Assembly: GCA_031266435.1 (NCBI GenBank)
Contig: JAISAZ010000082.1
Location: forward strand, 62,001 to 126,000
Direction: 5' to 3'
DNA from: Accumulibacter sp.
GTDB taxonomy: Bacteria > Pseudomonadota > Gammaproteobacteria > Burkholderiales > Rhodocyclaceae
DNA: 64,000 nt
Below are positions 1-64,000 of this stretch, piece by piece. Numbering within the stretch: position 1 is the first letter of the stretch; every line of letters starts with the position of its first letter. A model generated the notes under the pieces. The model had not been told where the DNA came from and made no database searches. It saw only the letters and a list, made by a program, of their open reading frames with translations. Made by a program: the position numbers and the translations under genes.

Positions 1-2
1 GC

Positions 3-413
3 TTGACCTCGGACGAGGCGCCGGATCCGCTCGACACGATCGAAAAATTCCTGTACGGATTCATCGACGCGATGGAGAACAACCCATTGCTCAGGCAGAC
101 TTTCGAGATCATGATGTGGCGCTGCGAATACGTGAATGAATTCGCCTCGGTTCTCTACGAAATCGTCCGCCCGCGTCACGATTTTTTGTCGGAGTTGAAA
201 GTCATCTACGCGCGCGCCGCGGACCGAGGCTTCCTGCGCCCCACGCTCGACCCCGAAGCGATGGCTTACGATACGCTGTCGTTCACGACGGGGATCATCC
301 ACAACTGGCTGATCGCGCTGGGGAGCGCCCACGAACATTGTCCGCAGATACGCGCGTCGATCAGAAGCCACGTCGCGTTGCGTCGGCGCGACACGATTTC
401 CGGGACGGATTGA
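3..413 (+). CDS. TetR-family regulator, C-terminal part (5' end outside window)
   Basis: The open frame enters from the left edge, so the helix-turn-helix N-terminus is not visible. The about 136 visible residues are all-helical with the pattern of the ligand-binding C-terminal domain of AcrR-like (MAATS-type) TetR repressors: a run with [20 protein letters not shown] near the start and TGIIHNWL near the end. Such proteins usually repress an adjacent efflux operon, which would lie left of this window. The stop is four bases before guaC, so the two are probably cotranscribed. The family call rests on the ligand domain only. Confidence 0.65.
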
Positions 414-417
414 CAAG

Positions 418-1443
418 ATGCACATCGAACACGATATCAAACTCGACTTTGCCGACGTTCTCATTCGCCCCAAGCGCTCGACGCTCGATTCGCGCTCCGA
501 AGTCGACATCACGCGAGACTTCGTCTTCCTGCATTCGGGGCGACATTACCACGGCATCCCGATCATCGCTTCCAATATGGATACCGTCGGCACCTTCGAG
601 ATGGCCGACGCGCTCGCCAAAGAGTCGCTGTCCGTCGCGCTGCACAAGCACTACGCCGAAGAAGCGCTTTTCTCTTTCTTCAAGGGGCGCGCCGAGTCGC
701 CGCCGGTTTTCTATTCGATGGGAATCATGCCGGCAGACTACGAAAAATTCGTCCGTGTCATGGATGCGGCAGGCGACTCGATCCACTGCGTCTGCGTCGA
801 CGTCGCCAACGGCTACACGAGGGCCTTCATCCGCTTCATCCACAAACTGCGTTCCGCGTTCCCGAAAATCACCTTGATGGCAGGGAACGTCGTCACGGGC
901 GAGATGACGGAAGAATTGATCCTCGACGGCGTCGATATCGTCAAGGTCGGCATCGGCCCCGGTTCGGTCTGCACGACGCGCAAGGTTACCGGCGTCGGCT
1001 ACCCGCAGCTTTCCGCGATCATCGAATGCGCCGACGCGGCGCACGGCCTGCGCGGACTGATCTGCGCCGACGGCGGTTGCGTCTCCCCCGGCGACCTGGC
1101 GAAAGCCTTCGGCGCTGGCGCCGATTTCGTCATGCTCGGCGGGATGCTCGCCGGACACGACGAATGCGCGGGCGAAATCGTCGAAGTCGACGGCGCGCGC
1201 AAGATGTCCTTCTACGGAATGAGTTCGCGCGAGGCAATGACAAAGTATTCCGGCGGGATCGCGCCGTACCGCGCCTCCGAAGGCAGGGCGGTACTGCTCG
1301 ACTGTCGCGGCCCCGTCGCCGGTGCCGTGCGCGAAATCCTGGGCGGCGTGCGGTCGGCATGCACCTACGTCGGCGCGCTCCGCCTGAAGGAATTGTCGAA
1401 ACGAACGACCTTCGTGCGCGTCGTTCGGCAGACAGAAGACTGA
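418..1443 (+). CDS. guaC: GMP reductase
   Basis: The 341-residue product belongs to the IMPDH/GMPR family. It reduces GMP to IMP with NADPH, releasing ammonia, for purine interconversion in the cytoplasm. The catalytic loop [15 protein letters not shown] places the active cysteine at about residue 185. The start [20 protein letters not shown] is typical of GuaC, and no CBS domains are present, which separates it from IMP dehydrogenase. The length matches the family. The last residues (RQTED) and the stop codon are written by the GAGGACAGA-type repeat that begins here. Confidence 0.95.
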
Positions 1444-1690
1444 AGACAGAGGACAGAAGACAGAACGGCCTTCGGCCTTGAGTAGTCAGTTGTCTGTAAT
1501 CCGAGGGAGGTAGTCACGCGACATCTGAATACTGAACACAGATCACGAAGCGAGCGCCAGCGAGCGCTCAGTCCTCTATCTTCTGTCTTCTGTCCTCTGA
1601 TGCGACATCTGAATACTGAACACAGATCACGAAGCGAGCGCCGGCGAGCGCTCAGTCTTCTGTCTTCTGTCCTCTGTCTTCTGATTTCCG
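1431..1690. repeat. Composite GAGGACAGA-arm repeat
   Basis: The segment starts with alternating GAAGACAGAG/GGACAGAAG units, passes through the GGCCTTCGGCC core and an AGCGAGCGCCAGCGAGCGCT hairpin, and ends in the reverse-complement arm TCTGTCTTCTGTCCTCTG. A second partial copy follows directly (1600-1690). Related copies lie near 2.7, 33.5, 33.9, 49.3, 59.4 and 62.2 kb. The left end supplies the guaC stop; the right end encodes the N-terminus of the next gene. Confidence 0.85.
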
Positions 1691-2709
1691 TCGGCGCTTC
1701 CGCCGTATTTTTCGTCCTGTGGCGAAAGATGAGCACGGAGCCTGTCGAGATCGGGTACCCGAAGGGCGGCGACCGCATCGTGGCATCGAATTATGCAAAT
1801 CCGCATAACTGGCTGGCGGTCGAGCAAAGCCCGGAAAAACCCGTCGACGTTTTTTTCATCTACCCGACGAGTTGGCGCGCCAAGCCGGGCGAATACCCAA
1901 TAGCGGATATCGACAACAGCGAAATGCGGCACTGGGCAAAATATTACCTCGATACGCGCGCGTCGGCATTCAAGACCGCCGGGAATATCTACGCGCCGTT
2001 CTATCGGCAACTCGACGCCGCTTTCGCCTTGAGCCAGCATTCGACCACCACGGCATCGGCGTATTTTGCCGGGGTACCCTATGTGGATATCAAGGCGGCG
2101 TTCGCCCATTACATGAAGCACTTCAATCGTGGCCGTCCGTTCATCCTTGCCAGCCATTCGCAGGGTTCGGCGATGAGCCTCCTCCTTCTTGTCGATTACA
2201 TGAAGGAACACCCGGAAATTTACAGGCGGATGGTCGCCGCGTATCTCATCGGCATCCCCGTCACGCGTGACATCTACAGCGCGTATTCGTGGCTCAAACC
2301 CGCCCGGGCGCCCGACGATACCGGGGTCATCGTCTCGTACAACACGCAGTCGCCGATCGTCGACGCGCCGGGAAATCCGCTGGCGAATGAAAACTCGGTA
2401 TTGATCAACCCGGTTTCCTGGCAAACGAACGACGACGAAGCCCCCGCGAGTCGGAGCAAGGGCAGCGTGGCCGTAAACGAGGAAACCGGCGAACTCACCG
2501 ACCTAGGGTCGATCGCCAGCGCGCGGATCGACCCCGCGCGCGGGGTGATCGTCACGCTTGTGGCCCGTGAACGCTTCAGTTCGGACAGGGGGAGTCGTGC
2601 CTACTTCCCGCTGGGCGTCCTCCACGAAAACGATATCCCGCTCTTCTACTACGACCTTCGCGCGAACGCGGAACTGCGGGCGAAGGCTTTTCAGCGTTCA
2701 GAGGACTGA
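1600..2709 (+). CDS. DUF3089 alpha/beta-hydrolase-like protein, membrane-anchored
   Basis: The 369-residue product carries the DUF3089 fold, with FIYPTSW near the N-terminus of the domain and the nucleophile elbow SHSQGS at about residues 184-189. The family looks like serine lipases or esterases; no substrate is known to me. An N-terminal hydrophobic stretch (SLLSSVLCLLISVGASAVFF) could be an anchor, but about 30 of the first residues are encoded by the flanking repeat, so the original start may have been lost. An alternative start is the ATG at 1729, just after the hydrophobic stretch. The C-terminal QRSED and stop also come from a repeat, so both ends of the protein are repeat-encoded. Confidence 0.75.
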   Translation: MRHLNTEHRSRSERRRALSLLSSVLCLLISVGASAVFFVLWRKMSTEPVEIGYPKGGDRIVASNYANPHNWLAVEQSPEKPVDVFFIYPTSWRAKPGEYPIADIDNSEMRHWAKYYLDTRASAFKTAGNIYAPFYRQLDAAFALSQHSTTTASAYFAGVPYVDIKAAFAHYMKHFNRGRPFILASHSQGSAMSLLLLVDYMKEHPEIYRRMVAAYLIGIPVTRDIYSAYSWLKPARAPDDTGVIVSYNTQSPIVDAPGNPLANENSVLINPVSWQTNDDEAPASRSKGSVAVNEETGELTDLGSIASARIDPARGVIVTLVARERFSSDRGSRAYFPLGVLHENDIPLFYYDLRANAELRAKAFQRSED

Positions 2710-3262
2710 GGACAGAAGACAGAAGACAGAAGACTGAGCGCTCGCTGGCGCTTGCTTTGTAAGCAGTTGTCAGTATTCAGATGTCGCATGGCTTGCTCCC
2801 ATCAGATTCCACACGAAGACACGAAGGCACGAAGGGATTCAGTAGGGACTTCGTGTCTTCGTGTCTTCGTGTGAACCAAAATAATCATATGTAATTCCTC
2901 AGCGCCATTCCAGCGCCTGCGGAACGTTGGGCTTCACTTCGTTCAGCCCAACCTATACCTGATGGGGTTTCGTCACTGCGGCGGCAACGCCGCCGGTTAC
3001 TGATCTGATTCCTGATCCCTGATTCCTGATACCTGATTGGGCATCGCTACGCTCACCCCAACCTATACCGCCGATAGGGCACGGCACGCCGTGCCCCTAC
3101 GAAAACCATTCCAGCGCCTGCGGAACGTTGGGCATCGCTTCGCTCACCCCAACCTATACCTGATGGGGTTTCGTCACTGCGGCGGCGAAGCCGCCGGTCA
3201 CTGATCTGATTCCTGATTCCTGATCCCTGATACCTGATCCCTGATTCCTGATCCCTGATTCG
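2694..3262. repeat. Repeat cluster between DUF3089 gene and rsmA
   Basis: No gene is seen here. In order: a GAGGACAGA-arm repeat (2694-2785); a hairpin made of CACGAAGACACGAAGGCACG and its reverse complement (2812-2876); and two near-identical 110-base units (about 2908-3020 and 3106-3215). Each unit has a GTTGGGC...GCCCAACC hairpin, a GGCGGC hairpin, then CTGATTCCTGATCCCTGAT runs. A TAGGGGCACGGC-type hairpin lies near 3076-3100. The last run continues into the 3' end of rsmA. Confidence 0.85.
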
Positions 3263-4019
3263 CCAGCCTCACGTAGTCGTCGACGGACAACTCCTCGGCT
3301 CGCGCCGACGGGCTGATCCCGACCCGCGCCAGATCGGCGTCGCCAACCTCGTCCTTGAGCGTATTTCGCAGCATCTTGCGCCGCTGCGAAAAAGCCGCCC
3401 GGACGAGGCGGGAAAAACGTAGCTCGTCCCTCGCTTTCAGGTCTTCGGGCCGGCGCGGGATCATCCTGACGACCGACGAATCGACCTTCGGCGGCGGGTC
3501 GAACGATTCGGGCGGCACGTCGAAGAGACGGTCGATGACATAACGATACTGGAGCATCACCGACAGCCGTCCGTAATCGGCGGTGCGCGGTGTCGCCGCG
3601 AGCCGGTCGACGACTTCCTTTTGCAACATGAAGTGCATGTCGATCACGCGGTCGGCGTATTTTTCCAGATGGAAGAGAAGCGGCGTCGAAATATTGTACG
3701 GGAGGTTTCCGACGAGGCGCATTTTCGCGCCATCGGCAAACGTTCCGAAGTCGAAGCGGAGCGCGTCGCCTTCGGCGATCAGGAGTTTTTCGGGCGGGAA
3801 TTCGCGTTTCAGGCGCGCGACGATGTCGCGGTCGATTTCGACGACGCGCAGGCAGTCGACGCGCGAAATCAGCGGGCGCGTCAGCGCGCCGGCGCCTGGC
3901 CCGATTTCGACGATGCGCTCGCTTTTCCTCGGTGCGATGGCCTCCACGAGGGCGTTGATGACGCCGGCGTCGGTCAGAAAGTGCTGCCCGAAGCGTTTTC
4001 GGGTGACGGACCGCTTCAC
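3198..4019 (-). CDS. rsmA: 16S rRNA (adenine1518/1519-N6)-dimethyltransferase
   Basis: KsgA/RsmA dimethylates two adjacent adenines in helix 45 of 16S rRNA late in 30S assembly. The product has the family start RKRFGQHFLTD, the SAM site VEIGPGAGALTRPL, and the catalytic NLPYNIS motif. The chosen start is GTG at 4019; no strong ribosome site is seen. The last roughly 17 residues (GIRDQVSGIRNQESDQ) have no family counterpart and are translated from the CTGATTCC-type repeat. pdxA lies upstream on the same strand, with a MITE between the genes, matching the common surA-pdxA-rsmA order. Confidence 0.95.
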   Translation of the reverse strand: MKRSVTRKRFGQHFLTDAGVINALVEAIAPRKSERIVEIGPGAGALTRPLISRVDCLRVVEIDRDIVARLKREFPPEKLLIAEGDALRFDFGTFADGAKMRLVGNLPYNISTPLLFHLEKYADRVIDMHFMLQKEVVDRLAATPRTADYGRLSVMLQYRYVIDRLFDVPPESFDPPPKVDSSVVRMIPRRPEDLKARDELRFSRLVRAAFSQRRKMLRNTLKDEVGDADLARVGISPSARAEELSVDDYVRLANQGSGIRDQVSGIRNQESDQ

Positions 4020-4029
4020 TTTTTCACTT

Positions 4030-4136
4030 TGATTTCTTTTCCGCTTCGTTCATGCCTTGATGCCGAGCCGCTTCACAGGTCTTGCGTACGGCAAGGCGAA
4101 GTCGACAAAGGGTGGGACGATCTGGAAAAGGAATCC
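4030..4136. repeat. MITE-like element, copy 1 (pdxA 3' end)
   Basis: A 107-bp copy of the element with terminal inverted repeats of the type TGATTCC-N-TTTCCAGTTC and an internal CTTGCGTACGGCAAGG hairpin. pdxA reads into it for about 60 bases and stops inside it. Confidence 0.85.
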
Positions 4137-5113
4137 GCGCGGCGCGCCATCTCGACCGCCTGCTCGACCGCGGCGAAAAGGCTCGCCGCGTCGGCCTTCC
4201 CCGTTCCGGCGAGGTCAAGCGCCGTTCCGTGGTCGACCGAAGTCCGAATGACGGGTAAGCCCAGCGTGACGTTGATTCCCTTGCCGAAACTCGCGTATTT
4301 GAGCACCGCGAGCCCCTGGTCGTGGTACATCGCCAAAACGCAATCGCCGCGGGAGAGGATTGGCGGCGTAAAGAGCGTGTCCGCCGGGAAAGGGCCTTGA
4401 AGAAGCATCCCCTCACCGCGCAGACGTTCGAGAACCGGGATAATGACGTCGATCTCTTCCCTGCCGAGGTAGCCGCCCTCGCCGGCGTGCGGGTTCAGCC
4501 CGGAGACGAGAATGCGCGGCGACGCGACCCCGTATTTTCTTTTCATTTCGGCGTGCAGGATGCGCAAGGATTCTTCGAGCGAATCCGGCGTGATCGACGC
4601 GGGGACGTCTTTCAGCGCCAGGTGCGTCGTCGCGAGCGCGACCTTGAGGCCGCCGCCCGCGAGCATCATGACGACGCGCGGCGTCCGGGTTTTTTCGGCG
4701 AGGTATTTGGTATGCCCTGTGAATGGAATCCCGGCGTCGTTGATCGCGCCTTTGTGCACGGGCGCTGTGACCATCGCGGCGAATTCGCCCGACACACACC
4801 CCGCGAGTGCGCGGTCGAGCAGCTTCAATACGCAGGGTGAATTCACCGGGTCGGGACGCCCCGGCAGCGAGGGACGAAGGAGCGGCACGTCGAGGATGTC
4901 GAGCGTGGCCGGCGCGCTTTTCCCTGGAAAAGCATCTTCGCGCAGCGTGACCGACGCACCGAGGCGCGCGGCGCGCTCTTCCAGCATACGGCGGTCGCCG
5001 AGAACGACGACGCGCGCGCCGTCGAAACGCCGTTCGGCGAGGCGCAGACACAATTCGGGTCCGACGCCCGACGGCTCGCCCGAAGTGACGGCGACGAGGA
5101 ACGTGTCGCTCAT
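4073..5113 (-). CDS. pdxA: 4-hydroxythreonine-4-phosphate dehydrogenase
   Basis: PdxA oxidises 4-phospho-hydroxy-L-threonine with NAD in the DXP-dependent pyridoxal 5'-phosphate pathway. The N-terminus VAVTSGEPSGVGPELCL and the metal-site pieces TAPVHKGA and FTGHTKYLA, plus AMYHDQGLAVLKY, are diagnostic. It overlaps the upstream surA by four bases, so the two are translationally coupled. The family usually ends near residue 325-330; here the last about 20 residues (DSFSRSSHPLSTSPCRTQDL) are encoded by the inserted MITE. Confidence 0.95.
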   Translation of the reverse strand: MSDTFLVAVTSGEPSGVGPELCLRLAERRFDGARVVVLGDRRMLEERAARLGASVTLREDAFPGKSAPATLDILDVPLLRPSLPGRPDPVNSPCVLKLLDRALAGCVSGEFAAMVTAPVHKGAINDAGIPFTGHTKYLAEKTRTPRVVMMLAGGGLKVALATTHLALKDVPASITPDSLEESLRILHAEMKRKYGVASPRILVSGLNPHAGEGGYLGREEIDVIIPVLERLRGEGMLLQGPFPADTLFTPPILSRGDCVLAMYHDQGLAVLKYASFGKGINVTLGLPVIRTSVDHGTALDLAGTGKADAASLFAAVEQAVEMARRADSFSRSSHPLSTSPCRTQDL

Positions 5114-6414
5114 GTCGCTTCCGCCGCTTCGCCTTCGTTCAGACGGATTTCGATGTAGGCGCTGTCGCGCTCTTGGCGCAGCCAGTCCTGGTAGGCTTCG
5201 TCGAGCTTTCTTTCGCGCAGCGCCTGACGCGCGGCGGCACGCTGGCGTTCGGTCGAAACATCCTGGACGCGGCGCTCCAGAACTTCGATCAGGTGAAAGC
5301 CGAAAGGCGTCTGTACCGGCGCGCTGAGTTCGCCGGGTTTCAGCGCGTCCATCGCCTGTTCGAATTCCGGGACGGTGTCTCCGGGATACACCCAGCCCAG
5401 GTCGCCGCCCTTCGTCGCGGTCCCGTCCTGCGAGTAGAGACGCGCGAGTTCGGCGAAGTTCCCGCCGTAGCGAATCCGTTCGTAGAGGCCGTCGAGCCGG
5501 TGCTTCGCCTCCGATTCGGAAACGAGTTCGTTGACGCGGATCAGGATGTGGCGAACGCGCGTCTGCTGTACCGCCGGGAGGAGATTCCTTCCCCCCGTCT
5601 TCGAAATCAGCTTCACGATGTGAAAACCGTTCGGGCTGCGAAGGAGGCGCGAGATTTCTCCGTTGCCCATGCGGGCGACCGCGTCGGCGAAGAGGTTCGG
5701 AAGGCGGTTGAGCGGGCGTTTCTCCATGTAGCCGCCCTGGAGTCCGTCGGGCGCGTCGGAATACGCCGCCGCCATCTTGGCGAAGTCCTCGCCCTGACCG
5801 AGGCGTTCGAGGATCTCCTCGCCCTTTTTCTGAAGCGCCAGGATCTGTTCGGGACTCGCCGACTCGGGCGAGCGCAGGAGAATGTGCGCGATTTCGTATT
5901 CTTCTTCGGACGACGCGGCGTCTCCCGCGAGGTAGTTGTCGATTTCACCTTCCGATATGACGATTTTGTTCTCGACCTCGCGTTCGCGGAGCCGCGAGAT
6001 GGTCATTTCGTTTCGGATGTCTTCGCGGAAGCTCGCGAATGAAATCCCGTCTTTCTGCAATATCTCGCTGAACTGCGAAAGCGGCATATTGCTCCCCGCG
6101 GCGATCCTCTGGAGCGCCATTTCGAGCTGCATGTCGTCGATGCTGATCCCGACCTCGCGCGCGCGCTGCAACTGCACCTTGTCCATGATCAGGCGTTCGA
6201 GCATCTGCCTTTCGAGAACGTCGCGCGGCGGCAATTCCATCCCCTGTTTTTCCAGGCGCTTCAACGCCATATCGAGCCGCGAAAGCAATTCCAGATGCGT
6301 AATCACTTCGTCATTGACGACCGCGACGATGCGATCGGCGGGAACCGGCTCGCCGAACGAGGGCGCCGGCAGGGCGAAAACGAAAAAAAGGAGGAGGAAA
6401 CGGAGAGATTTCAT
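5110..6414 (-). CDS. surA: Periplasmic chaperone and peptidyl-prolyl isomerase SurA
   Basis: SurA escorts unfolded outer-membrane proteins, including LptD, through the periplasm. The 434-residue product starts with a clear signal peptide (hydrophobic LLLFFVFALPAPSFG), followed by the N-terminal chaperone domain (VPADRIVAVVNDEVIT) and two parvulin domains at roughly residues 170-275 and 285-385, each with the FxxLAxxYS/DGxxGGDLGW-type pattern. It lies 15 bases downstream of lptD and overlaps pdxA, giving the classical lptD-surA-pdxA-rsmA operon. Confidence 0.95.
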   Translation of the reverse strand: MKSLRFLLLFFVFALPAPSFGEPVPADRIVAVVNDEVITHLELLSRLDMALKRLEKQGMELPPRDVLERQMLERLIMDKVQLQRAREVGISIDDMQLEMALQRIAAGSNMPLSQFSEILQKDGISFASFREDIRNEMTISRLREREVENKIVISEGEIDNYLAGDAASSEEEYEIAHILLRSPESASPEQILALQKKGEEILERLGQGEDFAKMAAAYSDAPDGLQGGYMEKRPLNRLPNLFADAVARMGNGEISRLLRSPNGFHIVKLISKTGGRNLLPAVQQTRVRHILIRVNELVSESEAKHRLDGLYERIRYGGNFAELARLYSQDGTATKGGDLGWVYPGDTVPEFEQAMDALKPGELSAPVQTPFGFHLIEVLERRVQDVSTERQRAAARQALRERKLDEAYQDWLRQERDSAYIEIRLNEGEAAEAT

Positions 6415-6429
6415 GATGAATTCAACCTG

Positions 6430-9400
6430 TCATTGCCCTAGATACGAAGAGTCCTGATACGGTTCGTTGACCAGACTATACCCCTGGATATTGCGCCTGA
6501 GAATCTGGATCGGATTCGAGCCGATGCTTGCGAAGTCGTTGAGTTCGAGTTGCACGAAGAACGCCGCCGACGTCGAATCCTGCGTCAGCGCGAGCCTTTG
6601 CATGACCCCGCGCAGAACCCAGCAGCCGCCCTTGTATTCGACGCCGGTGACCGCCTGGACGACGCGCCCCGCCTGCGAAGCCGTCGAAAGCGTCGTTCCG
6701 GCGTCCTTGAACGAGTAATTGAGCCGCCCGACCGCGTAGAGACGCCCGCTGATCGGCCACTGCGCCGAAAAGTCGACCTGGTTGATCGGTGACGCTTCGT
6801 CGCGGTTGTAGCGGTAGGCCGCGTTGAACACCTTTCCGGGTTCGGGCACGTAGCGCATCCCGATCGACTGGCGCTTCACCTCGCGCTCCGAAAAATTGTA
6901 TTGCATCGAAAAATCGGCGTAAAGATGCGGGTAGATCTGCCCGTTGAACGACGCGAGGAAGTCCGACCGGTCCCACTTTCTGTCTTCCTGCGTTTGCGTC
7001 GGGTCTTCGACGAGGCCGACCTTGCCCTTCGTGAAGTAGAAGCGCTGCCCCAGCATCATGCGCATGATTTCCGTGCCGCTGCGCGGGTCGAGCAGGCGGC
7101 TCGAAAGTCCGGCGGTCAATTGGTTGGCGTTGCTGACCCGATCCCAGCTCGAAAACTGGTTTTCGGAAAAGATCTGCGCGAAGTTGAAGTCGGCCAGACC
7201 GGTATCGAACACGGGAATCTGGCTCTGATTCTTGTACGGGATATTCAGATAGTAGAGGCGCGGTTCGAGGGTCTGCGTGTAATCGCGTCCGAACCAGTTG
7301 CTCTTGCGCTCGAAGGTCATTCCCGAATCGACGCTGAGCACCGGAAGGTTGACGTTGATCTCGTGCTCCTGCCCTTGGGGGCCGCCCGAAAGCGAATAGC
7401 GCCGTATGTTCATGCCGACTTTCGGCGTGACGTACCACCCCGGCCGGATAAAGGGCAAGGAGACCTGCGGGTAGAGGACGACGCGCTGACCGACCGGCGG
7501 GTCGACGAGGAAGCCGTTGATCACCTGCTTCGGCCTCGAAAACGACGTATATTGAACCATCAGATTGCTGTCGGTCCCGTAGAGGTCGGGCTGGCGCGCG
7601 TTGAACGTGAGCTGCGGAAGCATGCGGTACTGTTCGACGATCGGGTTCTTCGGGTCGGGTTGCAGGGTCTGGTAGGCCTGGAAATTGGCCGTCGCGTTCC
7701 ACCACCCGCCGCCGTAATAGCTGAGAATCCCCTGTTGCAGGAGTTGGCCTTGCGAGGTCATCGAAACGTTGCTCGACAGGTCGGTGAAAAACCTGTCGTC
7801 CGAAACCTTGTTGTAATTGATCTGCCCGTAGAATCCGCTCGGCGTGTTCTGCGTATGCATCAGGGAGATTCCGTAGCGATTCTCTCCGTCGCGTAACTTG
7901 TCGGACGGAAGAACGTTGAGGCGTGCGAGTCCGCGTGCGTAGTTTCCGTCGCTCCTCCTGTCGAGGTAGCGGATTTCCGAATCCAGGAGCAGCCCGCGCC
8001 TCAAAAGGAGTTGCGGCGTAACGAGCGCGTCGAGGTTCGGCGCGATATTCCAGTAATACGGCGTCCGAATCATCGCGCCGACGTTGCTCGTCGCGCCGAA
8101 CGACGGCGCGAGGAAGCCCGACTTGCGCGCGTTGCTCAGCGAAAAGGGAAGGATCGGCGTATAAAACAGGGGAATATCCTTGAAATAAAGCGCCGCGCCG
8201 CGTCCCCGCCCTTCCTCCTTGTCGAAGTCGAGCTTGAGTTCGTCTGCCTTGAGATACCAGTCGTAGTTGTCCGGGGAACAGGTCGTGAAACGCGCGTTCG
8301 TCATGTTGTAGTGATTTTCGCCTTCGAGGTCAAGCCGCTCGGCGTCGCCGTGCGCGTCGGAGTAGGTCCGCCCGATCGCGCTCGAATTCCTGCGCTTGTA
8401 GTCGATCATCAGCGGCGGCGCGAAGCCCGAAGCGGCCTCGTCGGGGTCATCGGGCGCACCGAGATCGCCAGGGGACCGCATCCAGAAGGTATTGAGATTT
8501 TTCGGCTGCCGCTTGACGAGGAAGGTGGGGTTTTCAAAAAAACCGACCTTGTCTTCGAGCCGCATCCGCATCTTCGGTCCGGAAACGAGGTCCAGCCCGT
8601 GTTCGAGTCTCGCGTTGCCTTCCCCCTCGATTTCGTCCTCGACCGGCCAGTACGTCAGGCGGTCCGCCTTGATGACGACGTCGGGCTTGCGTAGCTCGGC
8701 AGCGCCGTAAGCGTTCATTTCGCTCTCTCCGTCGCCGACGACGCGGTCGGCGATCAGGAAGATCGGGCGATCGTCGCCGGAATCGCCTTCGGGCACCCCG
8801 CCGAGCGTCCTTGACAGCTTGAGTTCGAGCGGCGGCAGATCGTCGGTCGACTCTTCGGCATAAACGCTCTTTTCGAAGCTCTCGCCGGAGAAGGTCGGAG
8901 CGTTAGAAGCGTTCGGCGCGTCGGCGTCCGCCGCCGTTCCGGTTTCAGACGGCGCATAGACTCCGGGAAGCCCAAGCAGACGAGGGTCGACGCGCAAAAG
9001 ACCGAGACGGCGCACGCTTTCGACCTCGCTGGGAGTCGGCGTCGCCCACGGCGCGCGAGGTTTTTCCGCCGAAGGCGCGGGAGGTTTTTCCGCCGAAGCC
9101 GCGCGCGCTTCGCTCACGTCTCGCGCGTTTTCCCCGGTATCCACGTCCCGCGTTTTTACGCCACCCAAGCGGGGTTCGGGCGTATTGTCCGGCGCATCGC
9201 CGCGCGGCGCACGCGGCGTCGCGGGGGCGAAGTCGGATTCTGAGCCGAGTTCGGCGCCGGGTTCAAATTCAATCGGCGGGGCGCTCGCGGGGTCGGGCGT
9301 TGCCACCGGCGCGGCGAGCGTCCCGGGCACGCCGGATGCGTTGGACGCGTCGGACACGCCGGATGCGCCGGACACGCCGGACACTTCAGACGCTCCCGAT

Positions 9401-9900
9401 TCTTCGGGTTGGGCCGGAAGCGTGCTTTTCTCTTCGCTCACCGCCTCGGTCGTTTTTCGCGCTTCGTCTTCGGCGGCTTCTTTTTTCGAGTCCCCTTCGC
9501 CCCGCATTTGCGGCGTTTCCGCTACGGGCGCCGTCGGGGCGTCCGCCGCGCCGCGCGCGTCGGGAGGCGTCGTCTCGCGTTCCATGGCGCCGCGCTCGCG
9601 GGTTTCGTCGGGCCTTTCGCCGGAGATTCCTTCCCGCGACTCTTCGGTCGGCGGGGCGCCCGCGGAAGGCGCCGCGTCGCGCACGGGCGGCTCCGGTTTA
9701 CGCGCGGGCGGCAACCCCAGCAAGGCAGGATCGACGCGCAGGGGCGTCGGGGCCTGCGCAAGCGCCGCCTGATTCAATCCGCCGACGAACAGACAGAGCA
9801 CGCACGACACGCGCGCGAAGCGAAGGCTCCGCGCCGCGATTTGCGTCAAAAATCGTTGCCTACAAGGCCGAAAGGAAAAAATCATCCGGGCGTAAGACAC
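6430..9900 (-). CDS. lptD: LPS-assembly protein LptD with long N-terminal extension
   Basis: LptD is the outer-membrane barrel that places lipopolysaccharide on the cell surface with LptE. The product is 1156 residues against about 750-820 for the usual family. A signal peptide (SCVLCLFVGGLNQAALAQA) is followed by some 320 residues rich in Ala, Glu, Pro, Ser and Gly, with a tract of SGVSGASGVSDASNASG. The motif LRVDPxLLGLP occurs twice, before and after this tract. The OstA jellyroll starts near residue 380 (IFLIADRVVGDGESEMNAYG) and the barrel follows. Only one conserved cysteine pair is apparent (FTTCSPDNYDWYL and YKGGCWVLRG). The start is GTG at 9900; the ATG at 9885 is an alternative. Confidence 0.93.
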   Translation of the reverse strand: MSYARMIFSFRPCRQRFLTQIAARSLRFARVSCVLCLFVGGLNQAALAQAPTPLRVDPALLGLPPARKPEPPVRDAAPSAGAPPTEESREGISGERPDETRERGAMERETTPPDARGAADAPTAPVAETPQMRGEGDSKKEAAEDEARKTTEAVSEEKSTLPAQPEESGASEVSGVSGASGVSDASNASGVPGTLAAPVATPDPASAPPIEFEPGAELGSESDFAPATPRAPRGDAPDNTPEPRLGGVKTRDVDTGENARDVSEARAASAEKPPAPSAEKPRAPWATPTPSEVESVRRLGLLRVDPRLLGLPGVYAPSETGTAADADAPNASNAPTFSGESFEKSVYAEESTDDLPPLELKLSRTLGGVPEGDSGDDRPIFLIADRVVGDGESEMNAYGAAELRKPDVVIKADRLTYWPVEDEIEGEGNARLEHGLDLVSGPKMRMRLEDKVGFFENPTFLVKRQPKNLNTFWMRSPGDLGAPDDPDEAASGFAPPLMIDYKRRNSSAIGRTYSDAHGDAERLDLEGENHYNMTNARFTTCSPDNYDWYLKADELKLDFDKEEGRGRGAALYFKDIPLFYTPILPFSLSNARKSGFLAPSFGATSNVGAMIRTPYYWNIAPNLDALVTPQLLLRRGLLLDSEIRYLDRRSDGNYARGLARLNVLPSDKLRDGENRYGISLMHTQNTPSGFYGQINYNKVSDDRFFTDLSSNVSMTSQGQLLQQGILSYYGGGWWNATANFQAYQTLQPDPKNPIVEQYRMLPQLTFNARQPDLYGTDSNLMVQYTSFSRPKQVINGFLVDPPVGQRVVLYPQVSLPFIRPGWYVTPKVGMNIRRYSLSGGPQGQEHEINVNLPVLSVDSGMTFERKSNWFGRDYTQTLEPRLYYLNIPYKNQSQIPVFDTGLADFNFAQIFSENQFSSWDRVSNANQLTAGLSSRLLDPRSGTEIMRMMLGQRFYFTKGKVGLVEDPTQTQEDRKWDRSDFLASFNGQIYPHLYADFSMQYNFSEREVKRQSIGMRYVPEPGKVFNAAYRYNRDEASPINQVDFSAQWPISGRLYAVGRLNYSFKDAGTTLSTASQAGRVVQAVTGVEYKGGCWVLRGVMQRLALTQDSTSAAFFVQLELNDFASIGSNPIQILRRNIQGYSLVNEPYQDSSYLGQ

Positions 9901-9980
9901 AAAAACAAGCGCTCAGACTCAGGGTTCACGAAGCTGTCGAATGATAAAATGATGAATTCTAACACTAAAGAGGAAGCGCG

Positions 9981-10991
9981 ATGCCGCGTCTCGCCCAGTT
10001 GGACGACTGGCTCAAGCGCCAATTTTCGCCGGACGGCGAAAAACACGACTTCCGGTTGACGCGCGCGTCGTCCGACGCGAGCTTTCGCCGTTATTTTCGA
10101 ATCACGCTCCCCGACGGCGGAACGCGGATCGTCATGGACGCCCCGCCGGAGCACGAGGACTGCCGTCCCTTCGTGAAAGTCGCCGCGCTGTTTAGCGCCG
10201 CGGGCGTCAATGTGCCCGCCGTCGAAGCCGAAGACCTCGCGCAGGGTTTCCTGCTCCTCTCCGACTTCGGCGATACGACTTACTTAAAAGCGCTCGACGC
10301 CTCGACGGCGCGGGAACTCTACGGAGACGCCGTCGACGCGCTCGTCGCGATCCAGCGCGCCAGCCGTCCCGGAATCCTGCCGGATTACGACCGGAACCTC
10401 TTGCGGCGCGAAATCGGCCTCTTCCCGAAGTGGTACGTCGCGCGTCATCGGCGCGTTGCACTGAACGATCGGCAGACCGCCGACCTTGGCGCCGTCTTCG
10501 AAAAGATACTCGAGAACGCGCTCGCGCAACCGAAGGTTTTCGTGCACCGCGACTACCACTCGCGCAACCTCATGCGGACCGCGCACGGCAATCCGGGCAT
10601 CCTCGACTTTCAGGACGCCGTCTATGGACCGATCACCTACGACCTCGTTTCACTCTTCCGCGACGCCTACATCGCGTGGGACGAAGAGACCGAACTTGAC
10701 TATGTCATCCGCTACTGGGAAACCGCGCGCGGCGCGGGACTCCCGGTACCGCTCGACTTTTACGACTTTTACCGCGATTACGAGTGGATGGGCGCGCAGC
10801 GCCAACTCAAGGTTCTCGGAATTTTTGCCCGCCTGTATCACCGCGACGCGAAGGACGATTACCTGAAAGACCTGCCGCGCGTGATGGACTATCTGCGCCG
10901 CGTCTGCACGCGCTACACCGAGCTGCGCCCGCTCGCGCGCGTCCTGAACGAGATCGAGGAAGTGAAGACCGAAACGCGTTTGAGCTTCTGA
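9981..10991 (+). CDS. amgK: N-acetylmuramate/N-acetylglucosamine kinase
   Basis: The product has the aminoglycoside-phosphotransferase fold. The catalytic loop is VFVHRDYHSRNLM, and the metal-binding Asp is in GILDFQDAVYGPITYDLVSL. Together with murU, which follows one base later, it fits AmgK. AmgK phosphorylates the anomeric hydroxyl of MurNAc or GlcNAc in the cytoplasm, so recycled wall sugar re-enters UDP-MurNAc synthesis without MurA. It is divergent from lptD, and a GAGGAAG ribosome site precedes the start. The pair is typical of pseudomonads and many betaproteobacteria. Confidence 0.88.
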   Translation: MPRLAQLDDWLKRQFSPDGEKHDFRLTRASSDASFRRYFRITLPDGGTRIVMDAPPEHEDCRPFVKVAALFSAAGVNVPAVEAEDLAQGFLLLSDFGDTTYLKALDASTARELYGDAVDALVAIQRASRPGILPDYDRNLLRREIGLFPKWYVARHRRVALNDRQTADLGAVFEKILENALAQPKVFVHRDYHSRNLMRTAHGNPGILDFQDAVYGPITYDLVSLFRDAYIAWDEETELDYVIRYWETARGAGLPVPLDFYDFYRDYEWMGAQRQLKVLGIFARLYHRDAKDDYLKDLPRVMDYLRRVCTRYTELRPLARVLNEIEEVKTETRLSF

Positions 10992-10992
10992 G

Positions 10993-11697
10993 ATGAGAGC
11001 GATGATCCTCGCTGCGGGACGCGGCGAACGCATGCGCCCGTTGACCGACACGACGCCGAAGCCGCTCCTGTGTGTCGCCGGGAAACCGCTGATCGTCCAT
11101 CAGATCGAACGCTTGGCCGCCGTCGGCTTTCGCGAGATCGTGATCAACCTCGCGCACCTGGGCGACCGGATCGAAGCCGCGCTCGGCGACGGTCGGCGTT
11201 TCGGCATCGAAATCCATTACTCGCCGGAGACCTCCGGCGCGCTCGAAACCGCCGGAGGGATCGCGCACGCACTGCCGCTGCTTGGCGACGGCGCCTTCCT
11301 CGTCGTGAACGGCGACCTCTGGTGCGACTGGGACTTCGATCAGGTGCGTCGGGTCGCCCGGTGCCTCGATTCCGACCCCGCACGGTCGGCGCATCTCGTC
11401 CTCGTCGATAACCCGCCCTACCACCCCGAAGGCGACTTCCGCCTCGACGGCGGAAACCTTCGGAGCGTCGGCGACACGGAGGGCGAGGCGTTCACGTACG
11501 CGGGAATCGGCGTTTTCACCCCCGCTTTTTTCGCCGGGGTTCCCAAATCCACGTTCATGAAGCTGCGCCCCCTGCTCGACCAAGAGATCGCCCAAGGCCG
11601 CGTGACCGGCGAACACCATAAAGGCCGGTGGTTCAACGTCGGAACCCCCGAACAACTCGCCGTGCTCGACCGGGAATTGTCGATGGAAACAAAATGA
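10993..11697 (+). CDS. murU: N-acetylmuramate-1-phosphate uridylyltransferase
   Basis: MurU uses UTP to turn MurNAc-alpha-1-phosphate into UDP-MurNAc, the step after AmgK. The sugar-nucleotidyltransferase signature MILAAGRGERMRPLTDTTPK opens the protein, with KPLIVHQIERL following and the metal-binding Asp in VVNGDLWCDWDF. The length of 234 residues is normal. The stop codon overlaps the pepP start (ATGA). Confidence 0.9.
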   Translation: MRAMILAAGRGERMRPLTDTTPKPLLCVAGKPLIVHQIERLAAVGFREIVINLAHLGDRIEAALGDGRRFGIEIHYSPETSGALETAGGIAHALPLLGDGAFLVVNGDLWCDWDFDQVRRVARCLDSDPARSAHLVLVDNPPYHPEGDFRLDGGNLRSVGDTEGEAFTYAGIGVFTPAFFAGVPKSTFMKLRPLLDQEIAQGRVTGEHHKGRWFNVGTPEQLAVLDRELSMETK

Positions 11698-13022
11698 ACG
11701 CAAGCACGGACACTTTGCATCCCGCACCTTCCGTTTACTCCGTCCGCCGCCGCGCGCTGCTTGAACGGATCGGCGACGGAATCGCCGTCGTCCCGACCGC
11801 GCCACAGCGCCTCCGCAACCGCGATTCGTACTACCCCTACCGCCCCGATAGCTATTTCCACTACCTCAGCGGATTCCCGGAACCCGAAGCGCTCGTCGTC
11901 CTCGTCGGAGGCGCCGCGCCGCGCAGCCTGCTCTTCTGCCGTGAAAAAGACGAAGCGCGCGAGACCTGGGAGGGGTTTCGTTACGGCCCGGACGCCGCGC
12001 GCGCGTCTTTCGGTTTCGACGGGACTTACGCTTTTTCCGAAATCGACGCGCGTCTTCCCGAACTGTTTTCCGGGGTCGAAACTCTCTGGCTCCCCTTCGG
12101 GACTTACCGGGAGTGGGAGACCCGTGTCCTCGCGCTGATCGACGGCCTGCGCGCGTCCTCGCGCGCCGGGACGCGCGCTCCGACGCGCGTCGCCGACCTT
12201 TGCATCCACCTCGACGACATGCGGCGAATCAAGGACGCGTCCGAAGTCGCGCTGATGCGCAAGGCCGCGGCGATCGCGTCGGCGGGACACGCGCGCGCGA
12301 TGCGCGCCTGCCGTGTCGGGATGACCGAGTACGCGCTCGAAGCCGAACTCGACTACGAATTCCGCCGCTTGGGCGCCAGCGGCCACGCGTACCCGCCGAT
12401 CGTCGCCGGCGGCGCCAACGCCTGCGTCCTTCACTACGACGAAAATCGCGCGCCGCTCGCCGAAGGGACGCTCGTCCTGATCGACGCGGGTTGCGAATTC
12501 GAGAACTACGCCTCCGACATCACGCGGACTTTCCCGGTCGGAGGCCGCTTTTCCCCGGCGCAGCGCGATATTTATGAAATCGTCTTCGCGGCGCAGGCCG
12601 CCGCGTTTTCCGCGATCGCACCAAACGCCTCTTTCGACGCGTACCACGCCGCCGCGCTGCGCGTGCTCGTCCAGGGACTCGTCGACCTGAAGGTCTTGAA
12701 CGGTACGGTCGACGGCATGATCGAAAGCGAAGCGTACAAACCCTACTACATGCACCGAACGGGGCATTGGCTCGGACTCGACGTCCACGACGCGGGCGAA
12801 TACGTCTCCAGAACGCGCGAATCGGCCGTACTCGCGCCGGGGATGACGCTGACGGTCGAGCCGGGGCTTTATTTCCGCCCCGGATGCGCCGCGCCGGAAG
12901 TCTTCCACGGAACCGGCGTCCGCATCGAGGACGACGTTCTCGTCACCGAGACCGGCGCCGAAGTGTATACGTCGGCGCCGAAGACCGTCGCCGAAATCGA
13001 AAGCCTCGTCGGTCGGCAATGA
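11694..13022 (+). CDS. pepP: Xaa-Pro aminopeptidase (aminopeptidase P)
   Basis: This metallopeptidase removes an N-terminal residue before proline. The 442-residue product has the aminopeptidase P N-domain (RRRALLERIGDGIAVV, then RNRDSYYPYRPDSYFHYLSGF). The pita-bread domain follows, with metal ligands in LIDAGCEFENYASDITRTFP, HRTGHWLGLDVHD and the Glu of VEPGLYF. The ATG at 11694 overlaps the murU stop and gives the expected N-terminus; an in-frame extension upstream to 11628 has no family support. Confidence 0.93.
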   Translation: MNASTDTLHPAPSVYSVRRRALLERIGDGIAVVPTAPQRLRNRDSYYPYRPDSYFHYLSGFPEPEALVVLVGGAAPRSLLFCREKDEARETWEGFRYGPDAARASFGFDGTYAFSEIDARLPELFSGVETLWLPFGTYREWETRVLALIDGLRASSRAGTRAPTRVADLCIHLDDMRRIKDASEVALMRKAAAIASAGHARAMRACRVGMTEYALEAELDYEFRRLGASGHAYPPIVAGGANACVLHYDENRAPLAEGTLVLIDAGCEFENYASDITRTFPVGGRFSPAQRDIYEIVFAAQAAAFSAIAPNASFDAYHAAALRVLVQGLVDLKVLNGTVDGMIESEAYKPYYMHRTGHWLGLDVHDAGEYVSRTRESAVLAPGMTLTVEPGLYFRPGCAAPEVFHGTGVRIEDDVLVTETGAEVYTSAPKTVAEIESLVGRQ

Positions 13023-13070
13023 GCGGAGCGACGACGGCGGCGGAGTGACTTTCCGGCACGCCGATGCAAC

Positions 13071-13091
13071 ACGCCTCTGTTGGGCGTTTTT
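13071..13091 (+). terminator. Possible terminator after pepP
   Basis: ACGCC and GGCGT form a short stem around a 7-base loop, followed by a T run. The stem is only five pairs, so this is a weak call. It falls 49 bases after the pepP stop, where the GC-rich operon ends and the AT-richer island begins. Confidence 0.4.
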
Positions 13092-13110
13092 GATGTTGGG
13101 AGTTTTCCGA

Positions 13111-13139
13111 TTGCCGCCATTTTCTGTCTTTTGTAGAAT
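13111..13139 (+). promoter_or_regulatory. Sigma70-like promoter for the membrane-protein island
   Basis: TTGCCG at 13111-13116 and TAGAAT at 13134-13139 are separated by 17 bases. The next gene starts 50 bases downstream. The prediction is from sequence only. Confidence 0.5.
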
Positions 13140-13188
13140 ACCGATGCGCTGAAATAGTCAATCGCCGAAAAAACCGCCGAAGGAGCAC

Positions 13189-13827
13189 GTGGTGTTTTCC
13201 CTGTCGCTTGTTTTACTCGTCTGTATCTTCGCCTGCTACCAGGAGCGCGAGGTTCTCATGAAAAACAGCGACGAACTCGACTGCCGTGAATTTTTCAAAT
13301 TCAGGTCGGTACAGCATAGCGTCGTTTTTTATTGCGCGTTCGCTTTCTCCGCATTTCTGATGACTGTCGAGTTCAGTTCCTTTGACCTCGGAAAGGAGAT
13401 TCCCTTCCTGCCGTTGCCACTTTTCTTCGTGGCGTCTCTGATGCTCTTGCTGGAATCCTTTCTCTCGGAAACATCGCGCGAGACGTCGATGCGCCTGCGC
13501 GTCGAACAGCGTATCAGCAAAAATCTGGATAAATTCCCTCTCCTCTTTTTTCATCTTCTTGTCGCCGCGATAGTTTTCAAATTTACCTTTCGGGGAGGCG
13601 CCGAACGCATAATACGTTCGCCTGGAACTTTTTCGTTTGCCGGTGCGTCATTACGTTCCGGGGAGCAGGTCGTTGCCTATCTGAGCATCGTGTTGCGCGA
13701 GCTTCTCATGCCGAAAACCTTCCTCGGCGGCGATCAAAAAATCACGACGATTCGCAAAATTCTCAGATATTCTGGAATTCTATTGTTTGTCATCTCTTGC
13801 AGCCTGCCTTTCATTTTATGGAAATAA
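13189..13827 (+). CDS. Unrecognised membrane protein, island family A, copy 1
   Basis: I do not recognise this 212-residue protein. It has an N-terminal hydrophobic stretch, a charged piece with MKNSDELDCREFFKFRS, then about four more hydrophobic segments, so it is probably an inner-membrane protein. It is a paralogue of the next gene: both share MKN-x(2)-ELD-x-REF-x-KF near residue 25-35 and a C-terminal K(T/S)FL-x-GD...IR(K/R)I pattern. The start is GTG at 13189 or 13192, after an AGGAG at 13181. The region is visibly AT-richer than its neighbours, suggesting acquisition. Confidence 0.65.
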   Translation: MVFSLSLVLLVCIFACYQEREVLMKNSDELDCREFFKFRSVQHSVVFYCAFAFSAFLMTVEFSSFDLGKEIPFLPLPLFFVASLMLLLESFLSETSRETSMRLRVEQRISKNLDKFPLLFFHLLVAAIVFKFTFRGGAERIIRSPGTFSFAGASLRSGEQVVAYLSIVLRELLMPKTFLGGDQKITTIRKILRYSGILLFVISCSLPFILWK

Positions 13828-13928
13828 TGATTATGTCAGGACAATTTCCAGAACAAAGCGCGTACCTCGATCAACTCCGCCTTTGTAAAGGCATTGCATC
13901 ATGACGGCTGGCGCATAAGGGGATAGAG

Positions 13929-14576
13929 ATGCTTATCCTCCCGCTTTTTTTGCTCTTTTCAGCCCTCGTCTGCGAATTTGAATATGAAGCGCATATGAAG
14001 AACCGGGCCGAACTGGATTGGCGGGAATTTCTGAAATTCAAAGCCGCGCGGCACAGCTTCGTATTCTGTTTTGTCGAGATCACGTTCTGTCTGTTCGCCT
14101 TGCTTGAGGTCGGTTTCCACGTTTATTTCAATTTCAGAAGATTGTCCGTGCTTTACCCTTGGCCATTTTCAATTTTATTCATTCTGTCGGCTCTTTTTTT
14201 TCTCATCACCACGCTGGATTGGATTCTGTCAGCGTCATCGCCGGAGTCATCGCTCACACAGGAAGTCAGAAGCGCACGATACAAAAAACCGGCGCGATTC
14301 GTATGGTTGATCATCGCCATTCCAATTCTTTTGTCGATCTTCCAAATAAAAACAAATGATTTTGATTCGGCGTCCCGGAAAATTCCCCTTTTGGTTGTTT
14401 TGTTTTATTCCAGATATTTGGGCGCTTACCTCCTTGCGTATCTGAACGACCTGATCACGTCGAAGTCATTTCTCAATGGAGACGCCGAACTGAATGGAAT
14501 CCGAAGGATTTTTCGTCGCATTGAACTTTCATTGCTTGCTTCAATTCTTGTCTCCTTTGTTTTTCTAATAAGGTAA
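13929..14576 (+). CDS. Unrecognised membrane protein, island family A, copy 2
   Basis: This 215-residue protein is a diverged paralogue of the gene before it, sharing MKNRAELDWREFLKFKAARHS near the N-terminus and KSFLNGDAELNGIRRIFRR near the C-terminus. About five hydrophobic segments suggest an inner-membrane location. The ATG follows an AAGGGGAT site. The function is unknown; tandem copies with low identity suggest diversifying duplication. No signature of a transporter, kinase or protease is visible. Confidence 0.65.
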   Translation: MLILPLFLLFSALVCEFEYEAHMKNRAELDWREFLKFKAARHSFVFCFVEITFCLFALLEVGFHVYFNFRRLSVLYPWPFSILFILSALFFLITTLDWILSASSPESSLTQEVRSARYKKPARFVWLIIAIPILLSIFQIKTNDFDSASRKIPLLVVLFYSRYLGAYLLAYLNDLITSKSFLNGDAELNGIRRIFRRIELSLLASILVSFVFLIR

Positions 14577-14655
14577 ACGCGAAGTTCGGCGTACCGCGCA
14601 AAACGCCTCCGTTGGGGAGGTTCGACCCGTATCAGCGCACCCGTAATAACGCATA

Positions 14656-14684
14656 TTGTCATTCTTTGTCACGCGCGGTATAGT
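14656..14684 (+). promoter_or_regulatory. Sigma70-like promoter before island family B gene
   Basis: TTGTCA at 14656-14661 and TATAGT at 14679-14684 have exact 17-base spacing and lie 35 bases before the ATG at 14720. This is one of the best promoter matches in the window and suggests the gene starts its own transcript. Confidence 0.6.
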
Positions 14685-14719
14685 TTATCGCAAATGAAAT
14701 AAACAGGGGTGGTCATGCC

Positions 14720-15301
14720 ATGCTCGATGATGTTCAAGAGGCCCTTCGCTGGGAAAATATCAAAAAGTCACACTTGGCGTATCTTCGCGCCTACGGCTGG
14801 TATTTTGCCCTGTCGCTTGTCGCTGCCTTGATCGCACCGGACGACATCCTGGCTTCTTTTCCTTTTCTGGCGGATTATTTTGTCGACCCGGTCTCGTCGA
14901 GTGTTTCTTTTTTAGTCCCCATCCAGAGATGGGCGGAACTTTCGAAATTCCCTGAAGTTACGCGACTTACCTTGGCTCTGTTGTGCGTCACCTACCCCAT
15001 CGTGACGCTCCATTACTTTTTTCTCTACCAAGCGCCAAAGCAACTTAAAAGTCGGGGCGCCGTCCTGTTTAGCCTATGTCTGGTCGTCCCGATTGCATTT
15101 TTAATTCCGTGGTTTCTCATCTTCAACTATACGGACCATTCTTACCGTGGCAGTGGCGCTTTCGTACTGAGGCAGATGGGGGCTTTTGCGATGACATCGC
15201 GCCTCGGCTTGGGCTTGGTGGCGCCATTACTTTTATCCGTAAGTTCCAATATTCTCGTAATGATACCTGGGATTCTTTTTCAAAAAAAACGCACTGAGTG
15301 A
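14720..15301 (+). CDS. Unrecognised membrane protein, island family B (one unit)
   Basis: The 193-residue protein has about four hydrophobic segments. It carries the pattern RAYGWYFALSLVAALIAPDD, then DYFVDPVSSSVSFL, E-LSKFPEV, and a C-terminal TSRLGLGLVAPLLLSVSS. The same unit occurs twice, in tandem, in the 484-residue protein at 26035-27489, so this is the single-unit form. The function is unknown. A clear promoter lies just upstream. The next gene starts about 60 bases later. Confidence 0.65.
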   Translation: MLDDVQEALRWENIKKSHLAYLRAYGWYFALSLVAALIAPDDILASFPFLADYFVDPVSSSVSFLVPIQRWAELSKFPEVTRLTLALLCVTYPIVTLHYFFLYQAPKQLKSRGAVLFSLCLVVPIAFLIPWFLIFNYTDHSYRGSGAFVLRQMGAFAMTSRLGLGLVAPLLLSVSSNILVMIPGILFQKKRTE

Positions 15302-15364
15302 GCAAATGCTTTCCAAACCATTCGATGCCCTGACGGCAACCCGGCAAATGTGCAGAGAAGCAAT

Positions 15365-16507
15365 ATGCAATTCACAACAAAAATCATAAGAGCCGCCGGG
15401 ATTGTCGCTGGAACTGTATTGCTGATATTGTTCGGTGGGGTTGCCGTATTTTGGGTCGTAAAAGACAGGATGGGGGCGGCGGAGAGAAACCTGCACCCGA
15501 TAGTCGACTTTAACCCAAGCAATTTCATCGAAGTGGCGGAAGCGCCCTTTTTTTATCGCATTGACAACAAATTGAAATACGCGGCGTCCATTGCTTCGGA
15601 TGCGCCGACGCTTTTCGAAAGTCCGCACTTGTATCGCTGGGATTTTTACCCCTCTCCCGACAATAAAAAACTACTCGCCGTCGATCGTAAAAACCTTTAT
15701 TTGATTCAAAAAGGGAAGGAAACCATTACGTTGATCGAAAATGCACGGTTTTACGATATTCCGCTCGGCGAGTTTTTTTACGACTCTCGCAATCTACAGT
15801 GGGACGCCGGCTCGCGCTATGTTTTCATCCCCTACGATAAAAAAACTGAGCCTCGAAATCGATCCAAAAATGCTGTCTTATTTCGAATCGACACGGAAAA
15901 CATTTCTGCTCCGGAGATTATCGCAAAAAATTTCAAGGCGGATGACAACTATTTTTCAGTTACCGACAAAGCGGTCTGTTTTGGATATTTGGCAGATAAA
16001 AACAAGAAAAAATGGCGATGCACTACAAAAAACAGCGTATCTGATATCGAAAAATACAGCCGTACCGGGATTCTCCTCGAAAATAGCGAGCGCATCACTG
16101 GAATACCTTTCGCATATCATTCGGGCGGCGGAGAAACATGGAGTCAACGCACAGGCTTTTTTATCAAACACCGATTCCGCGAGAATTTTGACGGCATGTT
16201 CTCGAAAAACGATCCAAACAAACCGCTGATACAATTCAGAAGATTCAAAAAATTTCCTCCTCTGGATAAGGAGTTCAGCGGATTTCTTAGTTTTCTCGCT
16301 GTTCTCCCCGGAGGGAGATATGTCGTTTTTTCCATCGACCACGGCGAAGACATTCTTCTGGACCGCTCCAGCCTCGCCTATCGCGCACTGCCTCGAAACG
16401 TGGAAGTAATGGATAATCCCGCAATCTCTTCCGACCCTGCGTTTCGCCCGTGGCCGGACCTGTTTTACTGGGGTAAAAGTTTGCATCGGGATTCGCCCGC
16501 CCCATAG
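15365..16507 (+). CDS. Unrecognised membrane-anchored protein, island family C, copy 1
   Basis: The 380-residue product has one N-terminal transmembrane segment (AAGIVAGTVLLILFGGVAVFW) and a long, beta-rich remainder that should sit outside the cytoplasm. Pieces such as FYPSPDNKKLLAVDRKNLYL and LQWDAGSRYVFIPYDKK resemble TolB-type propeller blades, though no complete repeat pattern is evident. The C-terminal half of the next gene is a paralogue. I chose ATG 15365 over the GTG at 15350 because AGAAG precedes it. The function is unknown. Confidence 0.6.
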   Translation: MQFTTKIIRAAGIVAGTVLLILFGGVAVFWVVKDRMGAAERNLHPIVDFNPSNFIEVAEAPFFYRIDNKLKYAASIASDAPTLFESPHLYRWDFYPSPDNKKLLAVDRKNLYLIQKGKETITLIENARFYDIPLGEFFYDSRNLQWDAGSRYVFIPYDKKTEPRNRSKNAVLFRIDTENISAPEIIAKNFKADDNYFSVTDKAVCFGYLADKNKKKWRCTTKNSVSDIEKYSRTGILLENSERITGIPFAYHSGGGETWSQRTGFFIKHRFRENFDGMFSKNDPNKPLIQFRRFKKFPPLDKEFSGFLSFLAVLPGGRYVVFSIDHGEDILLDRSSLAYRALPRNVEVMDNPAISSDPAFRPWPDLFYWGKSLHRDSPAP

Positions 16508-16544
16508 GCCAAACCACAGCGCCGAGTAAATTTCCAAATCATTC

Positions 16545-18329
16545 ATGCTCAAGAAGCACGAGCCGATGCAACCCGCCCACGACCGCCGTCCTCTGCGAAT
16601 CCTCAATGCCTTGAAAGGCGCTCTTTTTGACGCGGTCAGGAATACCTTCAATTTCAACGGGAGGGCGAGCAGGAGGGAATTCTGGCTGTTTGTTCTTGCC
16701 TTTCTTCTGATTCACGCGCTCTCTTTTTTTGTCTTGCGGAGATTCCGGACACACGAGGAAGAAATCAAGCTCTTTTTCGATATCTCCTTCGATTCGCCGC
16801 TTGACGACCTGCTCGATTTTTACGTGTGGGAACGCAGATATATTACTTTCGTTCTTCTTCCGAGCTGCCTCCCTTTTTTCTCCTTGAGCTTAAGAAGGGT
16901 GCGTGATTCGGGCCTTTCAGGCGCGTGGGTTCTTCCGATATGGGGCCTGTCCTGCTTCGTGTTTCTCAATCCGCCCTTTCCTGCTTATCTTGTAGTGCCA
17001 ACGTGGTTTCTGATCGTGCTCCTCATTCTCTGCAGGCGTGGAGACCGTCCCACTGCGGGAAAGCCTGGCAAAGCGTTCTCCAGCCTTGTCTCGACATTGA
17101 AGAGGCGATACATTCCGATCGCCGTGGCGGCAACTCTCGTTGGGATTTCCGCCATTCTGTACAAAGCGAGCCCTGAGGCAGTGGGAATCGTCGATTATCG
17201 CCCGGTTGCTTTTCTGGAAAAAGCGGACGCACCTTTTTTCTATGTCTTTGGCAATCGACTCAAACACGGCGTGTCGATCGACCCTGACGCGCCGACGCTT
17301 TTTTCCGGCCCGTCATTAGCGCTTCCGGGAATCGATGTCGCCGAAAACGGGTTTCGGGTCTACCCATCGCCGAACAATCTGAAAGCCGCTGTCGTCAGCG
17401 AAGAAAAGCTCTACCTCGTTCAACCCGGCGAAGAGCCAAAATTATTGCTCAAAAAAGTCGATCGCCCCATCGACGGACTCATCAACGGGGAATCCTGGCA
17501 TCGAAGCGAGTTTCTGCAATGGGACGCCGATTCGCGGTATATCTACATCGCGCGCGACAAGAAACAGACTATTTTGTACAAAAATTACCACACCAGCACT
17601 TCCGAAGCGGCGCGACTCATTCGAATCGATACAGAAGATATTGCCCACCGGAAAACGATCGCCGAGGGCTTCCATGTTTTCTTTACGCCCTACGCTTCGC
17701 GTTATTTTCTTGTGGGCAAAGAAAGCGCGTGCTTCCTTGGTCTTTTTTCAGGAGGGGGATGGGAATGCGCGACGTCCGAAGGAACACACCGGATGATTTC
17801 CTACAGCGCGGACACCATTATCCTTGCCGACGATACGCGATTGACAGATGCGAAATTCATCACGGTCGACCACGGACAAAATGCTCGACGCCCAAAAGCC
17901 CACTCAGGGCATCTTGGCTCCCCCGCTCAGTTTCATTCTGATGATGATCCGAGGGTGGAAACGGAATTTCAAAGGCATAGTTGCCTATCCGTGAAGCAGC
18001 TTGAAGATAGTTCAGGCAGATTTTACAAAGGGCTTTTTTCGGAAGGCGGACGCAATTCCCCGTACTTCACGTTCAAAGAAGGCGCGGGCTTGAACAAATA
18101 CTGGAGCGTCGTTTTGCCTGGAAACAAATATGTTTTCCTGGATATTGGAACGCCGTCAAATTCCATCCGGATTCTACTGGATCGTACAAACGGGGAATAC
18201 CGTCAACTTCAAAAAAATACCCGCGTGTATGTTAACGATGCATTCGATGCATGCGGGAAAAGAATGACGCCGGAAATTCTGTGGGGTGAAAGGCTTCCCA
18301 TTCGGAAAATGTCGAAACCAACGGGATAA
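16545..18329 (+). CDS. DUF805-like membrane domain fused to family C extracytoplasmic domain
   Basis: Residues about 30-165 match the DUF805 pattern: FNFNGRASRREFWLFVLAFL, then LRRVRDSGLSGAWVLPIWGL, with several membrane segments. Another membrane segment lies near residue 185-205. The rest (about 215-594) is a paralogue of the preceding gene: AFLEKADAPFFYVFGNRLKH, VYPSPNNLKAAVVSEEKLYL and LQWDADSRYIYIARDKK align with it in order. The fusion suggests an envelope protein whose external domain is held by a DUF805 module. No catalytic motif is visible. Confidence 0.6.
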   Translation: MLKKHEPMQPAHDRRPLRILNALKGALFDAVRNTFNFNGRASRREFWLFVLAFLLIHALSFFVLRRFRTHEEEIKLFFDISFDSPLDDLLDFYVWERRYITFVLLPSCLPFFSLSLRRVRDSGLSGAWVLPIWGLSCFVFLNPPFPAYLVVPTWFLIVLLILCRRGDRPTAGKPGKAFSSLVSTLKRRYIPIAVAATLVGISAILYKASPEAVGIVDYRPVAFLEKADAPFFYVFGNRLKHGVSIDPDAPTLFSGPSLALPGIDVAENGFRVYPSPNNLKAAVVSEEKLYLVQPGEEPKLLLKKVDRPIDGLINGESWHRSEFLQWDADSRYIYIARDKKQTILYKNYHTSTSEAARLIRIDTEDIAHRKTIAEGFHVFFTPYASRYFLVGKESACFLGLFSGGGWECATSEGTHRMISYSADTIILADDTRLTDAKFITVDHGQNARRPKAHSGHLGSPAQFHSDDDPRVETEFQRHSCLSVKQLEDSSGRFYKGLFSEGGRNSPYFTFKEGAGLNKYWSVVLPGNKYVFLDIGTPSNSIRILLDRTNGEYRQLQKNTRVYVNDAFDACGKRMTPEILWGERLPIRKMSKPTG

Positions 18330-18587
18330 TATTACATTATACTAGTTTCTGGTCGAACGAACACTCCGCGCCGAGTGAAATCGGCATCGCCGGAGTCAAC
18401 ATCACACCGGACGGCAATCAGATCACCGCGACGAGAACATTGATCCGCGAAGATGCTCAAGAAAGCATCGCAGGTACGGGGAATGCAGCCGAAACCGTGA
18501 ACTTCGGCACACCCGCGCAAAAACACCTCTGTGCTCCGCGCGTCTGGAGTGATAGAATCGTTGCCCCTTCTGTGAGTTCCTTCTTTC
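18330..18587 (+). other. Gap with a coding-like remnant before typA
   Basis: An open frame without a start runs through about 18345-18570 and reads like protein (for example [20 protein letters not shown]). It could be the decayed end of an island gene. TAGAAT at 18553-18558 may be the typA -10 box, but no good -35 box is visible. Confidence 0.3.
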
Positions 18588-20435
18588 ATGTCCCGTCCCG
18601 TACGCAATATTGCGATCATCGCCCACGTCGACCACGGTAAAACGACGCTCGTCGATAAACTCCTCATCCAGGCAGGCACTTTTGCGGCGCACCAGCACGT
18701 CGCCGAGCGCGTCATGGATTCGAACGACCTGGAGCGCGAGCGCGGGATTACGATCCTCGCCAAAAACCTCGCGGTCGATTATCAGGGCATCCACATCAAT
18801 ATCGTCGATACGCCGGGGCACGCCGATTTCGGCGGCGAGGTCGAGCGCGTGCTCAGCATGGTCGACGGCGTCCTCCTGCTCGTCGACGCCGTCGAGGGAC
18901 CGATGCCGCAGACGCGCTTCGTGACGCGCAAGGCGCTGTCGCTCGGTTTGAAGCCGATCGTCGTCGTCAACAAGATCGACCGCGACGGCGCGCGCCCGGA
19001 CTGGGTCGTCGACCACACCTTCGACCTTTTCGATAAATTGGGTGCTTCCGAGGATCAACTCGATTTCCCCGTGATTTACGCGTCGGCGATCAACGGCTAC
19101 GCGACGCTCGACCTGAAAACGCCTTCGACCGACATGCGAGTGCTTTTCGAGGCGATCCTGCGGCACGTTCCGCCGCCCGAAGCCGGCGACTCCGACGGCG
19201 CCCTGCAACTGCAAATCGCCGCGCTCGACTATTCTTCGTATATCGGGCGCATCGGCGTCGGGCGGATTCAGCGCGGACGCATCAGGAGCGCGCAGACGGT
19301 GACGGTGATGTACGGCTTGCCGGACGCCGAAGGCTGCTTCGAGCATGGCGCGCCGAAGGCCGCGAAGGTCAACCAGGTCTTTGGCTTCCGCGGGATCGAG
19401 CGCGTTCCGCTCGACGAGGCGCTTGCCGGCGACATCGTGCTCCTGAGCGGGATCGACGCGCTGTCGATCGGATGCACCGTCGTCGACCCCGACACGCCGG
19501 AGGCGCTCCCGATGCTGAAAGTCGACGAGCCGACGCTGAACATGACCTTCATGGTCAATGATTCGCCTTACGCGGGGACCGAAGGGAAGTTCGTGACGAG
19601 CCGCCAGATCCGCGAGCGTCTGCACAAGGAATTGCTGACGAATATGGCTTTGCGCGTCGAAGACATGGGGACGACCGATTCCTTTCTCGTTTCCGGGCGC
19701 GGCGAGCTGCATTTGACGATTCTGCTCGAAACGATGCGGCGCGAGGGTTACGAGTTGGCCGTCGGACGCCCGAAAGTTATTTTCAAGACGATAAACGGCG
19801 CGCAGTGCGAGCCTTACGAAATGCTGAGCCTCGACCTCGAAGAAACGCACCAGGGCGGCGTCATGGAGGCGCTCGGCACGCGCCGGGGGGACTTGCAGGA
19901 CATGGTTTCCGACGGACGGGGACGTGTCCGCCTCGAATACCGGATCCCGGCGCGCGGCCTGATCGGTTTTCAGAACGAGTTCCTGAACCTGACGCGCGGT
20001 ACCGGTCTGATGAGCCACGTTTTCGACGACTACGCGCCGGTCAAGGGCGATATTCCGGGTCGGCGCAACGGCGCTCTCGTTTCGGCAGAGCACGGCGAAG
20101 CGGTCGCTTACGCCCTCTGGAAGCTCCAGGAGCGCGGGCGGATGTTCGTTTCGCCGAACGACCGATTGTACGAGGGCATGGTAATCGGAGTTCATTCGCG
20201 CGAGAACGACCTCGTCGTCAACCCGATCAAGGGAAAGCAACTGACCAATATCCGCGCCTCCGGGACCGACGAGGCGGTGCGCCTGACGCCGCCGATCGCG
20301 CTGACGCTCGAAAGCGCGATCGAGTTCATCGAAGACGACGAACTCGTCGAGATCACACCGAAAACCATCCGCATCCGCAAACGATTTCTGACGGAGCTGG
20401 AACGGCGCAGGTCGTCGCGCACCGAGAAACGCTAA
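18588..20435 (+). CDS. typA: Translational GTPase TypA/BipA
   Basis: TypA is a ribosome-binding GTPase of the EF-G class, needed for ribosome assembly and stress growth. The 615-residue product begins at the family N-terminus ([20 protein letters not shown]). It carries the G3 motif [12 protein letters not shown] and G4 [10 protein letters not shown], and the C-terminal part includes [18 protein letters not shown], specific to TypA. The length is normal. It is followed by dnaX after 60 bases. Confidence 0.97.
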
Positions 20436-20495
20436 GCTTTTCTCGATCGGCGCTCTCGCGCGCGCTTGGGTCGAAATCCGGGGTAAAATCGCACG

Positions 20496-22115
20496 ATGAG
20501 CTATCAGGTTCTGGCGCGGAAATGGCGGCCGAAAACGTTTGAAACCCTCGTCGGGCAGGAGCACGTCGTCCGTGCGCTGACGCACGCGCTGACCGAGAAA
20601 CACCTGCATCACGCCTACCTTTTCACCGGTACGCGCGGCGTCGGAAAAACGACGCTCGCGCGGATTCTCGCCAAGGCGCTCAACTGCGAGAAGGGCATCA
20701 GCGCCAGCCCGTGCGGTGTGTGTTCGTCGTGCGTCGAAATCGATTCCGGGCGTTTCGTCGATATGCTCGAAGTCGACGCGGCGACGAACACCCGCGTCGA
20801 CGAGATGCGCCAGCTTCTCGAAGACGCGGTCTACGCGCCGACGCGCGGCCGCTTCCGCGTTTATGTCATCGACGAAGTCCATATGCTTTCCAATTCGGCG
20901 TTCAACGCGATGTTGAAGACGCTCGAAGAACCCCCCGAACACGTGAAATTCATCCTGGCGACGACCGACCCGCAAAAAATCCCGGTGACGGTGCTCTCGC
21001 GCTGTCTCCAGTTCAACCTGAAGCAAATGACACCGCCGCTCATCGCGGAACACCTCCAGGAAATTCTTTCGGTCGAAGGCGTCGAAGCCGAGGCCGGCGC
21101 GCTGAACCTGCTCGCGCGATCGGCGAACGGCAGCATGCGCGACGCGCTCTCGCTTCTCGACCAAGCGATCGCCCACGGCGGCGGCAAAGTCGACGAGGGG
21201 CAGGTCCGCGAGATGCTCGGGACGGTCGGGTCGGATTTCCTCTTCTCGATTCTCGACGCGCTGCTCGAAAGCGACGCGCAAAAGCTCGTCTCGGTCGCCG
21301 ACGCGATGACGGCACGCAGCCTTTCATTCGATATGGCTTTGCAGGGGCTGGCGTCGCTTTTCACTCAGATTCAGGTCGCGCAGCTTGCGCCGCAGGCGCT
21401 TGCCGACGCGCTTCCCGAACGCGCGCAAATCCTCGGCTGGGCGGAGCGTTTCGACCCGGAGTTCGTCCAGCTTGCTTACCAGATCGTCGCGCACGGGCGC
21501 AAGGAACTGCCGCTCGCGCCGGACGAGTGCGCGGGTTTCGTCATGACGCTCTTGCGCCTTCACGTTTTCCGCCCCGCCGAGAGCAGCGACGTGCCCCGCG
21601 CGCCAAGAGAAGCCGAAGCGCCCGTGCGCGCCGAAACGAGAGTGGAAACCGCCGCGCAACGCTCCGCGCCAGCGCGAAAACGCAGCGCGGACCAACCCGC
21701 TCCGGCGATCCCATCGCAGGCCAAGGCCGAAAAAACCGGCGACGCGTGGCATGAAATCATGGCGTCGACCACGCTGACCGGGATGGCTCGGGAACTCGGA
21801 CGACACTGCGGTCTCGCGCGCATCGACGGCGACTGCGTCGTCCTCAGCCTTCCCCCGGCGCACCGGCACTCGCAGATACAGTCGGCGCAGGAAAAACTCA
21901 AGCAGGCGCTTTCCGAGCATTTCGGGCGCCCCATGCGCCTCGTCATCAATCTCGAAGAGGCCAAGGGCGACACGCCCGCCGATACGGCGCGCCGCATCGA
22001 GGACAAGCGTCAGGAAAACGCCATCGCCTCGATTGAACAAAACGACTTCGTTCGTGAAGCCATCGATCTTTTCGACGCGAAACTGATCGAATCGTCGATC
22101 AAGCCTGCCGTTTGA
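20496..22115 (+). CDS. dnaX: DNA polymerase III subunits gamma/tau
   Basis: DnaX is the clamp-loader ATPase of the replisome. The N-terminus YQVLARKWRPKTFETLVGQ, Walker A GTRGVGKTTLARI, the four zinc cysteines (C-x8-C-x2-C-x2-C around CGVCSSC) and the Walker B VIDEVHM are all present. After about residue 360 comes a proline/alanine-rich linker and a short tau-specific domain with WHEIMASTTLTGMARELGRH. The total of 539 residues is short for a tau form. It heads dnaX-ybaB-recR, a widespread arrangement. Confidence 0.96.
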   Translation: MSYQVLARKWRPKTFETLVGQEHVVRALTHALTEKHLHHAYLFTGTRGVGKTTLARILAKALNCEKGISASPCGVCSSCVEIDSGRFVDMLEVDAATNTRVDEMRQLLEDAVYAPTRGRFRVYVIDEVHMLSNSAFNAMLKTLEEPPEHVKFILATTDPQKIPVTVLSRCLQFNLKQMTPPLIAEHLQEILSVEGVEAEAGALNLLARSANGSMRDALSLLDQAIAHGGGKVDEGQVREMLGTVGSDFLFSILDALLESDAQKLVSVADAMTARSLSFDMALQGLASLFTQIQVAQLAPQALADALPERAQILGWAERFDPEFVQLAYQIVAHGRKELPLAPDECAGFVMTLLRLHVFRPAESSDVPRAPREAEAPVRAETRVETAAQRSAPARKRSADQPAPAIPSQAKAEKTGDAWHEIMASTTLTGMARELGRHCGLARIDGDCVVLSLPPAHRHSQIQSAQEKLKQALSEHFGRPMRLVINLEEAKGDTPADTARRIEDKRQENAIASIEQNDFVREAIDLFDAKLIESSIKPAV

Positions 22116-22141
22116 CCGGTCTTATTTGAAAAGGGATTGAC

Positions 22142-22465
22142 ATGATGAAAGGCGGAATGGCCGGGCTGTTGAAGCAAGCCCAGGTGATGCAGGAAAACAT
22201 GAAGAAGGCGCAGGACGAACTCGCACGAATCGAAGTCGAGGGAGAGTCGGGCGCGGGCATGGTCAAGGTGACGATGACGTGTTCGCACGATGTCCGTCGC
22301 GTCGCGATCGACGAGGCCGTCATGGACGACAGGGAAATGCTCGAAGACCTCGTCGCTGCGGCGTTCAACGACGCCGTCCGCCGCGCGGAGAAGACCTCGC
22401 ACGAGCGCATGGCGGGTTTCACGGCGGGACTCAACCTGCCGCCCGGAATGAAACTCCCCTTCTGA
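22142..22465 (+). CDS. ybaB: YbaB/EbfC nucleoid-associated protein
   Basis: The 107-residue product has the family pattern [26 protein letters not shown] followed by the DNA-binding beta section and C-terminal [12 protein letters not shown]. YbaB dimers bind DNA with little specificity and lie between dnaX and recR in most proteobacteria, as here. The TGA stop is the first three bases of a MITE copy. Confidence 0.95.
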
Positions 22466-22569
22466 TTCCAACTCCAGTTCATCCCACCCATTGTCGACTT
22501 CGCCTTGCGGCACGCAAGACCTGTGAAGCGGCTCGGCATCAAAGCATGAACGAACTGGAAAAGGAATAA
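22463..22569. repeat. MITE-like element, copy 2 (between ybaB and recR)
   Basis: A 107-bp copy with left end TGATTCCAACTCCAGTTCAT and right end GAACTGGAAAAGGAAT. The left TGA is the ybaB stop. The right end places AAAGGA about 8 bases before the recR ATG, so it appears to serve as the recR ribosome site. Confidence 0.88.
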
Positions 22570-22572
22570 GCG

Positions 22573-23172
22573 ATGCAAACATCGAGCCTCGAAGCGCTGA
22601 CCACAGCCTTGCGTTGCCTCCCCGGAGTCGGGCCGAAATCGGCGCAGCGCATGGCGTTTCACCTGATGCAGCGCGAACGCGCCGGCGCCGACCGTCTGGC
22701 GAAATCGATCCTGCACGCGCTCGAAGCGCTCAGGCATTGCCGCTACTGCAATACCTTCACCGAAGACGAAGTCTGCGAGCGCTGCCGCTCACCGAAGCGC
22801 GACGCCAGCCAGCTCTGCATCGTCGAAACGCCTATCGATATGGCGATGATGGAGCAGACTCTTGCGTATTCCGGGATGTACTACGTCCTGATGGGGTGCG
22901 TCTCCCCGCTCGACGGCGTCGGAATCCGCGAACTCGGACTCGAAAAGCTCCTCGAACGCGTCGACGACGGCGTCGTGCGCGAAGTCGTCATCGCGACGAA
23001 TTTCACCAACGAAGGCGAGATTACGGCGCACTTCCTGACCGAAATGCTCAAGCCGCGTCCGCTTCGCGTATCGAGAATCGCGCGCGGCGTCCCGGTCGGC
23101 GGAGAACTCGAATACGTCGACGCGGGGACGCTTGCGCAGGCGTTCAGGGAACGCAGATCGCTCGTCGAATGA
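22573..23172 (+). CDS. recR: Recombination protein RecR
   Basis: RecR, with RecO and RecF, loads RecA on gapped DNA. The 199-residue product has the helix-hairpin-helix ([17 protein letters not shown]), the zinc finger [16 protein letters not shown] and a Toprim domain ([16 protein letters not shown]...[15 protein letters not shown]). The size is standard. Its ribosome site seems to be provided by the end of the upstream MITE. Confidence 0.96.
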
Positions 23173-23178
23173 TCGCCG

Positions 23179-23823
23179 ATGAACTCGACCGCCGGCGATT
23201 TGAAAACGGAGGGTGAAACGGCTCGCGAAACCGATTGCAAAACCGACACCCGACGGCGCCGCCTCGTCGCCGCCGTCGCGCTCGTCGGCGGGTCGGGAAT
23301 CACGGCCGCGGCCTTCCCTCTCTTGTCGAGCCTCGCGCCCTCGGCGCGCGCGCGGCTCGCCGCCGCGCCGGTCGAAGTCGATCTCGGCGACCTTTCGCCC
23401 GGACACCTGAAAATCGTCGAATGGCGCGCCCGACCCGTATGGATTCTCAAGCGGACGCCGGAGATGCTCGCGTGCCTGGCCGAAGTCGCGGACCGCGTCC
23501 TCGACCCCGAATCGAAGCAGGCGCAGCAGCCGAAAAACTGCGCCAACGCGACGCGCTCGATTCGCCCGAATCTGCTCGTCGTCCTTGGGGTGTGTACTCA
23601 CTTCGGCTGTTCGCCCGTTCCACGCTTCACGCGCGGCGCGGGCGAAGGAATGCCCGCCGAATGGCCCGGGGGTTTCGTGTGCCGATGCCACGGCGCGAGC
23701 TTCGACTTCGCGGGGCGCGCCTTCAAGAATACGCTCGCCGTGAAAAACCTCGAAGTCCCGCCGCATCGCTACCTCTCCGAAACCCGCCTCGTGATCGGCG
23801 ACGGCGCGGAGAGTACGACGTGA
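23179..23823 (+). CDS. petA: Ubiquinol-cytochrome c reductase, Rieske iron-sulfur subunit
   Basis: This is the 2Fe-2S subunit of the bc1 complex. A twin-arginine type anchor (TRRRRLVAAVALVGGSGITAA) precedes the periplasmic domain. The cluster ligands are in CTHFGC (from residue 139) and CRCHG (from residue 168). It ends in a GTGA overlap with petB, so petABC is one operon. recR ends only six bases upstream. Confidence 0.96.
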   Translation: MNSTAGDLKTEGETARETDCKTDTRRRRLVAAVALVGGSGITAAAFPLLSSLAPSARARLAAAPVEVDLGDLSPGHLKIVEWRARPVWILKRTPEMLACLAEVADRVLDPESKQAQQPKNCANATRSIRPNLLVVLGVCTHFGCSPVPRFTRGAGEGMPAEWPGGFVCRCHGASFDFAGRAFKNTLAVKNLEVPPHRYLSETRLVIGDGAESTT

Positions 23824-25136
23824 ACCTGAAAACCATGCGCGCCGGAAAATACCGCTCGAACGGCGGCTTTTTCGGCGATTGCATCGAGTGGCTCGACGCG
23901 CGCCTTCCGCTCTCTGCGTTCTGGCGAAAACACTTTTCGGAATACCTCGTTCCGAAAAACCTCAATTTTTGGTACTTCTTCGGATCGATCGCTCTCGTCG
24001 TCCTCCTGATGCAGATCGTCACCGGGATATTTCTCGCCATGTCCTACCAGCCGGACGCGACGCCGAACGCCGACGGCATCCCCGTGGCGTTCGCCAGCGT
24101 CGAGTACATCATGCGCGACGTAAACTGGGGCTGGCTGATCCGAACGACGCATTCGACGGGCGCGTCGGCGTTTTTCTTCGTCGTCTACCTGCACATTTTC
24201 CGCTGCATGCTCTACGGCTCGTACCGGAAACCGCGCGAACTCCTTTGGATCGTCGGCGTCGTGATCTTCTACGCGCTGATGGCAGAAGCCTTCACGGGCT
24301 ACGTGCTCCCCTGGGGGCAGATGTCGTTCTGGGCGGCGCAGGTCATCACCGACCTCGCCTCGGCATTCCCCTTCTTCGGTACCGCCCTCGCCGACTGGGT
24401 TCGTGGCGATTTTTCGGTCGGCGGCGCGACGCTCGGACGCTTCTTCGCGCTGCACGTCGTCGCGCTGCCGCTCGCGCTGATTCTCCTCGTCGTCCTGCAC
24501 CTCGTCGCGCTGCGCGAAGTCGGCTCGAACAACCCCGACGGGTTTGAGGCGCAAAAGCGCGTGAACGTCGAGGGGACTCTCCTCGACGGCGTCTCCTTCC
24601 ACCCCTACTACACGGTCAAGGAAGTCTTCGCGCTCAGCGTTTTTCTCCTCGTTTTTTTCTCGCTCGTCTTCTTCGCGCCCGAAGGCGGCGGCTATTTTCT
24701 CGAAACCGAGAACTTCCTCCCCGCCGACCCATTGAAGACGCCGGAATACATCAAACCTCTCTGGTACTTCACCCCGTTTTATTCGATGCTCCGCGCGATG
24801 ACGCGACCGCTTCTGGGCGTCGACGCAAAACTGCTCGGCGTCCTCGCGATGAACGGCGCCGTCGGCGTCCTGGTCTTTCTGCCCTGGCTCGACCGCGCCC
24901 CGGTCAGGTCGATCCGTCATCGCGGCCCTGTTTTCAAAGTCATGCTGTCCCTCTTCGTCGCGTCTTTTCTGACGCTCGGCTTCCTCGGCGCAAAACCGCC
25001 CGAATACGTTTTATGGGGGGCCATCCCCGGCGCGCCGATCGCGCGCGCGGCGACCTTCTTTTACTACTTCTACTTTCTTGCGATGCCGTGGTGGTCGAAA
25101 ATCGACCTTTGCGCGCAAGAAACGCAAGCGGCATGA
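23820..25136 (+). CDS. petB: Ubiquinol-cytochrome c reductase, cytochrome b subunit
   Basis: Cytochrome b carries the two hemes and both quinone sites of bc1. The 438-residue product shows CIEWLDARLPLSAFW and NFWYFFGSIALVVLLMQIVTGIFLAM, then heme-ligand helices around RTTHSTGASAFFFVVYLHIF and FFALHVVALPLALILLVVLH. The PEWY-type loop reads TPEYIKPLWYF, so the usual PEWY is PEYI here. I chose the GTG at 23820 because GGAG lies 8 bases upstream and it overlaps the petA stop; ATG 23835 is the alternative. Confidence 0.95.
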   Translation: MNLKTMRAGKYRSNGGFFGDCIEWLDARLPLSAFWRKHFSEYLVPKNLNFWYFFGSIALVVLLMQIVTGIFLAMSYQPDATPNADGIPVAFASVEYIMRDVNWGWLIRTTHSTGASAFFFVVYLHIFRCMLYGSYRKPRELLWIVGVVIFYALMAEAFTGYVLPWGQMSFWAAQVITDLASAFPFFGTALADWVRGDFSVGGATLGRFFALHVVALPLALILLVVLHLVALREVGSNNPDGFEAQKRVNVEGTLLDGVSFHPYYTVKEVFALSVFLLVFFSLVFFAPEGGGYFLETENFLPADPLKTPEYIKPLWYFTPFYSMLRAMTRPLLGVDAKLLGVLAMNGAVGVLVFLPWLDRAPVRSIRHRGPVFKVMLSLFVASFLTLGFLGAKPPEYVLWGAIPGAPIARAATFFYYFYFLAMPWWSKIDLCAQETQAA

Positions 25137-25852
25137 CTCCAATGACAACGCGCGCCGCCCTCCTCGCGTTCTGCCTCTTTCTGCCCTTCCAGAGCTTCGG
25201 CGGCGCCGCGCTCCCGACGGCGCCGGAAGTGCCGCGCGACGCCTTGCAAGAAGGCGCGGAACTCTTCGTCAACGAATGCCAGACTTGCCACGGCCTGAGC
25301 TTCGTTCGCTTCGGACAGCTTGCGGAACTCGGCTTTTCCGAAAAGGAAATCGCCGAAAAATTGCTCGCCGGCGCGCCGGGAGAATTTATGCGCGTCGCCG
25401 CGAAACGCGACGACCAAAAACGCTGGTTCGGCGTCGCTCCGCCCGACCTTTCCCTCACCGTGCGCGCGCACGCATCGAGTGAAGGCAGCGGCGCCGACTG
25501 GCTTTACGCCTACCTGCGCTCCTTCCGCCGAGACGATGCCAGTCCGACTGGATGGAACAACGACGTATTCACCAAGGTCGCGATGCCGCACGTCCTCTGG
25601 AGGATGCAGGACGCGACGAATCCAGAAGAAGGCGCCGCTGACGCGCTCTCCCCCGAAGACTACGACCGCCGCGTCGCCACGCTCGTCGGCTTCCTCGCGT
25701 GGGCGGGCGACCCGCACGCCGCCCTCCGCAAGCGCGTCGGCATCGGCGTCGTCGCCTTCCTGCTCGTCTTCTCGGCGCTGGCGTACGCGTTGAAAAGAGA
25801 GTATTGGCGGGACATTACGGGAGACAGGAGACAGGAAACAGGAGGCAGATGA
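25133..25852 (+). CDS. petC: Ubiquinol-cytochrome c reductase, cytochrome c1
   Basis: The 239-residue product has a signal peptide (LLAFCLFLPFQSFGGA), the heme-binding CQTCH at residues 49-53, a likely Met ligand in VAMPHVLWRMQ and a C-terminal membrane anchor (VGIGVVAFLLVFSALAYAL). The ATG at 25133 overlaps the petB stop. The C-terminal tail after the anchor, ITGDRRQETGGR, is encoded by a GGAGACAGGA-type repeat, a variant of the GAGGACAGA family. Confidence 0.94.
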   Translation: MTPMTTRAALLAFCLFLPFQSFGGAALPTAPEVPRDALQEGAELFVNECQTCHGLSFVRFGQLAELGFSEKEIAEKLLAGAPGEFMRVAAKRDDQKRWFGVAPPDLSLTVRAHASSEGSGADWLYAYLRSFRRDDASPTGWNNDVFTKVAMPHVLWRMQDATNPEEGAADALSPEDYDRRVATLVGFLAWAGDPHAALRKRVGIGVVAFLLVFSALAYALKREYWRDITGDRRQETGGR

Positions 25853-26034
25853 AAACCGATCGGCGCTTCAAAGCTCTTCCCCGCTGGTGACCGACCCGTA
25901 GGGGCACGGCGTGCCGTGCCCATCGGCGGTATAGCTTGGGCTGAGCATTGCTACGCCCAACGATTCCGCATACGCATGAATGACGGAATAATGGAGGATA
26001 CAGCTTGGGCTGAGCTACTCCCAAGGGACAGATA
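25853..26034. repeat. Hairpin repeats between petC and island-family gene
   Basis: A TAGGGGCACGGCGTGCCGTG hairpin (about 25900-25922) is followed by two TTGGGCTGAGC units (about 25938-26010), the same repeats seen near 2.9, 33.7 and 54 kb. No gene is seen. Confidence 0.75.
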
Positions 26035-27489
26035 TCATTCCAAATTAATAGATCCGGCGGTTTTCAATGATTTCAATGCGTTTGAAAACCCCTCTTTATG
26101 CATTATGATAAACTCACCGAGGAATAATGAGCTGACTATCATAATAATCGGCGCGACTGACCCCAAACCAATTCGTGATACAAACATAGATGTGAAAGCC
26201 TTGTCCACAATGCCGACTCGATCCGGCAAACCATGAAGGGAAACCATGATCTCCGGAAAATATAAAAACATGCCAAGAGTCATTAAATAGATCCACATCA
26301 AATTGACAAGTATTTTATTTCCTCGCGGCGCATCTGGAAGAATAAGACCGTAATGGAACGCTCGATCCTTTTTTGACAGCGCATGAACATAAATGGCAGT
26401 CACAACAGGAAAAAGCGCGACCAGTAAAGAAAATACAAAGAGAGTAACTTCCGGGAAATCGGACATCTCTGCAAATTCATGAATGGGCAACCAGAATGCG
26501 ACCAGCGAAGAGACCGGGTCGACAAAATAATCTTTCAGGATTGGACAGGAAGAAAGAATGTCTTTCGGTACAAACAAGGCTACGACAAGTGACAATTCGA
26601 AATACCATCCGTATGCACGGGGAAAGCTATAATCCAATTTCTTGTCTTTATAGTCAGCCCAATTATACATTATGAGGATACCAACTATCAACGCGGTAGG
26701 TAGACTAAAGTCATCATCGAGGTAAATGAAGACGGCGAGGAGCGCCATACAACCGAAATCCGTAAAAGACAGTTTTGATAGTTGGGCTTTCAAATTCCGA
26801 TACGCATTCATCACCGAGGCCTTTGTCAACACGCTCGGTTGTTCTGACCCAAAAAACGACATCCGCGAGTTCTCATAACTTCTTCTGTTCGCGCTCGGCG
26901 GCATCAGAAATCTGAGCGCAATAACAAGAATTGGCGCAATCGTCATGAAAAGAATGGCGCTCAAAGCCAAACCCATTCGTGAATCAAACATGAAGCCAGC
27001 GACTTCATTCGAAACATATCCTTTTTGCAAGAACCCATTGTAAAAATCCAACATCATTTTACTGGATAAAATGTACCCCATGATGGTTGTCATCAAATAA
27101 CTTTGGCCCAATGGTCCAATGAGCCATCTTCTGGATGGAGGGCATGGATAAAAAAAGAACAAAAGAATGGAAGCTATATTCAATATAGCAACTGTAAAGA
27201 GGGCGACTTCATTGAAATGAGAGAGAGCCGCAAATTCATCAACGGCACTCGACTTAAATAAAAAGCTAACGGTATAAGAAAAACCAATGAAGGAATCGCG
27301 CAAAACTGGATGGGAAGTCAGAATATCCTTGGGCGTCAATAAGGCCGACGCGGACGCCAAAGCGAAAAGCCACAGGTACACGCGCAAAACGTAAGACCCA
27401 TCGGTTTTTGTTTTTTCCCAGCGCGTTTCTTTTCCGGTCTCGACAACTTCGCTGTACCCGGCCTTCGAATTTTGAAGCAATTCCACCAT
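26035..27489 (-). CDS. Unrecognised membrane protein, island family B (two tandem units)
   Basis: The 484-residue product contains two copies of the unit seen alone at 14720-15301. Unit 1 begins near residue 33 (YVLRVYLWLFALASASALLT, then PKDILTSHPVLRDSF). Unit 2 begins near residue 290 (RAYGWYFELSLVVALFVPKD, then DYFVDPVSSLVAFWLP, EMSDFPEV). Each unit ends with F-x-SR-x-GL before a hydrophobic run. A linker of about 80 residues with its own membrane segments separates them. The ATG has a strong GGGAGGGG ribosome site. The gene is AT-rich like the 13-18 kb island but lies 8 kb away and in the opposite direction. The function is unknown. Confidence 0.65.
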   Translation of the reverse strand: MVELLQNSKAGYSEVVETGKETRWEKTKTDGSYVLRVYLWLFALASASALLTPKDILTSHPVLRDSFIGFSYTVSFLFKSSAVDEFAALSHFNEVALFTVAILNIASILLFFFYPCPPSRRWLIGPLGQSYLMTTIMGYILSSKMMLDFYNGFLQKGYVSNEVAGFMFDSRMGLALSAILFMTIAPILVIALRFLMPPSANRRSYENSRMSFFGSEQPSVLTKASVMNAYRNLKAQLSKLSFTDFGCMALLAVFIYLDDDFSLPTALIVGILIMYNWADYKDKKLDYSFPRAYGWYFELSLVVALFVPKDILSSCPILKDYFVDPVSSLVAFWLPIHEFAEMSDFPEVTLFVFSLLVALFPVVTAIYVHALSKKDRAFHYGLILPDAPRGNKILVNLMWIYLMTLGMFLYFPEIMVSLHGLPDRVGIVDKAFTSMFVSRIGLGSVAPIIMIVSSLFLGEFIIMHKEGFSNALKSLKTAGSINLE

Positions 27490-27663
27490 TTTAGCCCCTC
27501 CCCGAGATTGGCTTCATCCGATCCCCTTTTGACTATTCTGGCGCAGAAATATTCCGCCTGAAAAAATTCGTCGCGTTTCGGAAAAAACAGGGATGAAGCC
27601 GATAAACCCTACTCCTTTGATAAATTTGATGCAACACTTTTTGGCACACTTTTTCATACGTAT

Positions 27664-27712
27664 GCGGAACGTTGGGCATCGCTAAAGCTCAGCCCAACCT
27701 ATACAAGCGGCG
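27664..27712. repeat. GTTGGGC...GCCCAACC hairpin repeat
   Basis: A single copy of the GCGGAACGTTGGGCATCGC type hairpin with AGCCCAACCTATAC as the right arm, immediately before the ubiB stop. The 175 bases between it and the upstream gene start show nothing I can name. Confidence 0.75.
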
Positions 27713-27717
27713 GCGCG

Positions 27718-29229
27718 TCAAAAACGCAACGAAAACAGGATCGCGGCGAGCAAGGCGGCGATCAGCGCCAGGAGGAGCGGCACGAGGTTTTGCCCGCGCG
27801 GCGGCGGCGTCTTCGACTTCGCGGCTTTTTCGCGCAGCAGCGCCTGGTGGACGAGGCGCGGTATCTGCGGGAGCGCGCGCGACCAGAACGGCGCTTCGCG
27901 CCGAATCGTCCGCACGACGCTCCGCCAGCCGATCTCTTCCTTCATCCAGCGTTCGAGGAAAGGCTTGGCGGTCTTCCAGAGGTCGAGGTCGGGGTCGAGG
28001 TCGCGGCCCATGCCCTCGATGTTGAGCAGCGTCTTTTGCAGCATGATCAACTGCGGCTGAATCTCGATGTTGAAGCGGCGCGAGGTCTGAAAAAGCTGGA
28101 GCAGCAGGCGGCCAAACGAGATTTCGTGCAGGGGGCGGTCGAAAACCGGCTCGCAGACCGTGCGGATCGCCGAGGCGAATTCGTCGACGCGCGTCTCGGG
28201 CGGCGCCCAGCCGGCTTCGATCTGCGTCGTCGCGACGCGCTTGTAGTCGCGCTGGAAAAATGCGAGCAGGTTCTGCGCGAGGTAGCTCTTGTCCTCGTCG
28301 GTCAGCATGCTGACGATGCCGAAATCGAGCGCGATGTACTTTCCGAGGTTCGCCGCGTCGACCGCGACGAAAACGTTACCGGGGTGCATGTCGGCGTGAA
28401 AGAAACCGTCGCGGAAAACCTGCGTGAAGAAAATCTCGACGCCCGCGCTCGACAGCGCCGAAAGGTCGACGCCCGCTTCGATCAGGCGGTCTTTCCGGCT
28501 GACGGGCACGCCGTGCATGCGCTCCATGACCATGACGGTCGGCGTGCAGAAATCCCAATAGACTTCGGGAACCAAGAGGAGTTCCGAATCCGCAAAATTG
28601 CGGCGAAGCTCCGAGCAGTTGGCCGCTTCGCGCGTGAGGTCGAGTTCGTCGTAGAGGTGGCGCGCGAATTCGGCGACGACTTCGCGCGGCTTCAGGCGCC
28701 GCCCGTCCCGCCAGACGGCGCTCAGCAGCGCAGCGAGACCGTCGAGGAGCGAAAGGTCGTGCGCGATGACGCCGCGAATGTCGGGGCGCAGGATTTTGAC
28801 GGCGACCTCGCGCTCGCCGCAACGCGCAAAATGAACCTGCGCGACCGACGCGCTGGCGACCGGGGTCGCGTCGAATTCGGTGAAAACTTCCGACGCGGGC
28901 CTGCCGTAAGCCGCCTCGATCCGCGCGAGCGCTTGTTCCGGCGGACACGGCGGAACGCTGTCCTGCAACTTTGCGAGTTCGTCGGCGATGTCGGGCGGCA
29001 GGAGGTCGCGGCGCGTCGAAAGCACCTGGCCGAATTTGACGAAGATCGGACCGAGCGCTTCGAGCGCCTGACGCAGGCGGACGGCGCGCGGCGCGGCAAA
29101 ACCGCGTCTTGACAGAAGCGCCCTGAAAAACGCCGTCGCTCCGCCCGCCGGCTCGACCTCGAAAATCATCGCATCAACGCCGAATCGGTGGAGGACGCTG
29201 AGAATTTTTGCGAGTCGAATGAGGTACAT
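27718..29229 (-). CDS. ubiB: UbiB, ABC1/ADCK-family protein for ubiquinone biosynthesis
   Basis: UbiB is an atypical kinase-like ATPase required for coenzyme Q synthesis at the inner membrane. The 503-residue product has the family KFGQ motif ([20 protein letters not shown]), the Ala-rich loop ASASVAQVH, the catalytic HADMHPGN, and DFG written as ALDFGIVS. The C-terminus ends in a membrane helix ([20 protein letters not shown]). It is divergent from argS and stands apart from other ubi genes here. Confidence 0.93.
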
Positions 29230-29296
29230 GGTGACGAGTATGGCACGGGGCGCGAAACGAAATCGAGAGTTTATCTCGATTCGTCGGGCGGCATCG

Positions 29297-29302
29297 TATA
29301 AT
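29297..29302 (+). promoter_or_regulatory. -10 box of argS
   Basis: A perfect TATAAT lies 27 bases before the argS ATG. No convincing -35 box is seen at 17 bases. Its position argues against the TTG at 29302 as the start, since transcription would begin after it. Confidence 0.5.
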
Positions 29303-29328
29303 TGGAATTTTTACTCAAGCATTTTCGA

Positions 29329-31104
29329 ATGTCTCACGAACTCAAGGGCCACCTTGCCGGACTGATGCGCGCCGCGCTCGAAGAAGTCTTTCCCGATCAG
29401 CGCGATTCCGAAGTCTTTCTCGAACGCCCCAAGCTTGCGCAGCACGGCGACTTTTCCTGCAACCTCGCAATGCGGCTCGCGCGCCCACTCTCTCGCGCGC
29501 CGCGCGAGCTTGCGCGGCTTCTCATCGCGGCGATTCCAGAGTCTCCCTTCATCGAGAAGACCGAAATCGCCGGCGCGGGCTTCATCAATTTTTACCTGCT
29601 CCCCGCGGCGCGGCTCGAGGTCCTGCGTGAGATTCTTGCCGAAAAAGACGACTATGGGCGCTCCGACGCGGGCGCTAAAAAGACCCTGCAGATCGAATTC
29701 GTCTCGGCGAACCCGACGGGGCCGCTCCACGTTGGCCACGGACGCGGCGCGGCTTACGGCGCGAGCCTCGCCAATGTGATGACCTTCGCCGGGTGGGACG
29801 TCACGCGCGAATACTACGTCAACGACGCGGGGCGCCAGATGGACATCCTCGCCGTTTCGGTCTGGCTACGCTATCTGTCGCTTTTCGACGAAGGCGAGCC
29901 GCTGACCGCCGTGTTCCCGCCGAACGCGTATCAGGGCGATTACGTCATCGACATGGCAAAACAGATCAAAGCCGAGTACGGTGGCGAGTTTACGCGCCCC
30001 GCCGCCGACGTGACGGCCGATCTGCCGCCGCCGCCCCCGCCCGGATGCGCGGACGACGCGGCGAAAGAGATGCGCGAAGCGCGGCTCGACGCGCTGATCG
30101 CGCGCGCGAAAACGCTGCTCGGCGACACCTGGGGCGTGATCCACCACCATGCGCTGACGACGCAACTCGCCGAATGCCGGAACGACCTCGAAGAATTCGG
30201 CGTCTTTCACGAGGTCTGGTTTTCGGAAAAAGCCCTCTACGACTCAGGGCTCGTCGCGCGTTGCGTCGGGCGACTCGAAAAAGCCGGCCACGTTTATGAA
30301 AAAGACGGCGCGAAATGGTTTCGCTCGACGGCTTTCGGCGACGAAAAGGATCGCGTCGTCGTCCGCGAAAACGGCGTTTACACCTACTTCGCGTCGGACA
30401 TCGCGTACCACCTGAATAAATTCGAGCGGGGTTTCGACCGTATCGTCGACGTCTGGGGCGCCGACCACCACGGCTACATCCCGCGCGTCAAAGGCGCCGT
30501 CGCGGCGCTCGGCCTCGACGCGGAAAAGCTCGAAATCGCGCTCGTCCAGTTCGCCGTGCTCTACCGCGACGGGAAAAAAGTCTCGATGTCGACGCGTTCG
30601 GGAGAATTCGTCTCGCTACGCACCTTGCGCGAAGAAGTCGGCAACGACGCGTGCCGTTTCTTCTACATCCTCCGCAAATCCGACCAGCACCTCGACTTCG
30701 ACCTCGACCTCGCCAGAAGCCAGACCAACGAAAACCCGGTGTACTATATCCAGTACGCGCACGCGCGCCTCTGCTCGGTGCTCGCGCAGTGGGAGGGCGA
30801 CGCTGCGGCGCTCGACTTCGCCGACCTGTCGAGGCTCGAACATCCGCTCGAACTCGTGCTCGCCTCGCGCCTCTCAGAATTTCCCGAAATCGTCGAGGCG
30901 GCGGCGAAAGAACTCGCGCCGCACGCGGTCGCCTTTTATCTGAAAGAACTGGCTGCCGACTTCCACAGCTATTATAATGCCGAACGCATTCTCGTCGACG
31001 ACCCGGCGCTCAAGATCGCCCGCCTTGCGCTGGCGGCCTCCGTGCGGCAGGTCGTCCGCAACGGGCTGAAGATTCTCGGCGTAAGCTGCCCCGAATCCAT
31101 GTAA
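29329..31104 (+). CDS. argS: Arginyl-tRNA synthetase
   Basis: ArgS charges tRNA-Arg. The 591-residue product has the class I HIGH-equivalent in NPTGPLHVGHGRGAAYG and a KMSKS-equivalent in KKVSMSTRSGEFV, then the DALR anticodon-binding domain at the C-terminus. An N-terminal additional domain of about 110 residues includes LAQHGDFSCNLAMRLAR. I use the ATG at 29329 because the TATAAT box covers the upstream TTG. The next gene begins 17 bases after the stop. Confidence 0.97.
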   Translation: MSHELKGHLAGLMRAALEEVFPDQRDSEVFLERPKLAQHGDFSCNLAMRLARPLSRAPRELARLLIAAIPESPFIEKTEIAGAGFINFYLLPAARLEVLREILAEKDDYGRSDAGAKKTLQIEFVSANPTGPLHVGHGRGAAYGASLANVMTFAGWDVTREYYVNDAGRQMDILAVSVWLRYLSLFDEGEPLTAVFPPNAYQGDYVIDMAKQIKAEYGGEFTRPAADVTADLPPPPPPGCADDAAKEMREARLDALIARAKTLLGDTWGVIHHHALTTQLAECRNDLEEFGVFHEVWFSEKALYDSGLVARCVGRLEKAGHVYEKDGAKWFRSTAFGDEKDRVVVRENGVYTYFASDIAYHLNKFERGFDRIVDVWGADHHGYIPRVKGAVAALGLDAEKLEIALVQFAVLYRDGKKVSMSTRSGEFVSLRTLREEVGNDACRFFYILRKSDQHLDFDLDLARSQTNENPVYYIQYAHARLCSVLAQWEGDAAALDFADLSRLEHPLELVLASRLSEFPEIVEAAAKELAPHAVAFYLKELAADFHSYYNAERILVDDPALKIARLALAASVRQVVRNGLKILGVSCPESM

Positions 31105-31121
31105 AAAAACGGAAAGAACTC

Positions 31122-31730
31122 ATGATACGTCACTCATCTTCACGAAAAACGTCCGCTGGGAACACGATCATCGGGCTTTTCATCGGCCTCGTCGTCGGAA
31201 TGCTCGTTTCCGCCGCCGTCGTCTGGTATCTCAACAAGTCTCCGGTTCCTTTCGCCGGAACGGGCCGGACGCTACCCAGGCAGGAAAACGCGCAACCCCC
31301 GACGCCGCTCGCGTTGCCGGGAAAACCCGGCGACCCGATTCCCGAAGTATCGCCCGACAAGCCGCGCTTCGATTTCTACAGGATTCTTCCGGGGAATACC
31401 GATACGCTTCCCGCGCCGACGCGACCCGACGCCACGGCGCCCTCCGCATCCTCCCCGGCGCCCGGTGCATCGGGTGCCAAGCCCGACCCGAAAGACGTTC
31501 CGACCGACCCCCTCTTCCTGCAAACCGGGTCCTTCCAGTCGGCCGGCGACGCCGACGGACAAAAAGCCCGCTTGGCGATGATGGGGATCGAAGCGTCGAT
31601 CCAGCAAGTCATGGTGCAGGACAAAGTCTGGTACCGCGTTCGCATCGGCCCGTTCAAGAAGCAGGACGACCTCGCCGCCGTCCGCTCCGGTCTCGCCCGA
31701 CAAGGCATCCAGGCGAACACCGTCAAGTAA
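31122..31730 (+). CDS. SPOR-domain membrane protein (FtsN-like)
   Basis: The 202-residue product has a short cytoplasmic start, one transmembrane helix (TIIGLFIGLVVGMLVSAAVV), a proline-rich periplasmic linker, and a C-terminal SPOR domain (LFLQTGSFQSAGDADGQKAR...VWYRVRIGPFKKQDDL). SPOR domains bind denuded glycan strands at the division septum. The position directly after argS is the usual place of the FtsN-like SPOR gene in betaproteobacteria. Confidence 0.88.
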   Translation: MIRHSSSRKTSAGNTIIGLFIGLVVGMLVSAAVVWYLNKSPVPFAGTGRTLPRQENAQPPTPLALPGKPGDPIPEVSPDKPRFDFYRILPGNTDTLPAPTRPDATAPSASSPAPGASGAKPDPKDVPTDPLFLQTGSFQSAGDADGQKARLAMMGIEASIQQVMVQDKVWYRVRIGPFKKQDDLAAVRSGLARQGIQANTVK

Positions 31731-31868
31731 GGCTGAAAATCGAGATTACAGGAATGTAATCCTCACGTCATCCTTTTGTCGCGCAGAAAAGTTTAGACTC
31801 ACGCAAGGAATCGTCAAAAATAGCCTCCTGTTTTTTGACGAACACTTAGTTAAAGGAGATATATCACC

Positions 31869-32522
31869 ATGCAAACCTGCTTTTCCCGATGGATCGCCGT
31901 TTTTCTGCTCACCCTTGCCGGGTCTCTGCCCACGGCGTATGCGCAGGACGCGCTCGTCGTCGGTGAGGATTACCGCGTCCTCAACCCCCCGCTGCTGACC
32001 GACACGCCGGAGAAAATCGAAGTCATCGAGTTTTTCTCTTACGCCTGCCCGCATTGCAGCGAACTGAACCCGCTCGTCGCATCGTGGGCGTCCAAGCTGC
32101 CGTCCGACGTCGTCGTAAAGCGCGTTCCGGTCGGTTTCAACAACCCCTTCTATACGATCATGGCGCGTTTTTACTACGCGCTCGATGCGCTCGGCGAAGA
32201 AGAGCGCCTGAGCAACGCCGTCTTCGACGCGATTCACAACAAGAACCTTCGGCTCATCGATGAAAAAAGCATTACCGAATGGGTCGCCTCGCAAAACGTC
32301 GACCCGAAAAAATTCAGCGATGCGTTCAACGCCTTCAGCGTCGATAGCCGCATCAAGCGCGCCGAACAACTTCGGAACAACGCCAGAATCAACGGCGTCC
32401 CCGCGCTCATCGTCGACGGTCGCTACCAGGTCGTATCGAACCCCTCGTTCAACAGCTACGCCGACTTTCTGACGCTGACGAACAAGGTCATCGAAAAGCG
32501 CCGCCAGGAGCGCAGGAGGTAA
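31869..32522 (+). CDS. dsbA: Thiol:disulfide interchange protein DsbA
   Basis: DsbA introduces disulfide bonds in the periplasm. The 217-residue product has a signal peptide ending SLPTAYAQ and the active site CPHC at residues 60-63 in EFFSYACPHCSELNP. The cis-Pro loop is NGVPALIVDG. It has its own upstream region with AAAGGAGATATATC before the ATG. A GTCAAAAA/TTTTTGAC stem (31813-31839) lies just before it and could be part of a regulatory site or terminator. The order argS-SPOR-dsbA is common in betaproteobacteria. Confidence 0.95.
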   Translation: MQTCFSRWIAVFLLTLAGSLPTAYAQDALVVGEDYRVLNPPLLTDTPEKIEVIEFFSYACPHCSELNPLVASWASKLPSDVVVKRVPVGFNNPFYTIMARFYYALDALGEEERLSNAVFDAIHNKNLRLIDEKSITEWVASQNVDPKKFSDAFNAFSVDSRIKRAEQLRNNARINGVPALIVDGRYQVVSNPSFNSYADFLTLTNKVIEKRRQERRR

Positions 32523-32654
32523 CAAGCCGCCTCCAAAGCCGTGCCCGAACGCCCATACAGCCATGCACGCCCTTAAAGGGATTCGCGGTCGGGTACGTGG
32601 CATGTATGGCTTGTGCGGCGTGTGCGGTTTGCGCCGCTTGAAATCGAGTACGCG

Positions 32655-33533
32655 ATGAAAGCCTTTCGCTCCGAATTCGCCCCGATACGCGAAAGGCGTG
32701 TCCACGTCCGCGTCTGGGGCAAGGATCACGCCCCGACGCTCTTCTTTTTTCATGGATGGGGCGACACGGGCGCGTCGTTCCAGTTCGTCGTCGACGCCCT
32801 GGAGCGCGACTGGCGCGTCGTCGCGCCCGACTGGCGGGGTTTCGGGGAGTCGCAATGGAACGACGGCGTTTACTACTTCCAGGACTACATCGCCGACCTC
32901 GACGCGCTGCTCGAACGCTACTCGCCGCAAACGCCCGCACGCATCGTCGGGCACAGCATGGGCGGCATCGTCGCGAGCCTCTACGCGGGAATCCGGCCCG
33001 AACGCGTATCGCACTTCGCCAACCTCGAAGGCTTCGTTTTCTGGACATCGACGCCCGAAGAAAGCCCCGAACGCTTCGAGGCGTGGCTCCGGCAGATCAG
33101 TACCCAGGGCACCGCCTTCCACCGCTACGCGCGCCGCGAGGAATTCGCCGAAAACCTGACGCGCAAGAACCCGCGCCTCACCCCCGATCGCGCCGCTTTC
33201 CTCTCTCAGCATTCCTTGCGCGTCGACGAAAAAGGCGGATTCAGCTTCGCGGCCGACCCGCGCCACCGCTGGATCACGCCGCTGCTCCACCCGCTCGAAG
33301 AAGCGAAAGCGTGCTGGCGGCGCATCACCGCTCAAACGCTCTGGATATCGGCGTCCGACTCGCCCGTCTCGAAACTCTTCACCGCGCGCCCCGAAGAATT
33401 CCGCGAGCGGATCGCGTGCTTTTCCGACGTGCGGCAGGTCCCGATCGAAGACAGCGGGCACAACATCCACCACGACCAACCCGAACGCCTCGCGCGGCTC
33501 TTCGAAGAATTTTTCACGTTTTCAGAGGAGTGA
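32655..33533 (+). CDS. Alpha/beta hydrolase
   Basis: The 292-residue product has the oxyanion strand LFFFHGWGDTGASFQFV, the nucleophile elbow GHSMGG at about residues 99-104, and a catalytic His in EDSGHNIHHDQPERLARLF. This is the general esterase/lipase/epoxide-hydrolase fold; the substrate cannot be told. The ATG at 32655 is preferred over an upstream GTG because the preceding bases have no family counterpart. The terminal residues FSEE and the TGA are at the edge of a GAGGACTGAGG repeat. Confidence 0.82.
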   Translation: MKAFRSEFAPIRERRVHVRVWGKDHAPTLFFFHGWGDTGASFQFVVDALERDWRVVAPDWRGFGESQWNDGVYYFQDYIADLDALLERYSPQTPARIVGHSMGGIVASLYAGIRPERVSHFANLEGFVFWTSTPEESPERFEAWLRQISTQGTAFHRYARREEFAENLTRKNPRLTPDRAAFLSQHSLRVDEKGGFSFAADPRHRWITPLLHPLEEAKACWRRITAQTLWISASDSPVSKLFTARPEEFRERIACFSDVRQVPIEDSGHNIHHDQPERLARLFEEFFTFSEE

Positions 33534-33975
33534 GGACTGAGGACAGAAGACAGAGGACAGAAGACAGTGCGGCCTTCGGCCTTTGTAATCAGGGTTCAGT
33601 AGTCTGACGGAGCATCCCACGCGACATCTGAATACGGAACACAGATCACGAAGCGAACGCAGTGAGCGCTCTGTCTTCCGTCCTCTGTCCTCTGTCCTCT
33701 GATACGCGCATACGGAATCGTTGTGGCTCTCGTTCCTCAGCCCAACCTATACCGCCGCTGGGCACGGCACGCCGTGCCCCTACAATTCCACCGATCCCCG
33801 ATCCCTGATATCTGATCCCTGATGGGCACGCCGTACCCCTGCAATTCCTCTGATCCCTGATCTGTAATCTGAAGGAGTGTCCCATCCTGCAACTGAATAC
33901 TGAACACAGATCACGAAGCGAACGCAGTGAGCGCTCTATCTTCCGTCCTCTGTCCTCTGTCTTCTGTCCCCGCTT
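33527..33975. repeat. Repeat cluster between hydrolase and pfp
   Basis: Two GAGGACAGA-arm composite copies (about 33527-33700 and 33880-33975) flank a GTTGTGG...GCCCAACC hairpin, a GGGCACGGCACGCCGTGCCC palindrome (33760-33779) and CTGATCCCTGAT runs. The second composite encodes the C-terminus of pfp on the minus strand. No independent gene is seen. Confidence 0.85.
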
Positions 33976-35680
33976 CTCCGATCGTGAATTCGAGCGAGTC
34001 CGAGTTCGAGTTGAGCGCGACGGTGATCGGTTGCTGCCGCGCTGCGGGGCCCCACATCTGACGCGGGCCCGGCGAAGAAAAATGGTCGTCGTCGGCCCAG
34101 TCGCCACGGCGCGACGCGAAGTAGCGCATCGCCGGCGAATTCATCTCGACGAGCGCCTTGCGGATCACGAATTCGTCCTGGCCTTGCCGACGCTCGATCT
34201 GGAGCAGTCCGGTCAGGGGGATCGCGATCGGGTGTCCGCCGTCGGTCAGATTCGTCACGCTCGCCATATAGCCGGTACGCCCGTCGAGAACGAGCGACGC
34301 GGCGGTCAGGCCGAGGTTGTAGGTATAGGCCGCGTCGAAGCGCGTCGGCGCGCCGCAGCGTCCTTCGTACCCGAAGAAATGACTTTGCGCGGCAAAGGGG
34401 ATTCCCGCGTCGATTTCCCGCACGTAGCGCGCGACCATGTCGATCAGCAGTTGTTCGGTCGGAATCAGGGAAACCTGGAGGTTTCCGTGCGAATCGCGGT
34501 CGGTCAAAAGCTGGTTGACGATGTAATCCGGCAGCGACGCGAGCAGGCGGGCGTTCTCGGACGAGAGCTTGTTCTGGATGAAGATGAGCCGCGCCGAGTC
34601 GTGCAGCCTCGAAAATTCCTTTTCGTTGTGCGCGAGCACGTCGTTGAGTTCGACGATCAGGTAATGAATTTCCGGGATGAATTCGATCAGGCCTTCGGGA
34701 ACGAGGACGACGCCGTGATTCATCGCCTTGCGCGCACGCGCGACGACGGCGCGCGCGATCTGGTCGACGATCGAACTCAAGGACTGCTTCTTTTCGGCGA
34801 CCTCTTCGGAGACCAGCGCGACGGCAGGTTTCGTCTGGAGGGCGACTTCGAGCGTGACGTGCGACGCGGAACGCCCCATCAGCTTGATGAAATGCCAATA
34901 CTTCAGCGAAGAGCGCGTGTCCTGGAGGATGTTGCCGACCATTTCGGAATAGATTTTGGTCGCGGTGTCGAATCCAAAGGAAATCGGCAGAAAGCCCTTG
35001 ACCTGCAAGTCGCCGTCTATCGTCTTCGGGACGCCGATGACCTGTACGCCCGAACCGTCGGGTTTTGCGTCCTTGAAGAGGTATTCGGCCAGGATTGCGG
35101 CGTTCGTGTTCGAATCGTCTCCGCCGATGATGATGATTGCGTCGATGCCGTATTCGACGCAGTTTTCCTTGACCTTCCTGAACTGGGCGTCGGTCTTGAT
35201 TTTCGTGCGGTCGGTGCCGAGGAAATCGAAACCGCCCGTGTTGAGGTAGGAAGCGATCGCGTCGTCGGTGATTTCGAAAAACGCTCCCTTGATCAGCCCT
35301 TTCGGTCCCGGCGTTACGCCGAGCAACGTGTTTCCGTCCCCGAGTATCCGCCGGATTCCGGCGACGACGTTGTGACCGCCGGCGGCGGGCCCGCCGGAAA
35401 ACAGAACGGCGACGCGCTTGCCTTTCACGGGCGGCGCGTCGCTCGGCGTCGGAACGAGAACGGCGTTGCCCGACGCTTCGATCGAGAGCGGGAAACTTCG
35501 GGCGACGATCGCGTTGTCGGGCGTTCTGAGAATTTTATCGCTCGCGGCAAAACGGACGGGGACGGGTTGATCCGGCGATCTGAAAACGGTGCAGACGGGC
35601 AGGGGCAGACGGCGCAGCGCCGATTCGAAAATGGAGTGGTGCGATTCCATTTCCCGCAATTGTTCCGGCAGGGTGCTCAT
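33911..35680 (-). CDS. pfp: Pyrophosphate--fructose 6-phosphate 1-phosphotransferase
   Basis: This enzyme phosphorylates fructose 6-phosphate reversibly with pyrophosphate in place of ATP. The 589-residue product is of the long, plant-like class. It shows LFSGGPAAGGHNVVAGI, the PPi-type GGDDSNTNAA (about residue 187), the catalytic PKTIDGDL, and MGRSASHVTLE. The second Asp in GGDD is the usual marker of PPi rather than ATP use. The start is the ATG at 35680 (STLPEQLREMES); an in-frame upstream extension lacks support. The last 19 residues, GTEDRGQRTEDRALTAFAS, are repeat-encoded and absent from the family. Confidence 0.92.
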   Translation of the reverse strand: MSTLPEQLREMESHHSIFESALRRLPLPVCTVFRSPDQPVPVRFAASDKILRTPDNAIVARSFPLSIEASGNAVLVPTPSDAPPVKGKRVAVLFSGGPAAGGHNVVAGIRRILGDGNTLLGVTPGPKGLIKGAFFEITDDAIASYLNTGGFDFLGTDRTKIKTDAQFRKVKENCVEYGIDAIIIIGGDDSNTNAAILAEYLFKDAKPDGSGVQVIGVPKTIDGDLQVKGFLPISFGFDTATKIYSEMVGNILQDTRSSLKYWHFIKLMGRSASHVTLEVALQTKPAVALVSEEVAEKKQSLSSIVDQIARAVVARARKAMNHGVVLVPEGLIEFIPEIHYLIVELNDVLAHNEKEFSRLHDSARLIFIQNKLSSENARLLASLPDYIVNQLLTDRDSHGNLQVSLIPTEQLLIDMVARYVREIDAGIPFAAQSHFFGYEGRCGAPTRFDAAYTYNLGLTAASLVLDGRTGYMASVTNLTDGGHPIAIPLTGLLQIERRQGQDEFVIRKALVEMNSPAMRYFASRRGDWADDDHFSSPGPRQMWGPAARQQPITVALNSNSDSLEFTIGEAGTEDRGQRTEDRALTAFAS

Positions 35681-36010
35681 GTTCGTTCCTCGATTGAAAG
35701 CGGCGGACGGAAAATCGAAAGAGGGGGCGGCGCGCCGCCTGGGCAAGCCGCCGTCCTCGCTCCATTCATCAACGGAGCTGGATAAACTTAAAACCTTCAG
35801 ATTCTATCCGGCTTTGCGAAATCGCGGGAGAGGAATTCGTAAAATCGGGAACTCTCAGGAACACGGTGTGGTCAAATACAGGGCCAAGGCGCGAAGACGC
35901 GCGCAGGCCAGTTCAAAGAAGGTTTTGGAATCACAGGAAAATCGTTTACAGTTCCAAGCGCCGGGTCTCGACCCGATACCCGACCGAATACCACAAAAAC
36001 AGGAGTTTTC
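35681..36010. other. Divergent intergenic region pfp/maeB
   Basis: These 330 bases separate two divergent carbon-metabolism genes. I see a CAGGAG ribosome site before maeB but no convincing promoter pair and no repeat element. Confidence 0.4.
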
Positions 36011-37285
36011 ATGACTAAAGAAGAATTACGGATTGCCGCCCTCGATTATCACCGTTATCCCGAGCCTGGGAAGATTTCCATGTGCACGACGAAGGTTCTG
36101 AAAAACCAGCAGGACCTCGCGCTCGCCTACACGCCCGGCGTCGCTTGCGCGTGCGAAGCGATCAAGGAAAATCCCGAAACGGCGGCTTTGTATACCTCCC
36201 GCGCCAATCTTGTAGGCGTCATTTCCAACGGAACGGCGGTGCTCGGCCTCGGCAACATCGGGCCTCTGGCCTCCAAGCCCGTCATGGAAGGGAAAGCGTG
36301 CTTGTTCAAGAAATTCGCCGGGGTCGACGTTTTCGACATCGAACTCGCCGAAAACGACCCGGACAAGCTGATCGACATCATCGCCGCGCTCGAACCGACG
36401 CTCGGCGGAATCAACCTCGAAGACATCAAGGCGCCCGAGTGTTTCTACATCGAAAACGCGCTCAAAAAACGTCTCTCGATCCCTGTATTCCACGACGACC
36501 AGCACGGTACGGCGATCATCACGGCGGCGGCGATGCTCAACGCGCTCGAAGTGACCGGAAAGAAAATCGACGAAATCAAGGTCGTGTGTTCGGGCGCGGG
36601 CGCCGCGGCGATTTCGGCGCTGACGCTCTGGTGCGAACTCGGAGTCCAGCGCAAAAACCTCATCGTCTGCGACACGCGCGGCGTCATCCACGCGGGTCGG
36701 GACGGCCTGACCGACGTCAAGAAGAAATTCGCCGCCGATACGAAAGCGCGGACGCTCGCCGACGCCCTCGAAGGCGCCGACATCTTCCTGGGGCTTTCCG
36801 CGCCAGGTGTGCTGAAGGGTGAAATGCTGGTGAAAATGGCCAAACGCCCCGTCGTATTCGCGCTGTGCAATCCGACGCCCGAAATCATGCCCGAAGAGGC
36901 GCACAAGGCGCGCCCCGACATCATCATGGCGACGGGACGCTCCGACTATCCGAACCAGGTCAACAACGTCCTGTGCTTCCCGTTCATCTTCCGTGGCGCG
37001 CTCGACGTCGGCGCGACGGCGATCACGGAAGAGATGAAGCTCACCTGCGTCCACACGATCGCCGCGATCGCAAGGGAAGAGATTCATCCCGAGGTCGCAA
37101 AAGCCTACCCTGGACGCGACTTCAGCTTCGGGCAGAACAACCTCGTTCCCCTGACCTTCGACCCGCGTCTGATCGAGCGCATCCCGCCGGCGGTCGCGCA
37201 AACCGCGATGGAACAAGGCATCGCCACGCGCCCGATCACCGACATGGAAGCGTACCGGGTGCGCCTGAAGAAACTCGTCGCTTGA
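36011..37285 (+). CDS. NADP-type malic enzyme without phosphotransacetylase domain
   Basis: Malic enzyme converts malate to pyruvate and CO2. The 424-residue product has [37 protein letters not shown], the metal-site [20 protein letters not shown], and a Rossmann site at [17 protein letters not shown]. Proteobacterial MaeB is usually about 750 residues with a C-terminal phosphotransacetylase-like domain; that domain is absent, so this is the short form. The neighbour pfp suggests a shared role around pyruvate and hexose phosphate flux, but the genes are divergent. Confidence 0.88.
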
Positions 37286-37342
37286 GGGTCAGGGTTCACT
37301 CGGAAGTCAGTCATCCAGAGAACAGATCTTGATTCAAACCCT

Positions 37343-37368
37343 CCCCTCTCCCCTATGGCGGAGAGGGG
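37343..37368 (+). terminator. Stem-loop after malic enzyme
   Basis: CCCCTCTCC and GGAGAGGGG form a perfect 9-bp stem 57 bases after the malic-enzyme stop. No T run follows, so it may be a dispersed hairpin rather than a true terminator. The rest of the gap to 37539 holds one GTTGGGGTGAGCG hairpin (about 37475-37505). Confidence 0.4.
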
Positions 37369-37539
37369 GGTCTCACGCCCTCTCCATGCCATCTCTATTT
37401 ATGTCCTTTCGTATCTCGTCCCGGAATCATTTATGCATAAAATACGGGCGCATATCTTTGGGTGATCCCGCATAGGTTGGGGTGAGCGAAGCGAACCCCA
37501 ACAAAAGGTGACAGGAGCAACCCCGAAAATGAATACAAG

Positions 37540-38301
37540 ATGATGCTGCAAGAAACTCCGGCAACCCTGTCGCAGCGAATCACGCTGGTTACCGGGGCAA
37601 GCAGCGGCATTGGCCGCGCAGTGGCTTTGGCCTTGGCCCGCGCCGGCGCTTTTGTGGTCGCCACAGGCAGGAGCCGGGAACGGCTCGCGGCGCTGGCCGA
37701 TGAACTCGCCGGACAAGGCGAGGCGCTTCCTCTCGACGTCTCCGAGCCTGACGACATCGCCCGATTCATGCGGTCGATGGGGGAACGCCACGGGCGCATC
37801 AACGCCCTGGTCGTGAATGCGGGAGTCTCTCCCGCCGTCGAGATCGACACGCTGACCGTCACCGAATACCAGTCCCTGATGGACGTCAATGTCCGTGGGG
37901 CGGTCTTTACTTTCGCGCATGCCTTGCCGCTCCTCTCTGAAGGCGCTTCGGTCGTATTCGTCGGGTCGGTCGCCGCGCGCAAGGGGCAGCCGGGGGACGC
38001 GGTCTATGCGGGGAGCAAGGGCTTCGTCCGAGCGTTTGCCCGCAGCCTGGGTACGTCGCCGGATTTGATGAAGCGCCGGATTCGGGTCAACGTGGTGTCG
38101 CCCGGCCCCATCGAAACGCCGCTCACCGAAGAGGCGACGCGCAATCCCGAAGCGAAGGTCTACGTCGAACAACTGATCCCGATGCGCCGCTGGGGGCGAG
38201 ACGCCGAAGTCGCGCAGGCCGTTCTTTTCCTGCTTTCCGAGGCTTCGAGTTTCACGACGGGCGCGGACTTGACCGTGGACGGAGGCATGTCGCACGTCTG
38301 A
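37540..38301 (+). CDS. Short-chain dehydrogenase/reductase
   Basis: The 253-residue product is a classical SDR: cofactor loop TGASSGIGRAVALAL, VNAGVS, catalytic Ser in FVGSVAARKG, and YAGSK for the Tyr-x3-Lys pair. It ends with FTTGADLTVDGGMSHV. The substrate cannot be inferred and the neighbours give no pathway. The TGA stop is the terminal triplet of a MITE copy. Confidence 0.88.
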   Translation: MMLQETPATLSQRITLVTGASSGIGRAVALALARAGAFVVATGRSRERLAALADELAGQGEALPLDVSEPDDIARFMRSMGERHGRINALVVNAGVSPAVEIDTLTVTEYQSLMDVNVRGAVFTFAHALPLLSEGASVVFVGSVAARKGQPGDAVYAGSKGFVRAFARSLGTSPDLMKRRIRVNVVSPGPIETPLTEEATRNPEAKVYVEQLIPMRRWGRDAEVAQAVLFLLSEASSFTTGADLTVDGGMSHV

Positions 38302-38403
38302 TTCCATTTCCAGTTCATCCCTACCAACGTCGACTCGCCTTGCGGGACGCAAGTACTGTCTGCGGCTCGGCATCAAAGCATGAATGAACTGGAAAAGGAA
38401 TGA
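38299..38403. repeat. MITE-like element, copy 3 (after SDR gene)
   Basis: A 105-bp copy from TGATTCCATTTCCAGTTCAT to GAACTGGAAAAGGAATGA, with an internal CTTGCGGGACGCAAG hairpin. The left-end TGA is the SDR stop. Same orientation as copy 2. Confidence 0.9.
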
Positions 38404-38432
38404 CGTGGGACGCGGGCAGAGTACATTCGTCC

Positions 38433-38469
38433 TTGCGAATCGGTATTATATGAGATACAATGTATCTCA
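38433..38469 (+). promoter_or_regulatory. Promoter and palindromic operator of the toxin-antitoxin operon
   Basis: TTGCGA (38433-38438) and TACAAT (38456-38461) are 17 bases apart. A perfect palindrome, TGAGATAC-AAT-GTATCTCA (38451-38469), covers the -10 box. This is the arrangement expected for autorepression by an antitoxin or toxin-antitoxin complex. The start codon lies 20 bases downstream. Confidence 0.7.
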
Positions 38470-38489
38470 CAAGTTCCAGGGAGAAACAC

Positions 38490-38768
38490 ATGACCAGCAC
38501 AGCAATGCTTCACGTTCGCGTAGACGAGCACATGAAGGCACAAGCCACCGAAACGCTTGCCGCGATGGGGCTTTCCGTTTCGGATGCCGTGCGCGTATTC
38601 CTGACGCGCGTCGTCGCCGAGAAACAACTGCCGTTCGTACTCAAAGTGCCGAATGCCGAAACCCGCCTCGCGATGACTGAGGCCGATGCGATTGTCCGTA
38701 CGCACCATGCGCGCTTTGCCACAGCCGCCGAGTTGTTCGATGATCTCGAAAAAAACACCAGCTCGTAA
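38490..38768 (+). CDS. RelB/DinJ-family antitoxin
   Basis: The 92-residue product begins MLHVRVDEHMKAQATETLAA and continues MGLSVSDAVRVFLTRVV, the ribbon-helix-helix pattern of RelB/DinJ antitoxins. The C-terminal half (FATAAELFDDLEKN) should wrap the toxin. The ATG at 38490 has a CCAGGGAG site. It overlaps the toxin gene by 29 bases and is preceded by a palindromic operator over its promoter. Confidence 0.87.
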   Translation: MTSTAMLHVRVDEHMKAQATETLAAMGLSVSDAVRVFLTRVVAEKQLPFVLKVPNAETRLAMTEADAIVRTHHARFATAAELFDDLEKNTSS

Positions 38769-39027
38769 ACGCGCCTCGCCGCCCAGGACGGCCGACTACG
38801 CAAAGTCCTTTCTCAAGGATTGGGAGCGTCTATCGCGGTCTGGCAGATACGATATGAATCGGCTAAAGGAAGCCATGCTCTTGCTGATCGCCAATGAAGG
38901 ACCACTCGGCCCGGAATGGTTGGATCATCCACTCGGCGGGGATTGGTATGGACACAGGGAGTGTCACATCGGCGGAGACTTCCTGTTGGCATACAAAATC
39001 TATGATAGCGGCAAAAAAAATCGATAG
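38740..39027 (+). CDS. YafQ-type toxin, frame broken at an A8 tract near the 3' end
   Basis: The product matches YafQ mRNA interferases: ADYAKSFLKDWERLSRSGRY, DMNRLKEAMLLLI, DHPLGGDWYGHRECHIGGDF and LLAYKIYD. In frame it stops at 39027, after DSGKKNR. Shifting frame across the eight A residues at 39013-39020 restores SIVFVRAGTHAELFE, ending at 39068; this is the expected YafQ tail with the catalytic His of GTH. The in-frame protein therefore lacks a key active-site residue. The gene is either inactivated by a one-base indel, expressed through slippage, or affected by a sequencing error. Confidence 0.8.
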   Translation: MISKKTPARKRASPPRTADYAKSFLKDWERLSRSGRYDMNRLKEAMLLLIANEGPLGPEWLDHPLGGDWYGHRECHIGGDFLLAYKIYDSGKKNR

Positions 39028-39092
39028 TCTTTGTACGTGCGGGCACACATGCGGAGTTGTTCGAGTAAGAGAGTTTCGGCAACTGGCAATTT

Positions 39093-39109
39093 AACTGGAA
39101 ATGGAATGA
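39093..39109. repeat. MITE right-end fragment
   Basis: AACTGGAAATGGAATGA matches the right terminal repeat of the element. No left half is seen, so it is a solo end or decayed copy. It lies between the toxin gene and the methyltransferase gene. Confidence 0.6.
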
Positions 39110-39115
39110 GGCGGA

Positions 39116-40096
39116 TCAACTCGCTTCGGGTGCCCCTCGCAGGAAACCGCGCCACGCGTCGCTGTACAGAACGCCCAGATCGCCGAGGGCGGTCTGTATT
39201 CCTGTTTCGACGTTGACGACGGGCAGGCGCCTGAGCAAGTCCGACCGCGCTTCGCCTTTTACAAAAGAAAGCTTGCCGCGCTCATCGCGCGCGTCGCTGC
39301 ACCGCATGGGGAAGGATACCACCGGGGGACGCTTGTCGCCGAGCCTTGGAATCAGGTCGTCCCGGACGAAGAAAACATTCACGCCCGAAGAGCCGGTTCC
39401 GATGAATGTATAGCCTTTTCGTTTCGCAAGATGGATGAAGGCTTTTACGGAAGCACCGAAATACTGCCCCGAATAATGCCCTTCGAAGCGGGAAAAACTT
39501 TCCCGGTACGGAATCGAAATCGGATGAATGTCTCCGAAATGGGCGCAGTATTCGCAGACGACGATGGCGGGGCTGACGCTTTGTATCGCCTCCCAGACCC
39601 AGTAATCGTTTCCGTCGATATCCACGCTCAGGAGGCCGATCTCGCCGGAGAACCCGTGCGCCTCGAACAGGCCGTCGATGTTTTCCCGCGTGATGAATCG
39701 GGCGCAGGCGGTCAGGTCGTGACGCCAATACAGATTGCTTGCCTTGATCTGCTCGACATTGTCTTCCGACCCGTCGATGACGAGTCCCCGCCAGTTTCTG
39801 TTCATCAGCAGGAATCGCGTATTGGACTCCCTGTAATTATCGACGCCGAACTCGATGAAAACCTGAGGGAGCGGCGAGAGGCTTTCAACGAGCCAGTCGA
39901 TGATGCCGTCTTCGCCCCATTGGGAAAAAACCCTGAATTCAAAATCGGCGAGGCTCTTCGGATTCACAACGAGCATCGACTTCAAAAGCGCGAGTTGCTT
40001 TCCCTGCATCGTCAATGCTGTTTCGCTGGCGCGCCCAAAGACGTAGTCCCTTAGCTTATTGAGCGCTCTTTTGACCAAATTTTTCATGGGTATCAT
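39116..40096 (-). CDS. FkbM-like SAM-dependent methyltransferase
   Basis: The 326-residue product has FSQWGEDGIIDWLVESL, then the SAM-site pattern VFIEFGVDNYRESNTRFLLM, and SVDIDGNDYWVWEAI later. This is the layout of FkbM-type methyltransferases, which often modify sugars of surface polysaccharides. The start could be 40096 (MIPMKN) or 40087. A longer open frame would run through the tRNA and is not real. No polysaccharide genes are nearby, so the role is open. Confidence 0.55.
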   Translation of the reverse strand: MIPMKNLVKRALNKLRDYVFGRASETALTMQGKQLALLKSMLVVNPKSLADFEFRVFSQWGEDGIIDWLVESLSPLPQVFIEFGVDNYRESNTRFLLMNRNWRGLVIDGSEDNVEQIKASNLYWRHDLTACARFITRENIDGLFEAHGFSGEIGLLSVDIDGNDYWVWEAIQSVSPAIVVCEYCAHFGDIHPISIPYRESFSRFEGHYSGQYFGASVKAFIHLAKRKGYTFIGTGSSGVNVFFVRDDLIPRLGDKRPPVVSFPMRCSDARDERGKLSFVKGEARSDLLRRLPVVNVETGIQTALGDLGVLYSDAWRGFLRGAPEAS

Positions 40097-40156
40097 TCTT
40101 GTAAGCGAAAGAGCACGAAAAACCGCCAGGGCGAGGAGGGTGAGGGGTGATTGAAG

Positions 40157-40246
<90 letters not shown>

Positions 40247-40342
40247 GCAGGAGGCGAAATCTTAGCACAAGTTGGACGCGCGCGGCGGTGGCGCGGCGAA
40301 AATCACGCGCACAGCGCGGACGGGGCGAACCGGAAAAAGGAA

Positions 40343-42957
<2,615 letters not shown>

Positions 42958-42968
<11 letters not shown>

Positions 42969-43599
42969 GGATGTCGGTTCCGTCGGGGGGCGTGAAACGC
43001 AGTTGCGCGGGGTCGACCGCCGGGTTGTATTCGACGCCGGAAAATCGCAGCGTCGTCGTTTGACCGAAGTTGTCGTAAATCTCCATCGCCGCCAAACGCT
43101 TCCCGGAAAAGCCGATCCGTATTTTTTCAAACCCGCTTTCCGGCGCTTTCGGCGTCGCTTCGAGCCATTCGAGCGCGTCGCCCGAAGGATCGAGCGCGCG
43201 GAGCGTGAAAGACGCGTCGAGCGCGCCCTTCCCGCCGGTCAGCAGCGCCGCGGGCGTCCCGGAAAGCGCGGCGTCGGCGCTTTTGAAACTCGCCTGGTTC
43301 AGGTCGGGGTCGTACATCCAGATCTTTTGTCCGTCGCCGACGATCAACTGGCTGTACGGACGGTCTATTTCCCAGCGGAATTTTCCGGGACGCGAGACGA
43401 TCATCCGTCCGGTCGATTGGCGGGGCGGTTTCGCGTCTTTCGTCGCGACGGTCTGCGTGAATTCGGCGCGCAGGGTTCGCGTCGATTCGAGGAAGCGGTT
43501 CAGCGCGTCGATCGCGTCGGCGTGCGCGACTCCGACCGCGAGAAAGAACGCCGCTCCGAAAAGTACGCGCGGGATACAGGCGATTTGAGCGATTTTCAT
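42958..43599 (-). CDS. lolA: Outer-membrane lipoprotein carrier protein LolA
   Basis: LolA shuttles lipoproteins across the periplasm from LolCDE to LolB. The 213-residue product has a signal peptide ([20 protein letters not shown]), then [19 protein letters not shown] and [19 protein letters not shown], diagnostic of LolA. It overlaps ftsK by four bases and rarA by 11. The ftsK-lolA-rarA-serS order is widely conserved. Confidence 0.94.
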
Positions 43600-45944
43600 T
43601 GCGCATCCTTGGGCGCGGGGGCGGGCGCAAGTACCTCGCGCCCGCCACGGTTGTCCATCGCCGAGACGATGCCCGCTTTTTCCATCGCCTCGATCATTCG
43701 CGCCGAGCGGTTGTAACCGATCCGCAAGTGACGCTGAACGAGCGAAATCGACGCGCGCCGGTTTTTGAGGACGACTTCGACGGCCTGGTCGTAGAGCGGG
43801 TCGGTTTCGGCGTCGAAACCCTCTGCGTCGCCGCCCGACGCGCCGCCGTCATCGTCGTCGCCGGCGTCGCCGTTCATCAGGACGCCATCAACGTAATTCG
43901 GCGCGCCGACGCGCTTCAGGTAGTCGACGACGCGGCGGACTTCGTCGTCGTCGACGAAGGCGCCGTGGACGCGCGTCGGATACCCCGCGCCGGGGGCGAG
44001 GTAGAGCATGTCGCCCTGGCCGAGCAAGGCTTCCGCGCCCATCTGATCGAGGATCGTGCGCGAGTCGATTTTCGAGGAGACCTGGAACGAGATGCGCGTC
44101 GGGATGTTGGCCTTGATCAGGCCGGTGATCACGTCGACCGACGGACGCTGCGTTGCAAGGATCAGGTGAATACCGGACGCGCGGGCCTTTTGCGCGAGTC
44201 GGGCGATCAACTGCTCGACTTTTTTTCCGGCGACCATCATCAGATCCGCGAGTTCGTCGATGACGACGACGATATACGGCATGAGTTCGAGCGGCTCCGG
44301 CGCCTCCGGCGTCAAGGACAGGGGATTCATCACTTTTTCGTCGTTTTTCACGCCGTCGCGGATGCGCGCGTTGAGTCCGGCGATATTGCGGACGCCGAGC
44401 GCGGACATCAGCTTGTAGCGCTTTTCCATTTCGCCGATGCACCAAGAAAGCGCGTTCGCCGCCTGCTTCATGTCGACGACGACGGGCGCGAGCAGGTGCG
44501 GAATTCCCTCATAGACCGAGAGTTCGAGCATTTTCGGGTCGACGAGGATCAAGCGCACGCTGTCGGGTTCGGATTTGTAGAGCAGCGACAAAATCATCGC
44601 GTTGATTCCGACCGATTTCCCCGACCCGGTCGTCCCGGCGACGAGGAGGTGCGGCATCTTGGCGAGGTCGACGACGACCGGCTGACCGCTGATGTCCTTT
44701 CCGAGCGTCATCGTCAGCGGCGCGCTCGTGTTGCCGTACGCGCCGCTTTCGATGATTTCGGAAAGCCGGACGATCTGACGCTTCGGGTTCGGCAGTTCCA
44801 GCGCCATGCACGACTTTCCCGGAACGATTTCGACGACGCGGATCGACGTCATCGAAAGCGCGCGCGCAACATCGGTGGCAAGGTTGACGACCTGCGACCC
44901 TTTGACACCGACGGCAGGCTCGACTTCGTAGCGCGTGATGACGGGGCCGGGATACGCCGCCAAAACCTTGACCTGAACGCCGAAATCCGCCAGCTTGCGC
45001 TCGATCAGGCGCGAGGTGTATTCGAGGCTTTCCGGGGTGACTTCGCTGCCCTGCGCGTCGACCGCATCGAGCAGGTGCAGGGGCGGCAGAAGACCGCCGA
45101 CGACGGCTTCGGGGAAGAGCGGCGTCTGGCGTTCGCGCTCGATGCGTTTTTCGATCTTGGGCGACGGGTGGAGCACGGGTTCGACTTTTTCGATGAAGAT
45201 CGGCTCGTGCGTCCCCATGCGGCGTTTTTCGTCCTCGACGACGACGCCGCGTTCGCGCGCCGTCTCACGACCGATGCGTTCGTCCTGCCAGCGCTCGACG
45301 AGGGACTTGATACGAAAAAACGAAAACTCGGCCAGCGTACCGAGCCGTTCGCAGAAGGCGACCCACGACATCCCCGAAAAAAGGCTCCATCCGATCGCCA
45401 TCGCCGCGAGCAGGATCAGCGTCGCGCCGGTATAGCCCAGAAAGCGGACGGCGACCTGACCGACTTCGACGCCGATGAGGCCGCCGGGTCCCGGAGACGA
45501 CGGCAGGCGCAGCGAGTGCGAATAGAAGCGGAGCGCTTCGATCCCGCAACTCGCGACGAGAAGGACGATGAAGCCCGCGAAGGAAAAGTAAAAGGGGCGT
45601 CGCTCGACCTGCCGCAGGGCGTCGAGCCGCCGATAACCCCACCAGAACATCGCGAAACAGAAAAGAACCCACCACCACGCCGAAAGGCCGAAAACGAAGA
45701 GCAGGAGGTCGGCGATCCACGCGCCCGCGCTTCCCGCCGGATTGCGCGGCATCGCCTCGCGCACGGCGTGCGACCAACCGGGGTCTTCCGGGGAGTAGCC
45801 CAAGAGGGCGAGGGCGAGAAAAGCGCCGAGTGCGAAAACGATGAGCCAGCGCGCTTCTTGCAGGACCGATGCCACTTTTTCCGGCAACGCGCCGGAGGAA
45901 TTTGGGGCGTCTTTCGATGCGCCGGGGAATTTACCGCGAGGCAA
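43596..45944 (-). CDS. ftsK: DNA translocase FtsK
   Basis: FtsK pumps DNA at the septum and activates XerCD. The 782-residue product has four N-terminal membrane helices (about residues 30-175), a short linker, then the motor with Walker [15 protein letters not shown] (about residue 435) and Walker [14 protein letters not shown]. The C-terminal gamma winged helix ([20 protein letters not shown]) binds KOPS sites. The linker is short compared with E. coli FtsK. Confidence 0.97.
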
Positions 45945-46471
45945 TGCAATCGCTTCCGTCGAAAAATCGGATCAGCGGGACGCGCGTGCGAACGCCGTCC
46001 CGCAACGGGCGAGCGAGGCGCGCCGACACGCCCTCGATCTCTTGTAAAGAGGAGAGGACAAAAGGCTCACCCGAGGGGCGAGCGGTAGAAAGACACTTCG
46101 CCATCGTATCGCTTTGCGAAAAGAAATCGGTGCTCAAGCACGGTTTTCAGGATTATCCTGGAAACCGCTTTGAACGTGCTTGGGAGTGCTGTCCCGGAGT
46201 GTGCTGGCAAGGCGCGACGACGCGGCAGACTCATGTCTGCAAGGAGGAGCAACACCGCCAGCGCGCTCTGGGGCGGCGCTCACAGGCGCGTAACGGACTC
46301 TCCCAAGTGGGTGAGCGGTCAAAAAAACAGAGAAGATTGTCATCACCTGCCCTTCAATGGGAAAAATCAGTGCTCAAAGCGGTTTTCAGGATTATATAGC
46401 GCCCGTCCGTGCGGACGGAAAAACAGCGCGCGCACGACCGCGACTCCGTGACGCGGGGGCGTGGAAAAAGC
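45945..46471. other. Gap between ftsK and crp with palindromic motif copies
   Basis: No gene is supported in these 527 bases. A near-palindrome (46137-46182, AAGCACG...CGTGCTT around AGGATTATCCT) and a half copy (46375-46398) carry the motif ATAATCCTGAAAACCG on the minus strand, facing ftsK; the half copy contains a perfect TATAAT. A GCAGAC-TCAT-GTCTGC hairpin lies near 46225. This is probably the ftsK promoter region plus decayed repeats. Confidence 0.45.
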
Positions 46472-47152
46472 TCAATCGCTCCGTGGGGCGACGGTCAGGA
46501 CGATCTTGTTTTTTTCGATGCGGATGTGGCCCGTTTTTTCGAGGTCCTTCATCACGCGACTGACCATTTCGCGCGAAGCGCCGATCATCTTGGAAATGTC
46601 CTGCTTCGTGATGCGCCGCTTGATGACCTTGACGCCGTCCTCATTTTCGGCGAGGTCGAGAAGAAGGCGCGCGACGCGACCGTAAACGTCCATCAGAACG
46701 AGGCTCTCGATCTTGCGATTCGCGTTCCTCAGGCGCAGGACGAGGCTCTTCATGATGTTCAGGCAAAGGTCGACGTTCTTTTCCATCACCTTGGCGAGGT
46801 CGTTCTGATATATTTCGAGCAATTCGCAAGGCTCGCTGCTCACGACGTCCGCCGAACGCGGCAGACCGTCGATCAAGCTCATTTCGCCGATACATTCACC
46901 CGCCTGGAGGAAGGTCAGGATGACCTCGTTGCCTTCCGAATCGCGGTTGAGTACCGTCGCGCGACCGTTTACGAGAATGAACATCGACTCGACGCGGTCG
47001 CCCGCATAGACGATCGTTTTGTTTCTCGGCACTTTCCGGAAGACGGCCATGCTCATCAGTTGGTCGAGCTGGTCGTCGGGCAGACCTGAAAAAAGCGGGA
47101 TCTGCTTCAAAAGCAGGATCGATTTCTTTCCCTGAAACGTTTCCGTCGGCAT
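46472..47152 (-). CDS. Crp/Fnr-family transcriptional regulator
   Basis: The 226-residue product has a cyclic-nucleotide-binding-like N-domain (LKQIPLFSGLPDDQLDQLMS...GECIGEMSLIDGLPRSADVV) and a C-terminal winged helix with recognition helix ASREMVSRVMKDLEKTGHI. The Fnr iron-sulfur cysteines are absent, so it is Crp-like or a Crp-related regulator of unknown ligand. It is divergent from trxB with a 200-base spacer. Confidence 0.88.
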   Translation of the reverse strand: MPTETFQGKKSILLLKQIPLFSGLPDDQLDQLMSMAVFRKVPRNKTIVYAGDRVESMFILVNGRATVLNRDSEGNEVILTFLQAGECIGEMSLIDGLPRSADVVSSEPCELLEIYQNDLAKVMEKNVDLCLNIMKSLVLRLRNANRKIESLVLMDVYGRVARLLLDLAENEDGVKVIKRRITKQDISKMIGASREMVSRVMKDLEKTGHIRIEKNKIVLTVAPRSD

Positions 47153-47253
47153 GGTGGCCTCTCGCTGGAAATGACGTTGAATAACAGAAACGACCTTCCC
47201 TGAATTGTTCAGAATAACACGAATTTCTCCAAACGGCTATGAAAAGTTCTTGA

Positions 47254-48929
<1,676 letters not shown>

Positions 48930-48964
48930 CGAACGGGCTTGAATCCCCCGCGTATCGGCCTCAT

Positions 48965-49225
48965 AATGGCGGCATGGTTGTAATTCCGGCCATCTGGAGT
49001 CATTCTGGACGCGGGTTCGAATCCCGCCACCTCCACCCAAGCGGCCTCGATTCGCGGACGTTTGGGTGGGGGTGTACCGGTTTCGACAGGGTGTGCAAAG
49101 GGTGAGCAGGCAACCCGTCAGGCGATCGACGTTAATGAAGCAAACCTATAAACGCCAATGATGAGCGTTTCGCACTGGCCGCCTAAGGCCGATGCCGGGG
49201 CCGCTTGAGCCTTGTCACCCAAGAA
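48965..49225 (+). ncRNA. ssrA: Gene-permuted two-piece tmRNA
   Basis: The acceptor half comes first: GGACGCGGGTTCGAATCCCG (T arm), then CACCTCC (49028-49034). After a 33-base intervening segment the coding half opens with GGGGGTG (49068-49074), which pairs with CACCTCC, followed by TACCGGTTTCGACAGG. The intervening segment extends the acceptor helix (ACCCAA with TTGGGT). The tag frame from GCC at about 49155 reads ANDERFALAA and stops at TAA 49185-49187. Rescue of stalled ribosomes is the known role. The permuted order matches the betaproteobacterial two-piece lineage. The outer ends are approximate. Confidence 0.9.
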
Positions 49226-49230
49226 AAGCC

Positions 49231-49252
49231 GACGGGGACGAAAGTCCCCGTC
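49231..49252 (+). terminator. Stem-loop after tmRNA
   Basis: GACGGGGAC-GAAA-GTCCCCGTC is a perfect 9-bp stem with a GNRA loop. No long T run follows. It either ends the transcript or marks the 3' processing boundary of the tmRNA coding piece. Confidence 0.6.
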
Positions 49253-49257
49253 GTCAT

Positions 49258-49550
49258 TCTGAGGACAGGAGACAGAGGACAGAAGACAGAGCGCTCGCTA
49301 CGCTCGCTTCGTGACCAGTAATCAGTATTCAGTGGTCGCATCAGAGGACAGAGCACTCGCTGACACTCGCTTTGTGATCTGTTTTCAGTCGTCTGTTGTC
49401 GCATGATTTCCTCCCTCTGATTACAGATGCCTGACTACAAAGGCCGAAGGCCGCTCTGTCCTCTGTCTTCTCTCCTCTGTCCTCTGTCCTCTGTCCTCTG
49501 TCCTCTGTCCTCTGTCCTCTGTCCTCTGTCCTCTGTCCTCAGCCCGGTTA
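49258..49550. repeat. Composite GAGGACAGA-arm repeat before hpnC
   Basis: The segment contains a left arm with GAGACAGAGGACAGAAGACA, a GAGCGCTCGCTACGCTCGCTT hairpin with a variant second copy, a TACAAAGGCCGAAGGCCGC core, and a right arm of about nine tandem CTGTCCT units (49457-49540) just before the hpnC start. The heptamer run is the longest of its kind in the window. No promoter for hpnC is evident within it. Confidence 0.85.
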
Positions 49551-49559
49551 CAATGCGGT

Positions 49560-50480
49560 ATGCCCGTCGACCACTACGAAAACTTTCCCGTCGCGTCGTT
49601 TTTGTTGCCCAAACGCCTGCGCCGCCCGGTCGAGGCGATCTATCGCTTTGCGCGGAGCGCCGACGATATCGCCGACGAAGGCGACGCGAGTGACGCCGAA
49701 CGTCTGCGCGACCTCGCCGAGTTCGACGCCGAACTCGACCGGATCGAACGCGGCGAGGCGCCGTTGCGCGCCGACTTCCAGGCGCTCGCGCCGCTCGTCG
49801 AAGAATGGGGCCTCCCGATTCAACTCTTCCGCGACCTTCTCGACGCGTTCTCGCAGGATGTCGTGAAAAAGCGCTACGCCGATTACGACGAACTGCTCGA
49901 CTACGCGCGGCGTTCGGCCAACCCGGTCGGGCGCCTCCTGCTCCACCTCGTCGCGCGCGCGAGCGGTGATTCCTTTTCCGGTTCATTCATGCCGAGAAGA
50001 CGAGCCGTAGACAGTACTGCAGTACGACAAGGCGAGTCGACAAAGGAAGGGATGGGCCGGAAATGGAATGAAAATCTAAGCCGCTCCGACTGCATCTGCT
50101 CGTCGCTGCAACTCATCAACTTCTGGCAGGACATCGCGCTCGACTGGCGCAAGGGGCGCGTCTATATCCCGCAGGACGCGCTTTCCCGCTTTTCGATCGA
50201 CGAGCGCCAGATCGCCGAGGCGCGCTGGTCGCCCGAATGGGCCGCGCTGATGGATTTTCTCGTCGACCACGCGCGAAACCTGATGCTCGAAGGCGCGCCG
50301 CTCGTCCGGGACCTGCCGGGACGCATGGGGATCGAAATCCGTCTCACGGTGCAAGGCGGGCTACGCATTCTCGAACGCATCCGCGCGGCGCGCGGCGATA
50401 TTTTCCGCCGTCGTCCCACGCTCGGCACGCTCGACTGGTTACGCATGGGCGTTCGCGCCGTCTCGGTAGCTTTGCCATGA
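49560..50480 (+). CDS. hpnC: Hydroxysqualene synthase HpnC with a 35-residue in-frame insertion
   Basis: HpnC converts presqualene diphosphate to hydroxysqualene. The 306-residue product has FLLPKRLRRPVEAIYRFARS, the first Asp motif ADDIADEGD, and the second in LQLINFWQDIALDWRKGRVY. Between LLLHLVARASG and NLSRSDCICSSLQ are about 35 extra residues (137-171, including MPRRRAVDSTAVRQGESTKE) that the family lacks. They coincide exactly with a 105-bp MITE. The insertion sits in the loop ahead of the second catalytic helix, so activity may be retained. The stop overlaps hpnD (ATGA). Confidence 0.92.
   Translation: MPVDHYENFPVASFLLPKRLRRPVEAIYRFARSADDIADEGDASDAERLRDLAEFDAELDRIERGEAPLRADFQALAPLVEEWGLPIQLFRDLLDAFSQDVVKKRYADYDELLDYARRSANPVGRLLLHLVARASGDSFSGSFMPRRRAVDSTAVRQGESTKEGMGRKWNENLSRSDCICSSLQLINFWQDIALDWRKGRVYIPQDALSRFSIDERQIAEARWSPEWAALMDFLVDHARNLMLEGAPLVRDLPGRMGIEIRLTVQGGLRILERIRAARGDIFRRRPTLGTLDWLRMGVRAVSVALP
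49967..50071. repeat. MITE-like element, copy 4 (inside hpnC, in frame)
   Basis: The element runs from TGATTCCTTTTCCGGTTCAT to GGCCGGAAATGGAATGA, in the reverse orientation to copy 3. It is 105 bases (35 codons) and is entered in a frame with no stop. Its terminal TGA triplets are out of frame here. Confidence 0.92.
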
Positions 50481-51310
50481 CGCCCGAAGAATACTGCCAA
50501 CGGAAAGCCCAAGCGAGCGGGTCGAGTTTCTACACGAGCTTTTTCTTTCTGCCGCCGATGCGCCGCCGCGCGATCACGGCGCTCTACGCCTACTGCCGCG
50601 AGGTCGACGATGTCGTCGACGAATCGACCGACGCGAGCGAAGCCGCGCGGCAGCTCGAAAAATGGCGCGGCGAGATCGAAGACCTCTACGCGGGCGCGCC
50701 GAAACACCCGGTGACGCGCGCGCTCCTCCCCTTCCTTTCGGAATTCCATCTCCCGAAAGCGCGTTTTCTCGAAATCATCGACGGGATGGAGATGGACCTG
50801 CGTCAGGCGCGTTACCCGGACTTCGACGCGCTCGTGCTTTACTGCTACCGCGTCGCGGGCGCCGTCGGACTGCTCGCCGTCGAAATTTTCGGCAGGCGCG
50901 AAGAGGCGACCTGCGATTACGCGTGCGCGCTGGGCACGGCGCTGCAACTGACGAACATCGTCCGCGATGTCGCCGAGGACGCCGCGCGCGGACGCATCTA
51001 CTTCCCGCTCGACGAACTCGCGCGTTTCGGCGTCTCCGAAGACGACATTCTCGCGCTGCGCGACTCCGAAGGCTTCCGTCGGCTGATGCCCTTCCAGATC
51101 GCGCGCGCCGAGCGCTTTTACGCCGAAGCGGGTCGCGCGCTTCCCGACGCCGACAGGAAGGCGCAACGCCCCGGCCTCGTCATGGCGGCGATCTACCGCG
51201 CGGTGCTCGACGAAATAAAGCGCGACCCCGCGCAAGTCCTGACGCGCCGCGTCTCGCTCTCGACGTGGAAAAAGCTCCGAACCGCGGCGCTCGCCTGGAT
51301 TCGGGGATAG
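50477..51310 (+). CDS. hpnD: Presqualene diphosphate synthase HpnD
   Basis: HpnD joins two farnesyl diphosphates to presqualene diphosphate. The 277-residue product opens TPEEYCQRKAQASGSSFYTS, carries the first Asp-rich motif YCREVDDVVDES and the second in LTNIVRDVAEDAARGRIYFP. The ATG at 50477 overlaps the hpnC stop; the longer open frame upstream is out of family. It is the middle gene of hpnCDE. Confidence 0.95.
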   Translation: MTPEEYCQRKAQASGSSFYTSFFFLPPMRRRAITALYAYCREVDDVVDESTDASEAARQLEKWRGEIEDLYAGAPKHPVTRALLPFLSEFHLPKARFLEIIDGMEMDLRQARYPDFDALVLYCYRVAGAVGLLAVEIFGRREEATCDYACALGTALQLTNIVRDVAEDAARGRIYFPLDELARFGVSEDDILALRDSEGFRRLMPFQIARAERFYAEAGRALPDADRKAQRPGLVMAAIYRAVLDEIKRDPAQVLTRRVSLSTWKKLRTAALAWIRG

Positions 51311-51312
51311 AC

Positions 51313-52653
51313 ATGCGCCTAGCCCCCCGAAACGCGCGAATCGCGGTCGTCGGCGCCGGCTGGGCCGGCCTTGCCGCCGCCGTCGAACTCTGCGCGGCGG
51401 GGATGCGCCCCGTCGTTTTCGAAGCGGCGAAGCAGATCGGTGGGCGCGCGCGCCGCGTCGAATTCCACGGCCACCCGCTCGACAACGGGCAGCACATCCT
51501 CGCGGGCGCGTACCACGAAACCCTGCGCGTGATGAAGCGCGTCGGCGCCGACCCCGAACGCCTCTTTCACCGCTTTCCGCTCGAAATCGAACACGCGCTC
51601 GCGGGTTTTCGTCTCGCCTTGCCGGAATCCGGGAATATTTTCGGGAAAACACTCAATCTCGCCAGCGCGTTCTTCATGGCGCAAGGCGCCCCGTTCGACG
51701 AAAAAATCGCGGGCGCGCGCTTCGTCCAATCGCTGAAACGCCGAGGTTTCCGTTTGTCCGAGGACTGCGCGGCGAGCGAACTCTACGACCGCAGCGGCTT
51801 GCGCGGGAAGATGCGCCGCTACTTCTGGGACCCGATCTGCCTTTCGGCGCTCAATACGCCGCCGGAAAAAGCGTCCGCGCAAATCCTCGCCAATGTCCTG
51901 CGCGACACGCTCGACGGCGCGCAGTCCGACACCGATTTTCTGCTCCCCGCCACCGACATGAGCGCGCTCTTTCCCGACGCGGCGGCGGCCTTCATCGACG
52001 CGAACGGCGGCGAACTGCGCGTTCAGCGTCGCGTCGGAGCCTTGCGGCCCGAAGCGAATGAAATTTTCATCGATGAGGAGGCTTTTGGTCACGTGATCCT
52101 CGCGGTCGCGCCGCAGCATGCGCTCACTCTCCTTGAAAGCCACGCGGAAGCGAGGGCGACCGTGGAAATCCTCTCGACCTACGCGTTTGAAACGATCGGC
52201 ACCGTCTATGCGGCGTACCCGGAAGAAATCGACCTTCCCGCGCGGATGCGCGGAATGGAATGCGACGCGCCGGGGTCGATCGGGCAATGGGTCTTCGACC
52301 GTGGGCGCCTCGACGAAAGAAATCGCGGAATCTTCAGTTTCGTCCTGAGTTCGAGCGCGAACGGCTGGGAAGAGTACGACGACGACGCGCTCGCGTCACG
52401 CCTCCACCGCGAGCTCGAAACGCTGCTCAAATGTTCTCTCCCCGCGCCTCGGTGGACGCGCGTCGTCCGCGATCGCCGCGCGACGCTCTCGTGCCGCCCG
52501 AAGCTCCAAAGACCCGCAGCGGAAACGCCGATCGCAGGGTTGCAACTCGCCGGCGATTACGTCTACGCCGACTACCCCGCGACGATCGAGAGCGCCGTCC
52601 GAAGTGGCGTCGCCGCAGCCGCGCGCGTCGTCGAAAAAGCGCGCGCGCAGTAA
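51313..52653 (+). CDS. hpnE: Hydroxysqualene dehydroxylase HpnE
   Basis: HpnE reduces hydroxysqualene to squalene with FAD. The 446-residue product has the dinucleotide motif IAVVGAGWAGLAAAVELCAA, then EAAKQIGGRARRVEFHGHPL and DNGQHILAGAYHETL, typical of this amine-oxidase-like family, and a C-terminal GLQLAGDYVYADYPATIESA. With hpnC and hpnD it gives squalene for hopanoids. No squalene-hopene cyclase is in the window. Confidence 0.93.
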   Translation: MRLAPRNARIAVVGAGWAGLAAAVELCAAGMRPVVFEAAKQIGGRARRVEFHGHPLDNGQHILAGAYHETLRVMKRVGADPERLFHRFPLEIEHALAGFRLALPESGNIFGKTLNLASAFFMAQGAPFDEKIAGARFVQSLKRRGFRLSEDCAASELYDRSGLRGKMRRYFWDPICLSALNTPPEKASAQILANVLRDTLDGAQSDTDFLLPATDMSALFPDAAAAFIDANGGELRVQRRVGALRPEANEIFIDEEAFGHVILAVAPQHALTLLESHAEARATVEILSTYAFETIGTVYAAYPEEIDLPARMRGMECDAPGSIGQWVFDRGRLDERNRGIFSFVLSSSANGWEEYDDDALASRLHRELETLLKCSLPAPRWTRVVRDRRATLSCRPKLQRPAAETPIAGLQLAGDYVYADYPATIESAVRSGVAAAARVVEKARAQ

Positions 52654-52727
52654 GCCCGACGCGATGCGCGGCGCGGCGCCGAAGCGACCGCTCACTCCGC
52701 CGCCGGAAGGCTGCGGAGGGGCGATGA

Positions 52728-53417
52728 TCAGACGGCTTCTTCTATCCGTCCCGCGTGCATCCTCAAGCGTCGGCGGCACCGCGCCGCGATCTTGTCGTCG
52801 TGCGTCGCCAGGACGAGCGTCGTGCGGCTTTCCGCGTTGATTGCGAACATCAGGTCGATGATCTGGCGGCCGGTTGCCTCGTCGAGGTTGCCCGTCGGCT
52901 CGTCGCCGAGAACGATCCGGGGGCGCGGCGCGAAAGCCCGCGCGAGCGCGACGCGCTGCTGTTCGCCGCCCGAAAGATGGCGCGGATAATGCTTCGTCCG
53001 GTGCGAGAGGCCGACGCGGTCGAGCCAGAGTCCGGCGTCCTTTTCCGCGTTCGAAGCGCCCGCGAGTTCGAGCGGCAGCATGACGTTCTCGATCGCGTTC
53101 AACGAAGGCAGAAGCTGAAACGACTGGAAGACGAAACCGACGCTGCGTCCGCGCAAGGCGGCGCGCGCGTCCTCGTCCATCGCGCCGATGTCGTGCCCGT
53201 CAATCACGATGCGACCCTCGCTCGGCGTATCGAGTCCGGCGAGGAGCCCGAGCAGCGTCGACTTGCCCGACCCGGAGACGCCGACGATCGCAACGCTCTC
53301 GCCCTCCGAGACAGTGAAAGAATTCTCGTGCAAAATAACGAGCGGAGTCCCGCCGTTGTCGACGCTTTTACCGATTCCGACGGCTTCGATCATCGTTGTG
53401 GAGAGATTCATGTTCAT
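52728..53417 (-). CDS. ABC transporter ATP-binding protein (YbbA/LolD type)
   Basis: The 229-residue product is an ABC ATPase: Walker A VGVSGSGKSTLLGLLAGLD, signature LSGGEQQRVALARAFA, Walker B RIVLGDEPTGNLDEATG. It resembles YbbA/LolD (MacB class). It is divergent from the tesA-like gene, as ybbA and tesA are in E. coli, which supports a YbbA assignment. No permease gene follows. The start is uncertain: 53417, 53411 or 53393; the last would avoid overlap with the tesA start. Confidence 0.85.
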   Translation of the reverse strand: MNMNLSTTMIEAVGIGKSVDNGGTPLVILHENSFTVSEGESVAIVGVSGSGKSTLLGLLAGLDTPSEGRIVIDGHDIGAMDEDARAALRGRSVGFVFQSFQLLPSLNAIENVMLPLELAGASNAEKDAGLWLDRVGLSHRTKHYPRHLSGGEQQRVALARAFAPRPRIVLGDEPTGNLDEATGRQIIDLMFAINAESRTTLVLATHDDKIAARCRRRLRMHAGRIEEAV

Positions 53418-54039
53418 ATTTTCATTACCGTTATCCTTGCTGCGCGGGGGCGTCCTCGTCGTCGTCCTCGCGCTGTCTCCGTCCGTGTTCGCCGCCGGAA
53501 AAATCCTCGTCCACGGAGACTCGCTCTCCGCCGGCTACGGAATCCGCCGCGACGCCGCGTGGCCGGCGCTTCTCGCGCCACGGCTGCGAAAAGAAGGTTT
53601 CGATTATACTGTCATCAACGCGAGCATCTCCGGAGAAACAACGAGCGGCGGACTCGCGCGCCTGCCCGCCGCGCTGAAACGCCACCGTCCCAGCGTCGTC
53701 GTCATCGCGCTCGGCAGCAACGACGGCTTGCGCGGAATCCCCGTCGCGGTCATGCGCGGCAACCTCGAAGCGATGACGCAGGCCGCGCAGGCCGCCGGCG
53801 CGCGTGTCCTGATCGTCGGCCAGCGCCTCCCGCCGAACTTCGGAGTCTTCGCCGAGCGATTTCACGCAGCCTTCGGCGAAGCCGCGCGCGCGAAGAAGGT
53901 AGCATACGTCGACTTTCTGCTCGACGGTGTTGCGGACCGTTCCGAATTATTTCAGCCCGACAACCTCCACCCGACCGCCGAAGCTCAGCCGCGCCTGCTC
54001 GAAAACGTCTGGAAAGGGCTACGGCCGCTGCTTTTATAG
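53410..54039 (+). CDS. tesA: Arylesterase / acyl-CoA thioesterase I (GDSL lipase)
   Basis: The 209-residue product has a signal peptide (GGVLVVVLALSPSVFAAG), the block I GDSLSAGYGIRRDAAWPALL, block III GSNDGLRGIPVAVMRGNL and block V DNLHPTAEAQ with the Asp-His pair. This is the TesA/lysophospholipase L1 family in the periplasm. GGAGAG lies 5 bases before the ATG at 53410, so translation starts there although the divergent gene may overlap it. Confidence 0.9.
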   Translation: MFIFSLPLSLLRGGVLVVVLALSPSVFAAGKILVHGDSLSAGYGIRRDAAWPALLAPRLRKEGFDYTVINASISGETTSGGLARLPAALKRHRPSVVVIALGSNDGLRGIPVAVMRGNLEAMTQAAQAAGARVLIVGQRLPPNFGVFAERFHAAFGEAARAKKVAYVDFLLDGVADRSELFQPDNLHPTAEAQPRLLENVWKGLRPLLL

Positions 54040-54275
54040 CTTGGGCTGCGGCGAAGGGAGAGCCACAACGTTCCGCAGGCGCATATCAGGAGACAGGAGA
54101 CAGAGGACAGGAGACAGATCAGTCAGCGGCGGCGTTGCCACCGGAGAAGAGCTTTTTCAACCCGTCCCGGAATCGTTGGGCTTCACATTCGTTCAGCCCA
54201 ACCTATACCCTTTATCCTCCGCCCTCGGCGGTATAGGTTGGGCTGAACCTGTGAAGCCCAACGATTCCGCATACG

Positions 54276-54350
54276 TGGGAATGATGCTGGGTTTTGCTTC
54301 GCCAAAATCGGCGGTACGCGCGCTTCGACGATGCTTCCAAAATTTTCCAT
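54276..54350 (-). pseudogene. 5' remnant of a gene truncated by a repeat
   Basis: An ATG at 54350 with a perfect AGGAGG six bases upstream starts MENFGSIVEARVPPILAKQN, then runs into the GTTGGGC-type repeat and stops nearby. The strong ribosome site suggests a once-active gene cut off by repeat insertion. The family is not recognised. Confidence 0.4.
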
Positions 54351-54403
54351 TTCAATCCTCCTGCATAACAATCCGCCATGGTCAGGGTATCCTTTCGGGC
54401 CTG

Positions 54404-54595
54404 TTACGCGACCGCGTCGGCGTGAAACACGCGCTCTTCGGGCATATCGGGTGTCTGCGCGCCACCGCAGGCCGAACCGGTTCCTTCGGGCGTCTCGGGT
54501 GTCTGCGTACCGTCGCAGGCCGAGCAATCCGACCGGATGCCGCCATTGTCCGATAGGGCCGTGATCGGTTTCCCGACCAAACAGGGATCAGATGT
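54404..54595 (-). pseudogene. 3' remnant of a Cys-containing protein
   Basis: A minus-strand frame ending at TAA (54404-54406) reads GKPITALSDNGGIRSDCSAC and continues with two similar blocks, CSACDGTQTPETPEG and GSACGGAQTPDMPEE, to VFHADAVA. It has no start and begins at the edge of the CTGATCCCTG repeat. It looks like the tail of a gene whose 5' part was lost. It lies upstream of the other remnant in operon order. The family is unknown. Confidence 0.4.
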
Positions 54596-54887
54596 CAGGG
54601 ATCAGGGATCAGATGAAAACCGATCGGTTTTTTGTTGATTCTCTCCGGTGGCAACGCCACCGGTAACCGATCTGATTCCTGTCCTCTGATTCCTGATACC
54701 TGACAGGGCACGGCGCGCCGTGCCCATCGGCGGTAGAGGTTGGGCTGAGGAACGACGCCCAACGATTCCGCAGACGCATGATTCAAAAGCTTGAAAAACC
54801 GCGGAACGTCCTTATTTATTCATTGTCAAAGGAGATACGGAAGAAAATCGCGGCGCGCTTCATAATCCGTCACCAAAGGAGAATGCC

Positions 54888-55121
54888 ATGAATGTCGTCT
54901 ATAACAGCAGCCAATACGCCATCCTCGCTTATCCGGTCGTGCGTGCGTTCGAACTTGTCGATAAAACAAGCCGCCGCGCGCTCTTCCTCCAGGGTTCCGT
55001 GGCAATGGGTCTGCAAGAAGCGATCAACGGGCTTTCCGACGACGAACGCACCGAAGAATCGGTCGACTCGCTACTCGACGAGTATTGCGTGGGCGCCGCC
55101 AAACCGATCGCCTTCCACTGA
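54888..55121 (+). CDS. DUF3567 small protein
   Basis: The 77-residue product begins MNVVYNSSQYAILAYPVVRA and contains FELVDKTSRRALFLQGSVA, matching DUF3567, a family known mainly from betaproteobacteria with no assigned function. The ATG follows AAAGGAGAATGCC. The TGA stop is the first triplet of a MITE copy. Confidence 0.8.
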   Translation: MNVVYNSSQYAILAYPVVRAFELVDKTSRRALFLQGSVAMGLQEAINGLSDDERTEESVDSLLDEYCVGAAKPIAFH

Positions 55122-55218
55122 TTCCATTTCCAGTTCATTCATACCGAGAAGACGAGCCGTAGGCAGTACTCGCGTCCCGCAAGGCGAGGTCGAGCACAAA
55201 CGACTTGGGAAAGAAATA
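55119..55218. repeat. MITE-like element, copy 5 (after DUF3567 gene)
   Basis: About 100 bp from TGATTCCATTTCCAGTTCAT to a decayed right end GGGAAAGAAATA. The interior (ACCGAGAAGACGAGCCGTAG) is closest to the copy inside hpnC and shares its orientation. The left TGA is the DUF3567 stop. Confidence 0.85.
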
Positions 55219-55238
55219 AAACCAAGGGCGAAATAAAA

Positions 55239-55266
55239 GCGAGGGCGCTATTTGCCGCGCCCTCGC
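55239..55266. terminator. Bidirectional stem-loop between convergent genes
   Basis: GCGAGGGCGC and GCGCCCTCGC make a perfect 10-bp stem around an 8-base loop. It lies between the ends of the DUF3567 gene and the CoA-transferase gene, which converge. It is preceded by AAATAAAA on the plus strand, which could act as a T run for the minus strand. Confidence 0.65.
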
Positions 55267-55313
55267 GTTATCAGTGATTCGTGAATGCGAACGTCTATGA
55301 ACGCATCAGCGCA

Positions 55314-56495
55314 TCAACTCTTCACGTCGAAGAAAGCCGCGGTTTTTTGTTCGTCCCAACCCAGGAATTCCTTGAGGATTTCGGCGGTGTGCTCTCCGAG
55401 CAGAGGCGCGGGGCCACCGACCGCACCCGGCGTGAGGGAGAGTTTCACGGGGACGCCCGGCATCTTGAGGCGACCGGCGACCGGGTGCTCGACCTCGACG
55501 ATCATCTCTCTCGCCTTGACCTGCGGGTCGTTGACGATCTTGTCGACCGTGTTGATCGGCGCGCACGGCAGCCCCGCGGCTTCGAGCAATTCCATCCATT
55601 CGGCGATCGTCTTGGTGATGAAGATCTTGTTCAGGATGTCCGCGAGTTCCTTGGCGTTGTTCGTCCGGTTTCCGTTGGAGTTGAAGCGTTCGTCGGCCAC
55701 GAGTTCCGTACAGTTCATTTCCTTGCACAGCCTTTGCCAGAGCCGGTCGTTGCCCGCGCCGACGATGATGTGGCCGTCTTTTGCCGTAAAGGCGGAGAAA
55801 GGCGTGATCGAGGGGTGACGGTTTCCGAGCGGGCCGGGGACGGCGCCCGAGGTGACATAGCGCGCGATCGCGTTTTCGAGGACGGCGACCTGGCAGTCGA
55901 GCATGCCGACGTCGACCTTCTGGCCTTCACCGGTCTTGGAGCGGTGGTAGAGCGCGAGCATGACGCCCCACGCGGTGAATATCCCCGCGATGATGTCGCC
56001 GAGCGAGGCGCCGATCCGCGTCGGTTCGCCGCCTTCCGGCCCCGTGACGCTCATCACGCCGCCCATCGCCTGGACGATGATGTCGTACGCGGGCTTGAGC
56101 ATGTACGGCCCGCTGTGGCCGAAGCCCGAGCACGCCGCGTAGATCAGGTCGGGTTTGATTTTCTTGAGTTCTTCGTAGCCAAGGCCGAATTTTTCCATCG
56201 TCCCCGGACGGTAGTTTTCGAGCACCACGTCGGCTTTTTTGACCAATTCACGGAAGACGTCGATTTCTTCCTGGCGCTTGAAATTCAGCGTGATCGAACG
56301 CTTGCTGCGGTTCAGGCTCATGAAGTAGGCGCTTTCCTTACCGACAAAAGGCCCGAAAGCGCGCGAATCGTCGCCGACGCCCGGCGGTTCGACCTTGACG
56401 ACGTTCGCGCCGTTGTCCGCGAGCATCATGCCGCAATAGGGTCCCGCCAATACGCGGCTCAAATCCAGTACCGTTATCCCTTCGAGTGTTTTCAT
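55314..56495 (-). CDS. CaiB/BaiF-family CoA transferase
   Basis: Family III CoA transferases move CoA between carboxylic acids. The 393-residue product opens KTLEGITVLDLSRVLAGPYC, with LADNGANVVKVEPPGVGDDS, LNRSKRSITLNFK, and the probable catalytic Asp in DVGMLDCQVAVLENA. The start is the ATG at 56495, which has AAAGGAGACGTC before it; an upstream extension lacks support. It is divergent from a GntR regulator and near a MatC-like dicarboxylate transporter, so the substrate is probably a dicarboxylate such as oxalate, malonate, succinate or a related acid. Confidence 0.88.
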   Translation of the reverse strand: MKTLEGITVLDLSRVLAGPYCGMMLADNGANVVKVEPPGVGDDSRAFGPFVGKESAYFMSLNRSKRSITLNFKRQEEIDVFRELVKKADVVLENYRPGTMEKFGLGYEELKKIKPDLIYAACSGFGHSGPYMLKPAYDIIVQAMGGVMSVTGPEGGEPTRIGASLGDIIAGIFTAWGVMLALYHRSKTGEGQKVDVGMLDCQVAVLENAIARYVTSGAVPGPLGNRHPSITPFSAFTAKDGHIIVGAGNDRLWQRLCKEMNCTELVADERFNSNGNRTNNAKELADILNKIFITKTIAEWMELLEAAGLPCAPINTVDKIVNDPQVKAREMIVEVEHPVAGRLKMPGVPVKLSLTPGAVGGPAPLLGEHTAEILKEFLGWDEQKTAAFFDVKS

Positions 56496-56630
56496 GACGT
56501 CTCCTTTGATTTTAATCTTGCTGGTATGGGGGGTTCCACTTGAAATCCATGCGAAGCGACCGCCTTCCCACGATGTTTTGAGCGCCGAAACCACGGGTTT
56601 TTGCGCGGGATGTATTCGGGGAAGCCGACC

Positions 56631-56640
56631 TTGTATACAA
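56631..56640. promoter_or_regulatory. Candidate GntR operator
   Basis: The perfect palindrome TTGTATACAA lies in the 335-base divergent spacer between the CoA-transferase and gntR genes. FCD-type GntR regulators commonly bind TNGTATACNA-like sites. The spacer has no other feature I can name. Confidence 0.6.
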
Positions 56641-56830
56641 TATTACATCTCGCGGACGCGGGCAAGAGATTTGGCGTGTGCGAACGATACGTAAACCCCG
56701 GCGTTCTGGCCTCTCCCGACTTCTGGAAGCGGGATCGCGGCACCTGAAAGGGACTTGCCGAGAAGGAGCTTCCTTCCGAAACGCCGGGGTTTCTTCCGAA
56801 GACGAGGTTTCAACCCGGAGTGGGTGGGTA

Positions 56831-57520
56831 GTGAAGGAAAAGGCAACGTATTCCAGGATTTCGGAAAAAATCGCGGAAACGCTCGAAGACCGCATCGTTT
56901 TCGGGCGTTATCTGCCTGGGATGCGTCTCGACGAAACCGAGCTTGCGGAGGAGCTTTCCGTTTCGCGCACGCCCGTCCGCGAGGCCTTGAACCAGCTCGC
57001 CTTCCACGGCCTGATCAACCTTCGCCCGAGGCGCGGCGCGATCGTCACGCAGGTCTCGCCGCAGAGGCTTTACGAGATGTTCGAGGTCATGGCCGAACTC
57101 GAAGCCGTCTGCGCGCGCCTCGCCGCGCGCCGGCACGACGATGACGACATAAAAAGCCTGCGGGAAGCGCAAAGCGAATGCGGCAGGGTCTACGCGAGCA
57201 ACGACATCGACGCGTACTATCACGCGAACGAGCGTTTTCATCAGACGATCTATCGGGCGAGCCACAACGGCTTTCTCGTCGAAAGAACCGCCCGGATTTT
57301 CCGCAGCCTCGGCGTCTATCGCAGGCTGCAACTCAGGATTCGCGGTCGGATGGCGACTTCGCACAACGAGCACGCCGAGGTCGTCGAAGCGATCCTCGCG
57401 GGCGACTCCGGGCTTGCGGCGCAGCGCATCCACAAGCACGTCATCGTCCAGGGCGAATTGTTTTCCGACCTCGTCGCGTCGATCACGAATCTTGGCGCGC
57501 CTGTGAATTCACGGGCTTGA
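56831..57520 (+). CDS. GntR-family regulator (FCD type)
   Basis: The 229-residue product has the winged helix IAETLEDRIVFGRYLPGMRL-DETELAEELSVSRTPVREAL and an all-helical FCD domain (MFEVMAELEAVCARLAARRH, then ANERFHQTIYRASHN, HNEHAEVVEAILAGD) with the usual metal-binding His. The GTG at 56831 is the most likely start; no ATG fits the domain start. It probably controls the divergent CoA transferase and the downstream transporter in response to an organic acid. Confidence 0.87.
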   Translation: MKEKATYSRISEKIAETLEDRIVFGRYLPGMRLDETELAEELSVSRTPVREALNQLAFHGLINLRPRRGAIVTQVSPQRLYEMFEVMAELEAVCARLAARRHDDDDIKSLREAQSECGRVYASNDIDAYYHANERFHQTIYRASHNGFLVERTARIFRSLGVYRRLQLRIRGRMATSHNEHAEVVEAILAGDSGLAAQRIHKHVIVQGELFSDLVASITNLGAPVNSRA

Positions 57521-57985
57521 CTACGGAAGAGTTTACGATATTGAACGCTTTTGAAAAAGTAAGTTAAAATGCGCCACTGGTTGAGTAAACGCATTCACGG
57601 CTTCGGTAGAAGGTCGCAAATGCGATGGAGGGAAAAAGGGAGTTCTTCGTGAAGGGGCCGCGAGGTCGTCACGACCCCGGATTCGATCTCTAATAAAAAG
57701 AGTGTCCATGTTGGCTTTTTCTTCGTAATAGGCTACTCTTGCTCCGTTTGAAAAGTCACGGCGCGAGTTTTCGGCGAAAGGAGGTGTGGATGACAAAAAA
57801 CCCAGCCCTTACTCAGCTTTACTTCAAAGGGCATCTGGTGGCATCGCTGTTCGCAGTTTCGTATTCTGAAACACCCTTACTTCGATTTCCCTGTTCGGCG
57901 TAGAATAGTTACCGCACGGGGGTGGAACTAAGGGTTTTCAACGAGGGTTCTCTTTAGTAAGTTAATTTTTAGTGGGGAGGTACAT
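57521..57985 (+). other. Leader region before the MatC-like transporter
   Basis: No gene is supported in these 465 bases. A possible promoter is TTACTT (57877) with TAGAAT (57901-57906), 18 bases apart. GGGGAGG at 57974-57980 is a strong ribosome site for the GTG at 57986. Confidence 0.4.
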
Positions 57986-59341
57986 GTGGAAATATCAACC
58001 GTAGCACTTATGTCAATCATCGCCTTGGTGATCGTCGTCGTCATCAGTTGCGTCAACGAGGATCTCCACGTAGGCTTCCTGGCGATCGGTCTTGCCATTC
58101 TTGTCGGCGGTATCTGGGGCAAGACGACCGGCGCCGCTGTCATGCGCTATTTTCCGGTTCCCCTGTTCATGATCCTTGTCGGCGTGACGTTTTTGTTCGG
58201 CATGGCTCAAACGAACGGGACGATGGAAAAGCTCACGACGTACTCGATCCGCGCCTGCGGGGGTAACGTGGCGTACATGCCGATGATCCTGTGGCTTCTG
58301 ACGACCTTCGTCACGACGATCGGACCGGGCAACATCGCGGGGACCGCTCTGATGGCGCCGGTTGCAATGGCGATCGCGGGGCGCATCAAGATGTCGGCCT
58401 TCCTGATGACGCTGATCGTCGTCGGCGCGGCAAACGGCGCGGCTTTCTCGCCGTTCGCTCCGACCGGGATCATCTCCAACGGCATCATCGCCCGGATCGC
58501 CCCGGAACTCGGACTCGCCGCGGATTCGCTGAGCGGTCTGGCGTGGAAGATCCACTTCAACTCCGAAGTCGCGCAAGCCTTCGTCAACCTCGGTGGCTTC
58601 TTCATCCTCGGCGGCTGGGCATGGATTACGCAACAAAAATCCACCACGATCAACCTCGATGAGTTCGCGCCGAAACCCGAACCGTTCAACAGCGCGCAAC
58701 TCCTGACGCTGTCGATGGTCGCAGTGCTGATCGTTCTCGTCGTCGTTCCGGGTCTGCCGTTCATGCGTCCGTGGTTTGCCAAGAACCTGTGGCTCAGAAA
58801 TCTGCTGACGAATGTCGGTACGATCTCCTTCATCCTCTCGATCGTCCTGATGCTTTCCGGTTCCGGTGACAGCAAGGCCGCGATCAAGGTCATGCCTTGG
58901 GGCGTCATCATGATGGTCTGCGGCGTTACCGTTCTGATCGAAGTCATGGACAAGTCCGGTGGTTTGAACGTCCTCGTCAAGATCATCAGCAAGGTCTCCA
59001 ACCCGACGACGGTCAACGGCACCCTCGCGCTCGTCACCGGTGTGATCTCGGCGTACTCAAGCTCGTCCGGCGTCGTCATGCCGATGTTCCTGCCGATGGT
59101 TCCGGGTCTGATCAAGGAACTCGGCGGCGGTGACGCGGTTGCGATCATCTCGTCGATCAACGTCGGCGCGCACTTGGTCGACACCTCGCCGCTCTCGACT
59201 CTCGGTGCTCTTTGCATCGCGTGCGCGGGTGACCACGAAGACAAGGCGAAGCTGTTCCGCAACCTGCTGGTCTGGGGTCTCGCCATGTCGCTCGTCGGCA
59301 CGGTCGTTTGCTACGTCTTCTTCGGACTGCTCGGCTTCTAA
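57986..59341 (+). CDS. MatC-like dicarboxylate transporter
   Basis: The 451-residue product has about 12 membrane segments. It has the MatC N-terminal pattern: NEDLHVGFLAIGLAILVGGI, then FPVPLFMILVGVTFLFGMAQ and TNGTMEKLT. MatC proteins carry malonate or related dicarboxylates and belong to the ion-transporter superfamily, with conserved loops such as SPFAPTGIISNG and DTSPLSTLGALC. The start is GTG 57986 (an overlapping ATG is out of frame). The neighbouring CoA transferase and GntR gene suggest uptake and activation of the same acid. Confidence 0.8.
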   Translation: MEISTVALMSIIALVIVVVISCVNEDLHVGFLAIGLAILVGGIWGKTTGAAVMRYFPVPLFMILVGVTFLFGMAQTNGTMEKLTTYSIRACGGNVAYMPMILWLLTTFVTTIGPGNIAGTALMAPVAMAIAGRIKMSAFLMTLIVVGAANGAAFSPFAPTGIISNGIIARIAPELGLAADSLSGLAWKIHFNSEVAQAFVNLGGFFILGGWAWITQQKSTTINLDEFAPKPEPFNSAQLLTLSMVAVLIVLVVVPGLPFMRPWFAKNLWLRNLLTNVGTISFILSIVLMLSGSGDSKAAIKVMPWGVIMMVCGVTVLIEVMDKSGGLNVLVKIISKVSNPTTVNGTLALVTGVISAYSSSSGVVMPMFLPMVPGLIKELGGGDAVAIISSINVGAHLVDTSPLSTLGALCIACAGDHEDKAKLFRNLLVWGLAMSLVGTVVCYVFFGLLGF

Positions 59342-59373
59342 AAGCTCAAAGCATCCAGTAGCACAAGAAGAAC

Positions 59374-59407
59374 AAAAGCCGGTGGAGTTTATGCTCCGCC
59401 GGCTTTT
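59374..59407 (+). terminator. Rho-independent terminator after transporter
   Basis: AAAAGCCGGTGGAG and CTCCGCCGGCTTTT form a 14-bp stem with one G-T pair, loop TTTATG, 33 bases after the stop. The terminal TTTT is part of the stem. This is the best terminator in the window. Confidence 0.85.
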
Positions 59408-59412
59408 CATTT

Positions 59413-59575
59413 TCAGAGGACAGAAGACAGAGGACAGAGGACAGAGCGGCCTTCGGCCTTTGTAATCAGGTATCAGTAATCAGAGGGAGGAAGTCATGCG
59501 ACAACAGACAACTGAAAACAGATCACAAAGCGAGCGCCAGCGAGCGCTCTGTCTTCTGTCCTCAGTCCTCTGTCC

Positions 59576-59595
<20 letters not shown>
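59413..59595. repeat. Composite GAGGACAGA-arm repeat between transporter and clpB
   Basis: A full composite: left arm AGAGGACAGAAGACAGAGG, core GCGGCCTTCGGCCTTTGTAA, hairpin AGCGAGCGCCAGCGAGCGCT, right arm TCTGTCTTCTGTCCTCAGTC. The right end runs into the clpB 3' end and provides its stop on the minus strand. Confidence 0.88.
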
Positions 59596-62167
<2,572 letters not shown>

Positions 62168-62219
62168 GAGAATTTCCGTGAGGGGAGATGATATGGGGAT
62201 TAGATGGGGCGAATCGGCG

Positions 62220-62430
62220 GAAGTTCAATACTGAAGACAGAGGACAGAGGACAGGGAACAGAAGACAGACGGCAGAAGATAGAAGACTGAGCGCTCGCTG
62301 GCGCTCGCTTCGTGGTCTGTTTTCAGTATTCAGAGGTCGCAGGACTTCCTCCCTCTGATTACTGATGCCTGATTACAAAGGCCGAAGGCCGCTCAGTCCT
62401 CTGTCCTCAGTCTTCTGTCCTCTGATCCCC
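62220..62430. repeat. Composite GAGGACAGA-arm repeat between clpB and ABC gene
   Basis: Another full composite: ACAGAGGACAGAGGACAGGG arm, GAGCGCTCGCTGGCGCTCGC hairpin, ACAAAGGCCGAAGGCCGC core, TCCTCTGTCCTCAGTCTTC arm. The right arm encodes the C-terminus of the ABC protein on the minus strand. Confidence 0.88.
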
Positions 62431-64000
62431 CGCAATATCGGGAACGCCGAGTCCCGGTTCGGGTGTGAGGATCGACGCAAGGAGGGTGCGGGTGTAGGGG
62501 TGGCGCGGCGCGTGGAATATTTGCGCGCAATCGCCGCGTTCGACGATCACGCCGCCGCGCATTACGGCGACTTCGTCGACGATGTGTTCGACGACCGAGA
62601 GGTTGTGGCTGATGAAAAGATAGGTCAGACCGAGGTCTTTTTTGAGCGTCAAGAGGAGGTTGAGAATCTGCGCCTGAACGGAAACGTCGAGCGCGGAGGT
62701 CGGTTCGTCGCAGATCAGTATTTTCGGGCGCAGGATCAGCGCACGCGCGATCGCGACGCGCTGGCGCTGCCCGCCGGACAACTGGCCGGGATACTGGTGG
62801 TGCGTGCGCGCGGGCATCCCGACGCGGTCGAGCATCTCGCCGACGTCGCGCTTGCGCGATTCAGGCGTGCCGACCTTGTGCAGGCGCAAGGCGACTTCGA
62901 CGAGGTCGAAAACCGTGCGGCGCGGGTTGAGCGACGAATACGGGTCCTGGAAAATTGGCTGCATCCTCGAAGTCAGCGCCCTGTGGCCCGCCGAGTCCGT
63001 CGTGTCGATTTTCTTCCCCTCGATCAGGATACTCCCGGCGGTCGGCGGCATCAGGCCGAGGAGCATCCGCGCAAGCGTCGTTTTGCCGCAGCCCGATTCG
63101 CCGACGAGACCGAGGCTCGTGCCGCGCTTTACGCGCAGGGAAACCTCGTCGACGGCGCGGATTTCCCACGGGGGGCGAAAAAGGCCGCGCCCGAGGCGGA
63201 AGACCTTCGTGAGCGAGATGAGTTCGAGCGCGGGTTCGTCTTCCGCCTTGGCGGGGAGCCTGGAGGCTGGGGTGAATTCGGCAGATTTGGCGGATTCGTC
63301 GGGCTGGAGCGGCGGAGCGTTCGAAATGTGTCCGGCGCGGACGCAGCGCACGCCGTGTTCGGGTCCAAGTGCCGCGAGCGGGGGCGCCTTCCGGCAATCC
63401 TCGACGGCGTAGGCGCAGCGGTTTCGGAAGGCGCAGCCCAAGAGGGTGCCGACCAGATTGGGGACGACGCCGGGAATCGCCTGAAGCGGCTGACCCGGAG
63501 CAGTTTTTCCGGGGACGGGGATACATTCGAGAAGCCCCCGCGTATAGGGGTGTTCGGGGCGCTCGAAGAGTTCGCGCACCGGCGCGGTTTCGACGATCTC
63601 GCCGGCGTACATTACGGCGACGCGGTCGGCGATGCGCGCGACGACGCCCAGGTCGTGCGTGATGAAGATCACCGCCGTCCTGAATTCCCGTTGCAGGTCG
63701 CGGAGCAGGTGTAGTATCTGCGCCTGGATCGTGACGTCGAGCGCGGTCGTCGGTTCGTCGGCGATGATCAGATCGGGCCCGCACATCAGCGCCATCGCGA
63801 TCATGACGCGTTGGCGCAAGCCGCCGGAAAGCTGGTGGGGATACTGATTCAGCCGCTCGGACGCCGAAGGGATTCCCACTTTTTCGAGCAGCCAGACGGC
63901 GCGGTCACGTGCCTGCGCCCACGTCGCGTCGGTATGCGCGCGCAGCGTTTCGCACAACTGGTTGCCGAGCGTCCAGGAAGGATTCAGCGAAGTCATCGGC
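62407..64000 (-). CDS. Dipeptide/oligopeptide ABC transporter, double ATPase (N-terminus outside window)
   Basis: The frame runs off the right edge, and about 90-100 N-terminal residues are missing. It holds the rest of a first ATPase domain ([38 protein letters not shown]) with an oligopeptide-type C-terminal cysteine region ([14 protein letters not shown]). A complete second domain follows (Walker [18 protein letters not shown], signature [15 protein letters not shown]). This is the YejF/GsiA layout for peptide or related uptake. The last residues GDQRTED and the stop are repeat-encoded. Confidence 0.92.

What the first reader, a model, noticed from the sequence alone, without database searches (positions are those of the whole stretch)
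13189..18329. AT-rich island of five paralogous envelope proteins without known function
Family A appears twice in tandem, family B once, and family C twice. All have membrane segments, none has a recognisable enzyme motif, and base composition differs from the flanks. The set sits between pepP and typA with two good promoters of its own. Such clusters of diversified membrane paralogues often belong to immunity, defence or surface-sensing systems, but nothing here decides which.
Basis: partly seen in the sequence, partly recalled or inferred. Interest (0 to 1): 0.68.

Follow-up and report, generated by a model that had tools for sequence, protein, structure and literature searches.

The report
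Orphan toxin-immunity genes beside toxin scrap
A five-gene AT-rich island in an Accumulibacter genome carries a membrane protein from a previously unnamed family that elsewhere sits beside secreted RTX toxins, plus a scrap of such a toxin gene, so it is most likely a leftover set of genes that protect the cell from neighbours' toxins.

Summary
Five intact same-strand ORFs (A1, A2, B1, C1, C2; 13189-18329) lie between pepP and typA, at GC3 0.52-0.60 against 0.78-0.82 for core genes. The block 13027-18494 is absent from the sister genome, where pepP and typA nearly abut. The promoters are no more than chance. C2 carries DUF805.

'Immunity' is now supported for family B. A profile built only from non-Accumulibacter relatives hits every Accumulibacter B copy and nothing else among 1,404 ORFs. 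In 17 of 19 outside loci the B gene or its remnant lies beside a type I-secreted RTX toxin-like gene; where intact and paired it is directly upstream, often in tandem arrays, twice with a toxin 5' remnant. All 14 B-paired toxins have a Gly/Ala-rich membrane-inserting-type segment near the N terminus. The island itself ends in a toxin remnant (18353-18493), homologous to the genome's only RTX toxin (p about 4e-6).

Best reading: an orphan immunity island left after toxin decay, with B a polytopic immunity protein. A and C are assigned by association only; C is a membrane-anchored propeller-like periplasmic protein, under purifying selection at another locus. This is a new family, a variant of known polymorphic toxin-immunity systems.

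The parts
13027..18494 (.). whole AT-rich block, absent from the sister genome G042 where pepP is followed by the typA upstream region after about 45 bases
   Evidence: blastn/tblastn against G042 contig C125 (L089); no target-site duplication or terminal inverted repeat found
13189..13827 (+). A1, 212-aa predicted multi-pass membrane protein, family A
   Evidence: 35% identical to A2; no Pfam/NCBIfam/PADLOC/PHROG hit
13929..14576 (+). A2, 215-aa predicted multi-pass membrane protein, family A
   Evidence: family found only in this genome among 40 searched; none on plasmids
14720..15301 (+). B1, 193-aa polytopic membrane protein; family B, homologous to proteins encoded directly upstream of RTX toxins; proposed orphan immunity protein
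15350..16507 (+). C1, 385 aa: one TM anchor plus propeller-like periplasmic domain, no DUF805
16545..18329 (+). C2, 594 aa: DUF805 module (aa 35-167), further TM, then propeller-like periplasmic domain (about aa 209-594) with a conserved Cys pair
   Evidence: Pfam DUF805 E 2e-12; alignment A5; AlphaFold2 pTM 0.79; Foldseek matches to beta-propellers, probability 1.0 but low TM-scores
18353..18493 (+). remnant of an RTX toxin gene, homologous to aa 427-480 of the RTX protein on contig C14 (L174:3173-11554)
   Evidence: Smith-Waterman 80 versus shuffled mean 36.8, sd 4.7, maximum 60 of 2000, fitted p about 4e-6; 0 of 2656 window control stretches reach it; collinear blastn/tblastx pieces
26035..27489 (-). 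second family-B gene in the window, 484 aa with two B repeats, outside the island
   Evidence: hit by the outside-only B profile at E 4e-14
13111..13139 (+). promoter-like site upstream of A1 (consensus match only, not above chance)
14656..14684 (+). promoter-like site upstream of B1 (consensus match only, not above chance)

Best explanation
The island is an orphan immunity island of a type I secretion (RTX) toxin system. Family B proteins are small polytopic inner-membrane immunity proteins. Each is normally encoded directly upstream of an RTX toxin whose N-terminal domain carries a Gly/Ala-rich hydrophobic segment of the membrane-inserting kind, and is proposed to stop that segment from permeabilising the inner membrane. 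In this Accumulibacter lineage the partner toxin at the pepP-typA site has decayed to a fragment of about 47 codons, while the upstream envelope genes were kept, plausibly because they still protect against toxins made by relatives. Shown: homology of B to the toxin-linked family, the linkage, the toxin remnant, the presence/absence polymorphism. Inferred: immunity activity, membrane target, retention for protection, and that A and C are further immunity or accessory proteins of the same locus.
For: (1) An HMM built only from 7 outside B relatives finds all Accumulibacter B proteins (E 4e-17 to 3e-5) and nothing else among 1,404 ORFs plus decoys; reciprocal and hhalign (98.3%) agree. (2) 17 of 19 outside loci place a B gene or B remnant beside an RTX/T1SS toxin-like gene, many with HlyB/HlyD. 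(3) Tandem B arrays with toxin 5' remnants right after B (L114, L147), and an orphan array of four B genes (L148), three of which are nearest to toxin-linked B genes of other genomes. (4) 14 of 14 B-paired toxins have the Gly/Ala-rich N-terminal segment against 3 of 12 others, Fisher p 7e-5; four toxins with the same body but without the segment have no intact B directly upstream. (5) Outside B genes are always AT-richer than their toxin, mean GC 0.438 against 0.570, p 1.2e-4, the same signature as the island. (6) Toxin remnant at 18353-18493, same strand, downstream, as in the outside arrays. (7) This genome has an intact RTX-HlyB-HlyD operon on C14, preceded by a small AT-rich one-TM gene. 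(8) Accumulibacter B forms one clade, support 98/91.
Against: No activity is tested. The Accumulibacter B copies have no intact adjacent toxin. A and C have no detectable relatives at toxin loci, and the C genes at other loci have no toxin remnant nearby. The remnant is short and matches the toxin's body, not its N-terminal domain. Presence/absence could be a deletion in the sister as well as an insertion here. The Gly/Ala-segment cut-off was chosen after seeing the data.
Confidence: 0.62

Rival explanations
1. Only B belongs to the toxin system. A and C (and the DUF805 proteins generally) are unrelated lineage-specific envelope or sensing proteins that share the site because it tolerates insertions.
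For: C and DUF805 proteins occur at other loci without B or toxin traces. The C gene near htpG is conserved in the sister genome at dN/dS 0.23, so it is kept on its own. C is found in no other genome of 399 in the phylum sample.
Against: B and C are neighbours at two independent loci, here and on C14; A, B and C share the AT-rich signature and sit upstream of a toxin remnant in the order seen in outside immunity arrays.
Confidence: 0.3
2. Family B is a secretion or maturation accessory of T1SS RTX proteins, not an immunity protein.
For: B often lies in one operon with HlyB, HlyD and the toxin (L156-L159, L161).
Against: Tandem arrays of divergent B copies, an orphan B array without toxin or transporter (L148), and pairing with one kind of toxin N-terminal segment while similar toxin bodies lack B. 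Accumulibacter keeps B away from its T1SS operon.
Confidence: 0.12
3. A sensor or surface-display cluster: DUF805/propeller proteins read an extracellular signal and A and B are partners.
For: C has a membrane anchor, a periplasmic propeller-like domain and conserved cysteines.
Against: No signalling domain, kinase or regulator in or beside the block; B has independent toxin linkage.
Confidence: 0.08
4. Anti-phage defence or prophage remnant.
For: One weak PHROG match of the DUF805 part to a moron membrane protein (E 7.5e-4).
Against: No PADLOC hit, no IMG/VR relative of C, no phage-record relative of B, no phage genes in the block, no defence neighbours.
Confidence: 0.03

Closest known systems
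Cdz system of Caulobacter crescentus (CdzC/CdzD and immunity protein CdzI; PMC5380434)
   Same: Type I secretion, glycine-zipper toxin segments, small multi-TM inner-membrane immunity protein
   Different: CdzC/D are 84-86 aa proteins, not large RTX proteins; CdzI has three predicted TM segments and no obvious homologues were reported (PMC5380434); sequence relation of CdzI to family B was not tested
CDI ionophore toxins and CdiI immunity proteins (PMC11630599)
   Same: Polymorphic membrane-depolarising toxins with a putative glycine-zipper motif and highly divergent cognate immunity proteins, about 30% identity within a group
   Different: Carried at the C terminus of CdiA and delivered by contact; here type I secretion, Gly/Ala segment near the N terminus and immunity-like gene upstream
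Orphan T6SS immunity gene arrays of Vibrio cholerae (PMC5361080)
   Same: Tandem retained immunity genes after effector displacement
   Different: T6SS effectors with orphan genes in the 3' region; here T1SS RTX toxins with the genes on the 5' side
T7SS TspA/TsaI of Staphylococcus aureus (PMC9484751)
   Same: Membrane-depolarising polymorphic toxin with strings of non-identical immunity genes
   Different: Gram-positive, other secretion system; no sequence relation tested
DUF805 (PF05656)
   Same: Defines the N-terminal module of C2 and several other proteins of this genome
   Different: Here fused to a propeller-like periplasmic domain found only in this clade in the searches made

Membership tests
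Toxin-linked family B (unnamed; RTX/T1SS-associated polytopic membrane proteins) | Sequence homology to the toxin-linked members | tested here: met
   Outside-only HMM E 4e-17 to 3e-5, no other ORF hit; hhalign 98.3%
Toxin-linked family B (unnamed; RTX/T1SS-associated polytopic membrane proteins) | Intact RTX toxin gene directly downstream | tested here: not met
   At B1 only a 141-base toxin remnant lies downstream, beyond C1 and C2; none near the other Accumulibacter copies. The copies are therefore called orphan homologues, not complete pairs.
Polymorphic toxin-immunity systems | Immunity-type gene adjacent to a toxin with a swappable toxin domain | tested here: met
   For outside B members: 17 of 19 loci; same toxin body with different N-termini and different upstream genes
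Polymorphic toxin-immunity systems | Demonstrated toxicity and neutralisation | not testable with these tools
   Needs bench work
RTX toxin (for the remnant 18353-18493) | Homology to an RTX protein | tested here: met
   p about 4e-6 by shuffles, collinear DNA pieces; a profile of the Ca-binding region alone does not detect it
DUF805 | Pfam model above gathering score | tested here: met
   C2: 47.9 bits against cut-off 25.7; not in C1
Beta-propeller (C ectodomain) | Fold match to solved propellers | tested here: inconclusive
   All-beta model pTM 0.79; Foldseek probability 1.0, E 5e-6 to 1e-4, but TM-scores only 0.2-0.34
Lit lipoprotein transacylase | Pfam model above gathering score | tested here: not met
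   B1 15.2 bits against cut-off 24
Known anti-phage defence systems | PADLOC model match | tested here: not met
   0 hits for seven proteins

The most novel reading that the evidence does not exclude
Burkholderiales and Accumulibacter carry a little-described class of polymorphic toxin system: RTX proteins sent out by type I secretion, with an exchangeable N-terminal toxic module and a matching AT-rich envelope immunity gene immediately upstream. Accumulibacter has turned cast-off immunity genes (A, B and C families) into dispersed orphan immunity islands, with DUF805-propeller proteins as an additional immunity class.
Probability: 0.35. Interest if true: 0.75.

Novelty: new variant of a known kind. 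Interest (0 to 1): 0.58.

Why it matters
It turns a set of unexplained membrane paralogues into a testable toxin-immunity hypothesis. It defines a family with no Pfam or NCBIfam model that marks RTX loci of a likely antibacterial type, points to an N-terminal toxin module rule (Gly/Ala-rich segment with a polytopic partner upstream), and suggests that a reduced-genome Accumulibacter lineage retains orphan immunity, as reported for gut bacteria and Vibrio with T6SS.

Tried and rejected
Mobile element: no target-site duplication or terminal inverted repeat at the block edges and no transposase in the block. Phage or plasmid origin: no relative in IMG/VR, plasmids or phages for the families searched there (C, B in 84, A in 105). 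Anti-phage defence: no PADLOC match. Known enzymes: weak Lit, Amj and MASE7 matches of B members are all below Pfam cut-offs. Fold search with the B model (pLDDT 70) gave no PDB match, and no PDB relative was found by sequence for B or C. Promoters are at chance level. Search for toxin remnants near the other C, B and DUF805 loci found none beyond the one in the window. Paper searches for a termite-associated Accumulibacter or for DUF805 function gave nothing useful; that the MAG sample codes are termite guts is from memory and untested. One weak B candidate (L116, G990) was dropped because the rebuilt model did not keep it.

Full report
WHAT IS THERE. Five intact + strand ORFs lie between pepP and typA: A1 13189-13827, A2 13929-14576, B1 14720-15301, C1 15350-16507, C2 16545-18329. 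A1 and A2 are 35% identical, C1 and C2 34%. The GC drop is real. It is not only hydrophobic amino-acid usage: GC3 is 0.52-0.60 against 0.78-0.82 in core genes and 0.81 in a membrane-transporter control. Promoter-like sites are at chance level.

WHERE. The window is part of a 2.66-Mb, 121-contig assembly. Its near relatives in GTDB are titled 'Accumulibacter sp.'.

PRESENCE/ABSENCE. In G042 (TypA 99% identical) a contig carries pepP followed after about 45 bases by the typA upstream region, so the block 13027-18494 is absent there. Whether this is gain here or loss there is open. At another C locus (G000 contig C111) G042 keeps only the 3' end of the C gene, which shows that loss also happens.

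FAMILY C AND DUF805. C2 has DUF805, a further TM and a periplasmic domain with a conserved Cys pair. The AlphaFold2 model is all-beta (pTM 0.79) and Foldseek finds propellers (DPP-IV, TolB, sortilin) with probability 1.0 but low TM-scores, so 'propeller-like' is as far as it goes. Besides the tandem pair, C lies at four other places in this genome, some as fragments at contig ends; C was otherwise seen only in close relatives. The copy near htpG is shared with G042 at dN/dS 0.23, against 0.06 for htpG and 0.29 for pepP, so it is under purifying selection. Other DUF805 proteins of the genome carry a different C-terminal domain.

FAMILY B. B occurs here at 14720-15301, as a double copy at 26035-27489, and on contig C14 next to a C gene. 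In G019 a B domain is fused behind another membrane module. A search of 399 genomes of the order gave two distant hits, and both lay directly beside RTX-type or RTX-like genes. Further relatives came from a class-level search, a Burkholderia plasmid record and 399 genomes of the family of G365. A profile built only from seven outside members recovers every Accumulibacter B protein and no other of 1,404 ORFs; the reverse search and hhalign agree. In a tree of 34 sequences the Accumulibacter copies are one group, support 98/91.

LINKAGE. In 17 of 19 outside loci a B gene or B remnant lies beside an RTX/T1SS toxin-like gene (L155 and L160 through damaged B genes, the latter). L114 and L147 look like near-copies of one locus and should be counted with that in mind. 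Paired B genes are directly upstream, usually within 30 bases or overlapping. L114 and L147 have tandem B genes followed by a 78-85 aa remnant of a toxin N-terminus, upstream of a full toxin. L148 has four B genes and no toxin in 18 kb; three of the four are nearest to B genes of other genomes that are toxin-linked. All 14 B-paired toxins have a Gly/Ala-rich, nearly uncharged hydrophobic segment near the N terminus, against 3 of 12 RTX-type proteins not paired with an intact B (p 7e-5). The four toxins L114, L147, L155 and L160, which share the body of the L117 toxin but lack this segment, have no intact B directly upstream; in L147 and L155 a small lipoprotein-like gene takes that place. The B set was collected by B homology, not by toxin, so the linkage is not built in; the cut-off for the segment was set after looking.

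THE TOXIN REMNANT. Directly after C2, 18353-18493 (+) encodes a stretch homologous to aa 427-480 of the genome's only RTX protein found (L174:3173-11554): Smith-Waterman 80 against a shuffled mean of 36.8 (sd 4.7), none of 2,000 shuffles and none of 2,656 control stretches reaching it; two collinear DNA pieces agree. A profile of the Ca-binding region alone does not detect it, so the claim rests on the pairwise match. The remnant ends where sequence shared with the sister begins. The intact RTX operon (toxin, HlyB, HlyD) is on C14, preceded by an AT-rich 143-aa one-TM gene; RTX proteins of three other Accumulibacter genomes also have a small ORF immediately upstream that is AT-richer than the toxin.

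MECHANISM. Most likely, B proteins are inner-membrane immunity proteins against membrane-inserting RTX toxins exported by type I secretion. The island is what remains after the local toxin decayed, keeping protection against relatives' toxins. This follows the logic of orphan immunity arrays (PMC5361080) and of membrane-acting toxins with membrane immunity partners, such as Cdz/CdzI (PMC5380434), CDI ionophores (PMC11630599) and TspA/TsaI (PMC9484751). Immunity activity itself is inferred. A and C are placed in the same set by position and composition only.

CONFIDENCE. B belongs to a toxin-linked family: about 0.9. B acts as immunity: about 0.7. The island as a whole is an orphan immunity island: about 0.6. 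C is an immunity class: about 0.3.

Noticed in passing
window 4014-4135, 22463-22579, 38295-38403, 49969-50069, 55121-55193; also L035, L036, L037, L044, L045, L174: A dispersed intergenic repeat of about 70-125 bases, 77-93% identical, in 15 places (query included) in the sequence held from this genome.
   Followed up: partly
window 1430-1685, 33523-33701, 49261-49540, 54092-54118, 59414-59593, 62233-62422: Intergenic arrays of a 7-base unit (CTCTGTC/CAGAGGA and variants), up to 12 copies, recurring between genes.
   Followed up: no
window 26035-27489 (-): A gene with two B repeats between a cytochrome c1-like gene and a ubiB-like gene, GC3 0.48.
   Followed up: yes
G000 contig C14, L174:2845-15538: The genome's only RTX toxin operon found: a 143-aa AT-rich one-TM ORF, a 2793-aa RTX ORF with a weak DUF6973 match near its N terminus, HlyB, HlyD.
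   Followed up: partly
L176 11932-12396, L177 4819-5253, L178 14802-15350: Other Accumulibacter RTX genes also have a small ORF, AT-richer than the toxin, immediately upstream, unrelated to A, B or C.
   Followed up: partly
L118 (G554) 1-18157: A run of at least four RTX/cadherin-type secreted proteins interleaved with small membrane genes, one of them B-like; could be a multi-toxin locus.
   Followed up: partly
L043 2549-3641 and L039 1286-1885: C-family genes with one in-frame stop in G001 and G019: decaying or misassembled copies.
   Followed up: no
L040 6645-7781: In G019 a family-B domain is fused behind a membrane module that stands alone, divergent from a C gene, in this genome (L035 14874-16004).
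   Followed up: partly
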